A stretch of 64,000 nt of DNA from Paralichthys olivaceus (Eukaryota > Chordata > Actinopteri > Pleuronectiformes > Paralichthyidae): contig NC_091105.1 of the NCBI RefSeq assembly GCF_024713975.1, forward strand, positions 24,945,439 to 25,009,438, written 5' to 3'. Shown here in pieces: positions 1 to 64,000 of the stretch; position 1 is the stretch's first letter; each line of letters begins with the position of its first letter. Both the position numbers and the translations under genes were made by a program. A model generated the notes under the pieces. That model did no database searches, was not told the origin of the DNA, and was given only the letters and a program-made list of their open reading frames with translations.

Positions 1-340
1 GTGCTATGTGTTGAATTAAGTATTTAGATCTTTTAAATTAGTAAAAGTACATAAGCAACAATAAAACATAAGTCTAAATGTAAGTATATTCATTGTGTGA
101 AATCTTTATCCTGATCTTAACAGCACAAGCGCTATAAAATAAATGTAGTAGAATGAAAATTAAATAATGAAAATGGAAATATGGTAACTACTTTACCACT
201 CAAGAGAGTTAAGTTATGTTTATTCTATCAAAACAGTATACTGCAAAAAAAAATAAAATAGATGACCTTCGAGTTCAGATCCAAAGGAAAGCAGGGTGAG
301 ACAGTCTCTGAACTCTCCTCTTCTATGTGGAACAAATGAT
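1..340. other. AT-rich stretch, no gene recognised
   Basis: No exon, RNA gene or repeat terminus could be recognised here. It may contain the upstream (U3) part of the gypsy LTR whose downstream end lies near 501, but no convincing LTR start was found. Confidence 0.3.
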
Positions 341-501
341 GGAAATAAAGAATAATAATCACTACTGTTTAAAATCCTGTGCCTCAGCCCGCCTTCAGCC
401 TGTTGCCTGCCTGCCACAAGCTTTTCATTAAAAACTCTGTTCATTTCACAAACTGTTCCTCTGTGTCTGCTTCCGGGTCCAGCCACAACAAAACTGTTAC
501 A
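341..501 (+). mobile_element. 3' part of a Sushi-like LTR
   Basis: This stretch carries an ATTAAA-type polyadenylation signal near 430 and ends in CTGTTACA at about 501. It lies directly upstream of a gag start, which is the position of the R-U5 part of a 5' LTR in Sushi-family Ty3/gypsy elements. The assignment rests on that position and on the resemblance of the end sequence. The 5' end of the LTR is not resolved. Confidence 0.45.
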
Positions 502-518
502 GAACAATCTGGCCAACA

Positions 519-2330
519 GTGGACCCAGCAGACATGGATTCCTTCCGTCAAGCCTTGACTGCTCAAGGTTAGTGGAACAGCATGAGTGGACTCTCTGCGA
601 TGTAGTGGACATGCTGCAGACTCTCAATGGCAACGTCATCCGGCTCAGCTCTAACTGGGATCAAGCATCTACATCGCTTCCTCCTCCCACGACGCCGCTC
701 CTGTCCCTCTCCTTCACCATTGGCCCAGCCTCCACGCCTCAGAGTGCCATTCATCCCCACACCGGAGCGCTACTCTGGGAAATTAGAGGCTTGTGATCGG
801 TTCTTGCTCCAGTGTTCTCTAGTGTTCCAACAACAGCCGGCGACATATCCTACAGATCAATCCCGTGTGGTTTTCATCATCGGACTCTTAACGGGTAAGG
901 CAGCTCAGTGTGCGTTGTGGGATAGGGGGTCACCCATTTGTCATTCATATCCTGCCAGTCCAGGGAAAAGAAGCAGCTAATCAGTTGATCACAGTACATC
1001 AGGGATTGAGATCAGTGGCGGAGTACGCTGTAGAATTTTGTATTCTTGCAGCACAGTCTGGGTGGGATGAGTTAGCGCTACAAGGGGTGTTTGTGTTTGG
1101 GCTAGCCAATTACCTTAAGGATGAGTTAGCGCCCAGAGACAGACAGCCTAGACATGCTCATATCCTTAATCGATAACTGCATCCATGCGTGCCGCAGGGA
1201 GAGATCTCAGCATAATCACTCCCCTGACACTCAAGCTCCACCCAGGCTAACATCCAGTCCCCAGTCAGATGATGTTCCCTCCCCAACGGCTTCCGCAAAC
1301 TCTCCACCTCTTCTCTCATCTGAAGAGTCCACAAGCTTGGTTGTGCTTGCCTCTCACCAGGGGAGCGCCAACTACGCCTGGTGGCAGCACTTTGTATTTA
1401 CTGCAGGAAACTTACTCATTGTTTGTCCATCACTGCCAAAAGAGAGGGTTCATCAGATATGAGAGAGGATCTGATGAGTCACACATGTGCCACCACTTCA
1501 CTCTCTCACTCACGCATGCAGCTCCATGCCACCCAAGCTTTTCACAGCATCACCATCCCCATCCTCGCCCTAGTGGACTCCTGAGCAGATGACAACTTCA
1601 TGGACACATCATAGGCCAACATTCCCCAGGAAGCCATCCCCTCTCCATGCAAGGTTAATGCACTAGATGGTAGGTTGTCCACATTACCCACCAGACAGAT
1701 CCGGTGGAACTGATTCTGTCTGGAAACCACTGTGCCCTCCTGCCCCTATAGTACTTGGTCAGCCCTGGCTAAAAATGCACAACCCTCACATTGACTGGTC
1801 AACCGGCTCTGTAACCAACTGGAGCCCCTTTTGTTATTCCCCCTGCCTGCCTTATGCCCAGAACCCCTCTCAGAATAGTCCAGCACCTACACCAGCCCCT
1901 CATGATCTCCCCCTTGTTACTCCTGAATACCATGATCTAGCTGAGGTTTTTGTAAATTAAAAGCTCAGACTCTGCCTCCACATAGGCCATACGACTGCGC
2001 AATAGTTCCCTGGCGCCCCCTCCCGTCCTGGCCTTTACAACTTCTCTTGTCCTGAGAGGGAAGCCATGGAGAATTATATTAAGGACTCCCTGGCAGCTGG
2101 ACTCATTCACCCATCCTCGTCGCCTGTAGGTGCAGGATTCTTCTTCGTGGCCGGGAAAGACGAAACACTTTGCCCATGCATTGATTTCAGAGGACTAAAC
2201 GATATCACCATTAAAAAGACCCTCACCCTTTAATTGACCCTGCCTTCGAGCCACTTCATCAAGCCTCAGTATCTAAACTAGACATTAAGGAACGCCTACC
2301 ACCTTATCCAAATCCAGAGACATACATAAA
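519..2330 (+). mobile_element. Degenerate Ty3/gypsy (Sushi-like) gag-pol relic
   Basis: Remains of one gag-pol reading frame are spread over several frames. The probable original gag start is now GTG at 519, with an in-frame ATG at 534. The gag core motif [14 protein letters not shown] lies near 870-915. The protease region near 1560-1610 reads ALVDS followed by an in-frame TGA at 1582-1584, so the catalytic loop is interrupted. A later segment with LVLGQPWL and HNPHIDWSTG (about 1750-1810) is typical of the linker after protease. The reverse transcriptase start, with [12 protein letters not shown], lies near 2180-2220 and decays by about 2330. RNase H, integrase and the 3' LTR are absent. 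This is a dead 3'-truncated copy; the Sushi assignment is from memory of family motifs. Confidence 0.75.
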
Positions 2331-2516
2331 GTACACATATGTAGAAAAATAAATAAAATTAAAAATAAATAAAAATATAAAATGTAAACATCAGACAGAA
2401 CCTAAGTTATACACATATAAATAGAGGAATTGCACTTGTGATATATATGGTAGAGAAAAAAATCATTGCACTGAGAGATTACATTTGAAACTGTGATATA
2501 TAATATATTGGAGATC

Positions 2517-4123
2517 AGAGATGGCGCCATACTAACGGGTGCCTGGTGTAGCAGCTCCCGGTATCACTGTCGTTTTTGTTTGTTTTTATTATGTTTATCG
2601 TGTATTTTTTATCTTCTGTATTTTGTCTCTGTGGATCACTGGGAGCCATGCCGGCAATACTCGCCAGTATTCTTTACAACCGCAACCAGCTGATAGCCCT
2701 GAATTACACCACCCTCTTGGCCGGAGAGAGACCCACCATACCAGAGGAGCTAAAGAGGAGACGGCGAGGCTGCATAGCGGGGGTTAAACAGAGGATGGAG
2801 AAGAGGAAGTTTAAGCCCTTCATCCCTGCAGTCATCACTGGAAACGTGAAATTGTTGGCAAATAAAGTGGACAAACTGGAAGCGCTCGCTAGGACACAGA
2901 GGGAGTACAGGAAGTCTAGAATCATGTGTTTCACGGAAACGTCACCGTTCCCGGCTTCCAGACGGTTCGAGCAGACAGAGACACCACCGCAACTGGCAAG
3001 AAGAAAGGAAGGGGCCTTGCCGTGCTTGTGAACAACAGGTGGTGTCACCCCGGGCACATCACTGTTAAAGAGCATTCTGCAGCCTGGACATCAAGCTTGT
3101 CACCGTCGGACTTTGTCAATATTATTTTCAGAGGGAGTTTACCAGTGTCTTCGCCATCACTGTTTATATTCCTCCATCTGGAAACGCAGAAGCAGCGTGT
3201 GACATCATCCACACTGTGTCTGCTGGATTACAAACACAACACCCTGGGGCCTTTGTCATCATCACAGGAGACTTCAACCATGTTTCTCTCTCATCCACAC
3301 TCCCAACCTTCTTCCAGTTTGTCAAATGTACCACCGTGAAAATAAGACTTTGGACCTGTTGTACGCAAATGTTAAGGATGCGTACAGCTCCACTGCCCTG
3401 CCACCACTGGGTAGGTCAGACCACAACCTAGTCCTGCTCTCACCATCATACAAGCCTGTGGTTCAGCAGCACCCAGTCACAGTGAGGACAGTGAGGAAAT
3501 GGTCTCCTGAGGCCATGGAAACACTGCATGGAGCGCTGGAGGCCACAGACTGGGATGCTCTGTATGAGCCACATGGTGAGGACATTGATGGCCTGACTGA
3601 CTGTGTCTCTGAGTACATTGAGTTTTGCCTAGGCAAAACCATCCCCACTAAAGAGGTGCGCTGCTACCCAAACGACAAACCGTGGGTAACCAGCGACCTG
3701 GAGGCCCTTCTCAATGAGAAGAAGAGGGCCTTTAGATCAGGGAACAGAGCAGCATGAAGGTCATGGAGAGACTGGTCCTGGCACAACTCAGACTGCGGTG
3801 CCCATCACAAGACCCCCTGCAGTTTGCATATCAGCCCCATGTTGGGGTTGATGATGCAATCATCTACCTGCTGCAGAAGGCTTACTCCTCCCTGGACAGA
3901 CCCAACACCTCAGTCCGGATCATGTTCTTCGACTTCTCCAGCGCCTTCAACACCATCCAGCCCAGACTGCTGAATGCCAAACTGGAGAACATGCAGGTGG
4001 GTGCTCCCCTCGTCACTTGGGTCGATGACTATCTGACGGGCAGACCGCAGTTTGTGATATTACAGAACTGCGTGTCTGATCGTCTGATCAGTAACACTGG
4101 GGCCCCCCAGGGGCCTCTTCACC
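2517..4123 (+). mobile_element. Rex1/CR1-like LINE, left part (split by an L2)
   Basis: The 5' end resembles the better copy on the minus strand at 29.3-33.2 kb, beginning with GATGGCGCC near 2523. Readable pieces in order are a basic N-terminal segment (LLAGERPTIPEEL, 2717-2755), an endonuclease N-terminus with LANKVDKLEAL, an endonuclease C-terminus with GRSDHNLVLL near 3410-3440, and RT blocks with FDFSSAFNTIQ near 3928-3960 and GAPQG at 4099-4113. Frames shift at several points. About 0.77 kb between endonuclease and RT is missing at 3750, compared with the other copy. The element stops in the middle of RT, where an L2 interrupts it, and resumes at 8374. It is inactive. Confidence 0.8.
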
Positions 4124-5330
4124 TTATATATGCTCCCCTTAGGCAACATCATGAGAAAGCACCACATACACTAAGACTGTTACGCAGATGACACCCAGCT
4201 ATACATTTCTCTGAGGCATGATGAATCTAATCACTTCAGGAATGTCTCAAGAACATCAAGGCCTGGATGACCCAAAACTTATTACTTCTACATTCAGACA
4301 AAACTGAGGTCATTGTAATTGGCCCTCAACATCTTAGAGAATCACTGTCTGAACAAATAGTTACCTTGGATGGTGTCAGCTTGGCCTCCAAGTCAACTGT
4401 GAGGAACCTTGGAGTTATTTTTGACCGGGACATGTCATTTGACCACCACATAAAACAAGTCTCATGGACAGCTTTCTTCCACCTGCACAATATTAACAAA
4501 ATTAGAAACATCCTGTCTCAGAAGGATGCTGAAAAACTAGTCCACGCATTCATTACCTCTAGATTAGATTACTGTAACTCTTTATTACCAGGAAATCGGT
4601 AAAAAGTCTCCAGTTGGTCCAAAATGCCGCAGCACGAGTGTTGACAGGAACTAGAAGGAGAGATCATATTACTCCTGTCTTAGCTTCTCTACATTGGCTC
4701 CCTGTAAAATTCAGAATAGATTTCTAAATCCTGCTCCTCACATTTAAAGCCCTTAACAATCAAGCCCCTTCACATATCAAAGACCTAACACCATATTATC
4801 CAAATAGAACACTTCGTTCCCAAAACACAGGCTCTCTTGTGGTTCCAAGAGTCTTTAAGAGTAGAACAGGAGGTAAAGCATTCAGCTACCAAGCTCCTCT
4901 CCTATGGAACCAGCTCCCACTCTGGGTTCGGGAGGCAGACACCACCTCAGCATTTTAAGTTAAACTTAAAACATTCCTTTTTGATAAAGCCTATAGTTAG
5001 TTCTGGATCAGGTGAGTCCTGAACCATTCCTTAGTTATGCTGCTATAGGTCTAGACTGCTGGGGGAACTCCCATCATGCACTGAGCACCTCTCCACTTCT
5101 CTCTTCGTCTCTCTGCCCCCCCACATTCATTAATTTATTTGTTTTAATACATGTCAATGACTATTTCACTTTGTACTCCCATAGTCTCTCTCTCTCTTTC
5201 TCTCTCATTTCAGAAATCTCTGACCCCGGAACCCCAGGACAACAACTTTTACTATTACTAATTACAATATTGCAGTAATTAATTATGATATCTAATGTGT
5301 CTGTTATCAATAATAATTAATAGTCTTTAC

Positions 5331-7985
5331 TAGGGATCGACCGATTATCGGCGTCGATTTTCAGCATTTTGACGCATATCGACATTAGCCCTTTTTTTAA
5401 TCCGAAGGCCGATAAGAGATTACCTCGAACCGGGTTACTTTGGCTCTGATGCAGCCCCGCCTCTCTGTCTGTAGTCTCTACTCTGTCTCCAGCATTGTCC
5501 CACCCACAGCACCACCTGATTGGTTACACACAGAGCCAGTTAACAGCCAATCAGCAGTGAGAGCTGTGCATGCACACTGGTTACACACACTGCAGAGAGG
5601 AGAAACAGTTTTGACGAGAGGAGAAGCTACGGAGAGCAGATATATGTTTCTGTAGCAGGATGAGCACTTTACCTTTGCTCTACTCCTGGTGTGGTTCCGT
5701 CCCTTTAATTGAGCCCCGGTGTATATAAGAGGGAGGGACCCTTAGTGCTGCCCTTTCGCAGCTGGTGCACACTTCCCCTTTCGGGTGACCTGGTCTCAGG
5801 TTCTGCAGACGCTCTGCACTCCTCTCTCCTCTCCTCCATTCACATCCGACAGCTCAGACAATGGTAGTGTCCGAAATGTTTGTTGGCTCCCTCTCTGCTC
5901 TTGGTGCCTCAACTACACAACGCTGACGTGATAGGCCGAAATCTCGGCACCTAGCCGACACGAGCCACGCCGCTCTGCACTCGGGACCGCTGCTGCTTTG
6001 TGGGGCTTCAACGTGCTGCCCGTGTGGAGCCTGTGCTTTTGCTCCTATTGAGGAAGATTTAGGAAATTGTTTGTTTTAAATCTGCCCTGTGCTGCTCAAA
6101 GCCTTTTTTCTTTGTTTTGAGTCTAGGTTAACATGATTTTTGTTTCTTTTCTTTTCATAAGCCAGCGTTAAAGTGTTTATTTTTGTTTGGTGCCTTATCA
6201 TTTAGATACATTTATTTGTACATGATTTTGGGATTCAACGCTGTGTTTATCGCAAAGTTTTGATTTATTTGTTTTGGTTGTTTATTTTTAGTGTTCTTTT
6301 GGTCTTCTATTCACCCTCCTTGTTTATTTTCCTTCATTTAGTTATTTTTCTGGGTTGTGTGCTCCAACCTGAGCCTGCAAGAGCTGTATACACTACTGGC
6401 AGCATTTCTTTTAGTGCACCCATAGCAAAGAGTAGGGGGATAGTGAGTGGGGTTTTCTTTGTTTAATAACTTTGGGTTTATTTTGATTTTCTAATAGATT
6501 ATTTGTGCGTTCTTATCATTTTGATATTTGTTATATATAGATATCATGTTTGTATATGGTTTCATGCTCCACTAACTGTTCCTCTCTGTCTGCATACTTG
6601 CAGGTGCTGAGGGCCTCACTGGTGGCGTGTGCGTGCGTGCGTGTGTCCGTCCTGTGGTGCTCCCACTTTAGTTAATGCCTGCACTCCCCTTAAACCATAG
6701 TGGTCCCAGCCCTGGAGGAAGCCTGGTGTTTTTGGTATTAATTAACAAGACTCCATTTTAGGGTAAATTCCTACTGCTCTTAATATTTATGACATAAACT
6801 TTTGTACATTTGATTGGAAACACGTCTCCTGCCTTCTCAGTATAACGAACTTGTGTTGTCCTTGGTTTAGAATATTTTAATTTATTGCTTTCCTTACACA
6901 TCTACTTGTTCTTTTCTTTTTTTCCCCGGGTTACACCCAGGGGTGGCATTGTTGGTTTTGGTTATTTCTTGATTTGAGTTAAATTATAATTTAAGTACCT
7001 CCTCGCTCGCCACATTTCGAAGGTAAGTTAAGGCAGCAAACTCTCCCAAAATTGTAAAACACATCCAGCCCTCTACAACTCTCAACTACTAGTAATGTTA
7101 CTGTGAGCCCAATAATGTTATATAAACATAAGCGGCAGCTCTGCTCGCTCGCAGTCCCTCCAGACGGGCTGCTGAACATATCCATATGGAAACAGTCCGT
7201 GTTAGTAGACTTATGTGTGTGGGTTAGACATCAAGTCCGATAATAACGGGTCTCTGTGACTGACGTGAGCTGAAGGTAGTAGGAGTGTATGTTGTGAGTT
7301 TAGGGGGCACGTCAGCCATAGCTGTAGTGTGTATGTATGTACGTGAGTGAGTGAGACTGCTGAACAGCGGGTCGCAGGGAGAAGGATCTAAAGTGCCTGT
7401 GTTTCGGCTACAACACCCTGCGGAACCGATCCGAAACCAGGCCAAATTTGTATCCACCTGCCTGGCAACCCTGGTCGCGTCTCACTTTCTACAGTGAGTG
7501 ACGCTGTACAAGTGCAACTCCTGTGGCCTGTCCCGTCATGCAGTGTGCCCACTCATAAAGCAGCCGCTGATGTGTTTTTTTCCACAGTCGAATATTAATT
7601 TTCACAATCGAATCTCCGTTTTTTTAAATATTCAAATATATATTTGAATTTAGAATATTCGTTGACAGCCGTAGAGTGAGTGAGTGAGAGAGAGATGCTG
7701 CTGAGCCTTGGAACTCCCTGCACTTTTTGTTAGACAATAGACATCTTTGTTTTAAAATTCTAAGAAAAAAAACCTTTAACATGTTATCTGAAAATCTGTT
7801 TAATAAACATATGCTTAAAGGCATTTAAACAAATTTAAGTGTTGGAGTTTGTATTATTCTAAATTTTGATGCCGACATTTTCACTTTTACTGCAAATGAA
7901 TATCGGCTCCAAATATCGGTTATCGGCCTCCTTGACTACTAATAATCTGTATCGACCCTGAATAAACAATATCGGTCTATCACTA
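5331..7985. mobile_element. hAT-type DNA transposon inserted in the L2, with 8-bp TSD
   Basis: The element is flanked by an exact 8-bp duplication, GTCTTTAC, at 5323-5330 and 7986-7993. Its ends are imperfect inverted repeats, TAGGGATCGACCGAT on the left and TAGTGATAGACCGAT as the reverse complement of the right. Eight-bp duplications are the hallmark of the hAT superfamily. No transposase frame is readable, so it is non-autonomous. An inner 1.36-kb segment (5651-7014) looks like a later LTR insertion; without it the hAT would be about 1.29 kb. Near 7600-7670 there is a second hAT-like motif (AATATTCGTTGACAGCC), possibly another relic. Confidence 0.85.
5651..7014. mobile_element. Candidate solo LTR inside the hAT element
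   Basis: The segment starts TGTAGC and ends GCCACA, giving TG...CA ends with a 5-of-6 inverted match. It is flanked on both sides by TTTC (5647-5650 and 7015-7018). A TATA-like box (GTATATAAGAGG) near 5730 is followed by pyrimidine-rich sequence, as in LTR promoters on the plus strand. Removing it joins the hAT sequence smoothly. A 4-bp flank can match by chance, so the call is tentative. Confidence 0.45.
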
Positions 7986-8373
7986 GTCTTTACACTGTTG
8001 TTCACTTTTTAACTAATCAGATCTGATACCTGATGGTGCTCAAGTGTCTTTCTCCCTCCCCTACTTCCCCCTCCCCACTATCCCTCTCTCTTCTCTCCCC
8101 TCTTTTCCACTCATCTCTCATCTCCTTCCCCCGTTTTCTTTGCTAACCCCAACCGGTCAAGGCAGATGACCGCCCAGATTGAGCCTGGTTCTGCCAGAGG
8201 TTTCTCCCTGTTAATAAGGGAATTTTTATCTCCACAGTCGCCAAAGTGCTTGCTCGTTGTGGGAACTGTTGAGTTTCTCTATATTTTGATTTTAAGGTCC
8301 TGACATTCTATGTAAAGTACCTTGAGATAATGTATGTTATGATTTGGCGCTATACAAATAGAATTGAATTGAA

Positions 8374-8445
8374 TTCACCACATACACTGCTGACTTTAAG
8401 TACTGCCCTGAGTCATTCTCTGATGACACGGGCCACTGTCGTGTG
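8374..8445 (+). mobile_element. Rex1-like LINE, right part after the L2 insertion
   Basis: The sequence ACATACACTGCTGACTTTAA and the FSDD-coding TTCTCTGATGACACGG match the RT region of the Rex1-like copy at about 30.68-30.76 kb (minus strand), exactly where the left part at 4123 broke off. Similarity ends at about 8445. The rest of RT and the 3' UTR are missing. Confidence 0.8.
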
Positions 8446-9480
8446 TGATACCCACAAAATAAGTGTTTTTGTTGCCATATTATTAATGTTTTATTTCCTC
8501 TGAGAGTCACTTTTTAATTAATTGCTATTGTATTATTTTTATTATAGTCTGTTTAATTCAGAATAAGATGTCACACAGAGAAACACACAATGACATGCTG
8601 TTGCGTGAAAAGGACACTGGGTGGCAGCACTTAGCGTTAGCGCCACTGGGACTCTTTGCAATGCATCGTGAAAGAATGAGCAACAGTTGTCTTACTTCTC
8701 TGATTTCTGTCTTATATTTCCAGGTCAGCTACTCACCTTTTCTGTGACTTCAGATGTTTATAAGCTAATATGAATCCCTGCTGATGTGTGGTCCAGAAGC
8801 TAAAAGCTTGTTAAGTGTGTGTAAATAAAGTAAAGTGTCACGGTACGTGATGATTGTAGTGTAGAAAATGGCATCCGATGCCGTAGCCAATTGTTTACTT
8901 TTATTGGTTTCTTTCGGGCTCCTAGGCATTTGTGGGTTATTACTGTATGTGTGAAAATCAGTTGTGTGTGTGTAGTGCATTGCTTTAAATGTTGAAGCTA
9001 ATGCAAATGTGCAGTTTGTTTTCCTATGGTGTAAATGTAAAAAAATTTAACTGCAAAGGAGATTTATTCTGTTGATTTAAGTGAGCACTTAATGTACTTA
9101 ACGTACTTTATGTACAGTTATATAAAGAGAGTACTCTTTCAATGAGAGAATAAAGATGTGTGAAAGGGCGAAGTACATACATGACTGATGATAGACAGAT
9201 GACATGATTAAAAGGGAACATGTTTATCTTTGGTTAAATACAAATTTTGATAAGTTTATTTCTTGAAAATATGTAAAAATAGACATTTAATGTGAATGTT
9301 ATCGAAAAATGGTTAATCCTAGTGCTGTAATTCAGGCAAAATAACAGAAATAATTCATGGTTGCAGTGAAAAAGTTAAAATGAATGTGAGAATAAAACAT
9401 AATCCAGATGAATGGAGAATGAGCAACAGGGCTCCTGCTTCTCTGATTTCTGTCTTATATTTCCAGAGGATATCTATATA
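8446..9480. other. AT-rich spacer with a duplicated 45-50 bp segment
   Basis: No gene is recognised. GAATGAGCAACAG followed by CTCTGATTTCTGTCTTATAT and TTCCAG occurs near 8675-8724 and again near 9418-9467, with near-identical sequence. The unit ends like a splice acceptor (pyrimidine tract then CAG), but no exon follows either copy that could be supported. Confidence 0.4.
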
Positions 9481-9489
9481 TCTGTCAGC

Positions 9490-10345
9490 AGGGACCAAGC
9501 CGGGACCCGCTACACGTGCACACTGCACACTTCATTATTATCAGGCTCAGTCTTTAAAGCAGCTTGTCCAAAATGCTTCAGCACGTGTTCTGACAAGAAT
9601 CCTGAAAATAAATCGCATTTCTCATGTATTAGCTTCACTACACTGGTGGGAATAGAATTCAGGCTTACTTGTTGTCCCTAAAGACTCTAAAAGTAGAGTA
9701 GGAGCCCGAGCTTTCAGCTATCAAGCTCCTTTCCTGTGAAATCATCTCCCACTTTCAGTTCATGAGGCAGACACCCTCTACGTTTAAGAGTAGGATTAAA
9801 ACCTTCCTTTATGAGCTATAGCTTTTAGTTAGAGCTGGTTAAGGTTTGTCTTCGACCTGCTCTTAATTATGCTATAGGTCTAGAATGTCGACACATGACA
9901 CATGGCACTTCTCTTTTCTCTTCTCCCTCCTTATCACATAAAAGAAATTGATCTCTCATCAATGCATGTTACTGACTTGACTTCTTCCCAGGAGTACCTT
10001 TGCCTTATCGTTCGCAGATCCAGCATTCATGGATTATGATGATATCGTGCTGGCTGATCATGATAGCAATCGCAGATCACGACGATGGATTATGATGGTG
10101 TATCCTGATCATGGTGGCCGCTGATCGTGGACTATGACAAGACTGCTTGATATACAATATTTCTCCTCAGATACTCTACCATTACTGACAATATTCCTAT
10201 ATTCATTTATCTCCCATCATGCTTCAAACTGTTTTTCCTTTCTCTTTTTGAGGGTTAAGGCCAGAGGATGTCACACCTTGTTAAAGCCATGAGACAAATT
10301 GTGATTTGTGAATATGGGGCTATACAAATAAAATTAGATTGCTTG
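9490..10345 (+). mobile_element. L2-like LINE 3' fragment (second subfamily)
   Basis: Near 9550-9650 the frame reads LVQNASARVLT and VLASLHW, which are RT C-terminal motifs of L2. Further pieces (SYQAPFL-like, about 9715-9740, and a KTFLYEL-like end near 9800-9820) follow in other frames. The 3' end at 10300-10345 has TGAGACAAATTGTGATTTG and GGGGCTATACAAATAAAATT. This differs from the 3' end of the L2 at 8.3 kb, so it is a different subfamily. Confidence 0.7.
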
Positions 10346-10354
10346 ATATTGTAT

Positions 10355-10465
10355 CACCTTCTGGTCTCCTTGCTGCATCAAGTCTACATTCAAATCTTCT
10401 GCATAAGACATCAGCTGCTGCCTGAGTTTTCCCTTCACCAGCTTCCAGAAAACTTCCATAACAAA
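10355..10465 (-). repeat. Unidentified ~110-bp dispersed repeat, copy 1
   Basis: On the minus strand this stretch can be read as an open frame containing [21 protein letters not shown] plus-strand copy at 21790-21899 is about 92% identical by eye. It begins where the L2 tail ends and is fused downstream (on the minus strand) of a LINE RT fragment. I do not recognise the family. Confidence 0.5.
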
Positions 10466-10469
10466 CACA

Positions 10470-10885
10470 TCTGCCAGCTGATCCGCACACACCTTGAGAG
10501 CCCAACCATGAATGTCATCAGGTCCAGGTGCTCTGTTTAAGTGAACTCCACACATCTGCCCTGAATATAACAGGTGGGCAGCAGTCCGGCATGGCCTCTT
10601 GTACCTCCACAGCCAGGGAGTTGCTCTCAAAGCAAGCACAGAAGGTGTTTAGTTCATCTAGGAGAGATGCAGACATCACCTCAGCACTGCTGGTCTTCCT
10701 TTTGCAGTCTGTAATGGTTTTTAGTCCAGCTCACTTGTTCATAGTGTTGCAGCCCTGGTAGTGAGACCCCACTTTGTTCCTGTCTCCTGGTACTGCTAAT
10801 AGCACACCCCGGAGTGCGGACCTGGACTTCCTGTACTGCTCCAAATCACTTGAGTTGTAGGCGTCGGCCCGTGCTTTAAGCTTGG
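10470..10885 (-). mobile_element. LINE fragment: endonuclease-RT linker and RT start (CR1/Rex1-like)
   Basis: Read on the minus strand it gives an AYNSSDLEQYRKSRSALR segment, then SLLDELNTFCACFE, then APGPDDIHGWALKVCADQLA, the order found just before and at the beginning of RT in CR1/Rex1-like LINEs. Frames are broken and the RT body is absent; the sequence runs straight into the unidentified repeat at 10465. Confidence 0.65.
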
Positions 10886-10939
10886 CTTGGGAGGACTACC
10901 AGTATGGCACAGAGCTGATCAGTCGCATCATTTTCATCA

Positions 10940-11230
10940 CTAAGATGGTGCCGCAAGAGTGGCAGCCTGTTACAGTGGCTCTAACCTCCCCTGTGTGTTT
11001 TTGTCTTATTGAGCAAATTTTTTGCTTTATTTTAAGCCTTACCTCAGTAGAGTCCGGTTATTATTATTTTAAATAATAACCGGACTCTTAAATACGGCAT
11101 CGGGCGACCCGTTCAGCCGGGGCTCCATTGTTTTCACCCACGACCAGCTGTTGGTGCTCAGCATACCCAGGCTACTCCCCACGGAAGGCCAGAGATCCCC
11201 TCTGAGATCAGAAGAAGAAAGCATAAGTTT
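10940..11230 (+). mobile_element. LINE 5'-end fragment
   Basis: AAGATGGTGCCGCAAGAG at about 10940 resembles the 5' end of CR1/Rex1-like LINEs. After a hairpin-containing stretch, the frame near 11130-11220 reads [12 protein letters not shown] and PLRSEEES, resembling the N-terminal region of such elements. The fragment is on the opposite strand to its LINE neighbours on both sides. Confidence 0.4.
11049..11088. repeat. Perfect 17-bp inverted repeat
   Basis: The arm at 11049-11065 (AGAGTCCGGTTATTATT) is the exact reverse complement of 11072-11088, separated by a 6-nt loop. It lies within the LINE 5'-end fragment. Confidence 0.9.
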
Positions 11231-11234
11231 TTCT

Positions 11235-12060
11235 GTTTGATATCAGTGTGCAAATGGCATAGTAGTGCAAAGACAGTCAGTATGTGGGTCAGAGGGTTCA
11301 GAGTCCAGAGTGTGGGGGGGGGGGGGGTTAGCTTCCTGACAGCCTGGTGGATGGAGCTGGGGGTAGAAAGGGTTCTTGTTGTAATCAGTGCAGCTTCCGC
11401 ACCCCACACAGTGATGCAACTGGAAAGGATGCTCTCAATGGTGCCTCGGTAGAATGTGCACATGATGGATGGTGATGCACTTGCTCGCTTGAGTTTGCGC
11501 AGTAAGTAGAAGTGCCGCTGGGCTTTCTTCGCCAGTGATGCGGTGTTGGTGGTCCAGGAGAGGTCCTCACTGATGTGCACCCACAGGAATTTGGTGCTGC
11601 TCACTCTCTCCACAGAAGCACCATCGATGGTCAGTGGCGGGTGTTGGGTGTGGCCTCTCTGGAAGTTGACAACAATCTCCTTGGTCTTGCTGACATCCAG
11701 AAGGAGATTGTTGTTTCTGCACCACGTGGTCAGAAGGTTGACCTCCTTCCTGTAGTGAGTCTCGTCGACCTTGTAGATGAGACCCACCAGAGTTGTGTCG
11801 TACACAAACTTCACTATGTGGTTGGTGCTGTAGGATGTTGTGCAGTCGTGTGTCAGCAGGGTGAAGAGCAGGGGGCTGAGCACACAGCCTTGGGGGGCCC
11901 CTGTGCTCAGTGTGATGCCAACACGTACTGCTTGTGGCCCCTGACTGAGCAGGTTCAGCGGCCAGTTGCAGAGGGAGGTGCTGAGCCCCACTTTGTCAGG
12001 TTTGCACATGAGTTGTTGTGGGATTATGGTGTTGAATGCTGAAGTCTATGAACAGCATTC
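11235..12060 (-). mobile_element. CR1/Rex1-like LINE fragment, RT C-terminal half
   Basis: One long minus-strand frame (about 12009 to 11240) covers [13 protein letters not shown], the RT motif [17 protein letters not shown] and the catalytic-site region, which reads [10 protein letters not shown] where family members have FADDT. The first catalytic aspartate is therefore changed and RT should be dead. The downstream [13 protein letters not shown] and [18 protein letters not shown] motifs are intact. A poly-G run lies near 11311-11328. It belongs to the same broad family as the fragment at 10.5-10.9 kb, but the two pieces lie in the wrong order to be one simple copy. Confidence 0.8.
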
Positions 12061-12189
12061 TCACGTATTAGTCTTTTTTTTCCAGATGGGTGAGGGCTGG
12101 GTGGAGGGCAGAGAAGATTGCATCCTCTGTGCATGTTTGATTGGTGGGCGAAATTGCCACCACAGTACACACCCTAACAAACAATTTTC

Positions 12190-12600
12190 CAATTCTATAG
12201 TAATCTTTATTCCTTCTCTTACTCAAGCCAAGATGCTGATGCTTTCTTTGAGCAAGGTATACATGAATTTCAAAGGCACATTTGATGCTTACTTTAGTGT
12301 GGATTAAGTGGAAAAGGTAGATCAATTCAGAGCAATATACAAGTTTTACTTGACCTCCTTTAAGTGTTTGATATTTCTTAAGCTTTTGGCAAGATTTCAA
12401 AGTTTATGTTCTGCACTTTAGAAATTATTGGTCTAGGAGATAACTATACAGATTTAGTTAAACTATTCTACAAGGATACTCATAGCACAGTCATGTTGCC
12501 ACAAAGAGCATCTCCAAGATTCTAAATTCATGAAGGAATCAAACAAGGTTGTCCAATCTCCTCTCTGCTGCTCTAAACGGGAAACATTATGCCTTGTAAG
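12190..12600 (+). mobile_element. L1/Tx1-like LINE RT fragment
   Basis: Translated pieces include GLGDNYTDLVKLFYKDTHS and then IHEGIKQGCPISSLL near 12530-12570, matching the RT segment around the GIKQGCPISP motif of L1-type LINEs. Stops and frame changes show it is dead. Confidence 0.55.
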
Positions 12601-12839
12601 GTTCAATTTTAACATAAACAATCAAAGTATGATATTGTTATCAGCCTGTGTAACAGGGCATAACAAATTATAATCATAATAAATTAAGAATAACTTTGAA
12701 TTACCTATTTAAATTAAATCCATGAATGTATTTTCTCCAGTGCCTTTTGGGAGGATCTGCATTACTGGTTATATCCTAAACTTGACAATTTCTCTGAATA
12801 ATAATGACATTTTTCATGTACTCCACTTCATCAGAGAGA

Positions 12840-13215
12840 GTTAAACATAACTCCTTCCTATGGGTCCAGCTCACGTGGGAGTGGAAGGCAATGAAAAGGC
12901 AGATATATTAGCAAAAAATACATTTGTAATCTGTCAAATTGTGGGCACTGGTGAGAGGAGCAAGGAGAGAAACTAAACTCTGTGAAATAAAATAAATTAA
13001 ATCTGTTAAGAAATACATCAAAGAATATATATCATATTATACTTAACTATTTAAGAGAAACAGGACTTAAAAAAATTATTTAATTTAAGTTTTGTTTTGT
13101 TGCCAATCTACTGCTCAACACTCCAATTCATAGGTGGCGGTAATGCACCTGGTGCAGCTGGTTTGCCAACCGCCAATAAACGAAGAAGAAGAAGAAGACG
13201 AAAAAGAAGAAGAAG
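12840..13215 (+). mobile_element. LINE 3' end with RNase H-like remnant and GAA tail
   Basis: Around 12860-12915 the frame reads GPAHVGVEGNEKADILAK, the C-terminal motif of the RNase H domain found in I/Nimb-type LINEs. At 13128-13180 is GGTGGCGGTAATGCACC followed by TTGCCAACCGCC, and then a (GAA)n-rich tail to about 13215, a combination common in fish genomes. Linking the RNase H remnant to this tail is an inference. Confidence 0.5.
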
Positions 13216-13299
13216 AAGAAAGAAAGACCAAAAAAGAGGGTTACGCACTCAAATGACGTTTCACAAAGCGACGGAGAATACTAGAAGGACCCTGCTCTA

Positions 13300-13402
13300 T
13301 GTAACCGCATACTCTCAACTTCGGTTACAGTTACAGACAGAAGGGAGGTTTTGTGGATACTGCTAAGCATTTATTGGTATACGATTTTACATATTAAGCA
13401 GG
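13300..13402 (+). other. Possible 5' UTR exon of POLR1H
   Basis: A donor site (AAGCAG then GTGCGTAAC) lies at 13402/13403 and a good acceptor (pyrimidine tract, CCCCCAAAG) ends at 13682, 28 bp before the POLR1H start codon. This fits a non-coding first exon. The transcription start is not visible; about 13260-13320 is a guess from spacing. Confidence 0.35.
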
Positions 13403-13710
13403 TGCGTAACTTAAATCTTGTCTGAAAACAAATGTTTCCCGATATTGTCACACTGAATATAACGGTAGGTAACTTAGTCAAGTTATCACGTGCTTAAGTG
13501 ATTTACTCCCTTAAACTTTGTGCAGACCTGTCCCATTTTCCGTTGTTATTATGTTTTTTTTTTTTTTAATTATTTAGATAGAGCACATGCTATAAACTAA
13601 AGTATGACTGTGCCAGCCAGCCAGTCTTTTAGTGTTTAACGTTGTGCTGTTTAATATTGAACACTTTGTCTTTCCCCCAAAGGGCAGTGCTCTTTTTGTT
13701 TCATAAGGAG

Positions 13711-16700
13711 ATGTCGTGTTTAGGTGGTGATCCCAACTTCTGCCAAGAATGTGGGAATGTTCTTCCTCTTCCAGGAATACAGGACACCGTTTATTGCCTT
13801 CGCTGCTCCTTCTTCATTCCCGTAGCAGGTACAACTATTTGTCTCTTCATCTGTTGTTCAAACAACACTCTCAGGTAGAAAATGCTTCCATTGTACACAT
13901 TTAGACTGGCATATTCTTAAGAGTCAACATTTAAGTATCTTGCTTTGTTCTGTTGTTGCAGCTTGTGGTGATGTGTGACTGAGAGCTGAGTTCTGTGGAA
14001 AGGGGTTTGGAAGAGGAGGTGGGGTAGTGTACTGGCAGAGCAGATGAGGGGGGTTGCCTGATGAAACCTGTTAAAGAACAGATTTCAGATCATTTGCCAA
14101 GTCTAAAAATGGCTTTCAATTCCAGTTACCTTTCTCAAGTTAAGGTGCTGGCTTCCTTGTTATTGCTATCAGACCATTTAAAGAAGGAATATTTGTCTGA
14201 CACTGTAAAGTGTCTATCCAGAAAAAAGTCCTATTGCACTAAATAATCCACACACCTAATTTTCCACTTTGATCAATCAATCAAATCAAATATTTGCACT
14301 TTGATCTGAGAATGATTTCCATATGCAAACACACATTTTATCTTATGTCATATTATACATGAGTTTTGATAATGACACAGATGGCCACAGATTATTCTTA
14401 CCTACGTTTTTATTGTCCAGAGTTTTCAGGTCTAGAGATCCAGTCTACAGTCACCTTTAACCTTGTGGAGCAGTCATCAGTGGCTCTGAATGAAGATGAG
14501 GAAGCTGAGCTGAAGGGACCTGTGGTAAGAACAGACAGACTGCTGCTCACTGCCTGTTGTGTGTGATGATCTCAACTGTTCACAGTATCAATGAGGGCTT
14601 CTTTTCCTTGTAGATTGACAGACGGTGCTCTCATTGCAATAAAGAGGGAATGGTTTACCACACCAGGCAGATGAGATCTGCAGATGAAGGACAAACTGTC
14701 TTCTTTTCCTGTATACACTGCAGGTAAAAATTATGTGTATTTTGTGAGCAGTTAACAGTCAGCTCCAGAGAGCTGTGTCAGACCAGAATCAGTTATCTGA
14801 AGTGCAGAGGTGCTGACAGTCATTCAGTTCAATTCAATTTTATTTGTATAGTGCCAAATCATAATATTCATTCTCTCAAGGCACTTCACATAAAAGGTAG
14901 AAACACAACAGTTCCCACAATGAGCAAGCACTTTTGCTAGTATGTAGAGAAAAAAACTGAGAGACAGAGAGAGGGAGAGATATAAATGCTCAGTGCATCA
15001 TGGGAGTTCCCCCCCGCAGTCTTCTAAATTTTACAGGGAGCCAAAGTAGCTAAGACAGGAGTAATATGACCTCTTCTTCCTTGTGCTGCAGCATTTCGGA
15101 TGAACTGGAGTCTTTTCAAAGACTTACTGGGACATCCTGATAATTAAAAATAATCCAGTCTATAGGTAACAATTGCATGGATTAGTTTCTTAGCATCCTC
15201 ATGAGACTGGATTTTTAATTGTCTTAATATTGCACAGGTGAAAGAAAGCTGTCCTACAGACTTATTTTATATGTGCAATATTATGACATGGTTCCTCACA
15301 GTGGAGGAGGGGGGCAAACTAATACCATCCAAGGTGACTATCTGATCAGACAATGTTTCTCTGAGGTGTTTGGGCCAAGTGAGAAGTTAAAAGCAATAAG
15401 TTATGGGTCGTCCAGTTCTTGAGACAATCCTGAAGTGTGACTAAATAATTCAATTCACCAAGCTTCATAGATATGTACAGCTGGGTGTCATTTGTGTAAA
15501 AATGGAAGTGTATATGATGCTTTCTGATTACTGTGCCTAAAGGAAGCATAAAAGTATTGGACGACAGAACCTTGCGGACTAACCTTTTTGTGCATGGAGG
15601 AGTCATTGTTTCAAAGTGGAATTTATCTGATAAATATGAATTAAACCAGCCTATTGCTGTTCATTTAATCCCTACATGCTGTTCCAGTCTCTGTGACAGA
15701 ATTCCATGATCTTTGATGTCAAATACGGCACTAAGATCCAACAGGAGGAGTATAGAGACAGGTCCATCATCTGATGCCAAAAGGTCATTAGTAACTTTTA
15801 ACAGTGCGGTTTCTGTGCTGTCTTCCAACAAACAATTTATATCTAAGTAATCTAGTAGCTGGTTACTCACAGATTTAGAAAATGAAGGGAAAGTTTGATG
15901 TAGGACTATAATGAGCGAAAACATCTGGGCCAAGATCAGGCTTTTTAAGCAGAGGTTTAATTACTGCTACCTTAAAAGCCTGCGGTACAGACCCAGTTAA
16001 CAAAGACATATTAATCTGATTTAATATGGAACTGTCAATTAGAGGATAACATTTCTTAAAAGTCTAGTTGGGATAGGACAAGTTGATGGTATAGAGCATT
16101 GGTCACCAACCTTTTCAAGATCACTTTTTAATTAGAAATGTAAGCTGAGATCTACCAACCTGATATCTTCCATAACTTCCAAACATATTGGTCATATTTA
16201 TTATTTTTAATTAATGTTAAAGGCTTTATCTTTTCAATGCAAAATTTATTTCATATATACAGGATCTGTTCAATACGCAATATTTAGCCTCTCAGTTCAA
16301 CTATATGTTCTGCAGATGAGCTGGTACTGCAGCACAATGCTTTTACACAGGCTTTGCCTTGAAAATGGCCGTAAATATGACTATTTCCTTAGTAGTGTAC
16401 TCAAATAAATACAAGTACTATACAATATGAAGCCGTGCATCTTCTGCTCCTGTAAATATTTCACAATAAAACCCCTTTTTTACACAAATGAACAGGCATA
16501 CAGGAAACGTTGCAACCATTTATGTTTGTGACATAAATTCAACAGATAAACATTAAATCTCAGGTGAAAGATAATTTTCTCAGTTAATGCTGCTGTGAAA
16601 CGCTATGTTTATCTTTCCGTGTCACAAACATATTTCAAACACTGTTTCAATGTAAAAGCACTCAAGCTTTTCACTTTCTGAATCCATTCATTGGTTCTAA

Positions 16701-19700
16701 CGGTGTTTTTGATTGTTGTCTACAGACAGCAGATGCACATCTCCAACTGTCCAAATGTATAAAAGGAAATGTATAAGAAAGGAAATTTAAAAGAAAGGAA
16801 ATATATAAGAAAGGAATGTATAATGATGTAATGTATAAGAAAGGAAATGCAGTAGACTTACCAGCAGCTCCGCCGCCAATAGTGGACACGTTGTCAGTGT
16901 GAACAACAGACAACTGACACACAGCTGGTCTGCGGCTCAACCGCAGCCAGTGAGTCCAGAGCGTAATGGGATTGACAGTGAAGGTTTCTGAGATCAAAAG
17001 GGTTGGCAACCTATGGTTTAGAGGAAGAGACTATTGAAGTCAGTTCAGAAACGATTATTATTTAATAAAAGTGGTGTTACAGGTGGTTATATTGTTTCTG
17101 TACTAGACAATGTATTTGTGCTATTAATGGGCTTACAATCTTATTTGTAAAGAAGCTCATGAAATCATTGCTCCTCAGAGTTAGGTCTATCTCACCTCTC
17201 TCTCTCTCCCCCCTCCCCACTATCACGCTCTCTTCTCTCCCCTCTAAGACTGTGGTACTATTAACAAAGCCATCAACTAGTGGGGGTGTGAAGTTTTGAT
17301 AACTTTCCTGTATCGTACTGACACATGGTTGTTCATTAAATATCAGGGGAATTATTTCCTTAAATTTGTTTACAGTATTATCTGACAAACACTCACTATG
17401 ATAGCATTGTGGTCCAAAATCAGTGTAGTTAATAATTGTAAATTTAAATGTAATAAAACATGGTCAGACAGAAGAGGGTTTTGGGGGAAAATGATTACAT
17501 TTTCGATTTCTACAAGAACAAGAGTGTGATTAAAAACGGTGAGTGGGTTTGTTTACTAAAACCAATTGAGTCTTTCAGTGAATTAAATGCCAAACTAAGA
17601 CTCATTGCCAACATCTGCATGAATGTTGAAATCCACCACTATAATGATGCTGAACCCCAAATTGCCCCATAGAACAACAAAAACTGCTAGTAATCGATGC
17701 ACTGTATGAATGTGTGTGTCAATGGGTGAATGGCAACTGTTGTTTAGTTGTATTGAGATCCTGTTTGTGACACCAATTGTTGTGAAAAATCTGCTGATCA
17801 ATGGTCAACTCATCAGTGATGAAAGCATTCAGGGGCCCTTTGACGTCTTATGCTGAAATATTTATTGAAGCTTGGCCAAGGAGAAAATCAGAATTCATCC
17901 ACACAACATCTGCATGATCCTCTCATATTCTGAAGTCTGCTTTCCTGCAGTCACATTTTAAACCCCAACAGATAATTTAATCTATGGGTCTGCTAGTTCG
18001 TAAAACAATCAAATGTATTTTCTAGTTATGGAGACAGTATTGCCTGTTTACACAGTCTCATATGTGATATCTAGGGAGTGAAGCCTTCGACCTTCAGCAA
18101 GGTCTCACACTTCCCAAACACAACAGTCTGTTGCACTATGCCCCAGAGAGGACAAGAGACAAATTCCATAACAGTAATGATTCACCTTTTTCCTAATGTT
18201 GTAAATTCTTTTTTCCTTAGCAGTGCTCATTAATGCATTCTGTCCCTCCCGACTCCATTTACGTGACCTTTCTCCTTATCTCTCTCTCACTCATGCCAAC
18301 ACAAACACACAAATGCAAAAATTGGCCACAATCGTGATTAATTGTGTATAGGGAAGTGGGATCCAATCGCCTAAAGTTTTTTATGTTAACCTTTGATGAG
18401 TACAGCCTTTCTGGGGTTTCTGATATACCTACAGTATTTCCTTGTATAAGAGTATTCCTAGGTACTCAAATAAATACTAGTACAGTATAAAGCTGTGCAT
18501 CTTCTGCTCCAGCAAATATTTCACAAAAATACCTAATCAAAACATATGAATGGATTCAATCAAAAGAAATGCTGGAGTGCATTTATTTTGAAACGCGTAG
18601 ACTACAGGAAGGGTTGCAAATATTTATGTTCGTGACATATATAAGCATTGAAACTGTGGTGAAGTTTTCTCTGTCTCTTTTGCTGAGAAACATGTGCAGA
18701 GCGCAACCTTGAATTCTCTAGAAGAACAGCGTGGTTCAATCGTAGCCAGTGTTACAGCTCTGATCTGTTAATCTTGTGTGCGGCAGTGAAAAGCAAGCCA
18801 TTCTGCGACGCAACTGCAGCCAGTTTGTCTGGTTTTGATTTGGCAGTTTGGCTTAATCCTCACTTTACCAGACAAATGGTGTTCAGTGTTTCCCGCAGAA
18901 AATTTGTCAGTCAAGGTGGTGAGCAGGGGGGAGGGGGCGTGGAGCTCCTGTCTGTTGTCTATGCATGCAGGGATGCGGAATGTTTCTTTCTTTCTTTATT
19001 TTCGGGGGGGACGTAGTCAAGGCGGGGGGCCGTTGTTGTCAAGGCGGCCGCCTTAACTATAAAGCGCTGCGGGAAACCCTGGTGTTGTGTGATGGGGAAA
19101 GAAGAGCATTCACATAGATTCACTATAGAGATGCACGGATCAGCTTAACGTCACCCTCATTAGTACATATGCTTTACTCATCAACCCATTACCCACCTAA
19201 AGGAATTACTTTATCCAATTTAGAGACCCACAGTAACTTTCCAAAAATAAGGTGGCATTCACTGTTCCAGGATTTAGGTGTCTGCACCTCGCCTCAATGA
19301 TGCGCACGGCTGCGCCGAATTAGCTAGCAGCACTCTTTGCAGGAATGCAAAAAAAGAAAACAAATTTTCCTCTGACGACTTGTCGAATTGGCTTCTTTCA
19401 CCCACCCAAACCCATCCGCTATTAATCAGACATTTTCATTTTTATGACCCTATCCTCCTGACCTGGGGACCATGAGTCTGTGGGTATAACTGCAATTCCA
19501 CGCATCACCAGTTCAATGACTTTCCTGAAGTGCTGCAAAGCATCAGCTTGTGCTGCTTGCTTGGGTGTCTGACGTTTCATCCTTGAGTGAGACTGGTTTT
19601 GCAGCCTACCAGGATGTGCTTTAGTGTTGCAGGAGTTGGGCATAGGGGGCATGTGGTTTTCATACAAGGCTGAGATCTTTTGGGAGATGGCAGAGAAACA

Positions 19701-22700
19701 TAGGCAGCATTGATGGTGAGGCTTGCAGTGTATTTTACAGGTCTTTCCTGGAGATTTTTTCTTGCTTCACTCTTTTCATTTCCTTCTCATCCATTGGTCT
19801 AGTCTAAAACACATCCTCAACACACAGTAACACATGAGGTGGTGTTGAAGCCAAAGTAATGTTAGACTGTTTATATTGCCAAAGCAGAAAAGAGGAAAGA
19901 TAAATGGTTGATGTGTGATGAGGTAAATAATGTTTGTTTCTAACCATGGGAAATATAATGTGGAGATAATTTTTCGAACAAAATCTGACATTTTTGTGTC
20001 TACTCATGTTCTGAGCTGCACTGATGGATGAGGGTAAAATCATCCACTGATCTCTTTTAGGATAAAATAATCTTTATTAAGTTAAACTTTTTGCTTTGTT
20101 CAGCCTACGTTTAAGAATAAGCTATAGGCATCTTTATATTTACTTTCACATATTTTTTCGGTTTCTTCAGATGGTGACCCCAGCCAAAACATAGTTAAAC
20201 TGGTTCAAAAGGCTGTTGCACGCAGCGGACAAGAACACACCCACATACGTGCAATATTTTATCAGCACAACCATATTACATTAAATCATTCAAACCTCTG
20301 GGTCTTTGACAGAGCGCAGACATTGGGCACCCGCACACACAGAACATACAAAAAGCCTTTGCATATTAAACAGGTCTATGAGCCCACTGTGCACAGCGGG
20401 CAAGAACATGTCCAAATATGCACAATACTTTAACAAGTCCAACCGCCCTGTTTGCACACCACACAACAAAACACCATTCATTATTAGAGAAAATGCATCA
20501 GAGTGAAATTAATTAATGGTTATTGGTAATATTAAACTGCTCGGCAGCAGGTCATAATAAACCAAACACTTACCTTAAGCTGGGTGCTTCAGTTATGTTA
20601 CACCAAATGTTGCTTGGCGCTCAGTGGTTGCAGGACTAGACTTGTTTCTGTGCCATTGCGACCCACTTTAAATGATGGAGCATTGCTGGCCAGGTAATGA
20701 CTTCTGTTGACCATGATGCATTGTATTACTTTAATAATTATTCAGTATTGAATTATTTCAAAAAAATTCCCTAGGCAATCATTGAGAATATTGGAAGAGA
20801 TGTTGAAATATCCCTGGGATGTTTGAAGGTCTTCTGCACAATTTAGGTTACCAACTACCAGTAGATCTTAGTAGCGTCATCAAGTGTTTTGACCTTGTAA
20901 TTAATTATACAGGCCGATCTTGAGGATACACTGAGGCTAAAGGTAAATCTAACTGGCTACTGGCTTGTATGGCAGTAGTATGAAAGCATTGTGGCCTCCT
21001 CAGGAGGTCAGACATCATTAAATGTATGCCTTTTTAAACTGAACACTTTCCCTTTTTGAACATAGGACAAGATGGAGGATGAAGAATATGTAATGTATTT
21101 CCTGTCGCTCTAATTAATGCCTACCACCAGTTGATGTAATCGGATGTTAGTGACCACCAGTGGCTGTTATGGACATACACTGCCTGGCCCAAAAAAAAAA
21201 GTCGGCACCTGGATTTAGACAGATGAAGTGATGCACCCATCATGCCTAGTGCCTATTGTACAAGCCTGTGAGGGCAGTGCTATAATCTGGGGTTGCTGCA
21301 GTTGGTCAGGTCTAGGTTCGGCAACATTATGTGCCCAAAGAATGAGGTCAGCTGACTACCTGAATATACTGAATGACCAGGTTATTCCATCAATGGATTT
21401 TTCTTCCCTGATGGCACGGGCATATTCCAAGATGGCAATCCCAGGATTCATCAAGCTCAAATTGTGAAAGAGTGGTTCAGGGAGCATGAGACATCATTTT
21501 CACACATGGATTGGCCACCTCAGAGTCCACACCTTAACCCCATTGAGAATATTTGGGATGTGCTGGAGAAGGCTTCGCGCAGTGGTCCGACTCCCATCAT
21601 CAATACAAGATCTTGGTGAAAAATTTATGCAACACTGGACAAAATCTTGTGACATTGCAGAAGCTGTTTTAAACAATGCCACAGCGAATGCGTGCTGTAA
21701 TTAAAGCTAAAGGCGACCAATGAAATATTAGAGTATGTGACCTTTTTTTTTTGGCCAGGCAGTGTATCTTCAGTTATGTACCTTAGTGTTGTTATGGAAG
21801 TTTTCTGGAAGCTGGTGAAAGGAGAACTCAGGCAGCAGCTGATGTCTTATGCAGAAGATTTTAATGTAGACTTGATGCATCAAGGAGACCAAAAGGTGCA
21901 ACCATATACAAATGCTAACAGAGTAACATGAGCAATTCTCACCCCCAAGACTGAAGATTTCTCCCACACCATCTCCAAATATCCTTCTCTACTTGCGTCA
22001 CCCATTCTAACAGCACATCAATGAATGGCTAGAATTGCTGTCAGTCTCTATGTTCCATGTAGGTGTTTGCATCCTATTGGATAGTTAAGCCTAAATATGC
22101 ATTCCTAAACCACATTGTGGCCTTACGTCTTGCCACTGGTGTAATAAGAGTTCAAGTTGTTGAGAGTTGAAGTAGGTGCCTCTCTGTCTGGGGCATCTGA
22201 ATTAGATATGAAAGTCCCTAAGCATAGACACTACAATGCACTGTTTGTTGGTCCTTTAACTATAACCTGACCTTGGGTACTGCTGAGAGAGTGAAGAGAG
22301 TATCTGTGGAATTAGCCAGGCCTTCTTCTCTTAATGGTGTACAGATATAATGTAATATACACGATATATACATAATACAGTATACAGTGGCATATACAGT
22401 AATGTGTGAGGATATACAAAAAATCCTCAACAAGTGTCATCAGGTGTTTCTGCCTTTTATCAAAAGACACCTCTTCTAAGGCAGGCCCACAAGCAGGTTG
22501 ATCAGACCTGGGTGCATGTGCCTTGCATCCTGGGGCCCATTTGGGATCTCTCCTCCTTATCCAGAGCTATTGGTTGCAGCTTTCTGCAGTGTTTGATGTT
22601 TCTTTTATGATCTGGTGCAGGACCTTTCCATGGATCCCCAGATCTTCAAGCAATCTGATGGTGGATGTTGCAAGGAAAAGTCCTGCAACCAACCTCCACA

Positions 22701-24030
22701 GGGCAAACTATTCCCCTTGAGCCTTGTTGCTCTGCCTCAAATGCCATGTCTTTGTGGTGTCTGAAATGCTATGTGTAGTCCTCCCCATAAAAGAAATTTA
22801 TCTTTAGGTTTGAAGTCCACAGGTTTTGAGGAATTTGGAGAAAGCCTGAACGTATGGTAGGGCATTAGGTTACAGTTCTAAGTGCTACACTAAATTTGAG
22901 CTAGTGCCTTCTCTTTTTCTGTCACCGAACAAATGAGAAGAGCTGGATGAAATCCAGATGTGTTTTCTTTAGGTTTATGCAAACAACACTCCTATATAAA
23001 CGAGGAGTTGAAGTTGTCCCCTTAGAAGAGATTCACATTGGCCCCGAATCTCTCTCCAGGCAGCGGAAGAGATTCACATTGGCTCCGAATCTCTCTCCAG
23101 GCAGGAGAGATTCACATTGACTTCGGATCTCTCCATAGGCAGATTGCATTGCTTGTATTGATGCTGAACTTTTTGTAATAAACATTTTATACAATTAAGA
23201 CGGTGTCATCGGAGATTCCTTCATCATCTTCACATCATCGCAACCCCAATATACGACATCTTCATGCCTTTTCCTCTCATTCGCTTCTGGAATGGGTTCT
23301 TCATTTATGTAGAGCCTATGGTCTGATCTCTTACCTTTGCTTATTGAGATGCTTCTTGATTTTGAGGGATTTATCCTCATTCTGGCCAATGTGATATTAT
23401 CTTCAAGTTGCCCTAGCAACCTGGTGCATAGGGCTGTTGTGGTCAGGGTTGTTATGTCGTCCATGTAGGCCCTGATTGATGTTAATCGGACCCCCGACGT
23501 TTGTTGCTCGCCACCTACTAGCCATTTTGAAGTTCTAATAATCACCTCCATTGCCATAGTGAGCGCTAGTGGGGAGATAGTACAGCCAGCCATGATGCCC
23601 ACTTCGCGACACTGCCATATTGTGGTAAAATCTGGTGTTGTGAAGCAGAATTGCAGATCTTCGAAGTAGGCTTTAATCAATTTCTGATGGGCTCTGGTAC
23701 TTTGAAGAAATTGAAAGCAGCCCAGAGGACACTATGTGGCGCTGAACCAAATGCATTAGTGAGATCAAGGAAGATGATTTATTAAGTAAATAAGATCAGG
23801 ATAATTATTTAAAAATGTTAAAATACTTTTAAAATTTTTGAACATATTTTTTATACAATTTCTGTGATATCTGCCTTTTCCAGTGGCACTGGCCCCAGGT
23901 TACTTAAGTTAATGCAAAAACACTGAATGTGAACACACTGTATGTTGTGGAACTTTTTTTCTCTCTGGTGATTTTTTTTTTTCTTCTCTTTTTTTGGTGT
24001 TACAGGTATCAAGAGAAGGAGGACTCCTGA
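13711..24030 (+). CDS. polr1h: RNA polymerase I subunit RPA12 (POLR1H / ZNRD1), 4 coding exons
   Basis: Coding exons are 13711-13828, 14421-14524, 14614-14723 and 24006-24030; every junction has GT-AG sites and matching phase, giving 118 residues (the human protein has 126). The product is the small Pol I subunit that supports RNA cleavage and proofreading during rRNA synthesis in the nucleolus. The N-terminal zinc ribbon uses C11, C14, C29 and C32 (CQEC and CLRC). The C-terminal TFIIS-like ribbon uses C79, C82, C107 and C110, with the acidic hairpin [10 protein letters not shown] at 93-102 that reaches the active site. It ends in QEKEDS. The start was chosen because MSC and the spacing to the first CxxC fit fish orthologues. 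Intron 3 is 9,282 bp and packed with mobile elements. AATAAA at about 24296 could serve as polyadenylation signal. No defect is visible. Confidence 0.93.
14828..17690 (-). mobile_element. L2 LINE in POLR1H intron 3, split by a hAT element
   Basis: The 3' tail lies at 14828-14870 (reverse complement of the L2 end). Going up the minus strand come the RT C-terminal region, the catalytic site reading [11 protein letters not shown] where L2 has [10 protein letters not shown] (about 15470-15500), [14 protein letters not shown] near 15700-15740, then after the hAT insert the endonuclease-RT linker near 17050-17450 and an endonuclease remnant, [14 protein letters not shown], near 17595-17640. Many frame breaks and the changed catalytic site show it is inactive. 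It is antisense to the host gene. Confidence 0.8.
16097..17015. mobile_element. hAT-type element inserted in the intronic L2
   Basis: The ends are CATTGGTCACCAACC and, as the reverse complement of the right end, CATAGGTTGCCAACC. The flanks are GTATAGAG (16089-16096) and GTTTAGAG (17016-17023), an 8-bp duplication with one difference. At 919 bp and with no transposase frame it is non-autonomous. Part of its interior resembles 18445-18883. Confidence 0.8.
17700..18444. other. Intronic spacer, nothing recognised
   Basis: It contains AT-rich sequence without a supported exon, RNA or element end. Some of it (about 17810-18130) has the texture of decayed retroelement sequence, but no diagnostic motif was found. 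Confidence 0.3.
18445..18883. mobile_element. Relic related to the hAT at 16.1-17.0 kb
   Basis: GTACTCAAATAAATAC, then GTGCATCTTCTGCTCC and AAATATTTCACAA, occur here in the same order as at 16395-16470. Later stretches share the GTTTGTGACATA and CGCAGCCAG-like segments. No terminal repeats were found, so this copy is truncated. A further small hAT begins at 18884. Confidence 0.5.
18884..19081. mobile_element. Short hAT-like MITE, ~198 bp
   Basis: It starts CAGTGTTTCCCGCAG and ends GCTGCGGGAAACCCTG, a terminal inverted repeat typical of hAT elements. TGGTGTT occurs at both borders, but its overlap with the terminal bases makes the exact duplication uncertain. The middle is G-rich and has GGCGGCCGCC near 19045. 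Confidence 0.65.
19440..19665 (-). mobile_element. Zinc-knuckle fragment of a restriction-endonuclease-type LINE
   Basis: On the minus strand the frame reads [18 protein letters not shown], a C-x2-C-x7-H-x4-C knuckle of the kind that precedes the restriction-like endonuclease domain in R2/NeSL/HERO-type LINEs. It then continues as KTSLTQG before an in-frame stop. It lies downstream of the related RT and endonuclease pieces at 22.5-23.8 kb, so it is probably a separate or rearranged copy. Confidence 0.65.
19670..21175. other. Intronic spacer with a diverged ~56-bp duplication
   Basis: No exon or known element is recognised. Two segments, about 20217-20272 and 20391-20446, share the order GCGGACAAGAACA / GCGGGCAAGAACA, then a TGCAATA-like word, then a CAACC-like end, and look like an old local duplication. 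Confidence 0.35.
21178..21764 (+). mobile_element. Tc1/mariner element, internally deleted
   Basis: The terminal inverted repeats read CACTGCCTGGCC at both ends, flanked by the TA dinucleotide (21176-21177 and 21765-21766), as is universal in Tc1/mariner. The interior keeps the C-terminal half of a transposase in broken frames: [23 protein letters not shown] and [15 protein letters not shown]. In the last motif family members have D where CAC (H) stands at 21530-21532, which removes a catalytic aspartate. At 587 bp it is well below the usual 1.3-1.6 kb. Confidence 0.9.
21790..21899 (+). repeat. Unidentified ~110-bp dispersed repeat, copy 2
   Basis: This is the second copy of the unit at 10355-10465 (opposite strand). 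The readable frame contains [20 protein letters not shown] and continues [13 protein letters not shown]. It starts 25 bp after the Tc1 element. The two copies differ by only about 8-9 bases. Confidence 0.5.
21900..22529. other. Intronic spacer, nothing firmly recognised
   Basis: It contains an AT-rich region with ATATAC-type simple sequence at about 22340-22410. It may include the 3' UTR of the minus-strand LINE at 22530-23790, but no tail was identified. Confidence 0.3.
22920..23258 (+). mobile_element. Candidate short LTR with hairpin repeats
   Basis: The segment runs from TGTCACCG to TACGACA, with TGTC/GACA inverted ends and near-matching flanks (TTTTC and TCTTC). Inside it has a TATA box (CCTATATAAACG, about 22991-23002), three hairpin-forming repeats, and AATAAA at about 23178. 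The order TATA, then polyadenylation signal, then end, is that of an LTR. It separates the RT and endonuclease parts of the surrounding LINE. It is tentative because the flank match is imperfect. Confidence 0.35.
23028..23142. repeat. Three tandem hairpin units of 36-41 bp
   Basis: Each unit contains GAGATTC, a spacer starting ACATTG, and GAATCTC or a close variant (GGATCTC in the third), so each can fold on itself. A CCAGGCAG or CATAGGCAG word closes each unit. Copies start near 23028, 23069 and 23107. Confidence 0.8.
24006..24030 (+). CDS. polr1h: POLR1H terminal coding exon
   Basis: The acceptor TGTTACAG ends at 24005. The exon begins with the third base of the Arg111 codon, continues YQEKEDS and stops with TGA at 24028-24030. 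This matches the invariant C-terminus of RPA12. The 25 coding nucleotides are the only host coding sequence found in the 9.5 kb after 14723. Confidence 0.9.
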
Positions 24031-24787
24031 GAGAAATCTGCTTCACCTTGTCCACTCCTCCCCATGTCTGCTTGTGTTGGGTTCAGATTTACTCATTTTA
24101 ATAGGTCCTTTACAGCTAGGTTTTACTGTGAGGATGTGGACTGCAAAGCATATCAGTGACTGTGCCTTCCTGAGCTCGAGTTATTCTTACTAGTGCACAT
24201 ACCTCTGCCAAGAGCCATCAGCCACTAGCTCTTGAGTCTACACAAATTGTAATGGTTTCCATCTTGGTTTGCATATGCCTGCTGACAATCAAACAAATAA
24301 ATAAATGGACAGGACTAAAAATGTAATCTTCTTTGCAGAGGTAATTATTAGCATTCACACAGTTAAATTTGATAATCTCCACTCAGATTATTATTCACTT
24401 AATAGCTTTTTTTCTAAATCTTTCGTTTGGATTTCTGGGTTGTCATCACTGAAGTTTTATGTTTTCATGGAAAAAGTTTAGCTCAGTTGTAATTGATGAT
24501 GAATGCTGTGAGATTCATTTGAAAGGCAAGTTTCATTTATAATATAAAATAAAATGTAATTAAAACTGTATTAATTTTTTGTTTGTTCTGTGCCCCTTGG
24601 GACATAAAACAAGCTCTTGAAAAAAGCATGCAAGTAGGTTTAAAGCCACAATGTGAAACATCTAAAAATCTTTGGATTTTGATGTGCACCCAGAGACAGA
24701 TAACTATATGTAGAAGTAGCAATATCCCAGTATTTAATCAATATTTGTTTAACAGGACCTATTATGCTGATTGTCAGATAACATGCT
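24031..24787. other. POLR1H 3' UTR and following spacer
   Basis: The first ~270 bp are the likely 3' UTR, up to AATAAATAAATAAA-like sequence at about 24295. Beyond that the sequence is AT-rich and nothing else was recognised. Confidence 0.5.
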
Positions 24788-25142
24788 TTAAAGGTTAAGT
24801 GTGTAAGATTTAGGTGAAAGGGAGCTATTGGCAGAAATTTTATGTAGAATAATCCTCTTGATGTTTTCACTAGTTAATTTCATCTAAATTGTATGAATTG
24901 TAGTTTTCTTCACCCCAGAAAAGGCCCTTTATATTTACATTGAGGGGGTCCTCTCTACAGAGGCTGCCATGTTTCTTACATTAGTCCAGACTGAACAAAC
25001 TAGACACCTTTTGAGTTTTTATGACAACTGAAGGCTACCACAGGTTCTTTTTCATGTTTGGAAGGAGAGGGTGAGGGGTATTCAGCTGCAACATGTAATT
25101 TCAACACTAGATATCATAAAATTCTACACAATGTACCTTTAA
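24788..25142. mobile_element. MITE with TTAAAGGT inverted ends
   Basis: The ends read TTAAAGGTTAAGTGTGTAAG and, as the reverse complement of the right end, TTAAAGGTACATTGTGTAG, giving an imperfect terminal inverted repeat of about 19 bp. The interior word GAGTTTTTATGACAACTGAA is one I recognise as very frequent in fish. There is no coding capacity. A decayed relative lies at about 40370-40565. Confidence 0.7.
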
Positions 25143-25194
25143 TGTTCAAAAAGCAACAAATCTTCAAAACAGCCTTACTTTCCTCATACTGTGT

Positions 25195-25320
25195 ACCAGA
25201 GATGGGGACTCGAGTTTGCGTCTCGAGTCCGAGTCGCACTTAAGTAGCACACACAGAGACTTCAGACTTGACTTGGACTCCTGCTCAAAAGACTTCGGAC
25301 TCAACAATCATTATGTTTTC
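25195..25320. repeat. GACTCGAG-rich DNA-transposon-like end
   Basis: GATGGGGACTCGAG followed by alternating CTCGAGTCCGAGTCG, GACTTCAGACTTGACTT and GACTTCGGACTC words resembles the terminal region of a DNA transposon frequent in fish. The other end was not found. Confidence 0.4.
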
Positions 25321-25399
25321 TATTTTTGGCGTATTAACATTGAGGAAACTCCTTCCTTTCGTTTCATGGTAACCATATTACGATGATTATATATAATGT

Positions 25400-26570
25400 A
25401 CCTTAAATTACCAAATAATTGCTGAGAAATGTGAAAAAAAGGAAAAGGGAAAGAAGAACAAAAGGAAAGGTTGAATTTGAAGCTTGAGGAAAAGTTAAAT
25501 CTGCTGACGTGACTGTAGGCAGGCTGTTGTGTGAACCTTGGTGGAATGAGTCTAATTTGGCCTGGAGTTGCTGAATGTACTTGTACATTATGTGAGCCGT
25601 AACCGCCATGATGATCCAACCACTAAGGAGCAGCCCAAGGGCAACAATGCTAAAGAGATGTTCCATGTAAGATGGTGACCGGTTAATGAACTAATCAAAT
25701 TTGGTGGTAAATCCAGTTGGTTTGACACTCAGCTATGAACAGTTGTTGGAGGGTGTGGTCAATCGTGAGATCCCATGATCTCAATCTCCACATTGTGTCT
25801 GTTGGGGTTGAGATGATGTGCGGCATGTCAAGGATAAAACATTCAACCTCATGAAGGTTGTCATCTATGTTACATTCTAGGCCACCTGGGTCAAAATGTT
25901 CTATGTCCCTTGCAAGGGACTCAAGCTGATGGGTGTGGATCCCATATCCTCATCAAGGACCTGGGCCATCAGAATCGTCCAAGTCCGGAGGGTTCCATAG
26001 CCCCTACAGTATTGAACAGGACACTGCCTCCCCCCTTGCACTGGATGTGGAGTCCGTCCAAGATTTGATGGTGTTTCATATAATAATAAGCATTATTGGC
26101 AAGTTCTTCTGCCATCAGAGACCAAAGCAGAGTGAACCAGGGTTAGATGGGATACACCCCCTTGGAGTGGATCATTTATGTCCACTGGACGGGCTGTTGG
26201 AGTCACCTGATAGGAGGTCAAAAGTCACTGCACTACTAGGGGTTACCAAGTTCCTAATCATAGGCCCTGAGTTTTCCAGAGTGGCAGTCGGTGGAGCACC
26301 TTGAACACTTTGTCGCAAGACTTCCTCTCTTGCCTGAGATACATGCTGTTCTGATTGCAGCTGAATTTCGCCAGTTGCTCCGGTGATTAAAATTTTTCCT
26401 GGTCTAGGACTTGTGTTCAGGGGCTTCAGAGCAGGTGAGATCACACTTAACTGACTGTTCCCTGTTTCCCCCCTTTGCTGCTGATCAGCTTGAAGTGGTG
26501 TGTGTAGAGCTTCGTACTCCTGCAGCTCCTGGTCATTCTCCTCCTGGGTTTGGGAGACTTCATATTTGAC
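25400..26570 (-). other. Unclassified retroelement-like stretch
   Basis: Minus-strand frames give a proline/serine-rich segment (26444-26172), a segment with SLARDIEHFDPGGLECNIDD near 25890-25830 that resembles a gag-like protein, and an 87-residue frame with a strong N-terminal hydrophobic segment (25666-25403). Several stops separate them. I cannot name the element or show that it is one unit. Confidence 0.25.
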
Positions 26571-26616
26571 CCCCTAACTTCCTGCTGCAGGTGGCAATTT
26601 GCTCCTCATCTGGCCT

Positions 26617-28600
26617 GATAGATAGATAGATAGATAGACATACTTTATTCATCCCCGATGGGAAATTCTTTTGTTCCAGCTGTATAGGCGTGCAATAAGT
26701 ACAGATATATGTAGGATATCGTGACTGAGTTGTTCAGACAGAGCTAAATTGAGGCAAAGTTAAAAATTTAAGTTAAAAACAGAGGAGACTAATGGAATGT
26801 TCCAATAATCAAGGAGCATAAGAACATAAAAACATAAAACAGTGCAAGCGAAGAGGTACAGCGATAAAGTGATAAAAACAGTGCAGGTAGTAAGTGATAC
26901 AGTGATGTGCAAAAGAGACTAGCTACTATATACAATCTACAAGAATAACATTTACTGATATTGAATACCAGTCATTATAAATAGCAGCGAATAAATTTAA
27001 TTTACAATGCAGATGGGACTACGAGACTTATGTAGTTAAGTTAAACCTTCAGATGTTACAATTGCTACAAGGAGTTATTATAGAACCTGATGGCGGATGG
27101 CAGGAATGACTTCCTGAATCTGTCCTTGTGGCAGCGGAGTTGTCTGAGTCTGAGAATGTGCTCCTCTGAGCCTGGAGGATTTGGTGGAGAAGGTGGTCGG
27201 GGTTATCCATGATGGATAGCAGTTTGTTCAGCATCCTCCTCTCCACCACAGTTTCCATGTTGTCCAGTTTGCAGTCGATGATGGAGCCAGCCTTCTTAAT
27301 TAGTTTATTAAATCTTTTCGTTTCCCCGGCTCCAATGCTGCTCCCCCAGCACACAACGGCAAAGAACAGTGCGCTGGCCACAACGGACTGGTAGAACATC
27401 TCCAACATCTTGCTGCATACATTAAAGGATTGTAGCCTCCTCAGGAAGAAGAGCCTGCTCACCCCCTTCTTATACACAGCAGTAGTGTTCGACTTCCAGT
27501 CCAGTCTATTGTTGATGGTCACACCCAGGTATTTGTATTCCACAACCATCTCCGTCTCCTCCCCCAACACAATCAGCGGTCGTGGAGCTGTCGTCTTCCG
27601 CCTGAAGTCTATCACCATCTCCTTGGTCTTCGCCACATTCAGACGCAGGTGACTCTCACTGTCCCACTCCACAAAGTCCGCCACCACTGCTCTGTACTCC
27701 TCCTCCCGTCCATCCCTTATACACCCAACCACCGCAAAGTCATCAGAGAACTTCTGCAGGTGGCATGACCCAGAGTCATGCTGAAAATCTGAGGTGTATA
27801 AGGTGAACAGGAAGGGGGACAGCACAGTCCCCTGCGGGGCTCCTACATCACTGACCACCACATCAGACAGACCACAACCCAGCTGCACAAACTGTGGTCT
27901 GCCTGTCAGGTAGTCAATAATCCAGGAGATGGTGGGCATGTCTACCCCCATCACCTGCAGCTTCTCACCCAGCAACAGTGGCTGAATGGTGTTGAATGCA
28001 CTGGAGAAATCAAAGAAAGTGATTCTTACAGTACAGCCAGCCTCATCCAGGTGCGACTGAGCTCGTTGCAGCAGGTAAATGATGGCGTCATCCACCCCCA
28101 CATTAGGCTGATATGCAAACTGAAGTGGGTCCAGTAGGGATTTCCCCTGTGGTGTAACGTGAGCCAATACCAGCCGCTCCAGCACCTTCATCACGTGGGA
28201 CGTCAGGGCCACCGGGCGGTAGTCCTCTGGTCCAGATGGTGACTTCCTCTTGGGGACAGGAACCAGGCATGATGTCTTCCACAGCGCTTGGACCATCCCC
28301 TGTTGTAGACTCAGGTTGAAGAGGTGTTGCAGGATAACAGACAGCTGGGTGGCACAGGCCCTCAGGAGCCTTGGGCTGAGACCGTCCAGGCCAGCAGCCT
28401 TGTTCGGATGTAGTCTCCCCAGCTGTCCTCTGACCTGGTAGGTTGTTACTGAGAGAGAGAGGGGAGGGAGGAGGAGGGGTGGAGGGGAGAGAGGAAGCGT
28501 ACTCAGGAGGTGAGAGAGTGTCCACGAAGGCAGAAGGGGGTTGTGTTGAAGACTGTGAGCTGAACCTATTGAAGAAGAGATTCATCTCGTTGCCTCAATT
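26617..28600 (-). mobile_element. Rex1/CR1-like LINE, 5'-truncated, long RT frame
   Basis: A 415-residue minus-strand frame (28296-27049) covers RT with EDYRPVALTSHVMKVLERL, FFDFSSAFNTIQ, VGAPQGTVLSPFLFTLY and a catalytic site reading KFSDDFAVVGC. Upstream, in another frame, is the proline-rich linker before RT (28585-28400). The endonuclease is absent. The 3' end is a TTCATCCCCGATGGGAAATT segment (reverse sense) next to a (GATA)n tail at 26617-26638. It belongs to a different subfamily from the copy at 29.3-33.2 kb, though both have the same tail type and strand. Confidence 0.85.
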
Positions 28601-29283
28601 TTTTTAAGCTGATCAACTTAAAAGTCAAATTTTTCCAGAACATAAAAGTTTGGATTACTTGTACCTTTTGATAACAGTTAATTTAAATGAAGTGCTCAAA
28701 TATTTGCAGTTAATTTGACTTACAGTTTTCTGTTAAGGCAACTCAATTATTATCAGTTACTATTACTTAAAGGTTCCAGTTTTCAAACCACAGAACTTAA
28801 AAAAATAAGTAGACAACCACATCTTTTTATGTTAACAAAACTCAATGTTTATAAGTTTGTGTTGTCATTGTTTGAAGTACACTTTAGTCAAATATGTTGA
28901 GTTAGTATACCTAAAAACATGTGACTCAAAACGTAAAATCTTTGAGGCAATTGATTGATATAATTTATCATTATTTAACCAAGTCCCTTTGAGATCCAAT
29001 ACCTATTTAACAAGGGAGACCTGGGTCTCACTGTAAGAGGTAAAAAACAGAAGATCCATGTTCTGCACACATGAATCAGCCAATTTACCAGAGAATCTAA
29101 GTGGTGTGAGATAGACTGAAACTAAGCTAAAGGACATATACAGGAAATTGTTTTACTGAACATCTTATCACTTTGAACAAAATGCCAATTCAGTTCCTTT
29201 GTAGCGTGGAGAAAGAAAACAGACCATCAAGAAAACTGTATGGGTAGACTAAACAAAGGTAAGTCCTAAAACATGTTAGTATT
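28601..29283. other. AT-rich spacer between two LINEs
   Basis: No gene is recognised. Near 28975-29035 the words TCCCTTTGAGATCCAA and AACAAGGGAGACCTGG resemble a dispersed fish repeat, too short to classify. Confidence 0.35.
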
Positions 29284-32200
29284 TTAGATAGATAGAGTAC
29301 TTTATTCATCCCCGGAGGGAAATTAAGGTGTCATAGCAGCTTGTGTATCGGAACACAACAAAACACAATGCAATAGAACAAAACAAAACAAAACATTTAG
29401 GTAAAAAGAACAGAAACAGAAACACAAGATGAATAGGCAGACAAGTAGTGCAGTGGCAATATGATGATAAAAGTAATAATGATATGATGGTAATGTTATT
29501 GTTAGACAGTATATAAGAATATTAGTACAGTATATATTTATATATATATATATAGTATACAATATAACATAATATATATTTATATAGACAGTAATTATAC
29601 CAATATAATAGCAGTATATAGTAATAATGGCAGCAATAGTATATATAATAATAATAATAGTAGTAGTAGTAGTGATAATAATAATATAATAATAGCATGT
29701 ACACATGTATAAATATGTGTATCTAGACTTGTAAATCCGAAGAATATACAGAGAATATGCAGAGTATGATATAATATGATATGATATATAATATATAGTA
29801 GGGTATAATTATAAGTACTTGACTATACAATATACTGGCAGTGTAAGAATACGTGGACTGGATGTGCAAAAGACAATATTATTGTATAAAAAGGTCTGTA
29901 ATATTAAAGTGGTTTAAATTAACACACGTAGTGTAGTGCAGGGTACATGGTGCAAAGGTGACAGGTATATTAGTGCAGTTCTGTAATGGTGGCTCTGACA
30001 GAGGTAGATGAGTTATAGAGTCTTATTGCGGTTGGAATGAACGATTTCCTGTATCGCTCCTTAGAGCAGCGGGGTTGGATGAGCCTGTGGCTGAAGCTGC
30101 TCTTTAACTTGTCCAGTGTTTTGTGGAGGGGGTGAGAGGGATTGTCCATGATTGCCAGCAGTTTTGCCAGCATCCTGTTCTCCACCACCTCCTCCAGGGT
30201 GACAAGCTTAGAGCCAACCACAGACTCGGCTTTCCTGATGATTTTGTTCAGTCTGTTGGCGTCCTTTGCCTTGATGCCCGCACCCCAGGACACCACAGCA
30301 AAGAAGATGGTGCTCGCCACAACAGACTGATAGAACATCTGCAGCATCTTGTTGCAGACATTGAAGGACCCGAGCCTCCTCAGGAAGTAAAGCCGGCTCA
30401 GGCCCTTCTTGTAGACGGCCTCTGTGTGAGTGGACCAGTCCAGTTTATTATCCAGTGTGATACCCAGGTACTTGTATGCAGGTACCACCTCCACATCCGT
30501 CCCACCGATGCAGACAGGAGAGGGCACGGGCTTGTTCCTCCTGAAATCCACCACCATCTCCTTCGTCTTCTCCACGTTGAGCTGCAGGCGGTTCTCCCCA
30601 CACCACTTCACAAAGCGGTCAACCAGGCCCCTGTACTCAGCCTCCCCCCCGCCCTCAACACACCCCACAATGGCCGTGTCATCAGAGAACTTCTGCAGAT
30701 GACACGATTCAGTGCAGTGCTTAAAGTCAGCAGTGTATGTGTTGAAGAGGAAGGGGGACAGTACAGTTCCCTGGGGGGCCCCGATGTTACTGATCAGACG
30801 ATCAGACACACAGTTCTGTAATCTCACAAACTGTGGTCTGCCCGTCAGATAGTCATCGACCCAAGTGATGAGGGGAGCACTCACCCGCGTGCCCTCCAGT
30901 TTGGCCTTCAGCAGTCTGGGCTGGATGGTGTTGAAGGCGCTGGAGAAATCAAAAAACATGATCCGGACTGAGGTGTTGGGTCTGTCCAGAGAGGAGTAGG
31001 CCTTCTGCAGCAGGTAGATGATTGCATCATCAACCCCAACATGGGGCTGATATGCAAACTGCAGGGAGTCTTGTGATGGGCACACCAGCGGTCTGAGGTG
31101 TGCCAATACCAGTCTCTCCATGACCTTCATGATGTGAGAGGTCAGTGCCACCGGCCTGTAGTCCTCCAGTGCAGCAGGACGTCCTTTTTTGGGCACTGGG
31201 ACCAGGCAGGATGTTTTCCAGAGCACTGGCACTCTCTGAAGGTGTAGGCTCAGGTTGAAGAGGTGCTGGAGGACTCCACAGAGCTGGCTGGAACATGCCT
31301 TCAGCACACGAGGGCTGATGCGGTCCGGTCCAGCAGCTTTCCTCTGTTTGAGCCTGTCCAGCTCTCTCCTCACCTGGCTGGCTGTGATGTGCAGTCCAGA
31401 CTGGAGGGTAGGGGATGTCAGTGGTGGGTTTGAGGGTGATGCAAAGAGGTGTGTGTTGCAGGAGGTGGTGGTGGTGGGGGACTGTGGGTGATGTGAGGAT
31501 GTCCCGGGGGTGGAAGGTGTGAAAAAGTCTGTGGTGAAAGCCAGCGGAGGGGTGGGGGGAGATGGTGACGGGTGTGGTGTGGGGCAGAGGGTGGTGGGGG
31601 GAGGTGGGGGGTTGTTGCTCTGAGAAGCAGTAGAGGCAGTGGAGGCAGTGGAGGGTCCGCTGGGGGTGGGGGGGTTGTTGTTGAACCTATTGAAGAACGT
31701 GTTCAGCTCGTTCGCACGTCGTTCATTCCCCGTTGCTCCCTCACCTCTCCTCTGGAAGCCGGTGATCTCCTTCATCCCACTCCAGACGTCTCTGCTATTG
31801 TTGTCCTCCAGTTTGTGCTCCAGTTTTCTTCTGTAGTTGTCCTTGCTCTCCCTGATGCTGCGCTTTAGCTCCCTTTGTACCCGTTTGAGTTCTGCTCTGT
31901 CCCGTGATCTAAAGGCTCTCTTCTTCTCGTTGAGAAGGGCCTTCAGGTCGCTTGTTACCCACGGTTTGTTATTTGGGTAACAGCGGACCTCTTTAGTGGG
32001 GATGGTGTTGTCTATGCAGAACCCAATGTACTCAGAGACACAGTCAGTCATGCCATCAATGTCCTCACCATGTGGCTCATACAGAGCATCCCAGTCTGTG
32101 GCCTCCAGCGCTCCACGCAGTGTTTCCATGGCCTCAGGAGTCCATTTCCTCACTGTCCTCACTTTGACTGGGTGCCGCTGAACCACAGGCTTGTATGATG

Positions 32201-33217
32201 GGGAGAGCAGGACTAGGTTGTGGTCTGATCTGCCCAGTGGTGGCAGGGCAGTGGAGCTGTATGCATCCTTAACATTTGCATACAGCAGGTCCAAAGTCTT
32301 ATTGTCACGGGTGGCACATTTTACAAACTGGAAGAATGTTGGGAGTGTGGATGAGAGGGAAGCATGGTTAAAGTCGCCTGTGATGACGATGAAGGCCCCG
32401 GGGTGTTGTGTCTGTAATCCTGCAGTTACAGTGTGGATGACGTCACACGCTGCTGCTGCGTTCCCAGATGGAGGAATATAAACAGTGATGGCGAAAACAC
32501 TGGTAAACTCCCTCGGCAAATAATATGGACGAAGTCCGACTGCGACGAGCTCGATGTCCGGGTTGCATACACGCTGTTTGACGGTGACGTACCCGGGGTG
32601 ACACCACCCTCCTTTCCTCTTGCCGGTCGCGGTGGTGTCTCTGTCGGCTCGAACCGTCTGGAAGCCGGGAATGGTGACGTTGGAGTCCGGTATCTGCTCG
32701 TGCAGCCACGTTTCCGTGAGACACACAATACTGGACTCCCTGTACTCCCTCTGCGTTCTGATGAGCGCTTCCAGTTCGTCCACTTTATTTGCCAGCGACC
32801 TCACGTTTCAAGTGATAACTGCAGGGATGAAGGGCTTAAACTTCCTCTTCGCCATCCTCCGTTTAAGCCCCGCTCTACAGCCCCGCCGTCTCTTCTTTAG
32901 CTCCTCCGGGATGGTGGGTCTCTCTCCGGCCAAGAGGGGGGTGTGCCTCAGGGCCATCAGCTGGTCGCGGGTGTAAACAATGCCGGCGTGTGTTGCCGGC
33001 ATGCTTCCAGTGATCCGAAGAGACCGAAGTGCGGTTAAAAGTGATAAAAAGTGTCCAATCGGTTGCAAAAGCATCTCGTCTTTGTGCGGCACGAAGATGC
33101 ACAGAGCAGTGCAAAAATAAATATAAAAAACAAACAGCAAACGTAATAAAAACACAAAAGACCGACAGTAATACACGGAGCTGCTACGACAGGCTCCCGT
33201 TAGTACGGCGCCATCTT
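29284..33217 (-). mobile_element. Rex1/CR1-like LINE, near full length, one nonsense codon
   Basis: The 5' end (GATGGCGCC, reverse sense, at about 33209-33217) and the GATA-type 3' end at 29284-29330 are both present. A 944-residue frame (32804-29970) holds the endonuclease (CLTETWL, VITGDFNH, GRSDHNLV), a proline-rich linker, RT (DFSSAFNTIQ, GAPQGTVLSPFLF, FSDDTAIVGC) and the C-terminal domain ending near FIPTAIRLYNSS. Upstream in the same frame is the basic N-terminal segment (LLAGERPTIPEEL), separated only by TGA at complement 32808-32810, where the copy at 2.8 kb has a glycine codon. All catalytic motifs look intact, so it is a comparatively young insertion. Confidence 0.88.
29460..29800. 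repeat. AT-rich microsatellite region in the LINE 3' UTR
   Basis: Mixed (TA)n, (AAT)n, (AGT)n and ATATGAT-type simple repeats fill the 3' UTR of the minus-strand LINE. It is absent from the sister copy at 26.6-28.6 kb. Confidence 0.75.
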
Positions 33218-33992
33218 TTGATGAACAATTTACATAATACACAGTAGTATCTCACTGTGCAGGTTCTGAAAAATCCAGAGACGTCTTTGTGCAGATACAC
33301 AGGAAGGGCATGGAGAACGGTAGTGCGCTTGGTGTGGATGTCATGGATAACCTATTCAGATAAAAATAGAATTCTATATACTGCAGAGTTTACTGAACAA
33401 AGCTGATTTTAAACAGTCAAATCAAAACATATGTCCACAAATAACCTGTTCAAATCTTTAATGCAATCAGACAAATAGCAAACACAAAGTGGACTAATTG
33501 CAAATTTCAAAAAGCTCATTTGAATCATTAAACCTGTCCAATGTTCCACTGGTTCAACCTATGAAGGAAGATGGCAGTCAAGCTCAGCATAGAATGTGTT
33601 GAGCAGGTTCTGATTCATAATCCACTGTATCTCTGCATACAACTAAATTGAAGTAATAGCAAGAGGACAATACAGCAACAACACTTAAACAGTTCAATTT
33701 GAAGAATCTCACACACATTTATCAAGCAGCAAATAGCTACCAAATGAGTAAGAATCACAATTTTCACTTTAAAGAGAGAGCTGATCCATATTACCATGAG
33801 CTTGTTCACTGGTGGGCAGGACATCACTGTGGTCTGTCGGCGCAGGGGAAATGTGGTCTCCATCATCTTTCCAATGAGGGGCAGGTTCTTCTCTGTCTTC
33901 TTGACTTCTTCAACAATTGTCTGCCTCAACTGCTCAAGGCTTGAAGGATCCTTTCCTTGGGGAAAGTTGGGTAGGAAGTTGACTTCTGCTCG

Positions 33993-35216
33993 TGTAACCC
34001 CGATTAGATTTAGAGTACTAGAAAATACCGGGTTCCTTAAATGCATCGTATGGTAGTTTTTTGGCTGGTATTCAGATTTCCGCAACGCGCCTTGACCTGC
34101 AGCTCTCGGTGTGTGAAGGCGTGACACGAAAAAAAAGAGCAGAGAACTGAGAGAAGTCAGAAAAACTCTGTGCTGCTGCGAAGCACTCTGTTCTCCAATT
34201 AGCATATGATTAAGAGTTTTTAGCAGTGAACCATGAACGAGTACCTACCTCTAAGACACCGAAGTTGGTTGTAGGAGAGGCTCCGTCAGGGTGTTTTCCT
34301 CAATTTTAGAACTATTCTGACAGTTTTTTTTTTCAGGGACGATTCTGTCTGTGCCATGTGAGGAACTGCTTCATCGAGGTCCAGGACTTCATTGCTGTTC
34401 GTGGATGCCTTCTGCGTGCCAGGACGTCGACACGAGGATGCTTTCCGTACTAGGAGGGCAGTAGGAACCAAAACAAAAGGAAACCCACCTGAGAAGGTCT
34501 TTATCCATTTCTTTGCTACTTTATTCTGCTTGAAACTCAGGTTGTTTTTTGTTCTTGGGCCCAAGACTAACCAATAAATGACAGTTGACAACCAAGATAA
34601 ACTGATAACTGACTAAAACTGACATCATAAGGAAACTGAAGGTTGACAACCGAGGAACATTCAAAGTAAAATGGTTCAAACCAGTGAGACAAACAGCTTT
34701 AAGTGAATTTAAACGACTATAACTGAGAAACAGTGAAGTGGTACCACATTTATTAATTTTTTTTCCTAAAACAAAGTGCATTTGTGTATTGAAGTGTATT
34801 GAAATACTTTATTTTAGTTTTACATTCATATTGGTTGTTTAAATTGTTTCTTTGTGGTATATTTGAGTTAATTATTTTACATGAAGCTGTTCCTACTTAA
34901 ACAGAAGTTAAATGAAACTGAAAAGGATATTTATATAAAGACAATTTTCTGTTTCATAAAACTGTGGTCCTGTGTGTTGTGTGTGTGTTGGAGGTCTTAT
35001 TTACTCCCTTACAGAGCCTGCTACTGCCAATCTCCTTTCCCAAACCTAGAAGATGAGTGAGCGTGAATCTGAGTAAACCATCGATAATTCTGAGCTGAAT
35101 GGTCCTAGGTCTAAGATTTTTGATACAGACCCGAGATTTAGATATTGTAGATATTATACTTAGGTCAGCAGCATAGATCTGTTCTGTAAGAGAGAGGGAC
35201 ACACGTCCAGGTTACA
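33993..35216. mobile_element. Solo LTR (1,224 bp) with 4-bp target duplication
   Basis: The ends are TGTAACC and GGTTACA, a perfect 7-bp inverted repeat with TG...CA termini, flanked by CTCG at 33989-33992 and 35217-35220. It interrupts the second ORF of the EnSpm/CACTA-like relic between the KRPKR and AEVNFL codons, and taking it out with one copy of the duplication rejoins that frame. No internal gag-pol is present. Family and orientation are not determined. Confidence 0.8.
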
Positions 35217-35933
35217 CTCGCTTGGGTCTTTTAATATTGGAATGTGAAGGTTCATTTTCAGGAATACTCCTACTTCTTTTTCGAGCATTAACAGTGACCT
35301 CCTGACATCCAGTCCATCTCATCTTGTTCCTGTAATTGCCCACCTTAAACTTGATGCTGTTTTTCCATCCATTCCAGCCAGTCTCAGATCCTGCTTCCTT
35401 CAAGCTACAAGAGCCTCAGTAGCCATTGCAGTCTCTTTATCACTTTGGTAAACCTTAAAACCATATAAAGTAGATGCAAGCATTTCTAAAATGTCGTGCT
35501 TTAGCTCTCATCAACTTAAGGTGTCTGTTTTTCTTCTCATATTCGGCATTTCCATATTTAAGTTTCAGTTCAACATCAAGCACAAATGTGGGAACTGGAA
35601 AAGGACCTGGAGGCCACCTGCTGAGACGTTCTGGAGATGACACATCTGAAAGTAGATCAGTAGATGGAGTAGAGCTGGAGTCTTGCGAAAGTGAGATGGC
35701 ATCGTCCTTGCCATCAATGGTCACCTTTGATGTCCTGTAGATTGTGTCACTAGTTGTTTGTTCTCTAATGTGTACTTGAGCAACCTCTGGTAGAGCTGAA
35801 ACCAGAACAGAGTCAACCCTGGATACCTGAGTTTTTGGCTTGAAAAATGATGGTGCAGCAAGATGATATGCTGTCATGTGTTGGTGTCTGATTGCCATTG
35901 TCTTCAAAATATTTTTGAAATGTTGAGCGTCAT

Positions 35934-36170
35934 GCAGTGTTAATTTTGTTGACAAAGACTATGACGAAAAATAGTCGTCAACAAACCTTTTGTTATTGAA
36001 GGAGTTCTTCTTCTTCTTATTCTTTGTGACGATTTAGGGGTGTTCCAGTGCGTGAAAACTCACCGTTTTTTGCAGACGCGTCAGGTCAGGTAGTTTGGCT
36101 GAGGTCTATCCATTTTATCGGTGCGCTGATATGGGAATGATGTAATCTTGTGGTTCAAATACTACAAAGT
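35934..36170. mobile_element. hAT-like fragment within the CACTA-like relic
   Basis: CAGTGTTAATTTTGTTGAC followed by AAAGACTATGACGAAAA resembles a hAT terminal region frequent in fish. It lies between transposase segments that should be contiguous. The far end is not clear. Confidence 0.4.
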
Positions 36171-37660
36171 GAAGTACTTCAGCCAAATCATCTCTTTAAC
36201 ACAAAGAGAAAGCTCCATGGGAATGATACCTTCCAGAAGACCATGGAGTATATCTGGAGGAAACCAATGATTGTATGAAAGTAATTCAGGGACTCACGCA
36301 AGACACAGCCACCTTTAACACCAAAGTGGCTGCTCAAAGTGTCACTTTCTTGAATGGTTTGTACATGTAGGTCATGGCTGGCTTTGGTTCTCTGAGGAAA
36401 TTTCCTCTGACTTCAGTTACTTGAAACTGTTCTACAGAGCCCATACAGAATCTGCAAACATGGCCTGCTCTAAATGACTCTACAAAGTCACCTAATCCAT
36501 GAGCAGCCAGATTGTCAACAGAAACACAAAAGATGGTGCCTCTGATATTCTGACGAACTCTTTCAATGAAGACACCATCTTGTTCCAGAGTATGAACATC
36601 ACTGCTGCATATCCATACTTATAGAGGTATGTCACCAGTATTGCTAGCTGTATAGCATGTAATGCTGATGGGTATTTTGGCGGCACATTAGTGAGGACCT
36701 AATATACAGCGCAAAGTTTGTGAATTTTGCATGATGTGCCAAGCGGATTAGCAATTTCAAGATCATCAATATATAGCTGGAGTGGTAGGAGGAGATCACC
36801 TGTTGACAGTAACTCATTTTCAAGGAAATGAGAGCCATCAGAGCATGATGCATATTGACCAGATGCAGTATTTGGTTCAGTAATCTCGTTGAGAAAGTCT
36901 TTTCATTTAAAGGATAGGAACATACACACTGGTATGACCAGGTTGCTCCAACTGATACTCCACTGGCATTATACAAGGATAGTTGCACTCAATAAAGGTT
37001 TCTGCACTTGGATGAACTAAACTCAGCACCTTTAGAGGTTGATGTAGATAGAACATTGCAATCCATGACAGCAACAACTTCACTCAGTGTAGGGTCTGCA
37101 ATACTGTGACCGTTTCTCTGCAGTATGTCACTAACTGCCTCTTTGATCAATGGCTCAGATAAGGAGAAGATCTGATTCAAGTGGTCTACTCTTTCTTGAG
37201 TAGCTGTGTTTGAGACATGGAGGATAGCCTGCACCTTTAGGAATAAGGAAGACCATTTTTTTTAAGTGGATTTCTTAGACTGTCAGTGCCACACTGATCA
37301 TCATTCCCCACTTCTGTGCTCTGGCCTGGGCATTCTTCATGCAAATTATTAGTTACCTCAGAAATACTGGCTTGGAGATTATGGGGATCCTCACTGACAA
37401 TATCAGTTTGAAAGTCTGCTGCAAAACTTGCTTGGTGTGCTCTACTTTTATGGGAATTGAATGAAGAGTCCACATTTGTGCTATAGCTACAATCCTTATA
37501 TGGGCATGTCACTGTTTTCAAATGCTTTCTGAGATGACTGAAAAGGGCTGATTCAGAAAAGGGTTGCTGAAATGGGCATGAAGGGCATTTAAATAACAGA
37601 GGCCCCTGACTCTGCTCTGCACAACAGCTAAGTTGTGCTGTATGATATCTTGACAAATGA

Positions 37661-38285
37661 CTCAGTGCATTAAGTGTCTGAAATGTACAAATGCAATCAG
37701 TGTAGAGGCATCTAGGAGGGCTGATTCTGGAATAGTGGCTGTGTTGCAGCCTTTAGTGTTTAAATAACTATTCTGGAGGTGAAAGAAGCTGCTGACAAAT
37801 TACATTTCCTGATCATGTTGGAACCAGCAACCTAAAAGGCAAAAATAATTTTAGACCACCATCAAAAACTTTTAAAACCGAATTCTGTATACTTAATATA
37901 ACAATAAGTTAATAACTATTAGCTTACCAAAACATGATCATGGACTACAGCTAACACTAATTTAAAATCAATTTTTTTTTCTATATAGCGTCTATAGATG
38001 GAAAATAGCATAAGTAAAAATATAAATTAAATATAAAATAAAACTAGAAAATCTCTCCTGCCGAGACATTTTGAATGGGTGCCTTGTGCTCGTCGCCGAT
38101 GCTCGCGTACAGAGAGACACATATTATCCAGGTGTACATGAGAGACGGTGAGAGCGAAAGACATTTCCAAATGTTGCTTGATTTTTTAATCATGCATGAA
38201 TCCAGGTCGGTGACAGAGAGACTGTACCAATTTCAGAGACAGAGAGAAACCATGTTATAAGGTCTGATCACCATCCATGGCATTT
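37661..38285. other. Spacer, nothing recognised
   Basis: AT-rich sequence without supported exons or element ends precedes the minisatellite. Confidence 0.3.
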
Positions 38286-38289
38286 AATC

Positions 38290-39590
38290 TTAAAAATTCA
38301 GCCACTTTCAGGCTTCCTTGGGAACATTCTGTAACTATTTGTGGATTTTATTTCGAAAATCCAGACTCCTTCAAGCATCCTGACAACATCCCGCAACTAC
38401 CTGGGGTTTTTATTTTGAAAGTCCAGACTTTTTTGGGCTTCTTGGGAACATCCCTTAACCATCTGGGGGATTTTATTTTGAAAATCCAGCATCTCTTAGG
38501 CTTCCTGGGAACATTCTGTAACTATTTGGGAGTTTTATTTTGAAAATCCAGCGTCTTTCAGGCTTCCTGGAAACATTCTGTAACTATTTGGGGGTTTTAT
38601 TTTGAAAATCCAGCGTTTTTCAGGCTTCCTGGGAACATTCTGTAACTATTTGGGCATTTTATTTTGAAAGTCCAGCTTTTTTTAGGCTTCTTAGAAACAT
38701 TCCTTAACAATCTGGGGATTTTATTTTGAAATTCTAGCTTTTTTTTACTCTTCCTAGGAACATCCTGTAACTATTTGGGAGTTTTATTTTGAAAATCCAC
38801 TATTTTTCCAGCTCCCTGGGAACATCCTGTAACCATCTGGGGGTTATATTTTGAAAAACCAGGCTCTGTACAGCTTTCCTGGTAGCATTCTATTACTATG
38901 GGGGGGCTTATTTCAAAATAAAGGCTCTGTACAGACTTCCTGGTAACATTCTATTACAATGGGGGGGGCTATTTTCAAAATAAAGGCTCATTACCTGTTT
39001 CCTGGTAATATCCAGTTACTATTGGGGGGGTGGGGGGGCTTATTTATACACTTAAACATAAGCTCTGTACATGTTTCCTTGTAATATGGGGGGGTGGGGG
39101 GGCTTATTTTCAAAATAAAGGCTTTGTACAGTCTTCCTTGTGACATTCTATTACAATGGGGGGGGGCTTATTTTCAAAATAAAGGCTCATTACATGTTTC
39201 CTGGTAATATCCAATTACTATGGGGGGGGGGGGGGGGGGGGGTTATTTTCAAAATAAAGGCCCATTACATGTTTTCTGGTAATATCCAGTTACTATTGGG
39301 GGGGTGGGGGGGCTTATTTATACGCTGAAACATAGGCTCTGTACATGTTTCCTTGTAATATGGGGGGATGGGGGGGGGTTATTTTCAAAATAAAGGCTTT
39401 GTACAGACTTCCTTGCGACATTCTATTACAATGGGGGAGGGTTGTTTATTTTTATATTCAAAATAAAGGCTTTGTACAGACTTCCTAGTAACATTCAGTT
39501 ATAATGGGGGGGGGGCTTATTTTCAAAATAAAGGCCCATTACATGTTCCTGGTAACATCCAGTTACTATGGGGGGGGTGGGGGGGCTTAT
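38290..39590. repeat. Two-part minisatellite, ~63-bp unit, with long G runs
   Basis: The first part (about 38290-38880) is roughly nine copies of a ~63-bp unit: TTTTATTTTGAAAATCCAG, a variable T-rich stretch, AGGCTTCCTGGGAACATTCT, GTAACTATTTGGGGG. The second part (about 38880-39590) keeps the order of words but is changed: TTATTTTCAAAATAAAGGC, a TACA-containing stretch, TTCCTGGTAA, and G runs of 7 or more. The longest run is 21 G at 39222-39242. Short ORFs here only reflect the repeat. Confidence 0.9.
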
Positions 39591-39634
39591 TTTTACTTTT
39601 ATTTAAATGCTCCAAAATTTAGCAAAAACCACCA

Positions 39635-39715
39635 CCCTCACCCGGATTTGAACCCAGACTCACGTAACATGATCCAAGTGCCGCAATATATTTTTGGCCA
39701 CTGAGTGTAATTTGG
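39635..39715 (-). repeat. tRNA-like (SINE-head-like) sequence
   Basis: On the minus strand GGTTCAAATCC fits a Pol III B box, and ACTCAGTGG about 55 bp upstream fits an A box. The AGTGGCCAAAAATATATT stretch recurs (minus sense) at about 39811-39830 and, slightly changed, at 49600-49619. No complete cloverleaf was found, so this is a decayed tRNA-derived repeat at best. Confidence 0.4.
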
Positions 39716-39719
39716 GGGC

Positions 39720-40369
39720 GCTGTTTCCCCGTTTCGACAGCGGAACCGGAAATCCCTGCTCCTTAACTTTTCTCATTCATTCTCTATGGTAGTCTCTTAA
39801 CGCTACGGATGTAATATATTTTTGGCCACTTGTGAACCAAGTGTATTTTATTGGCGCTGTTTCCCCGTTTTCACATCTCTGTATTCAAAGAAGAGCATTG
39901 GCGGCAACAGTAAAGTACAGTATCAAGTTTTTTTTTAGACGTTATCATCAAGTTTGATCAACACAACTCAATTGTAAGTCAAGCTATTTTCTTCAAGTTG
40001 TCATTCCATGTTTCTCAGTGGTATTGGTGGAGGTGTCTTAGTACAGTGGTGTTACATACTGTATGTGGGTTTTTACATCCTGACCTCTTACAGTCTGTAC
40101 ATATCTGGAGGCCTTTTTAGTCTCTCACTGACACTTATCCAGAACCTTTCACTCTTTTCTCTAGATTCACAACTTTTCTTACTGTGTTTTACTGAAGCTG
40201 TTAATTGTTTATACCATCATTGCGTGAATTCTTTGCATGAAAGATTTAGGTGGAAATATTTCTGTTTCTTTTGGAAGTGATAGAATATAAGTTCTTAAAC
40301 TGTAATGACTTATATTGCTGATAGATGGATGGATGTTTACCCAAGTATAAGAATTATTATTTAAAATAC
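39720..40369. other. Spacer with GGCGCTGTTTCCCC duplicates
   Basis: GGCGCTGTTTCCCCGTTT occurs near 39718 and again near 39854, each after a TTTTTGGCCACT word, so the tRNA-like motif is locally duplicated. Nothing else is recognised. Confidence 0.4.
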
Positions 40370-40565
40370 CTCAGAATGTATCCTTTAAATTTACATCAGG
40401 AGTCTCCTCTCTCGATGCCGGCTACATTTTACACGCACATGTTTTTACAGTAGCCCAAAATGGAAAAAAAAAATCATATTTTGAGTTTTTTAAAGCAAAC
40501 ATAGGTTCTTCTACATGTTTAGAAGAGGAGGCTGAGGTGATGGGTATCCAGCTGCACTTTCTGTG
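40370..40565. repeat. Decayed relative of the MITE at 24.8 kb
   Basis: TTTTTACAGTAGCCCAAA, TTTTGAGTTTTTTAAAGC, AGGTTCTTCTACATG and GTATCCAGCTGCA follow the same order as related words at 24960-25090. The ends are lost. Confidence 0.5.
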
Positions 40566-41017
40566 CATGAAAATATTTCTTTCAGATTATTCTCAGATTT
40601 CAGATTTTGTCATTACAAAAGTTCACTTTGTGACTCTGTTATGGAAAAATTTCCACTACTGACCTTTCTGAGACACTATCCTCTGTACTGCGGGAATTGT
40701 CTTCTCAAGTCTTTCACTCGTGTATCAGATTACTTTGATGCTTGATCAACTGTTCCTGTCTGTTAGAAGTTAAACCTATCTGGTCAGGTGAGAAAACAGC
40801 TAAGCATACAGTCTACTGAGGGGATGTAACACCAAATGTCCTTGGGGGGGTTTATTGCTTTTCCTGTTGCCTGTTGACCAGCAATCCTTAAGTGTAATCT
40901 TCAATGGGTTTTTCATTACTTTAACACCCTCAACTACTTCGGGAATACAGAGAGGGGGCTTCCTCTTCTGCATAATAAAGCACACTTTGATCTATTGTTT
41001 AGGAAAACTGTTTTAAG

Positions 41018-41223
41018 TGTCATATGTCTGTCCCCTCACTTGTCATGTGACCAAAGTCATCCCCTTTCCTCACTCCTCCCATCCTAAATGTATAAAACCT
41101 CAGTCACTCACTTTGTTTAGTCAGGGCAACATTGAGTCTTATACTTTCTGTATCTGTTAATTGTTTTCCTTCCTTGCGCAAAGACATCAAGCTACGGTCT
41201 GTGGTTCTTTTTTTACTCTCTCA
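41018..41223 (+). promoter_or_regulatory. Candidate short LTR / promoter upstream of the 41-47 kb gene
   Basis: The segment begins TGTCATATG and ends CTCTCTCA, with TTAAG on both sides (41013-41017 and 41224-41228). A TATA box (TATAAAA) lies at 41091-41097. The next clear feature downstream is the splice acceptor at about 41336, just before the first start codon. It could be a solo LTR that now supplies the promoter, or a native promoter that matches an LTR pattern by chance. Confidence 0.45.
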
Positions 41224-41342
41224 TTAAGATATTAGAACAAAATATTCACAACACTGTGTGGATGTGCAAATTGTGTAAATATTCCTATTATATATTTGTA
41301 AATATTACTCTAAAATCTGTATTGTACTTTGGACAGGTGATA

Positions 41343-44300
41343 ATGAAGAAGACATTGAATATCTTCCCTGGACAACAGACAGTATCCTTCAGGAAGGGTC
41401 CATCTGGACATCTGCGACAGGATCCCAGTGATGAGGCCATGAGGATCAAAAACAATCCCTCCCTTCAGGACAAGTCTGCCCCTCAGAGTCACCAGCTCGT
41501 GAGGACCAACGCCCTCACTCTTGTCTTTCAGCGAGGAGGGGATGTATCAGACCGCGTGGAGGTGATGGGGGAGTATTTGCTCCAGTTTGGCAAATACAAG
41601 GGAAAATCCTTCAAGTGGCTCCTGGAGAATGACGTCGGCTACACCATCTTCCTGATGAAAAAGGTTGAAGAGGAGGAGAGAGAGGGGACCTTCAATCCCC
41701 AGGGACATGCCAAGGAGAGCCTCCTGTCATTTCTGGACTATGCAAGTAGCTTCCAGGACATCATGGACCTGCGGGCGTACCTGTCCTCCAGGAAGCCTTC
41801 CTCACCAGTGGCATCTGAGGGGGACAACATCGTGGGCTTTGGAGCCAGGGCCAGAGACACTTGGAGGAAGATCTGGGAGACAAGAGCTGACGGCTATGCT
41901 GCATTTATCCTGGGTGTAAAGTGCGTCAAGAACAGTAAAATGTACAACTTGCAGCAGTACCTTCTGAGCCAACAAAGGGCTGAGACCTGTCCACCCCCTG
42001 CAGAAGTCCCCACAACATTAGCCTCCTCCACCTCGCTGGCATCTACCACACTTGGTGAATATGCACACTAGAAATGGATATATATTTTTTATGTCTGCAT
42101 TAAATGTACCTAACAATTGATTAATGTGACCGTTCAATCTCCTAGTGATGGAAGAGGACGTTGAGCTGGAGAGAGACATGCGACATCTATCACCATCTAA
42201 ATATAACATTGAACCAAGTAGGTGGATCCAGTGTATTAAACAGTTTGACATTTAAAATGACTTGAATCAAAAGTTTATTTATTGATGATAACAGTCTCAC
42301 ATCCTTTGTGCTTTCAGGGCCTTCAGCAGTACTTCCCAAAGTCACAGATGAATCTCAAACAACAGGTTTTTCTCCCCCTGAGTGGAATAAGAGTGCTGTG
42401 TTGTCCGCACACTTGACCATCCATGAATTTCCCATTGGTCAACGCGTGTGTTGTTTCGGCCATGTTCTGGCCTGTTCTGATGTGTGCCTTTTTATCTCGT
42501 TCGTTGTTCTGGCCATGTTCCGGCCTGTTCTGATGCCTGTGTTCTCCCATGAATTTAAGAAACACATGTGTCAGCAACGGTGGTAAGTGTTTTTTGATTT
42601 CTGCATGCTTTTTTTCGACTGTTATTCAAGCATTTGGCATGTGTGAAACAGTAGATTTGATATTCAATCTTAGATACAGCTTGGCATGCAACATCTTTGA
42701 TAAACAGATGGTTTGTTTTCTATTATATTGTATTGTAGCTCAATGTTGTAATGCCGCTCCCGCCGTGCATGTAAAGACAGATTGACGGTGTCAGAAAAAT
42801 GACGCAAAGGTTTCTTTACAGCACCAAGAGCTATGGCAACAACTGCCACTGTGTCCAGATGTGGCGAGACGGTTGAACCCACTCGGATTGCTTCAGAAAA
42901 AGGTGATGGTATTTATTTACCTCTTACTTAAAAGAACCCTGAATGTGTACAAATTGTGAGATTGTTTTATTTTATTTTATTTTTTCATTTGATTCCATCG
43001 CCACAGCCAAAACCACCTTGCCAGTCCCTCCTCAGCTCCTTGCTATTGCTGCTCAACTTGGAATAGAACAAACACCTAATGTGCAGAGCCAAAGTAAGAA
43101 ACAAATTAACATTGTCAGACCTAGTATTAATAGTGTCCTGTAATGTTATCTAATAATGACATCGGGTAACTGTTAAATTGAATTATCTTTTGATTTCAAA
43201 GCACATGGACAGCTTGTGCCGCAGGGATCATCTGTAGAGCTCGAGAATAAAGCGGATCCATCTCTGTCGGAAGGTAAATATTCAATTAATATTTTGAAAG
43301 AGAAGAGCTCAATCGTGTGTTCATTTTTTTTATGTGTTCATTTTTTTGTATTCCTTGTCCTAGATGCGTCATCGCATCATGTGGATCCTGTGGAGGCACA
43401 AGGGGACATCGTCCTTGATGAAGGTAGGATTTTGTTGTCACATTAATTGCATTACATTTAAAATTTGCTCTCTGTCTGTGTTTTTACTGTAGTTTTTTGT
43501 GCTTGTGTTTTTTAGCACCTCTGCAAACTCCTGCGCCCCAGCCCAGGCAGCCATCAGCCTCTGTCCCAGGCTACGATCAGGATGTTGCGCGGTGGAACTG
43601 CTCCCACCAGCAGAAAGTATGGATGAAGTGTGAGATGGAGGCGTTAGGTCTATGGCCAGGATCGCGTCCAGTACGTCACCTGATGAACATGCTGTCCCTG
43701 TGGCGTTATCCACCTCAGCCTGAGCTCATAGACACCATCTCTGAACTGCCCTCACCACATTACTTCCATCTTCATCCATTTTTCATTTGGAAGCCAGAGC
43801 ATGCAATCATGGACAGGGTGAGGAACAACTACAACTTGCCTTGCCTTCATGGTTGTACAAATCCACTGGTAGTTTCTAGTGGCATTGGAAGGCCAAGGGT
43901 CATAGTAGGCATCACTGGCCAGTACTACATTTTAGCTTCACGACTCACATGTAAGGTTTGTAAGAAGTACTGGCACGCGGATAAGCCCCAATGGCTGGAG
44001 ATGTTACCACAGCGCATCAGCAGCATTGTGCCAGCATTCCTGACATTTAAAAAAGCCATCTGTAAATCTGTCATGGATGAGCTCAGACGCAGTGGCAGAT
44101 CAGCGGACGATATGAGCAAGCAGCTGACAGAGGTGCTTCACCTTAAATATGAAAGAGCTCATTTGGCCTACCTCTCGAGTGTACAGAACATTAGGGATGG
44201 TGAGGCAGGGGTCTATGGTCAGAAAACCATCACTGGGCTTCTTAGACAGGTGGACACTCCTGCTCAGTTTGGAGATTATGCGGATGGCGATGGCTGGTGT

Positions 44301-46737
44301 GGTGTGTCCATTTCCTCACACTATCTGGTCGACTGCCTGGTTCAGGAGTATAGGAGACAGGGACACCTTCTCACCCTTCTGCTGCAAGGGACTTTTGGAC
44401 GGGCTTTAAGGGCAGATCACACCCGCAAGGTGGCAAGGAAGGTGGTGTTGTCATCAGGCACCATGTCCTCCTATTCCATCATGAATGAGAACTGGATGAT
44501 CCTGAGCTGGGGGATGCTGCAGTCTGAGTGTGACCGGTCCCTGAATCCATTGTACGAGGGTCTGGATCGACGCTACACTGCAGCAGGAGTGGAGAAGGCA
44601 AACTACCAGTGGGTGGACAGGTAAACAGGAGTGGTTCAGATTGTCAGCAAAATATTACATTTCTATATTTAAAGTATATTTCGGTGTTAGGATGATACAA
44701 TTTTCAAATTTGCTCAAATTTCAAATTCAGGTTTAACTGTTTCGCTGACACATTTTTTTCTGCAAGCAAACATTCACAGTCATTCTTTTAAGTTGTATAA
44801 CATTATTTCTTTTTAATGTGTCAGGGACTGCTGTGCACCATTCAAGATCCTGGACCCGCGTCTCCATGAACACCTCCTATGGGACAGCTGGAGGACCACG
44901 GCAGCAATAGAGGCAGAGGCAACATCCGGGAACCTGGCAAACAGCTGTGCATCAAGACACAAGTTTAACAAAGACATAACAATCAAGTTAGACGTGTTTC
45001 ACTGCAAGCTGCATTCTTTGTTGTGGATCAGAGGGACATGGAAAAGTTGAAGGAGGCATACACGGCATGTGGAATCTCTCCTGCTAATCCCACCAAGCAG
45101 CATGTGAGAGAGCACTGCAGGACGAAGGTGCCACAGCCGAGAGAACTGCTGCGGAGAGTAGAAGATGTTCTGCATCATTTCCACTCGATGAAAGATGTCA
45201 ACGATGTGCTTCTCTTTAAGCCCTCCATGTTAAAGGCATGGAAGATTCAGCGTGTCCACATATTGAGAGGCTGTCTGAGCGACCCTGAGGTGGAGGATGG
45301 AATCCTCTACAGGTACGGTGGAAGTTTGCAGCTCAACTATAACAAAAGCAAAAAAGCTGCCGTACCTGTTTGGATCCCTGTGAGAGGCACTTCTCAGCAG
45401 GAGGGCTTCCACGCACACCAAGCCCGGTGGGTCACGGGAACTCGGGTTTCGAATGAACTTTTCCAGGCTCAGGCCATGACCGGGATGGTGCGCTGGAACT
45501 TCCAGAGGCTTGTGGACCTAAAACAGCCGGGTGTACAACTTCCAGCTGCGTTCGACCCACTGCTCATTGCACAGCTGAACTTAGCCTCTGTGAGTGTCAC
45601 AGGAAGGGCAAAATATCCCACGCTACTCCTCTCAAGCGAGGACACTGGGGAGAGGTTTGGACTGGAGTATGTGGAGCCTGGCTGCTGCCCTGTTGCCTTG
45701 GACTGGGACATGGACAAAGAGCATCACATCAGCTCAATTCCTGTTGCCATGGAGATACAGCCACCCATCCAGCTTGAGATGGACCACAGTCCTGCTGCTG
45801 ACATTGGCACAGACCCTCAGGTAATCCAGATTGGTCACTAATAGTGAATCATGAACTGACTCACTGACTGACTCACTGACTCATAAACCATTATGCTTAA
45901 TACTGTATGTATTTCAGGAACTCAGTGGCAGTGCTCAGGACCCCCCGATTGGAGCAGTGCCAATTCTGTCCTCACAGCCGTGCATGGAAGCAGGTGTCCA
46001 GACCATGGAACAGACGGGTGTTAAAGCAGAAAGTCAATCTTCGATGGATACAGGTAATTCAAATTACTCATCTGCGATGCCTCATATCCCACTTCGTTTC
46101 ACAGATTTCATTTAATGATGCAGTTGCATAACAATTTTATTCAATTAAAGTTTTTCACAATATGAATCACCTGAATTGTAGCAAAAGAGCAACACTTTCA
46201 ACGTATTCTTTATTTTTACAGACCTGCCAGGGGTTACGCCTTTACCCGTATCCTCCTCTCCAAGGGCCAAACGCACTGGACCTGTTAAAACAGGTGGCCT
46301 CATCCAGGTTCTTGACCACAGTCGGTGGACAGAACCCATGAGGACCGCCATTGATGAACTGCTGATAAAGCACCATGGAGCTAAAGACATTCTGAGGCGA
46401 GTGGATGTGGACTATGCTGCCATGGTGCAGAGGGCGTGCAGGGACCCCAACAGCCTCCTCCATCCCACCACGTGGCAACACATATCAAGATATGTGAAAC
46501 ATGTTGCCAAATTAAAAAACACCAGCTCCTGTCTCAACACCAGCTCAGAGAGGGCATCAGAAACAAGGAAGTTGTGGCACAGTTTGACTACAGGCAGCCA
46601 GACAGTCAGTGTGCCCGTCGCAATTTTACCCCCTGCCCCTATCAACCCTCCCCCCGTTGGTCTCACTCAGGATGACACACTTACCAGGGCTGCAGTGGCA
46701 AGGATTGTGGCAGTGGTTCTACAGCAGCAGCAGCAGC

Positions 46738-46791
<54 letters not shown>

Positions 46792-47324
46792 CGCAGACGC
46801 AGAGGAAATTAACCAGGAACTGCTTAGCCTGTGGCCAGCCAAAGTCCCGCTTCCTTGGCGATGGCTCTTCTGTTCATTTTTACTATCAATCGCCATCTGC
46901 TAATTATTTTTACTGCTCCACAAGAGTCTTCAAGATGTATGCCGAGGAAGGGCTCAAAGAATCCAGAATGTCATTCCAAGACTTTGCTGCTTCTCCATAT
47001 TTCCAGCGGGAACTTGATGCTGCCAAGAAGAGGGCTGCAGAGTGCAAAAGGGTCAGAGAGGAGAGGAAAAAAAGAAGCGCCACAGAGCCTCTGCCATCCG
47101 GTCGCCTGTGCAGGTTTTGTCACCAGCCTCTAAAGCAGGGCCCTAACAGCCCTCACGTCCACACCTGCTTCCCTGGAGTACAAGGGAAATATATCTACTG
47201 CCCCTCCAGAGTTTTCTCTTTCTTCAAGGCACAGGGCATGGTCAAGGAGATGACCTGGAGCGAGTTCCAAGCTTCCCAATGGTTTGAGGCTGAACGAAAT
47301 AGATGGATGGTGCAAAAAAGATGA
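41343..47324 (+). CDS. Multi-exon transposase-like gene of an uncharacterised fish family
   Basis: Eleven coding exons with GT-AG sites: 41343-42054, 42146-42217, 42318-42365, 42822-42902, 43007-43093, 43202-43273, 43364-43423, 43516-44620, 44825-45820, 45918-46053 and 46222-47324. The N-terminal exon has QFGKYKGKSFKWLL and a related GFGARARDTWRKIW segment. Exon 8 has a cysteine cluster (CLHGC, CKVCKKYW). Exons 8-9 look like an RNase H-type core: VDRDCC, IKLDVFHC and SQQEGFH may supply D, D and E. The last exon has 23 glutamines and two CxxC...H...C modules. The frame is lost near 45004 and resumes by 45005-45023 (LQAAFFVVDQRDM), so roughly 20 codons plus a frameshift are missing and this copy may be a pseudogene. 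I recall similar fish proteins with a DUF6729-like domain, but this is from memory. Host gene, domesticated transposase or live transposon cannot be told apart here. Confidence 0.65.
46722..46790 (+). repeat. CAG/CAA repeat encoding 23 glutamines
   Basis: CAG blocks at both ends flank an uninterrupted run of CAA codons, all in the frame of the last exon of the 41-47 kb gene. Mixed CAG/CAA usage makes slippage less likely than in a pure CAG tract. Confidence 0.95.
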
Positions 47325-47378
47325 CAATGACAGTTGTTTATGTTTATGTTTATTTTAATTGTCAATTCTGTATAAAGA

Positions 47379-47384
47379 ATAAAA
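47379..47384 (+). promoter_or_regulatory. Polyadenylation signal AATAAA
   Basis: It lies 55 bp after the stop codon of the 41-47 kb gene, a suitable distance for its 3' end. It argues that the gene has, or had, its own transcript. Confidence 0.6.
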
Positions 47385-47399
47385 ACTATAAAAGCCAGA

Positions 47400-48164
47400 A
47401 CACATTTGACTTTGTGTTTTATTTCAATTTCATTCCAAACTGAGCAATTGATAACTGTTATGTTTAACATTACGCTGCCATTTATATATATTTAGTTTGT
47501 GTTTTATTTGTGTTATTATTTTTGTGAGCATGTTAGCCTTGCTTCAGAACTGTATTAAGTATTTAATGAATTAAAAACAAGTGTACCATAGAATGGAAAT
47601 GAGCCCAACAAACAGATGAAATAGAATTAAATACCATTTTAATTGTATAAAGTTCAAAACATTTGATCAAATCAAGAAAACATAAACTATATTTGCTTCT
47701 AGTGGGAATAAAACCCACTCCCCTGTCTTACAAGGCTTCTGCAGCGCGTTCAGCAGCACCGGAGAGACGGGACACAGCATGCTGCAATCTGATTGGCTGT
47801 CAGTCCTCTACGGCTATACGCGACTGGCCTCCGCGTGACAGGCGGAGATACTGTCCACTATACTAACGAGGATTGGTGCAATATCTACATCGACAGGACG
47901 GTCACGCTGTTCTCTTAAGGATAAGTCATTGTGTGTTGTGGCCTTGTACAGTGATCTGGAATTTGAAAAGTAATTTCCACTGAGGCCTAACATTGATAAG
48001 TTTGTGTTCCCTGTATTTACAAAGACTGATCTGTAGGATATCTGGGATTCCAACCACATCTTTCAAGTTTCCTGGTAATCCATCCAGCGGTATTTTGCAT
48101 AATCCTGCAAAATAACAGGTAAACAAATGAGACAAATAAATCTACTTTTATCTTTTTAATTTCC
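47400..48164. other. Spacer, nothing firmly recognised
   Basis: Near 47700-47750 the sequence GGGAATAAAACCCACT could be a decayed Pol III T-arm, but no cloverleaf can be built. Otherwise no feature is supported. Confidence 0.3.
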
Positions 48165-48358
48165 AACAGCCCCATCAATGAACAACAACATGAGCCACAT
48201 CTCAATGAGAGATCTTTAGAACACTCCTCCAGAGAAACCTTGTGTGGAGCCGGGCCTGGAGGAGCTGAGGAGGCTGAGCAGAGACCTCATGGCCATCCGT
48301 CTGCAGGTGGACAAACACTTCCAGAGCAGCAACACGTCAGAGGAATGGCAGATGATGT
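48165..48358 (+). pseudogene. Stranded exon resembling the cytoplasmic helix of a Cys-loop receptor (5-HT3-like)
   Basis: After an acceptor-like TTTCCAACAG the frame reads MSHISMRDL, an in-frame TAG, then EPGLEELRRLSRDLMAIRLQ, then VDKHFQSSNTSEEWQM. The second part resembles the amphipathic helix just before the fourth membrane segment of 5-HT3/nicotinic-type receptors. The expected membrane segment does not follow, and the frame stops at TAA (or splices at GTAATTC). No other receptor exon was found in the window. It is best read as a pseudogene fragment. Confidence 0.45.
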
Positions 48359-48359
48359 A

Positions 48360-49380
48360 ATTCGTATACGGCGTGATTCACATCAGGACGACAAGAAGAG
48401 AGTTTTAATCACTGTGGGTGTACCAGGAGCTCACACACTGGATTCTGAGACTAGCTACTGCTTGATTTACTGTGTCTGAGTGATAGAACAGGATTTTCTG
48501 TATTTTTATAAACTTTTTAGTAAGTTTGGACTAAAGCTTTGGAGAAGAAAATGGAAAAGGTTTTTCAGTCCACCTCAGTGACTGTGTCCATGCTGTGTTT
48601 CACTTACATTATTATTATATGATCAACTCGCTGATTTATACAAACAGTGTGAGAACCAGTAAACAGAAACGTGTAAATCACTCTACCATCTCTCTCCAAA
48701 TTTGCATGTCTTTGAGCCCTTTGTGTGTGTGGGGGATTGTGGGTTAAACTGCGTGTATAAACAAATGAAAATGAGTGTAAAAAGAATTCCCCCTTGAGGG
48801 ATCCATAAAGTTTCAATTATTAATTATTAAATCTCTTTTTAAAAAGTCAAACAAAAACCTGAGCCGTGACTTGAACCTTGAAATAAACTTAAAGTTATTG
48901 TGTGTTTTGCTCTTTAAATGAAATTAAGCATTTTCTCTTGTTTAAATTTCAAATCAAAATGTTTACTACAGCCTGTTTACACTAATTTATTAACTGGCTT
49001 GATGCTACTGTTGTTGATGATTATCATTAAAAACTAAGTTGATCTATGTTGGATTATATCCACTGGATGGCATCATTGGTCAACTGGTGCGTGCATGAAG
49101 TAGAAAGTAATGCTGCCGGTATCCACCTCTCAAGGGTAGGCTTTGCTCCAGATTGGGAGCCTATAATAACTGTTGTCAACCATGAATGTTGTCAAAGTGG
49201 TTCCTCGATAACAACAATTTCCTCACACGCAGTTTTGAATCTCTCTTCTGAAATCTCAAAGGACTCCTAGTAGCAAATTCTTTGCAAATAGATTTGGCTC
49301 CTCTCAGAAAACGGCTTATGGGACTCTGGTTGGGTTGGTTATGGTGTATTTAACAGTGTCAGGCCCTGGGGATTCACTGT
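48360..49380. other. AT-rich spacer, nothing recognised
   Basis: No exon, RNA gene or element end could be supported. Confidence 0.3.
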
Positions 49381-49386
49381 TGGTCA

Positions 49387-49457
49387 GTTTCTGTAGTGTA
49401 GTGGTTATCACCTTTGCTTAACACGTGAAAGGTCCTCAGCGTGAAACTGGAAAAATA
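49387..49457 (+). tRNA. tRNA-Val(AAC) pseudogene
   Basis: GTTTCTGTAGTGTAGTGGTT followed by ATCACC matches the 5' half of vertebrate tRNA-Val, with the A box intact. The anticodon stem-loop reads TTTGC-TTAACAC-GTGAA with anticodon AAC. The variable region AGGTC is present, but the T arm (CCTCAGCGTGAAACTGG) has lost the GGTTCGA B box, and the acceptor 3' strand is changed. It is likely a non-functional copy. Confidence 0.75.
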
Positions 49458-49480
49458 AAATGAAACAAAAAAAGGTCTAT

Positions 49481-49554
49481 TGCATTAGCCGGGAATCGAA
49501 CCCGGGCCTCCCGTGCAGCCTTCGAGAAAAGTTTAGCTAAACCGACCTGAACGC
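49481..49554 (-). tRNA. tRNA-Gly-like pseudogene
   Basis: On the minus strand the 3' half, GGGAGGCCCGGGTTCGATTC followed by CCGGCTAATGCA, is nearly identical to vertebrate tRNA-Gly, with a perfect B box and T arm. The 5' acceptor strand GCGTT pairs with the 3' end, but the D arm and anticodon arm are altered and no clean 7-nt anticodon loop can be drawn. It lies 23 bp from the tRNA-Val copy on the opposite strand. Confidence 0.65.
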
Positions 49555-49596
49555 CTTTTAACATGCATTTCAATGATAGTGCTGAACCACAGTGTG

Positions 49597-49650
49597 GATG
49601 TAATATTCTTTTGGCCACTCTTCTTTTCGGGCTGTGGCGCTGTTCCGACT
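49597..49650. repeat. Third copy of the GGATGTAATAT...TTGGCCACT motif
   Basis: GGATGTAATATTCTTTTGGC followed by CACT and, 16 bp later, GGCGCTGTTCC repeats the arrangement seen at about 39806-39870. Here too it lies close to tRNA-like sequence. Confidence 0.5.
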
Positions 49651-49659
49651 TTTTCTATA

Positions 49660-50399
49660 GACTCGCGGTCCTCCGATATTTCTTTTTTTCCTTCAGGCAA
49701 ACCTCTAACGGCAGACGGTCATAAAAGCGTGCATATTCACTGTCTATTGTTGATGTCATTACGTGTTCTTACAGGGGCTGTGCATCATTCAAACATTCAA
49801 GTCATTTTCATTCGTCAAAGGTAAGACACGTTGTTTTATTTTCATAAAAGTTAGCCTGCTTTCTGATAACATTAGTTCGCTGCTGCTGCTAATTCGCTTG
49901 GTTGATGCGATAGAACTGCCCGGAATTAAGTTTGGGGTAATTATGGACTAAATAATGAATGAACATCATGCTATTTGTTGAGATTGTGTTTGGTTTTTAG
50001 GTTGTTGCTTAATATTATATATTCGTCAGCGCGGTATTGACAGTAATGTCGTGTCAGCAGTTGCCTAGCACCACTCGCAGGGTAACGCAGAAGATTTGTG
50101 GTGAAATAACACGTCAAAGTATGAATGGACATGATCGTTTTATATATTTATATGCATAGTTTTCATGACGTGACGTTAAATAGTCTTGTCAGTCCGTTTA
50201 TATCAATCTTTTGTTGATAAGTTAACTATAGCCTACCTCAGCATTGCCCACTTGCTAAGAGACTGACGCTACAAACGTGTGTTGAAATTACGTGATAACA
50301 TGATTGTATTTCATATTTTTGTGTATCTGGTTTTGATGTCGTGATGTTAACTCATCTTTACACCATGGATCTGTTACTCCTAAGATGTCTGACTAGTTA
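49660..50399. other. Spacer upstream of the L2, nothing recognised
   Basis: No coding or RNA signal is supported. It may include 5' parts of the L2 that are too decayed to read. Confidence 0.3.
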
Positions 50400-53300
50400 G
50401 GCTACATATTTTCTCTGGTTTTCTCTGGACCCCTGCCTAATGTTTCCAGCGATGACACGTTTAGCCGCACGTCATCCTTTCACCGCTGGCTGTCGAGGTG
50501 GTGTCCAGATAACAACGTGGGCTTCGTTAACAATTGGAAAACTTTTTGGGGGAAACCTGGTCTGATTAGGAGAGACTGTATTCATCCCACTTGGGATGGA
50601 GCAGCTCTCATATCTAGAAACATGACGACGTTTGTTAGAAAGTCCACACCGTGACAATCCAGAGTTGAGACCAGGAGGCAGAGTCGCAGTCTTACACGCT
50701 TCTCTGCGCTTCTATTCAAACAGTCACCATCACAATGTCCTATAGAAACTGTGTCTGCCACCCGACCACCTAATTTCTTTAAATCAAAAGTACACAGGAG
50801 AGGGGTGATACACTCAAACTTAGTCAAAATTAACACAGCCAAAACATCAGCTAAAAACACAACTATAAAATGCGCTTTATTAAATATAAGGTCACTAAAT
50901 TCAAAATCTTTACTTATAAATGATCTCATTACTGATCATCAAATAGATTTATTATGCTTAACCGAAACTTGGCTACAAGACGGAGAATATGTAGGTTTAA
51001 ATGAAGCGACGCCCCCAACCCACTCTAATACTCACATTCCTCGGAACACAGGCAGAGGTGGAGGGGTTGCAGCAATCTTTAAATCTGATCTATCTATCAA
51101 CCCCCGACCAAAAGAGAGTTATAACTCTTTCGAAAATCTTAGAACCAGCCTCGTCCACCCAAGCCTGACGTCACATAAACCAATTAATATAGTCATCATA
51201 TATCGTCCACCCGCCCCTTACTCTGAATTCTCTGAATTTTTATCAGAACTAGTCCTTAAAACAGATCAAATCATTATAGCCGGTGATTTCAATATTCATG
51301 TAGATGTTGCCAATGACAGATTTAGTTCAGCATTTAAATCACTAATAGACTCGATTGGTTTCACTCAACATGTGAATCAACCGACCCACTGCCTGAATCA
51401 CACTCTTGATCTTGTCCTGACATATGGCATTGACATAGAAAATGTAAAAATATTCCAACAGAACTTCCACCTAGCCTGGAAGAATAGCCTTATAAATTAC
51501 AAAAAAGCACTTAGAAATGCCTGAACCTCTTATTATTCATTACTAATAGAAGAAAATAGGAACAACCCCAGGTTCCTCTTCAGCACTGTAGCCAGGCTGA
51601 CAGAAAGTCACACCTCTACTGACCCATCTATTCCTCTAGATCTGAGAAGCAATGACTTCATGAGCTTCTTCGCTAATAAAATTACAACCATCAGGGATAA
51701 AATCCACGACCTCCTCCCAGTGAATAACACGGATTCATTGTCTGGTCCTGAAACCATAGCACCAGATTTATGTCTAAACAAATTTTACTCTATTGATCTT
51801 CCTGAACTGACCTCGTTAGTTTCATCATCTAAACCAACTACTTGTCAGCTGGACTCTGTTCCAACTAGACTTTTTAAAGAAGTCCTCCCCCTAATTGACA
51901 GTTCCATTTTAAATCAGATTAATATGTCTTTGCTAACCGGCTACGTACCACAGGCTTTTAAGGTAGCCGTTATTAAACCTCTGCTTAAAAAGCCTACGCT
52001 TGATCCAGAGGTTTTAGCTAACTATAGACCCATATCCAACCTGCCCTTCATTTCCAAAATCCTAGAAAAAGCCGTTGCTAACCAGCTGTGTGGTTACTTA
52101 GATAGTAACGGTTTATTGGAAAAATTTCAGTCAGGATTTAGAACCCATCACAGCACAGAAACGGCACTATTGAAAGTCACCAATGACCTTCTGATGGCAT
52201 CAGATGATGGACTTGTCTCTGTCCTCGTCTTGTTGGACCTTAGTGCAGCCTTCGACACAATAGATCATAAGATTCTGCTACAGAGATTAGAACAACATAT
52301 AGGAATTAAAGGAACAGCACTACACTGGTTTAAATCATATTTATCAGATAGATTCCAATTTGTTAATGTTAACAATGAGTCCTCCATGCACATGCAAGTT
52401 AATCATGGAGTTCCACAAGGTTCTGTCCTTGGACCAATACTGTTCACCCTATATATGCTCCCCTTAGGCAACATTATCAGACAGCACCACATACAATTCC
52501 ACTGCTATGCAGACGACACCCAATTGTATATTTCCATGAAGCATGATGAATTTAATCGCCTAGTTCAACTTCAGGAATGTCTCAAAGATATCAAGGCGTG
52601 GATGACCCAAAATGTTCTACTTTTAAACTCAGACAAAACTGAGGTTGTTGTAATTGGCCCTAAACATCTCAGAGAAACACTGTCTGACCAGATAGTCACT
52701 TTGGATGGTGTCAGTCTGGCTTCCAGCTCCACTGTGAGGAACCTTGGAGTGTTGTTCGACCAAGACATGTCATTTGACCCCCATATTAAACTAGTGTCTA
52801 GGACGGCTTTCTTCCATCTGCGCAATATTACCAAAATTAGAAACATCCTGTCTAAGCAGGATGCTGAAAAACTAGTCCACGCGTTTGTAACCTCTAGATT
52901 ATATTACTGCAACTCTATATTAGCAGGATGCTCCATGAAGACTGTTAAAAGTCTCCAGTTGGTCCAAAATGCTGCAGCACGAGTGCTGACAGGAACTAGA
53001 AGGAGAGATCATATCACTCCTGTCTTAGCTTCCTTACATTGGCTCCCGGTAAAATTTAGAATAGAATTCAAGATCCTGCTCCTCACTTTTAAAGCCCTCA
53101 ACAATCACGCCCCCTCATATATCAAAGAGCTGATAACACCTTATTATCCAAGTAGATCACTTCGTTCCCAAAACACAGGCTCTTTAGTGGTTCCAAGAGT
53201 CTGTAAGAGTAGAGCAGGAGGTAGAACATTTAGCTATCAGGCTCCTCTCCTGTGGAACCAGCTCCCACTCTGGGTTCGGGAGGCAGACACTGTCCCAGCA

Positions 53301-54072
53301 TTTAAAGTAAAACTAAAAACCTTCCTCTTTGACAAAGCCTATAGTTAGTTCTGGATCAGGTGAGTCCTGAACCATCCCTTAGTTGTGCTGCTATAGGTTT
53401 AGACTGCTGGGGGAACTCCCATCATGCACTGAGGACTTCTTCACTTCCCTCTGTCTCTCTGTCTCTCTGCCCCCCCACACCTGTTTATTTATTTATTTAT
53501 TAGTTTTAACATGTCATCATGTCAAAGTGTCACTTTGTCCTCCCATAGTCCCTCTGGCTCTTCTCTCTATCTCGTTTCAGATAACTCCGGCACCGGGACT
53601 ACAGGACCACAACGACCACCATCACCATTGTCTTCATTTATTACAATAACTCAGCAATTCATTAATATATCTAGTCATGTTGTAGATCTATACATTGTTA
53701 TTGTTATGGTTAGCCTTGATTTTGATGGTGCCAAATTGTTACCGGTCTCTCTCTCTCCACCTCATCTCTCTTCTCTCCCCCGCTTTCCACCCATCTCTCC
53801 TTTCCTCCCCCCTTACTTTTCTTTCCTCACCCCAACCGGTCGAGGCAGATGACCGCCCACATTGAGGCTGGTTCTGCCAGAGGTTTCTCCCTGTTAATGA
53901 GGGAGTTTTTCCTCTCCACAGTCGCCTGTGCTTGCTCATTGTGGGAACTGTTGGGTTTCTCTATGTTAATATTGTTTTAATGTCTTGACCTTTAAATGTA
54001 AAGTGCCTTGAGATAATGTAAATTATGAATTGGCGCTATATAAATAAAATTTAATTGAATTGAATTGAATTA
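50400..54072 (+). mobile_element. L2 LINE with ORF1 esterase remnant and long ORF2
   Basis: At 50455-50650 the frame reads WCPDNNVGFVNNWKTFWGK then DCIHPTWDGAALISRNM, which resembles the end of the SGNH-esterase-like ORF1 of fish L2/CR1 elements, including a DxxH motif. ORF2 runs from 50751 to 53348 in one frame, broken only by TGA at 51522-51524. The endonuclease keeps [10 protein letters not shown] and IAGDFNIH, but an in-frame deletion after ENVKIFQQN removes its C-terminal part, including the SDH motif. RT (51660-53348) is open, with [22 protein letters not shown] and [11 protein letters not shown] (YADD at 52505-52516). The 3' UTR ends in repeated GAATT. Its own endonuclease should be dead. 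Confidence 0.9.
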
Positions 54073-57000
54073 AATCACCCAGTCTTCTCACACCTAAAGA
54101 AGCTCAGGGCTGGGGTAGCCTTTCTTCAGGAAACCCACTTGCATGATTCTGACCAATGGCGATTAGGTAAATGCTGGGCAGGACAGTTTTTCCATTCTAA
54201 CTTTAAAGGAAAGCCAGGGGTGTGGCCATCCCTGTTGATAGAAACATTCCTTTTGAGCCCTGCAACATTACAGCAGATAAATTTGGACATATTACCCATG
54301 TTTCAGGCAAGCTTTACAATAAGCCAGTGGTCTTGGCCAATGTGCATGCGCCTAATGTTGATGACGTACAGTTTTTCAATAGATTTTTCTCTGAACTCCC
54401 TGATCTAAATTCTAAATTTTTAATTCTCGGGGGAGATTTCAATTGTTATTTGGATGCAGTATTAGACCGCTCCTCACCTAAACCTACCACTCTCAGCAAA
54501 TCCGCCAGTTACATTAAAGCATCTTACTTTGGAGTAAAAGTAACTATTATGAGCACGGTGGAAAAACTGGCAAAGTCCTGGCTACTCAGCTGCGTGGGTT
54601 GAGAATGAACCAATTTATTGCTGGAGTACAGACTGATAATGGATGTATAACATCTGACCAGAAAGAGATTAATGACAAGTTTAGAACTTTCTACTCAAAT
54701 TTATACTCTTCAGATTGTACAGCAGACTTTAATATTATGGAAAACTTCTTTAATAACCTTGACTCACCGTCCCTTTCTCAAGACCTGAGAAATAACCTGG
54801 ATGCGCCCATCACCCAGGAGGAAATTTCAGCAGCTATATCTTCTATGCAATCAGGTAAATCCCCTGGCCCAGATGGGCTTCCATCAAATTTCTTTTTAAA
54901 AAATTCTGCTGATCTAGTCCCCGTCCTGTGCTCAGTGTTCTCTGATTCCTTAAACTCAGGTGCACTCCCTCCCTCGTTCAATCAGGCCTGTATCTCCTTG
55001 TTGCTGAAAAAAGGCAAAGACCCACTAGATTGTGCTTCATACAGATCAATTTCATTGCTAAACACGGATGTAAAGATCCTCGCCAAAGTTTTGGCCCACA
55101 GACTGGAGGATATCCTTCCTTCTGTAATATCGCCAGATCAAACTGGTTTTATTAAAAGACGCCATTCGTTTTACAATATTCGTCGGCTATTTAATATTCT
55201 GTACTCCCCCAAACATGTGGATTCAGAGTGCCTTGCCTCTATGGATGCTGAGAAGGCATTTGATATAGTAGAGTGGAACTATCTTTTTTTTACACTTGGA
55301 AAATTTGGTTTCGGTTCTGTCTTTTTGTCCTGGATCAAAACATTGTATAAATATCCTTCAGCCTCTGTTTTGACCAATAGTCATTACTCTGAATACTTTG
55401 ATTTACACCGTGGGACCCGGCAGGGTTGCCCACTAAGCCCACTCCTTTTCGGAATTGCCATTGAGCCTCTTGCAATTGCCTTACGTAGCAATGGGCGGGT
55501 ACAGGGAATATGGAGGGGAGGAGTCGAACATAAAGTCTCGCTGTATGCAGGCGACCTACTTCTGTTTGTTTCAAAACCAACCACTTCTCTACCAGAAGCC
55601 CTCACGATCTTAGATAATTTCAGTCAATTTAAATAAAAGCGAACCATTCCCAATTAATAAGGAAGCTCTTAAACTTAACTATACCCATCTCCCATTGAAG
55701 GTGGTGAAAGATCAATTTAATTACCTCGGAATTTGTGTCACCAGAGAATTCAAAAACTTGTTGAAATCAAATTTTCTCACTTTATTTGATCAGGCAAAAC
55801 AGATTTTGTCTCTGTCCCTTATTGGAAGAATAAACTCGATTAAAATGACATTGCTTCCAAAGTTCCTCTACTTGTTTCAATGTCTTCCTGTTCTCATCCC
55901 CAAATAATTTTTTAGAGCCCTTGACTCATTATTGATATATTACATTTGGAATGGTAAACACCCTCGGCTGCGGAAAGCATTTCTCCAAAGATCCAAGCAG
56001 GCAGGGGGAATGGCTCTGCCTAATTTCCAGTACTACTACTGGGCAGTGAATATTGGGTGTTTGTTATTTTGGAGACATTTCCATCTCGAACCCACTTCCC
56101 CGGCCTGGGTTACAATGGAGGTCTGTGCCAGTAACCCTGTTTCCTTACCTGCCCTCTTAGGTGCCGCACTTCCACTTGCTTCGGATATTCCCAAGAGCAA
56201 CCCAGTAGTTAAACACTCCCTGTTAATCTGGGGCCAATTTAGGAAAAGTTTTGGACTACAGCTTTTTTCACTTAAAAGCCCAATTGCTGCTAACCATCTA
56301 TTTGCTCCTTCAATGGCTGATGGCGCATTCAATATTTGGCACAGAAAAGGTTTGAGATGCTTTGAAGATCTATACATTGATAATTGTTTTGCGAGCTTTT
56401 CTCAACTAACAGAAACTTTTTGGCATTGCCAAAACCCACTTTTTTAGATTTTTACAAATTAGGACTTTTATACAGCGCTTAACGACCCAATTTCCTTATA
56501 AACCCCCAGTTACCCCTGTTGATATATTTCTTTCTGTTAACCCCACCTCTAAAGGTATCATGTCCAATCTATATAACCTTATTTCCAAACTGCACTGCTC
56601 TTCAGTGGCAACTATAAGAACTGCTTGGGAGCAAGACCTAAATTACACCTTTACAGAGGACACATGGGACTCGGTGTTTGATCGGATACACTCCTCTTCT
56701 ATGTGTTCTTGACATGCACTTTTACAATTTAAAGTAGTGCATCGAATCCACATATCAAAAACCAAATTAGCGCGAATGTATCCTGATGTCGACCCTACAT
56801 GTGATAAATGTAAAGGCGCACCTGCCTCACTCTACCACATGTATTGGACATGTCCCTCTTTAGGTCACTTTTGGACATTGGTTATCCATGCGTTATCAGA
56901 TATCCTCCATCATCGAATTGAGCCAAATCCCTTGACTGGTATTTTTGGCATTGCTCCAGATTTGAACTTACATAAAGCTATGCTCAACTTTCTAGCTTTT

Positions 57001-57607
57001 GCCTCTTCACTAGCCCGACGAGCTATTTCACTTAAGTGGAAGGACCCAGCTCCTCCTTGCTGTTCACATTGGCTCAGAGACATGATATCCTGCATGAATC
57101 TAGAGAAGATTAGATACACTATTCGGGGATCAGAAAACAAATTCTACAGAATATGGCGCCCCTTCTTGGTATTTTATGAAAAACCTTCAACAATAATTTT
57201 TGAGTAGCCCCCCCCCCTTTTATTTTTTTTATTTTTGTTATTTTTAAATAACAAAAAATAATTTTTAAAAATGTTTATTATCTATTTTATTTATGTATCT
57301 ATTTTTTATGTATTTCACCTTTTTTTGGTGGTGTCTGTGCTGTGCCTTTTTCAGTTATTAAATCTTATTAATCTTTTATCTTTCCAAGCGTGGTTGTAAT
57401 TTTTTTATTTTTTATTATTATTATTATTATTCTGTCTATTTACATTTTTTTGTCAGTAGATGTTTAAGTATGTCCATGTCCGGATGTTTTGACAAGGGAT
57501 TGTTTTGTGTTATGGATGTTGTACGAAAAATCAAAAAAACTTTTTTCCTGTGCATTGATTGTCTTATATGTATTTTATCATTAATAAAAAGACCATTGAA
57601 AGAAAAG
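54073..57607 (+). mobile_element. L1-type LINE, 5'-truncated, with altered RT active site
   Basis: It starts inside the endonuclease (AFLQETHL at about 54110-54135, LGGDFNCYLDAVLDRS at 54426-54470). A deletion removes the region between endonuclease and RT near 54520. RT follows in one long frame to 55636: PGPDGLPSNFF, DAEKAFDIVEW, GTRQGCPLSPLLF. The catalytic site reads LYAGDLLLF at 55541-55567, where L1 has YADD, so the first aspartate is a glycine. Later frames are broken but keep a CDKCKGAPASLYHMYWTC knuckle at 56797-56850. The 3' end lies near 57607 after AATAAA. It abuts the L2 tail directly. Confidence 0.88.
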
Positions 57608-58132
57608 TAGTTTGTAAAGAATTGTTTTGCTGTATTGAGAGACCTGCCTGAGATTAACAGATAATTTACTCAAGCTGAAAAGTGCACCACCAGTGATGAT
57701 GATTCTCAGACTGAGTGAGGTTGTGACGATATGTAATTACTTGCCAAAAAGTCCTTTTTTATGAAGTTACAACTAATTAAACACATTCCTGCACATGCCT
57801 AAACATGTTTAAACACATTAGCAGCAGTGTTCAAACATTGTAAGTGAAAGAAGTTTGACTTCTAACCCAGCTCCGAAAGCTGCCTGAAATGGACCACACT
57901 AAATGTCTGATTACTAGCAGCCAGTTTGTGCTAGGGTGGAAAGCTGATATTGTTGGGAAGAGGAGAGTCTAATCTTTAATTTGGTGTATAAAGGCAAAAT
58001 TAAGCAAAATGTTTCTACTTGTCAGCGCCAGTGTACCAGGCGATGTATGAGTTCTTACCCCTTTTGCAAAATAACTTCCGCAAAATCCCACCCCCCCAAC
58101 TGAACTCCACTCCCCGCCCGCTCTCCGCTTCC
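57608..58132. other. Spacer, nothing recognised
   Basis: No exon or repeat is supported. The C-rich run just before 58133 does not match rRNA. Confidence 0.3.
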
Positions 58133-58350
58133 CCAACGGGCGCTGACCTTCGGGGACGTGTGCATTTATCAGACCCGTGGTGCCCCGGCTGCTTTGGTGA
58201 CACTAGATGACCTCGAACTGATCGCTGGCCCTCGTGGTGGCGACGTCTCATTTGAATGTCTGCCCTATGAACTTTCAATGGTACTTTTTGTGCCTACAAT
58301 GACCACAGGTAACGGGGATTCAGGGTTCGATTCCAGAGAGGGAGCCTGAG
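58133..58350 (+). rRNA. 18S rRNA pseudogene fragment
   Basis: The sequence from ACGGGCGCTGACC through TGTGCATTTATCAGACC, GCTTTGGTGACACTAGATGA, TTTGAATGTCTGCCCTATGA and GATTCAGGGTTCGATTCCAG to GAGAGGGAGCCTGAG follows vertebrate 18S rRNA in its 5' domain (roughly nt 180-400 of the mature RNA). Several substitutions and small deletions are present, including one next to ATGACCACAGG. It ends abruptly at 58350 in AT-rich DNA. It is a dispersed, isolated copy and not part of an rDNA unit. Confidence 0.88.
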
Positions 58351-60071
58351 ATCAATTATTATTAAATTATTGATGACCATATACGACAAAGAATGACATA
58401 ATGTGCCACACTCACGGCTGATGAAGGGCTGGATGCTGAGGGTCAATGAATTGTGTGAGATGTGTCAAATCTGTTGGTTATTATTTTTGTTCATTATCAT
58501 ATGTAAACAAATGTAGGCAAGATTTTTAAAATATATTTTGCATTGAAGAAATAATTGTCTGCATTCAGATTGAGCTCTATATCATCAAATCAGTAATGAT
58601 TGGATGACTAATGTGCATAACAAAGACATAAATATTACATAAACCAATCCTTTTAGCCCATTATTAAGTGGAACATAGTAAATTAAATTAAATGGAAACA
58701 GTCAAACACATCTGCAGAAGCATTGACAATTGTATTGATTTAATATACACACATACAAATATTAATAATATGCATTTTCATTAATATCTTATGCCACTGA
58801 CAGTATTCGACCAACACTCACAAAGCACTGCTCAATAGCCATGAATCTATGAATGAAATTAAAATATGAAACCTTTATCTGCAGTGTAAAATCACATTGA
58901 ACACATGAACAACACACAACAATACAATACTTAATCACAGAATGTCAGTGCCTGTGTTGTGCATCAATAGCTCTCACACACTAAAATCACATAGATAAAC
59001 ATGTAAATAAACATCCTCTCAATTATTTCGCATCAGTTTTAGAAACCAGCCAGCATCAAGGTCCACACTTTCCTGACACACACATACACACACATTTTTT
59101 ACAAACACGAATCCAAACATGCTGCAGAAATGCACAATTCCCCATGCTCTCAGTGACACACAATGCAACAATTAGTTTGCAAAAATGTACCCACTTCCCG
59201 GTGATGGTAAAGTAGTTGACTACAGCTGCTCTACAGTGTTTTCCATTTTCATTATTTTATTTTCATCCTACTACATTTATTTTATAATGCTTGTGCTGTT
59301 AAGATTTCACACTATGTACCTACTGACACATAGACTTATATTTTGTTGATGCTTATGTGCATATCTACATACTTAATTTAACACTTCATAGCATATTTCA
59401 TTAATTCCCTCAAGCATATCACACATTATCTAATGGATCTGAAATCCTTGATTGATTTTCTTCATTTGGTCAAGAGACTAACCTCAGTCTCAGACAGGGA
59501 TCACTGTAGCTATCAGTGCAACATGTGTATAGTAGCCGCCTAGCTCAGGATTTGTGTATGCTCCGCAGTGATGTGCATCATATAGAAGTCAACCTGATAA
59601 ACCCCCAGGGGCCGCCATGTTGTGCAGTTATGAAAACTGCCATGGAAACGGTTGCTTCTTAAAAATCTTCTTTGATGATTGATGTGGGGGCAACCATCAA
59701 AGGGATTGCTGGCCTGCAAATCCTTATCAAATCCAATCAAAGAACCAAAAACTCTAGACATTAAAGGATATTTCTTTGGTCCTCTGAACTACCAAACATA
59801 AATAACAAGTTCCCTTGCTTCAAGTTATTAGCTTGTGAAAATAACAGACCGTCAACTGAGAAGACCACAGTCCTCATTAGTGAAGACAACAATCCTGCCT
59901 ACGGAGACAACCGCTGATTTGTTCAGTAAAAATTCATCAAGAAGACACTGCTCTCATAACTACAAATCCCCCTTTACCAAAATGGACATCCTAGTAAAAA
60001 AATTTTTTTTTTAGAAATGTATGTTCAGGTTCAGGTCTTTTAATAATGAATTCCATGTTTCCATTTTTCAG
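58351..60071. other. AT-rich spacer, nothing recognised
   Basis: No exon, RNA gene or element end was recognised. Upstream exons of the coiled-coil gene may lie here, but none can be supported. Confidence 0.3.
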
Positions 60072-60083
60072 ACATGTGGAACA

Positions 60084-61214
60084 ATGCAGTCTGAGATTAA
60101 GGCTCTGAAAGAGAAGCTCAAACTGAATGATGAGCTTCTGATAAGGGAGCAGGAGAAAATGACAGCTCGCTCTAAAGCCCACATTGGTGTCCTGGCTGAA
60201 CTAGCTGTACAGAGCAACAAGGTGAAGGCTCTGGAAGAGAAGCTCAAACAGAACGATGAGCTTCTGATGAGGGAGAAGGAGAAAATGACAGCTCACTCTA
60301 AAGCCCACAATGGCAAACTGGCTGAACTGGCTGTACAGAGCAACAAGGTGAAGGCTCTGGAAGAGAAGCTCAAACAGAAGGATGAGCTTCTGATTAGGGA
60401 GAAGGAGAAAATGACAGCTCACTCTAAAGCCCACAATGGTAAACTGGCTGAACTTGCTGTACAGAGCAACAAGGTGAAGGCTCTGGAAGAGAAGGTCAAA
60501 CAGAACGATGAGCTTCTGATTCGGGAGAAGGAGAAAATGATAGCTCACTCTAAAGCCCACAATGGCAAACTGGCTGTACAAAGCAACAAGGTGAAGGCTC
60601 TGGAAGAGGACAATGTGGCTCTGAAGGAGAAGGTGGCCCTTTTGAAAAGGGATTTGAGCAGGGTTGAGCTTGTGGTGACAGAGATGGAGGAAAGGCAAGC
60701 TCACAGCCAAAAGATTGACTCCATGGACAAGGAGACTCAAACCAGCGATCTGCTTCAGGATGAGAATAATGCTCTTCAAGAAGAGCTGATGAAGCTCAGA
60801 GCTTCTTATCATGAGGTCTGTCTGAATCAGACTACCAACCAGGAGAAGTTCGACACTGAGCTCCAGGAGGAGAAGCAGGAAAAGAACGTTCTCCAAGAAG
60901 AGCTGATGAAGCTCAGAGATTCTTATCATGAGGTCTGTCAAAATCAGACTACCAACCAGGAGAAGTTCAACACTGAGCTCCAGGAGAAGAAGGTTCTCCA
61001 AGAAGAGCTGATGAAGCTCAAAGCTTCTTACAATGTGGTCTGCCACTGTCATGAAGCTGATGTTTCCAGTCGGGAGCTCAATGGAGAGAGTAAGGATGAT
61101 GTCACTGAGGAGAAGTCTCTCTCCAGTGTTCTCCCTGAGAAACCAAAGAAGACTTCACTCTGGAAGAGAATCCGCCACGCTCTGGGGTTGAGAAAACCAC
61201 AGTGTTGGAAGTAG
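60084..61214 (+). CDS. Coiled-coil protein with 42-residue repeats, terminal exon
   Basis: The exon opens at a splice acceptor (CCATTTTTCAG, ending 60071) and the first ATG is 60084; if upstream exons exist the true start lies earlier. The 376-residue product is almost all coiled coil. Residues 5-170 are four repeats of a 42-residue unit (VKALEEKLKQNDELL, MREKEKMTAHSKAHNGKLAE, LAVQSNK), the fourth three residues shorter. A second set of three repeats begins LQEELMKLRASYHEV. The C-terminus, KKTSLWKRIRHALGLRKPQ, is basic and amphipathic and might bind membrane or another protein. I recall similar multicopy proteins in fish but know no function. The 283-residue frame on the other strand is a shadow of the repeats. 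Confidence 0.75.
   Translation: MQSEIKALKEKLKLNDELLIREQEKMTARSKAHIGVLAELAVQSNKVKALEEKLKQNDELLMREKEKMTAHSKAHNGKLAELAVQSNKVKALEEKLKQKDELLIREKEKMTAHSKAHNGKLAELAVQSNKVKALEEKVKQNDELLIREKEKMIAHSKAHNGKLAVQSNKVKALEEDNVALKEKVALLKRDLSRVELVVTEMEERQAHSQKIDSMDKETQTSDLLQDENNALQEELMKLRASYHEVCLNQTTNQEKFDTELQEEKQEKNVLQEELMKLRDSYHEVCQNQTTNQEKFNTELQEKKVLQEELMKLKASYNVVCHCHEADVSSRELNGESKDDVTEEKSLSSVLPEKPKKTSLWKRIRHALGLRKPQCWK
60096..60600 (+). repeat. 126-bp coding tandem repeat
   Basis: Units are 60096-60221, 60222-60347, 60348-60473 and 60474-60590 (117 bp), then a partial unit. Units 2-4 are nearly identical in DNA. A length of 126 bp is 42 codons, exactly six heptads, so copies can be added without disturbing the coiled coil. 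Confidence 0.92.
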
Positions 61215-61254
61215 TCAGCAGCGCCCATCCAACAGCACCTGAGCTGACCTTACC

Positions 61255-62405
61255 CAGTGTTGTAATGTAACGAAGTACAAATACTTCTTTACATTTCTAC
61301 TTAAGTAGAAATTTCACATATCTGTCCTTTACTTTGTTATTTTTATTTCTGACAACTTTCACTTTTACTCCACTATATTTCCTAAGTAAAATGTGTACTT
61401 TTACTCCAAGACATTTCTCCTAACCATCTTCGTTACTCATTACTACAAATTAAAATCAGAAGAAATTTGAGTTGGTGACGTAATGCCGTAAACTTTTTGT
61501 AGTATATACGTGTGCCTGCAATACATATGAGAACTCTGACTAACAGTGGTGTTGCTCCGCTTTATCTATCCTTAAGGGCCACACCTGTTACGACCTTCCC
61601 CCTGGAAAGTCTCCAAGCACCGGGGTTACTTGCGTACGTTGGACTTGAATTTACCCCTGGAAAGCCTCCAAACACCTGGGTTGCTTTGGCCTTGGAGCTG
61701 GGACTTTCCCTCTGGAGAGCCCCTACCGTACCATGATGAGTCTCTTTTTCTTTTACACAGTTTTTCTTACTCTTGACACCTTTATATCTGTCCAAACCAT
61801 TTACTATTTTTTTAAAAGATATTTGTCTCTGATTTTACACCATTATATTTCATTCTTGTCAGACTGCCTTTAAAAAAAAAAAAGATTATGATTTCTTCAC
61901 ACAAGTTATACATACACTACATACTGATTGTTACACATAGAGTATATTGTTTGATTCGTTTGATGATTCGTAATATCTGTCTTAAACTTATTGTAATCAT
62001 TAGCAATTTATGTTATAATCACTCCTCAGTTTGCAGTGCAGATTAAAGGTACATAGTGACATTCATATGTGACACAGTGTAATGAACAGAAATTTTACTA
62101 CACGGGCATGTCACATTATTGATGCCATCATGGAAGCACTTGCTGCCGGCTCTGCTGCTTACGTTCATGCTCCAGTAGCAGATGACGAGCATCTCGACTA
62201 AAGTGACGAACTTGGTGAACTCCGTGGTGGTGATGAAGATAACGTTACACGTTACCGTATTTTCAAGAAATATTTTCGTACGTTGGAGTGAAAGATTCTT
62301 CCTACCAGATTAAGTGCCTGTTATGCCTCCAGAGAGTGACTGAAATATTGGCATTCAAAAACTCCCCGTCCAACCTGAAGAAGCACATCGAGATAAGTTA
62401 AATAC
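61255..62405 (+). mobile_element. hAT transposon 5' end with BED-finger exon
   Basis: CAGTGTTGTAATGTAACGAA begins the element, followed by the TACTT-rich subterminal region (ACTTTTACTCCACTATATTT and ACTTTTACTCC again) typical of a fish hAT family. Near 62300-62400 the frame reads YQIKCLLCLQRVTEILAFKN and SPSNLKKHIE, a BED-type zinc finger such as opens hAT transposases. The rest of the transposase is missing, as an LTR starts 29 bp later. Confidence 0.65.
61590..61735. repeat. Three imperfect copies of a ~55-bp unit
   Basis: CCCCTGGAAAGTCTCCAAGC, CCCCTGGAAAGCCTCCAAAC and CCCTCTGGAGAGCCCC occur near 61600, 61655 and 61706, the first two each followed by a GGGTTRCTT word. It lies within the hAT 5' region. 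Confidence 0.6.
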
Positions 62406-62433
62406 ATTTTCATTCAATGAAGCCATAATGTCA

Positions 62434-63612
62434 TGTTGGGACCTGGTATCTGTGAACCATAGTTGGGCCTACATGTGTAGTCAAAAGCCTGACCGCATGT
62501 CTCCTTTGCTCTGGAGACAAAGGAGAGCTTCTAGAACTCAGTCTCCCAGGGTTCTTCATCTTCACATTTAGGTGGTAAAACTGCTCCAGAAGTCAACTCT
62601 CAACCACTATTGGTCACTGTGTGCCCCATGACCCATGAGGTCACAAGGCCAATATAAGCCAAGTTTCCTAGCTCTCTTCTCTGTTCTGCCTCTTCCCCTG
62701 CTGACCGCTCCTGGTGGAGTAGGTTCTGGCCCTGCTCTCCCAGCCAGGGAGACTTCCTCCCTACACAAGCTCCTCAACTTCCAGCAGGCCTGCCTGGAGC
62801 AGACTGCTAAAACCTTCCAAAGGCAGTGACGCGAGAGCCTGCCTAAGAACCTCAGCACAATTGGCCACGACACAAGGTCTGACCAGCAGATGCACAACAG
62901 GAGCCACAAACCAACAAGACCACTTCACTCGACTTCAAACAGCACATCCAAAAAGGAACTTTCTCTCTTTTTCATGGACGGGTAACACAACTGGGCTCTA
63001 TTATTACGCTAGGCTAAGCAAAGGACTGTTTAGTCCTATTTCTATTTCATGTGATGTTTGAATTGTGTTGTTGTGATATATAGTAATATGTTATTCGAAA
63101 GTTAATGTTAGTTCTGTTATACTGATCAGTTTCTTTGCATGCATCTAACTACTTTCTTTAACCTGGCACCAACACCTCACAAACTCATTTCCACAAACTT
63201 AACACATACATGTGATCTCAGCCACATGGTCTCAAAACTCCATCTTCATTAATGTTGCATAAGTGTGAATTTTGCCAACCTCTACACTGTCAAGAACTCC
63301 ATATCCTTCAACTTTGCTAGCTATTGATGTGGTAATTTTGGTTATAGTTATTTATTTAATTATTAATCAGAGTTACAAATTTGTAGTCAGTAAGACTTAT
63401 TTCTTAAATTGGCTATCTTTTCCCTTCCTTTGAAGGGTGGTGCCCCGATTTATCCTTTATCAGTTTAATATTAATATTTTTAATATTAATATTTAATATT
63501 TCTCTGATAGACACATTTATTGAATGCCCAAAAGCACACCATTTAATGGTGCCCCGCATGAAGGAAAGTACATAATCGTACCCCGGGCAAGGGAAAGTAC
63601 ATAATCACAACA
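62434..63612 (+). mobile_element. 5' LTR of a retroelement running out of the window
   Basis: It starts TGTTGGGACC and ends TCACAACA, with TGTTG/CAACA inverted ends. A TATA-like AATATAAGCC lies at 62651-62660, before a pyrimidine-rich leader. Immediately after the end comes TTTTTGGTGCTCTGTGTGAG, placed like a primer-binding site. Words GGAAAGTACATAATC occur twice just before the end. The matching 3' LTR would lie beyond 64000, so a target duplication cannot be tested. Confidence 0.5.
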
Positions 63613-64000
63613 TTTTTGGTGCTCTGTGTGAGGCAAAGTCATGAATAATAACATTATTTTGACTCTTCGTGGAGCACAGCACAACAGTCAACGTTATTTA
63701 AGTGATCGCTACTGATGACGGGCTCTCCATCTTCCTCTTTAGTCGCATCCATTTTTTCCGCCTAAATATGGATTTATCCTCACCCAAAAGGCAGAGCATA
63801 TTCTCCAGTCCCTGCAAAGGCTTTGTTCTCACATGTGAACTGGTCCACGCACCCCTTCAGCCAGCCACGTCAGATGAAGATTCAGAGAGACTGCATGGAG
63901 AGGACACTGTGATGGGAGAATCTCCAAGAGTAGTCACACCACTGGGGCTGTGAGGTGGCCACCTTTTGTGTTTTCCTCCTGTGGATGACTGCTCTTCAGG
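63613..64000 (+). mobile_element. Leader / start of the retroelement interior
   Basis: After the putative primer-binding site is a short leader and an 83-codon frame (63702-63953) without recognised motifs. It may be a gag start; this cannot be decided from the part present. Confidence 0.3.

Follow-up and report, generated by a model that had tools for sequence, protein, structure and literature searches.

A degenerate multi-exon gene of Paralichthys olivaceus read as a copy of a tRNA-targeting Dada transposon

The gene at 41343-47324 of the window analyzed here (the whole stretch of 64,000 nucleotides, C13:24945439-25009438 of the Paralichthys olivaceus genome) is very probably, at roughly 0.95, a degenerate copy of a tRNA-targeting Dada transposon of the tD/tV kind, a likeness drawn from published descriptions of Dada. 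The Dada superfamily was described in 2013 (Kojima and Jurka, PMC3706591) and surveyed in fish in 2022 (Kojima, PMC8869645). It is to Dada-tD/tV that the family was matched because halves of tRNA genes flank its insertions, the insertion site lies in the anticodon stem and the flanks are of 6 bp. The window element is thus neither domesticated nor the founder of a new superfamily, the two possibilities raised in the preliminary description, and the bounds 41343..47324 given there hold for the coding part only, the element itself extending from about 39685 to 47829.

When the gene was rebuilt from the sequence, the 11 exons and GT-AG introns first proposed were recovered: all ten introns (90-456 bp) have these borders, the phase is consistent across every exon junction, and the AATAAA said to follow the gene is present (Table 1). 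The Siganus canaliculatus protein P0002 (1407 aa) matches residues 1-1492 of the read-through translation at 65%, and an annotated P. olivaceus protein, P0007, matches residues 282-896, which backs exons 4-9. The support is weakest for exon 3.

Table 1. Coordinates in the window of the gene, the element and its flanks
Feature	Position	Strand	Remarks
Dispersed repeat at left flank	39590..39682	.	high-copy, in place of the expected tRNA-Asp 3' half; genome search
Dada element as it stands	39685..47829	+	BLASTN vs nine sister loci; right boundary common to seven copies
Exon 1	41343..42054	+	FGKYKG module 41586-41642; second GFG module 41835-41876
Exon 2	42146..42217	+	GT-AG, phase 1
Exon 3	42318..42365	+	GT-AG, phase 1; least supported
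Exon 4	42822..42902	+	rebuilt gene; P0007 match starts here
Exon 5	43007..43093	+	rebuilt gene and P0007
Exon 6	43202..43273	+	rebuilt gene and P0007
Exon 7	43364..43423	+	rebuilt gene and P0007
Exon 8	43516..44620	+	DUF6729/four-cysteine cluster 43842-43961; D1 codon in RADHT 44412-44423
Exon 8, D2 codon	44613-44618	+	in VD
Exon 9	44825..45820	+	DxxH in LDVFHC 44988-45005; catalytic-type E in TSQQEGFH 45389-45412
Exon 9 frame break	45005..45008	+	70 bp fewer vs L010, L012, L013, L014
Exon 10	45918..46053	+	rebuilt gene
Exon 11	46222..47324	+	polyQ 46722-46790 (23 codons); zinc-type modules 46821-46916, 47109-47201; stop 47322-47324
AATAAA polyadenylation signal	47378..47383	+	
Right end CTATACGCGACTGGCC	47814..47829	+	copy comparison
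tRNA-Asp-GTC 5' half (nt 1-43), split by insertion	47830..47872	-	43/43 vs intact tRNA-Asp L015:7039-7110 (ARAGORN)

The modules described earlier (FGKYKG, cysteine cluster, polyQ and two zinc modules) are all present, but not in one continuous frame, which is interrupted in exon 9. The sole Pfam match of the FGKYKG module is ExoX-like_C, at 17.8 bits and below the cut-off of 26.5, while DUF6729 was matched in exon 8 with an E value of 6.8e-20 and encloses the CLHGC...CKVC cysteine cluster; DUF3820, another profile suggested at the outset, has no match in the window protein. The zinc modules of exon 11 are two of the form CxxC...H...YC. The FGKYKG module, the polyQ stretch and the tandem zinc modules are also found in relatives (P0002), the first in P0121 and P0095 as well, and judged by these sequences they are not peculiar to the window copy.

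Conserved acidic motifs are the D of R[SA]DHT, the D of VDRDCC, the DxxH of LDVFHC and the E of GTSQQEGF/Y; all are retained in the window copy, and DVFH is conserved in the relatives. The D/D/E triad had been placed in VDRDCC, LDVFHC and QQEGFH, an assignment that has to be corrected: LDVFHC is the DxxH motif and the first D lies one motif earlier, in R[SA]DHT. In an alignment of 125 rows (124 proteins and the window), many of them fragments, the two aspartates are 67 residues apart in 69 rows, with a motif missing in 53, and the second is 217 residues from the glutamate in 55 rows, with other values in 18 and a motif missing in 52. In most of the complete relatives the triad spacing is 67/217, against 68/176 published for one protein, Dada-U6_DR, and the four-cysteine cluster is spaced 4/32/3 by count, against 5/35/3 published for Dada. 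The spacing of the zinc modules also differs from the C-x2-C-x9-H-x8-C of Dada, and many fish relatives show the C-terminal zinc pattern, which was not found in the five relatives from outside fish (P0095, P0121-P0124).

The RNase H-like part of the original proposal stood, as structure prediction supports such a fold for the transposase core; a first AlphaFold model (P0003, 40 sequences) had a pLDDT of 49.6 and was discarded. Foldseek alone gave no match at E <= 0.001, the best being the ISCth4 transposase (PDB 6xgx, 6xg8, 6xgw; presumably of the IS256 family) with about 10% identity and an E value of just 0.019, and a PDB sequence search with query A1 gave 0 matches. The KDZ (Kyakuja-Dileera-Zisupton) transposases were tried as candidates and rejected, there being no Pfam KDZ match up to E = 1 in five window pieces and six homologues.

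A first protein search, in which 7994 candidates were scored, gave 133 proteins; of the 120 listed, the named ones inspected are from ray-finned fish. A second, with a distant hit as query, found 11, including one from the sea cucumber Holothuria leucospilota; a third, with query A3, returned only P0124 (the query itself) and P0125, and a scan of viral contigs with query A1 gave no relative. A search of the P. olivaceus genome (588 Mb, 25 contigs) with the exon 8 protein gave 26 matches, of which seven reach 95-100% (C13, which is the window, C14, two each on C10 and C5, and C4), and BLASTN of the window element (8145 bp) against nine sister loci gave 88-99.7% over 2854-8145 bp covered. A second Dada lineage, at 62-63% to the window exon 8 protein, lies on C24 and C12. 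The window and a C10 copy group in a 46-row tree with Siganus, Chaenocephalus, Gadus, Perca and Zoarces (7 rows, 100/100), and the second flounder lineage sits in a different clade.

A left-end piece of this second lineage (the 62-63% family, L015-L017) lies in the window as well, at 49481-50410, with 98% to L017 over 49022-50410. Beside it there is apparently the 3' half of a tRNA-Gly gene; at the matching position L015 and L016 have tRNA-Asp-like 3' halves.

Seven compared copies agree up to window base 47829, their common right end. Short sub-terminal inverted repeats, GCGTATAG near left ends and CTATACGC near right ends, fit Dada; the CTATACGC at the right end of the window element is the reverse complement of the GCGTATAG that sister copies carry on the left. 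The terminal inverted repeats recommended as a check did not help: no inverted repeat stands out around the gene, such repeats form no part of Dada as described (PMC3706591), and it was the comparison of copies that gave the right end.

With an element-only query 15 right ends were found, and nine of their 15 flanks, all of which were read, adjoin a tRNA half. Five are tRNA-Asp (the window with 43/43, L057 and L058 with 42/43, L059 with 41/43 and L060 by eye), two are tRNA-Glu (L056 with 42/43, L009 with 40/43) and two were called tRNA-Val (L055 and the decayed, truncated L061). The other six (L054, L010, L023 and L012-L014, the last three with one flank in common) lie outside tRNA genes. The tRNA-Asp and tRNA-Glu references are ARAGORN-called genes, and the tRNA-Val and tRNA-Gly labels were assigned by eye. 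Left flanks were obtained for 18 of 30 loci (Asp 11, Glu 2, Val 2, another Dada right end 1, tRNA-like 1, none 1), the 12 remaining loci matching internal repeats; the left-end query began with tRNA-Asp sequence, and Asp is therefore favoured in these counts. The Dada right end in this list is at L036 (C16:23420637-23420739), where a Dada left end stands right behind it with the hexamer CCCGCG between, an arrangement like the zebrafish Dada-U1 tandem insertion (PMC3706591).

After pairing of left and right ends by place and orientation, seven insertions are flanked on either side by halves of one tRNA kind, which is tRNA-Asp for three on C5 and one on C2, tRNA-Val for one on C11 and tRNA-Glu for two on C14. 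The tRNA genes are interrupted at nt 38-43, within the 3' side of the anticodon stem, and are antisense to the transposase. The 6-bp flanks are identical in three of the seven (CCCGCG, CCCGCG and TCCGCG). Both tRNA-Glu insertions have CCCGCG or TCCGCG on one side and CCCGGG on the other, the single intact tRNA-Glu gene compared having CCTGGG at the site; these unequal hexamers resemble the one-sided replacement in other Dada families (PMC8869645).

For the window copy no tRNA-Asp 3' half was found within the 64 kb, and it shows no target duplication because its left end is gone. The repeat at its left flank has at least 40 genomic places, and 39 of the 40 listed match its bases 1-93 at 96-97%. 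This repeat bears a tRNA-like 3' end motif, and some copies on C5 (2.41-2.42 Mb) are about 4.2-4.5 kb apart. Rfam gave 0 matches for the whole window at the gathering threshold and for 47800-47900 and 39600-39720, seven weak matches at E <= 10 over 33000-56000 (none to tRNA, snRNA or 5S) and only weak ones in 49440-49560 (best tmRNA, E 0.0016 over 18 nt), and ARAGORN called 0 tRNA in the window. Evidently, half tRNA genes escape Rfam searches.

Directly left of the element is a minisatellite of about 62-64 bp units (38282-39596). Reverse-transcriptase (RVT_1) ORFs of LINE type are found at 29970-32807 (-), 51525-53348 (+) and 54518-55636 (+) and the region is therefore rich in transposons. A 399-residue open frame at 60015-61214, with no convincing Pfam match, contains 126-bp and 117-bp tandem repeats (60099-60992), and a short frame at 48123-48479, for which there was no Pfam match, resembles the terminal part of a gene for a ligand-gated ion channel.

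In exon 9 the frame shifts between LDVFHC (ending at 45005) and AAFFVVDQ (45008-45031), a place occupied by 24 residues in P0007 and other relatives. Two fixed anchors on either side of the break lie 64 bp apart in the window, 134 bp apart in L010, L012, L013 and L014, and 116 bp apart (52 bp more than the window) in L009; exact anchors gave no measure in L011 and L021, but the BLAST matches of L011 are separated by a gap similar to that in the measured copies. L012-L014 are probably duplicates of a single insertion. Because exon 9 is out of frame, the window copy as assembled cannot encode a whole protein. It is possible, if unlikely, that the break is an assembly error and that the copy is intact at its locus, the evidence being a single assembly; against this, the element has also lost its left terminus and starts at about 39685, and the near-full-length sister copies inspected, among them the C24 relative (99.7%), are themselves damaged by missing stretches, frame changes or stops.

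A long, conserved gene of many exons might be expected of a domesticated transposase, a single orthologous host gene kept like the dDada of carps and minnows (a domesticated Dada-U6 of Cyprinoidei), and Dada domestication is already on record (PMC8869645). The window gene shares with dDada a Dada-derived coding sequence, but dDada occupies a conserved orthologous locus and has a mutated catalytic D and DxxQ (PMC8869645), whereas the flounder family is multicopy, keeps its D, D, DxxH and E, is inserted in tRNA genes at sister loci and is frame-broken in the window, which makes the domestication first suggested highly improbable. We consider equally far-fetched a separate, undescribed superfamily merely resembling Dada, for which speak the D2-E distance of 217 against 176 in Dada-U6_DR and the Pfam label of unknown function on DUF6729, a domain unnamed in the literature searched, since published Dada (PMC3706591, PMC8869645) agrees with the flounder family in its insertion site and antisense orientation, in 6-bp flanks and DxxH, in having 11 exons and a four-cysteine cluster, and in its distribution among fish; a transposon superfamily with introns had been correctly suspected, but it is one already described.

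Counted against the Dada reading are this D2-E distance, the differing zinc spacings, the six of 15 right ends outside tRNA genes, identical hexamers in just three of seven paired insertions, the missing duplication of the window copy, the lack of a Foldseek match at E <= 0.001 and the absence of the zinc pattern from the five non-fish relatives. As a Dada transposase, the protein would act at the element ends by a D/D/E RNase H-type active site, as in the superfamily, and the element would have entered [C/T]CCGCG in the anticodon stem of a tRNA gene, producing a 6-bp duplication; the cysteine and zinc modules would probably recognise the ends, the target or both. It seems somewhat probable that flounder Dada reads the anticodon-stem word [C/T]CCGCG followed by TG and not one tRNA kind, and hence would move between tRNA genes for Asp, Glu, Val and perhaps Gly with an old hexamer carried on one side, that the site is common to two deep Dada lineages of one genome, and that DUF6729 is a zinc domain marking Dada transposases.

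An unknown gene with a domain of unknown function thus becomes a target-specific transposon, and more than 100 fish protein records with DUF6729 or a family match probably represent whole or partial Dada transposases. With its tRNA-Glu insertions, the flatfish family may also help to show how one site inside tRNA genes is chosen by a DDE transposase. Set apart from the main text and Table 1 of the survey (PMC8869645), the additions are modest: Dada copies in a flatfish genome, insertions into tRNA-Glu genes and DUF6729 as a probable Dada domain. The survey includes Pleuronectiformes from transcripts only, the order being absent from its Table 1, and its main text makes no mention of tRNA-Glu; the papers that literature searches on Dada gave together with tRNA-Glu (two) or Paralichthys (four) are, judged by their titles, on other subjects than Dada, and supplements or Repbase may record either.

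According to its description (PMC3706591), Dada has a DDE transposase with DxxH and with CCCC and CCHC zinc motifs, duplicates 6-7 bp on insertion into snRNA and tRNA genes, has short sub-terminal but no terminal inverted repeats and is distantly similar to MuDR, hAT, P, Kolobok and IS256. Dada-U6_DR (11 exons, 1402 aa; PMC3706591) resembles the flounder element in exon number, a protein of about 1400 aa, DDE with DxxH, an N-terminal four-cysteine and a C-terminal zinc motif, and sub-terminal but not terminal inverted repeats; it differs in its U6 snRNA target, its D2-E distance (176 vs 217) and a single C-terminal CCHC motif in place of two modules. Dada-tD/tV, as given in the main text of PMC8869645, inserts antisense into the anticodon arm of tRNA-Asp and tRNA-Val, also of Gly and Ala, with loose specificity and with 6-bp duplications at times replaced on one side. 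The flounder family is alike in its antisense insertion into the anticodon arm, its Asp and Val targets, its loose specificity and its hexamers, and it differs from Dada-tD/tV in that the window copy is broken, with its left end lost, and in being found in tRNA-Glu genes as well and in a flatfish host.
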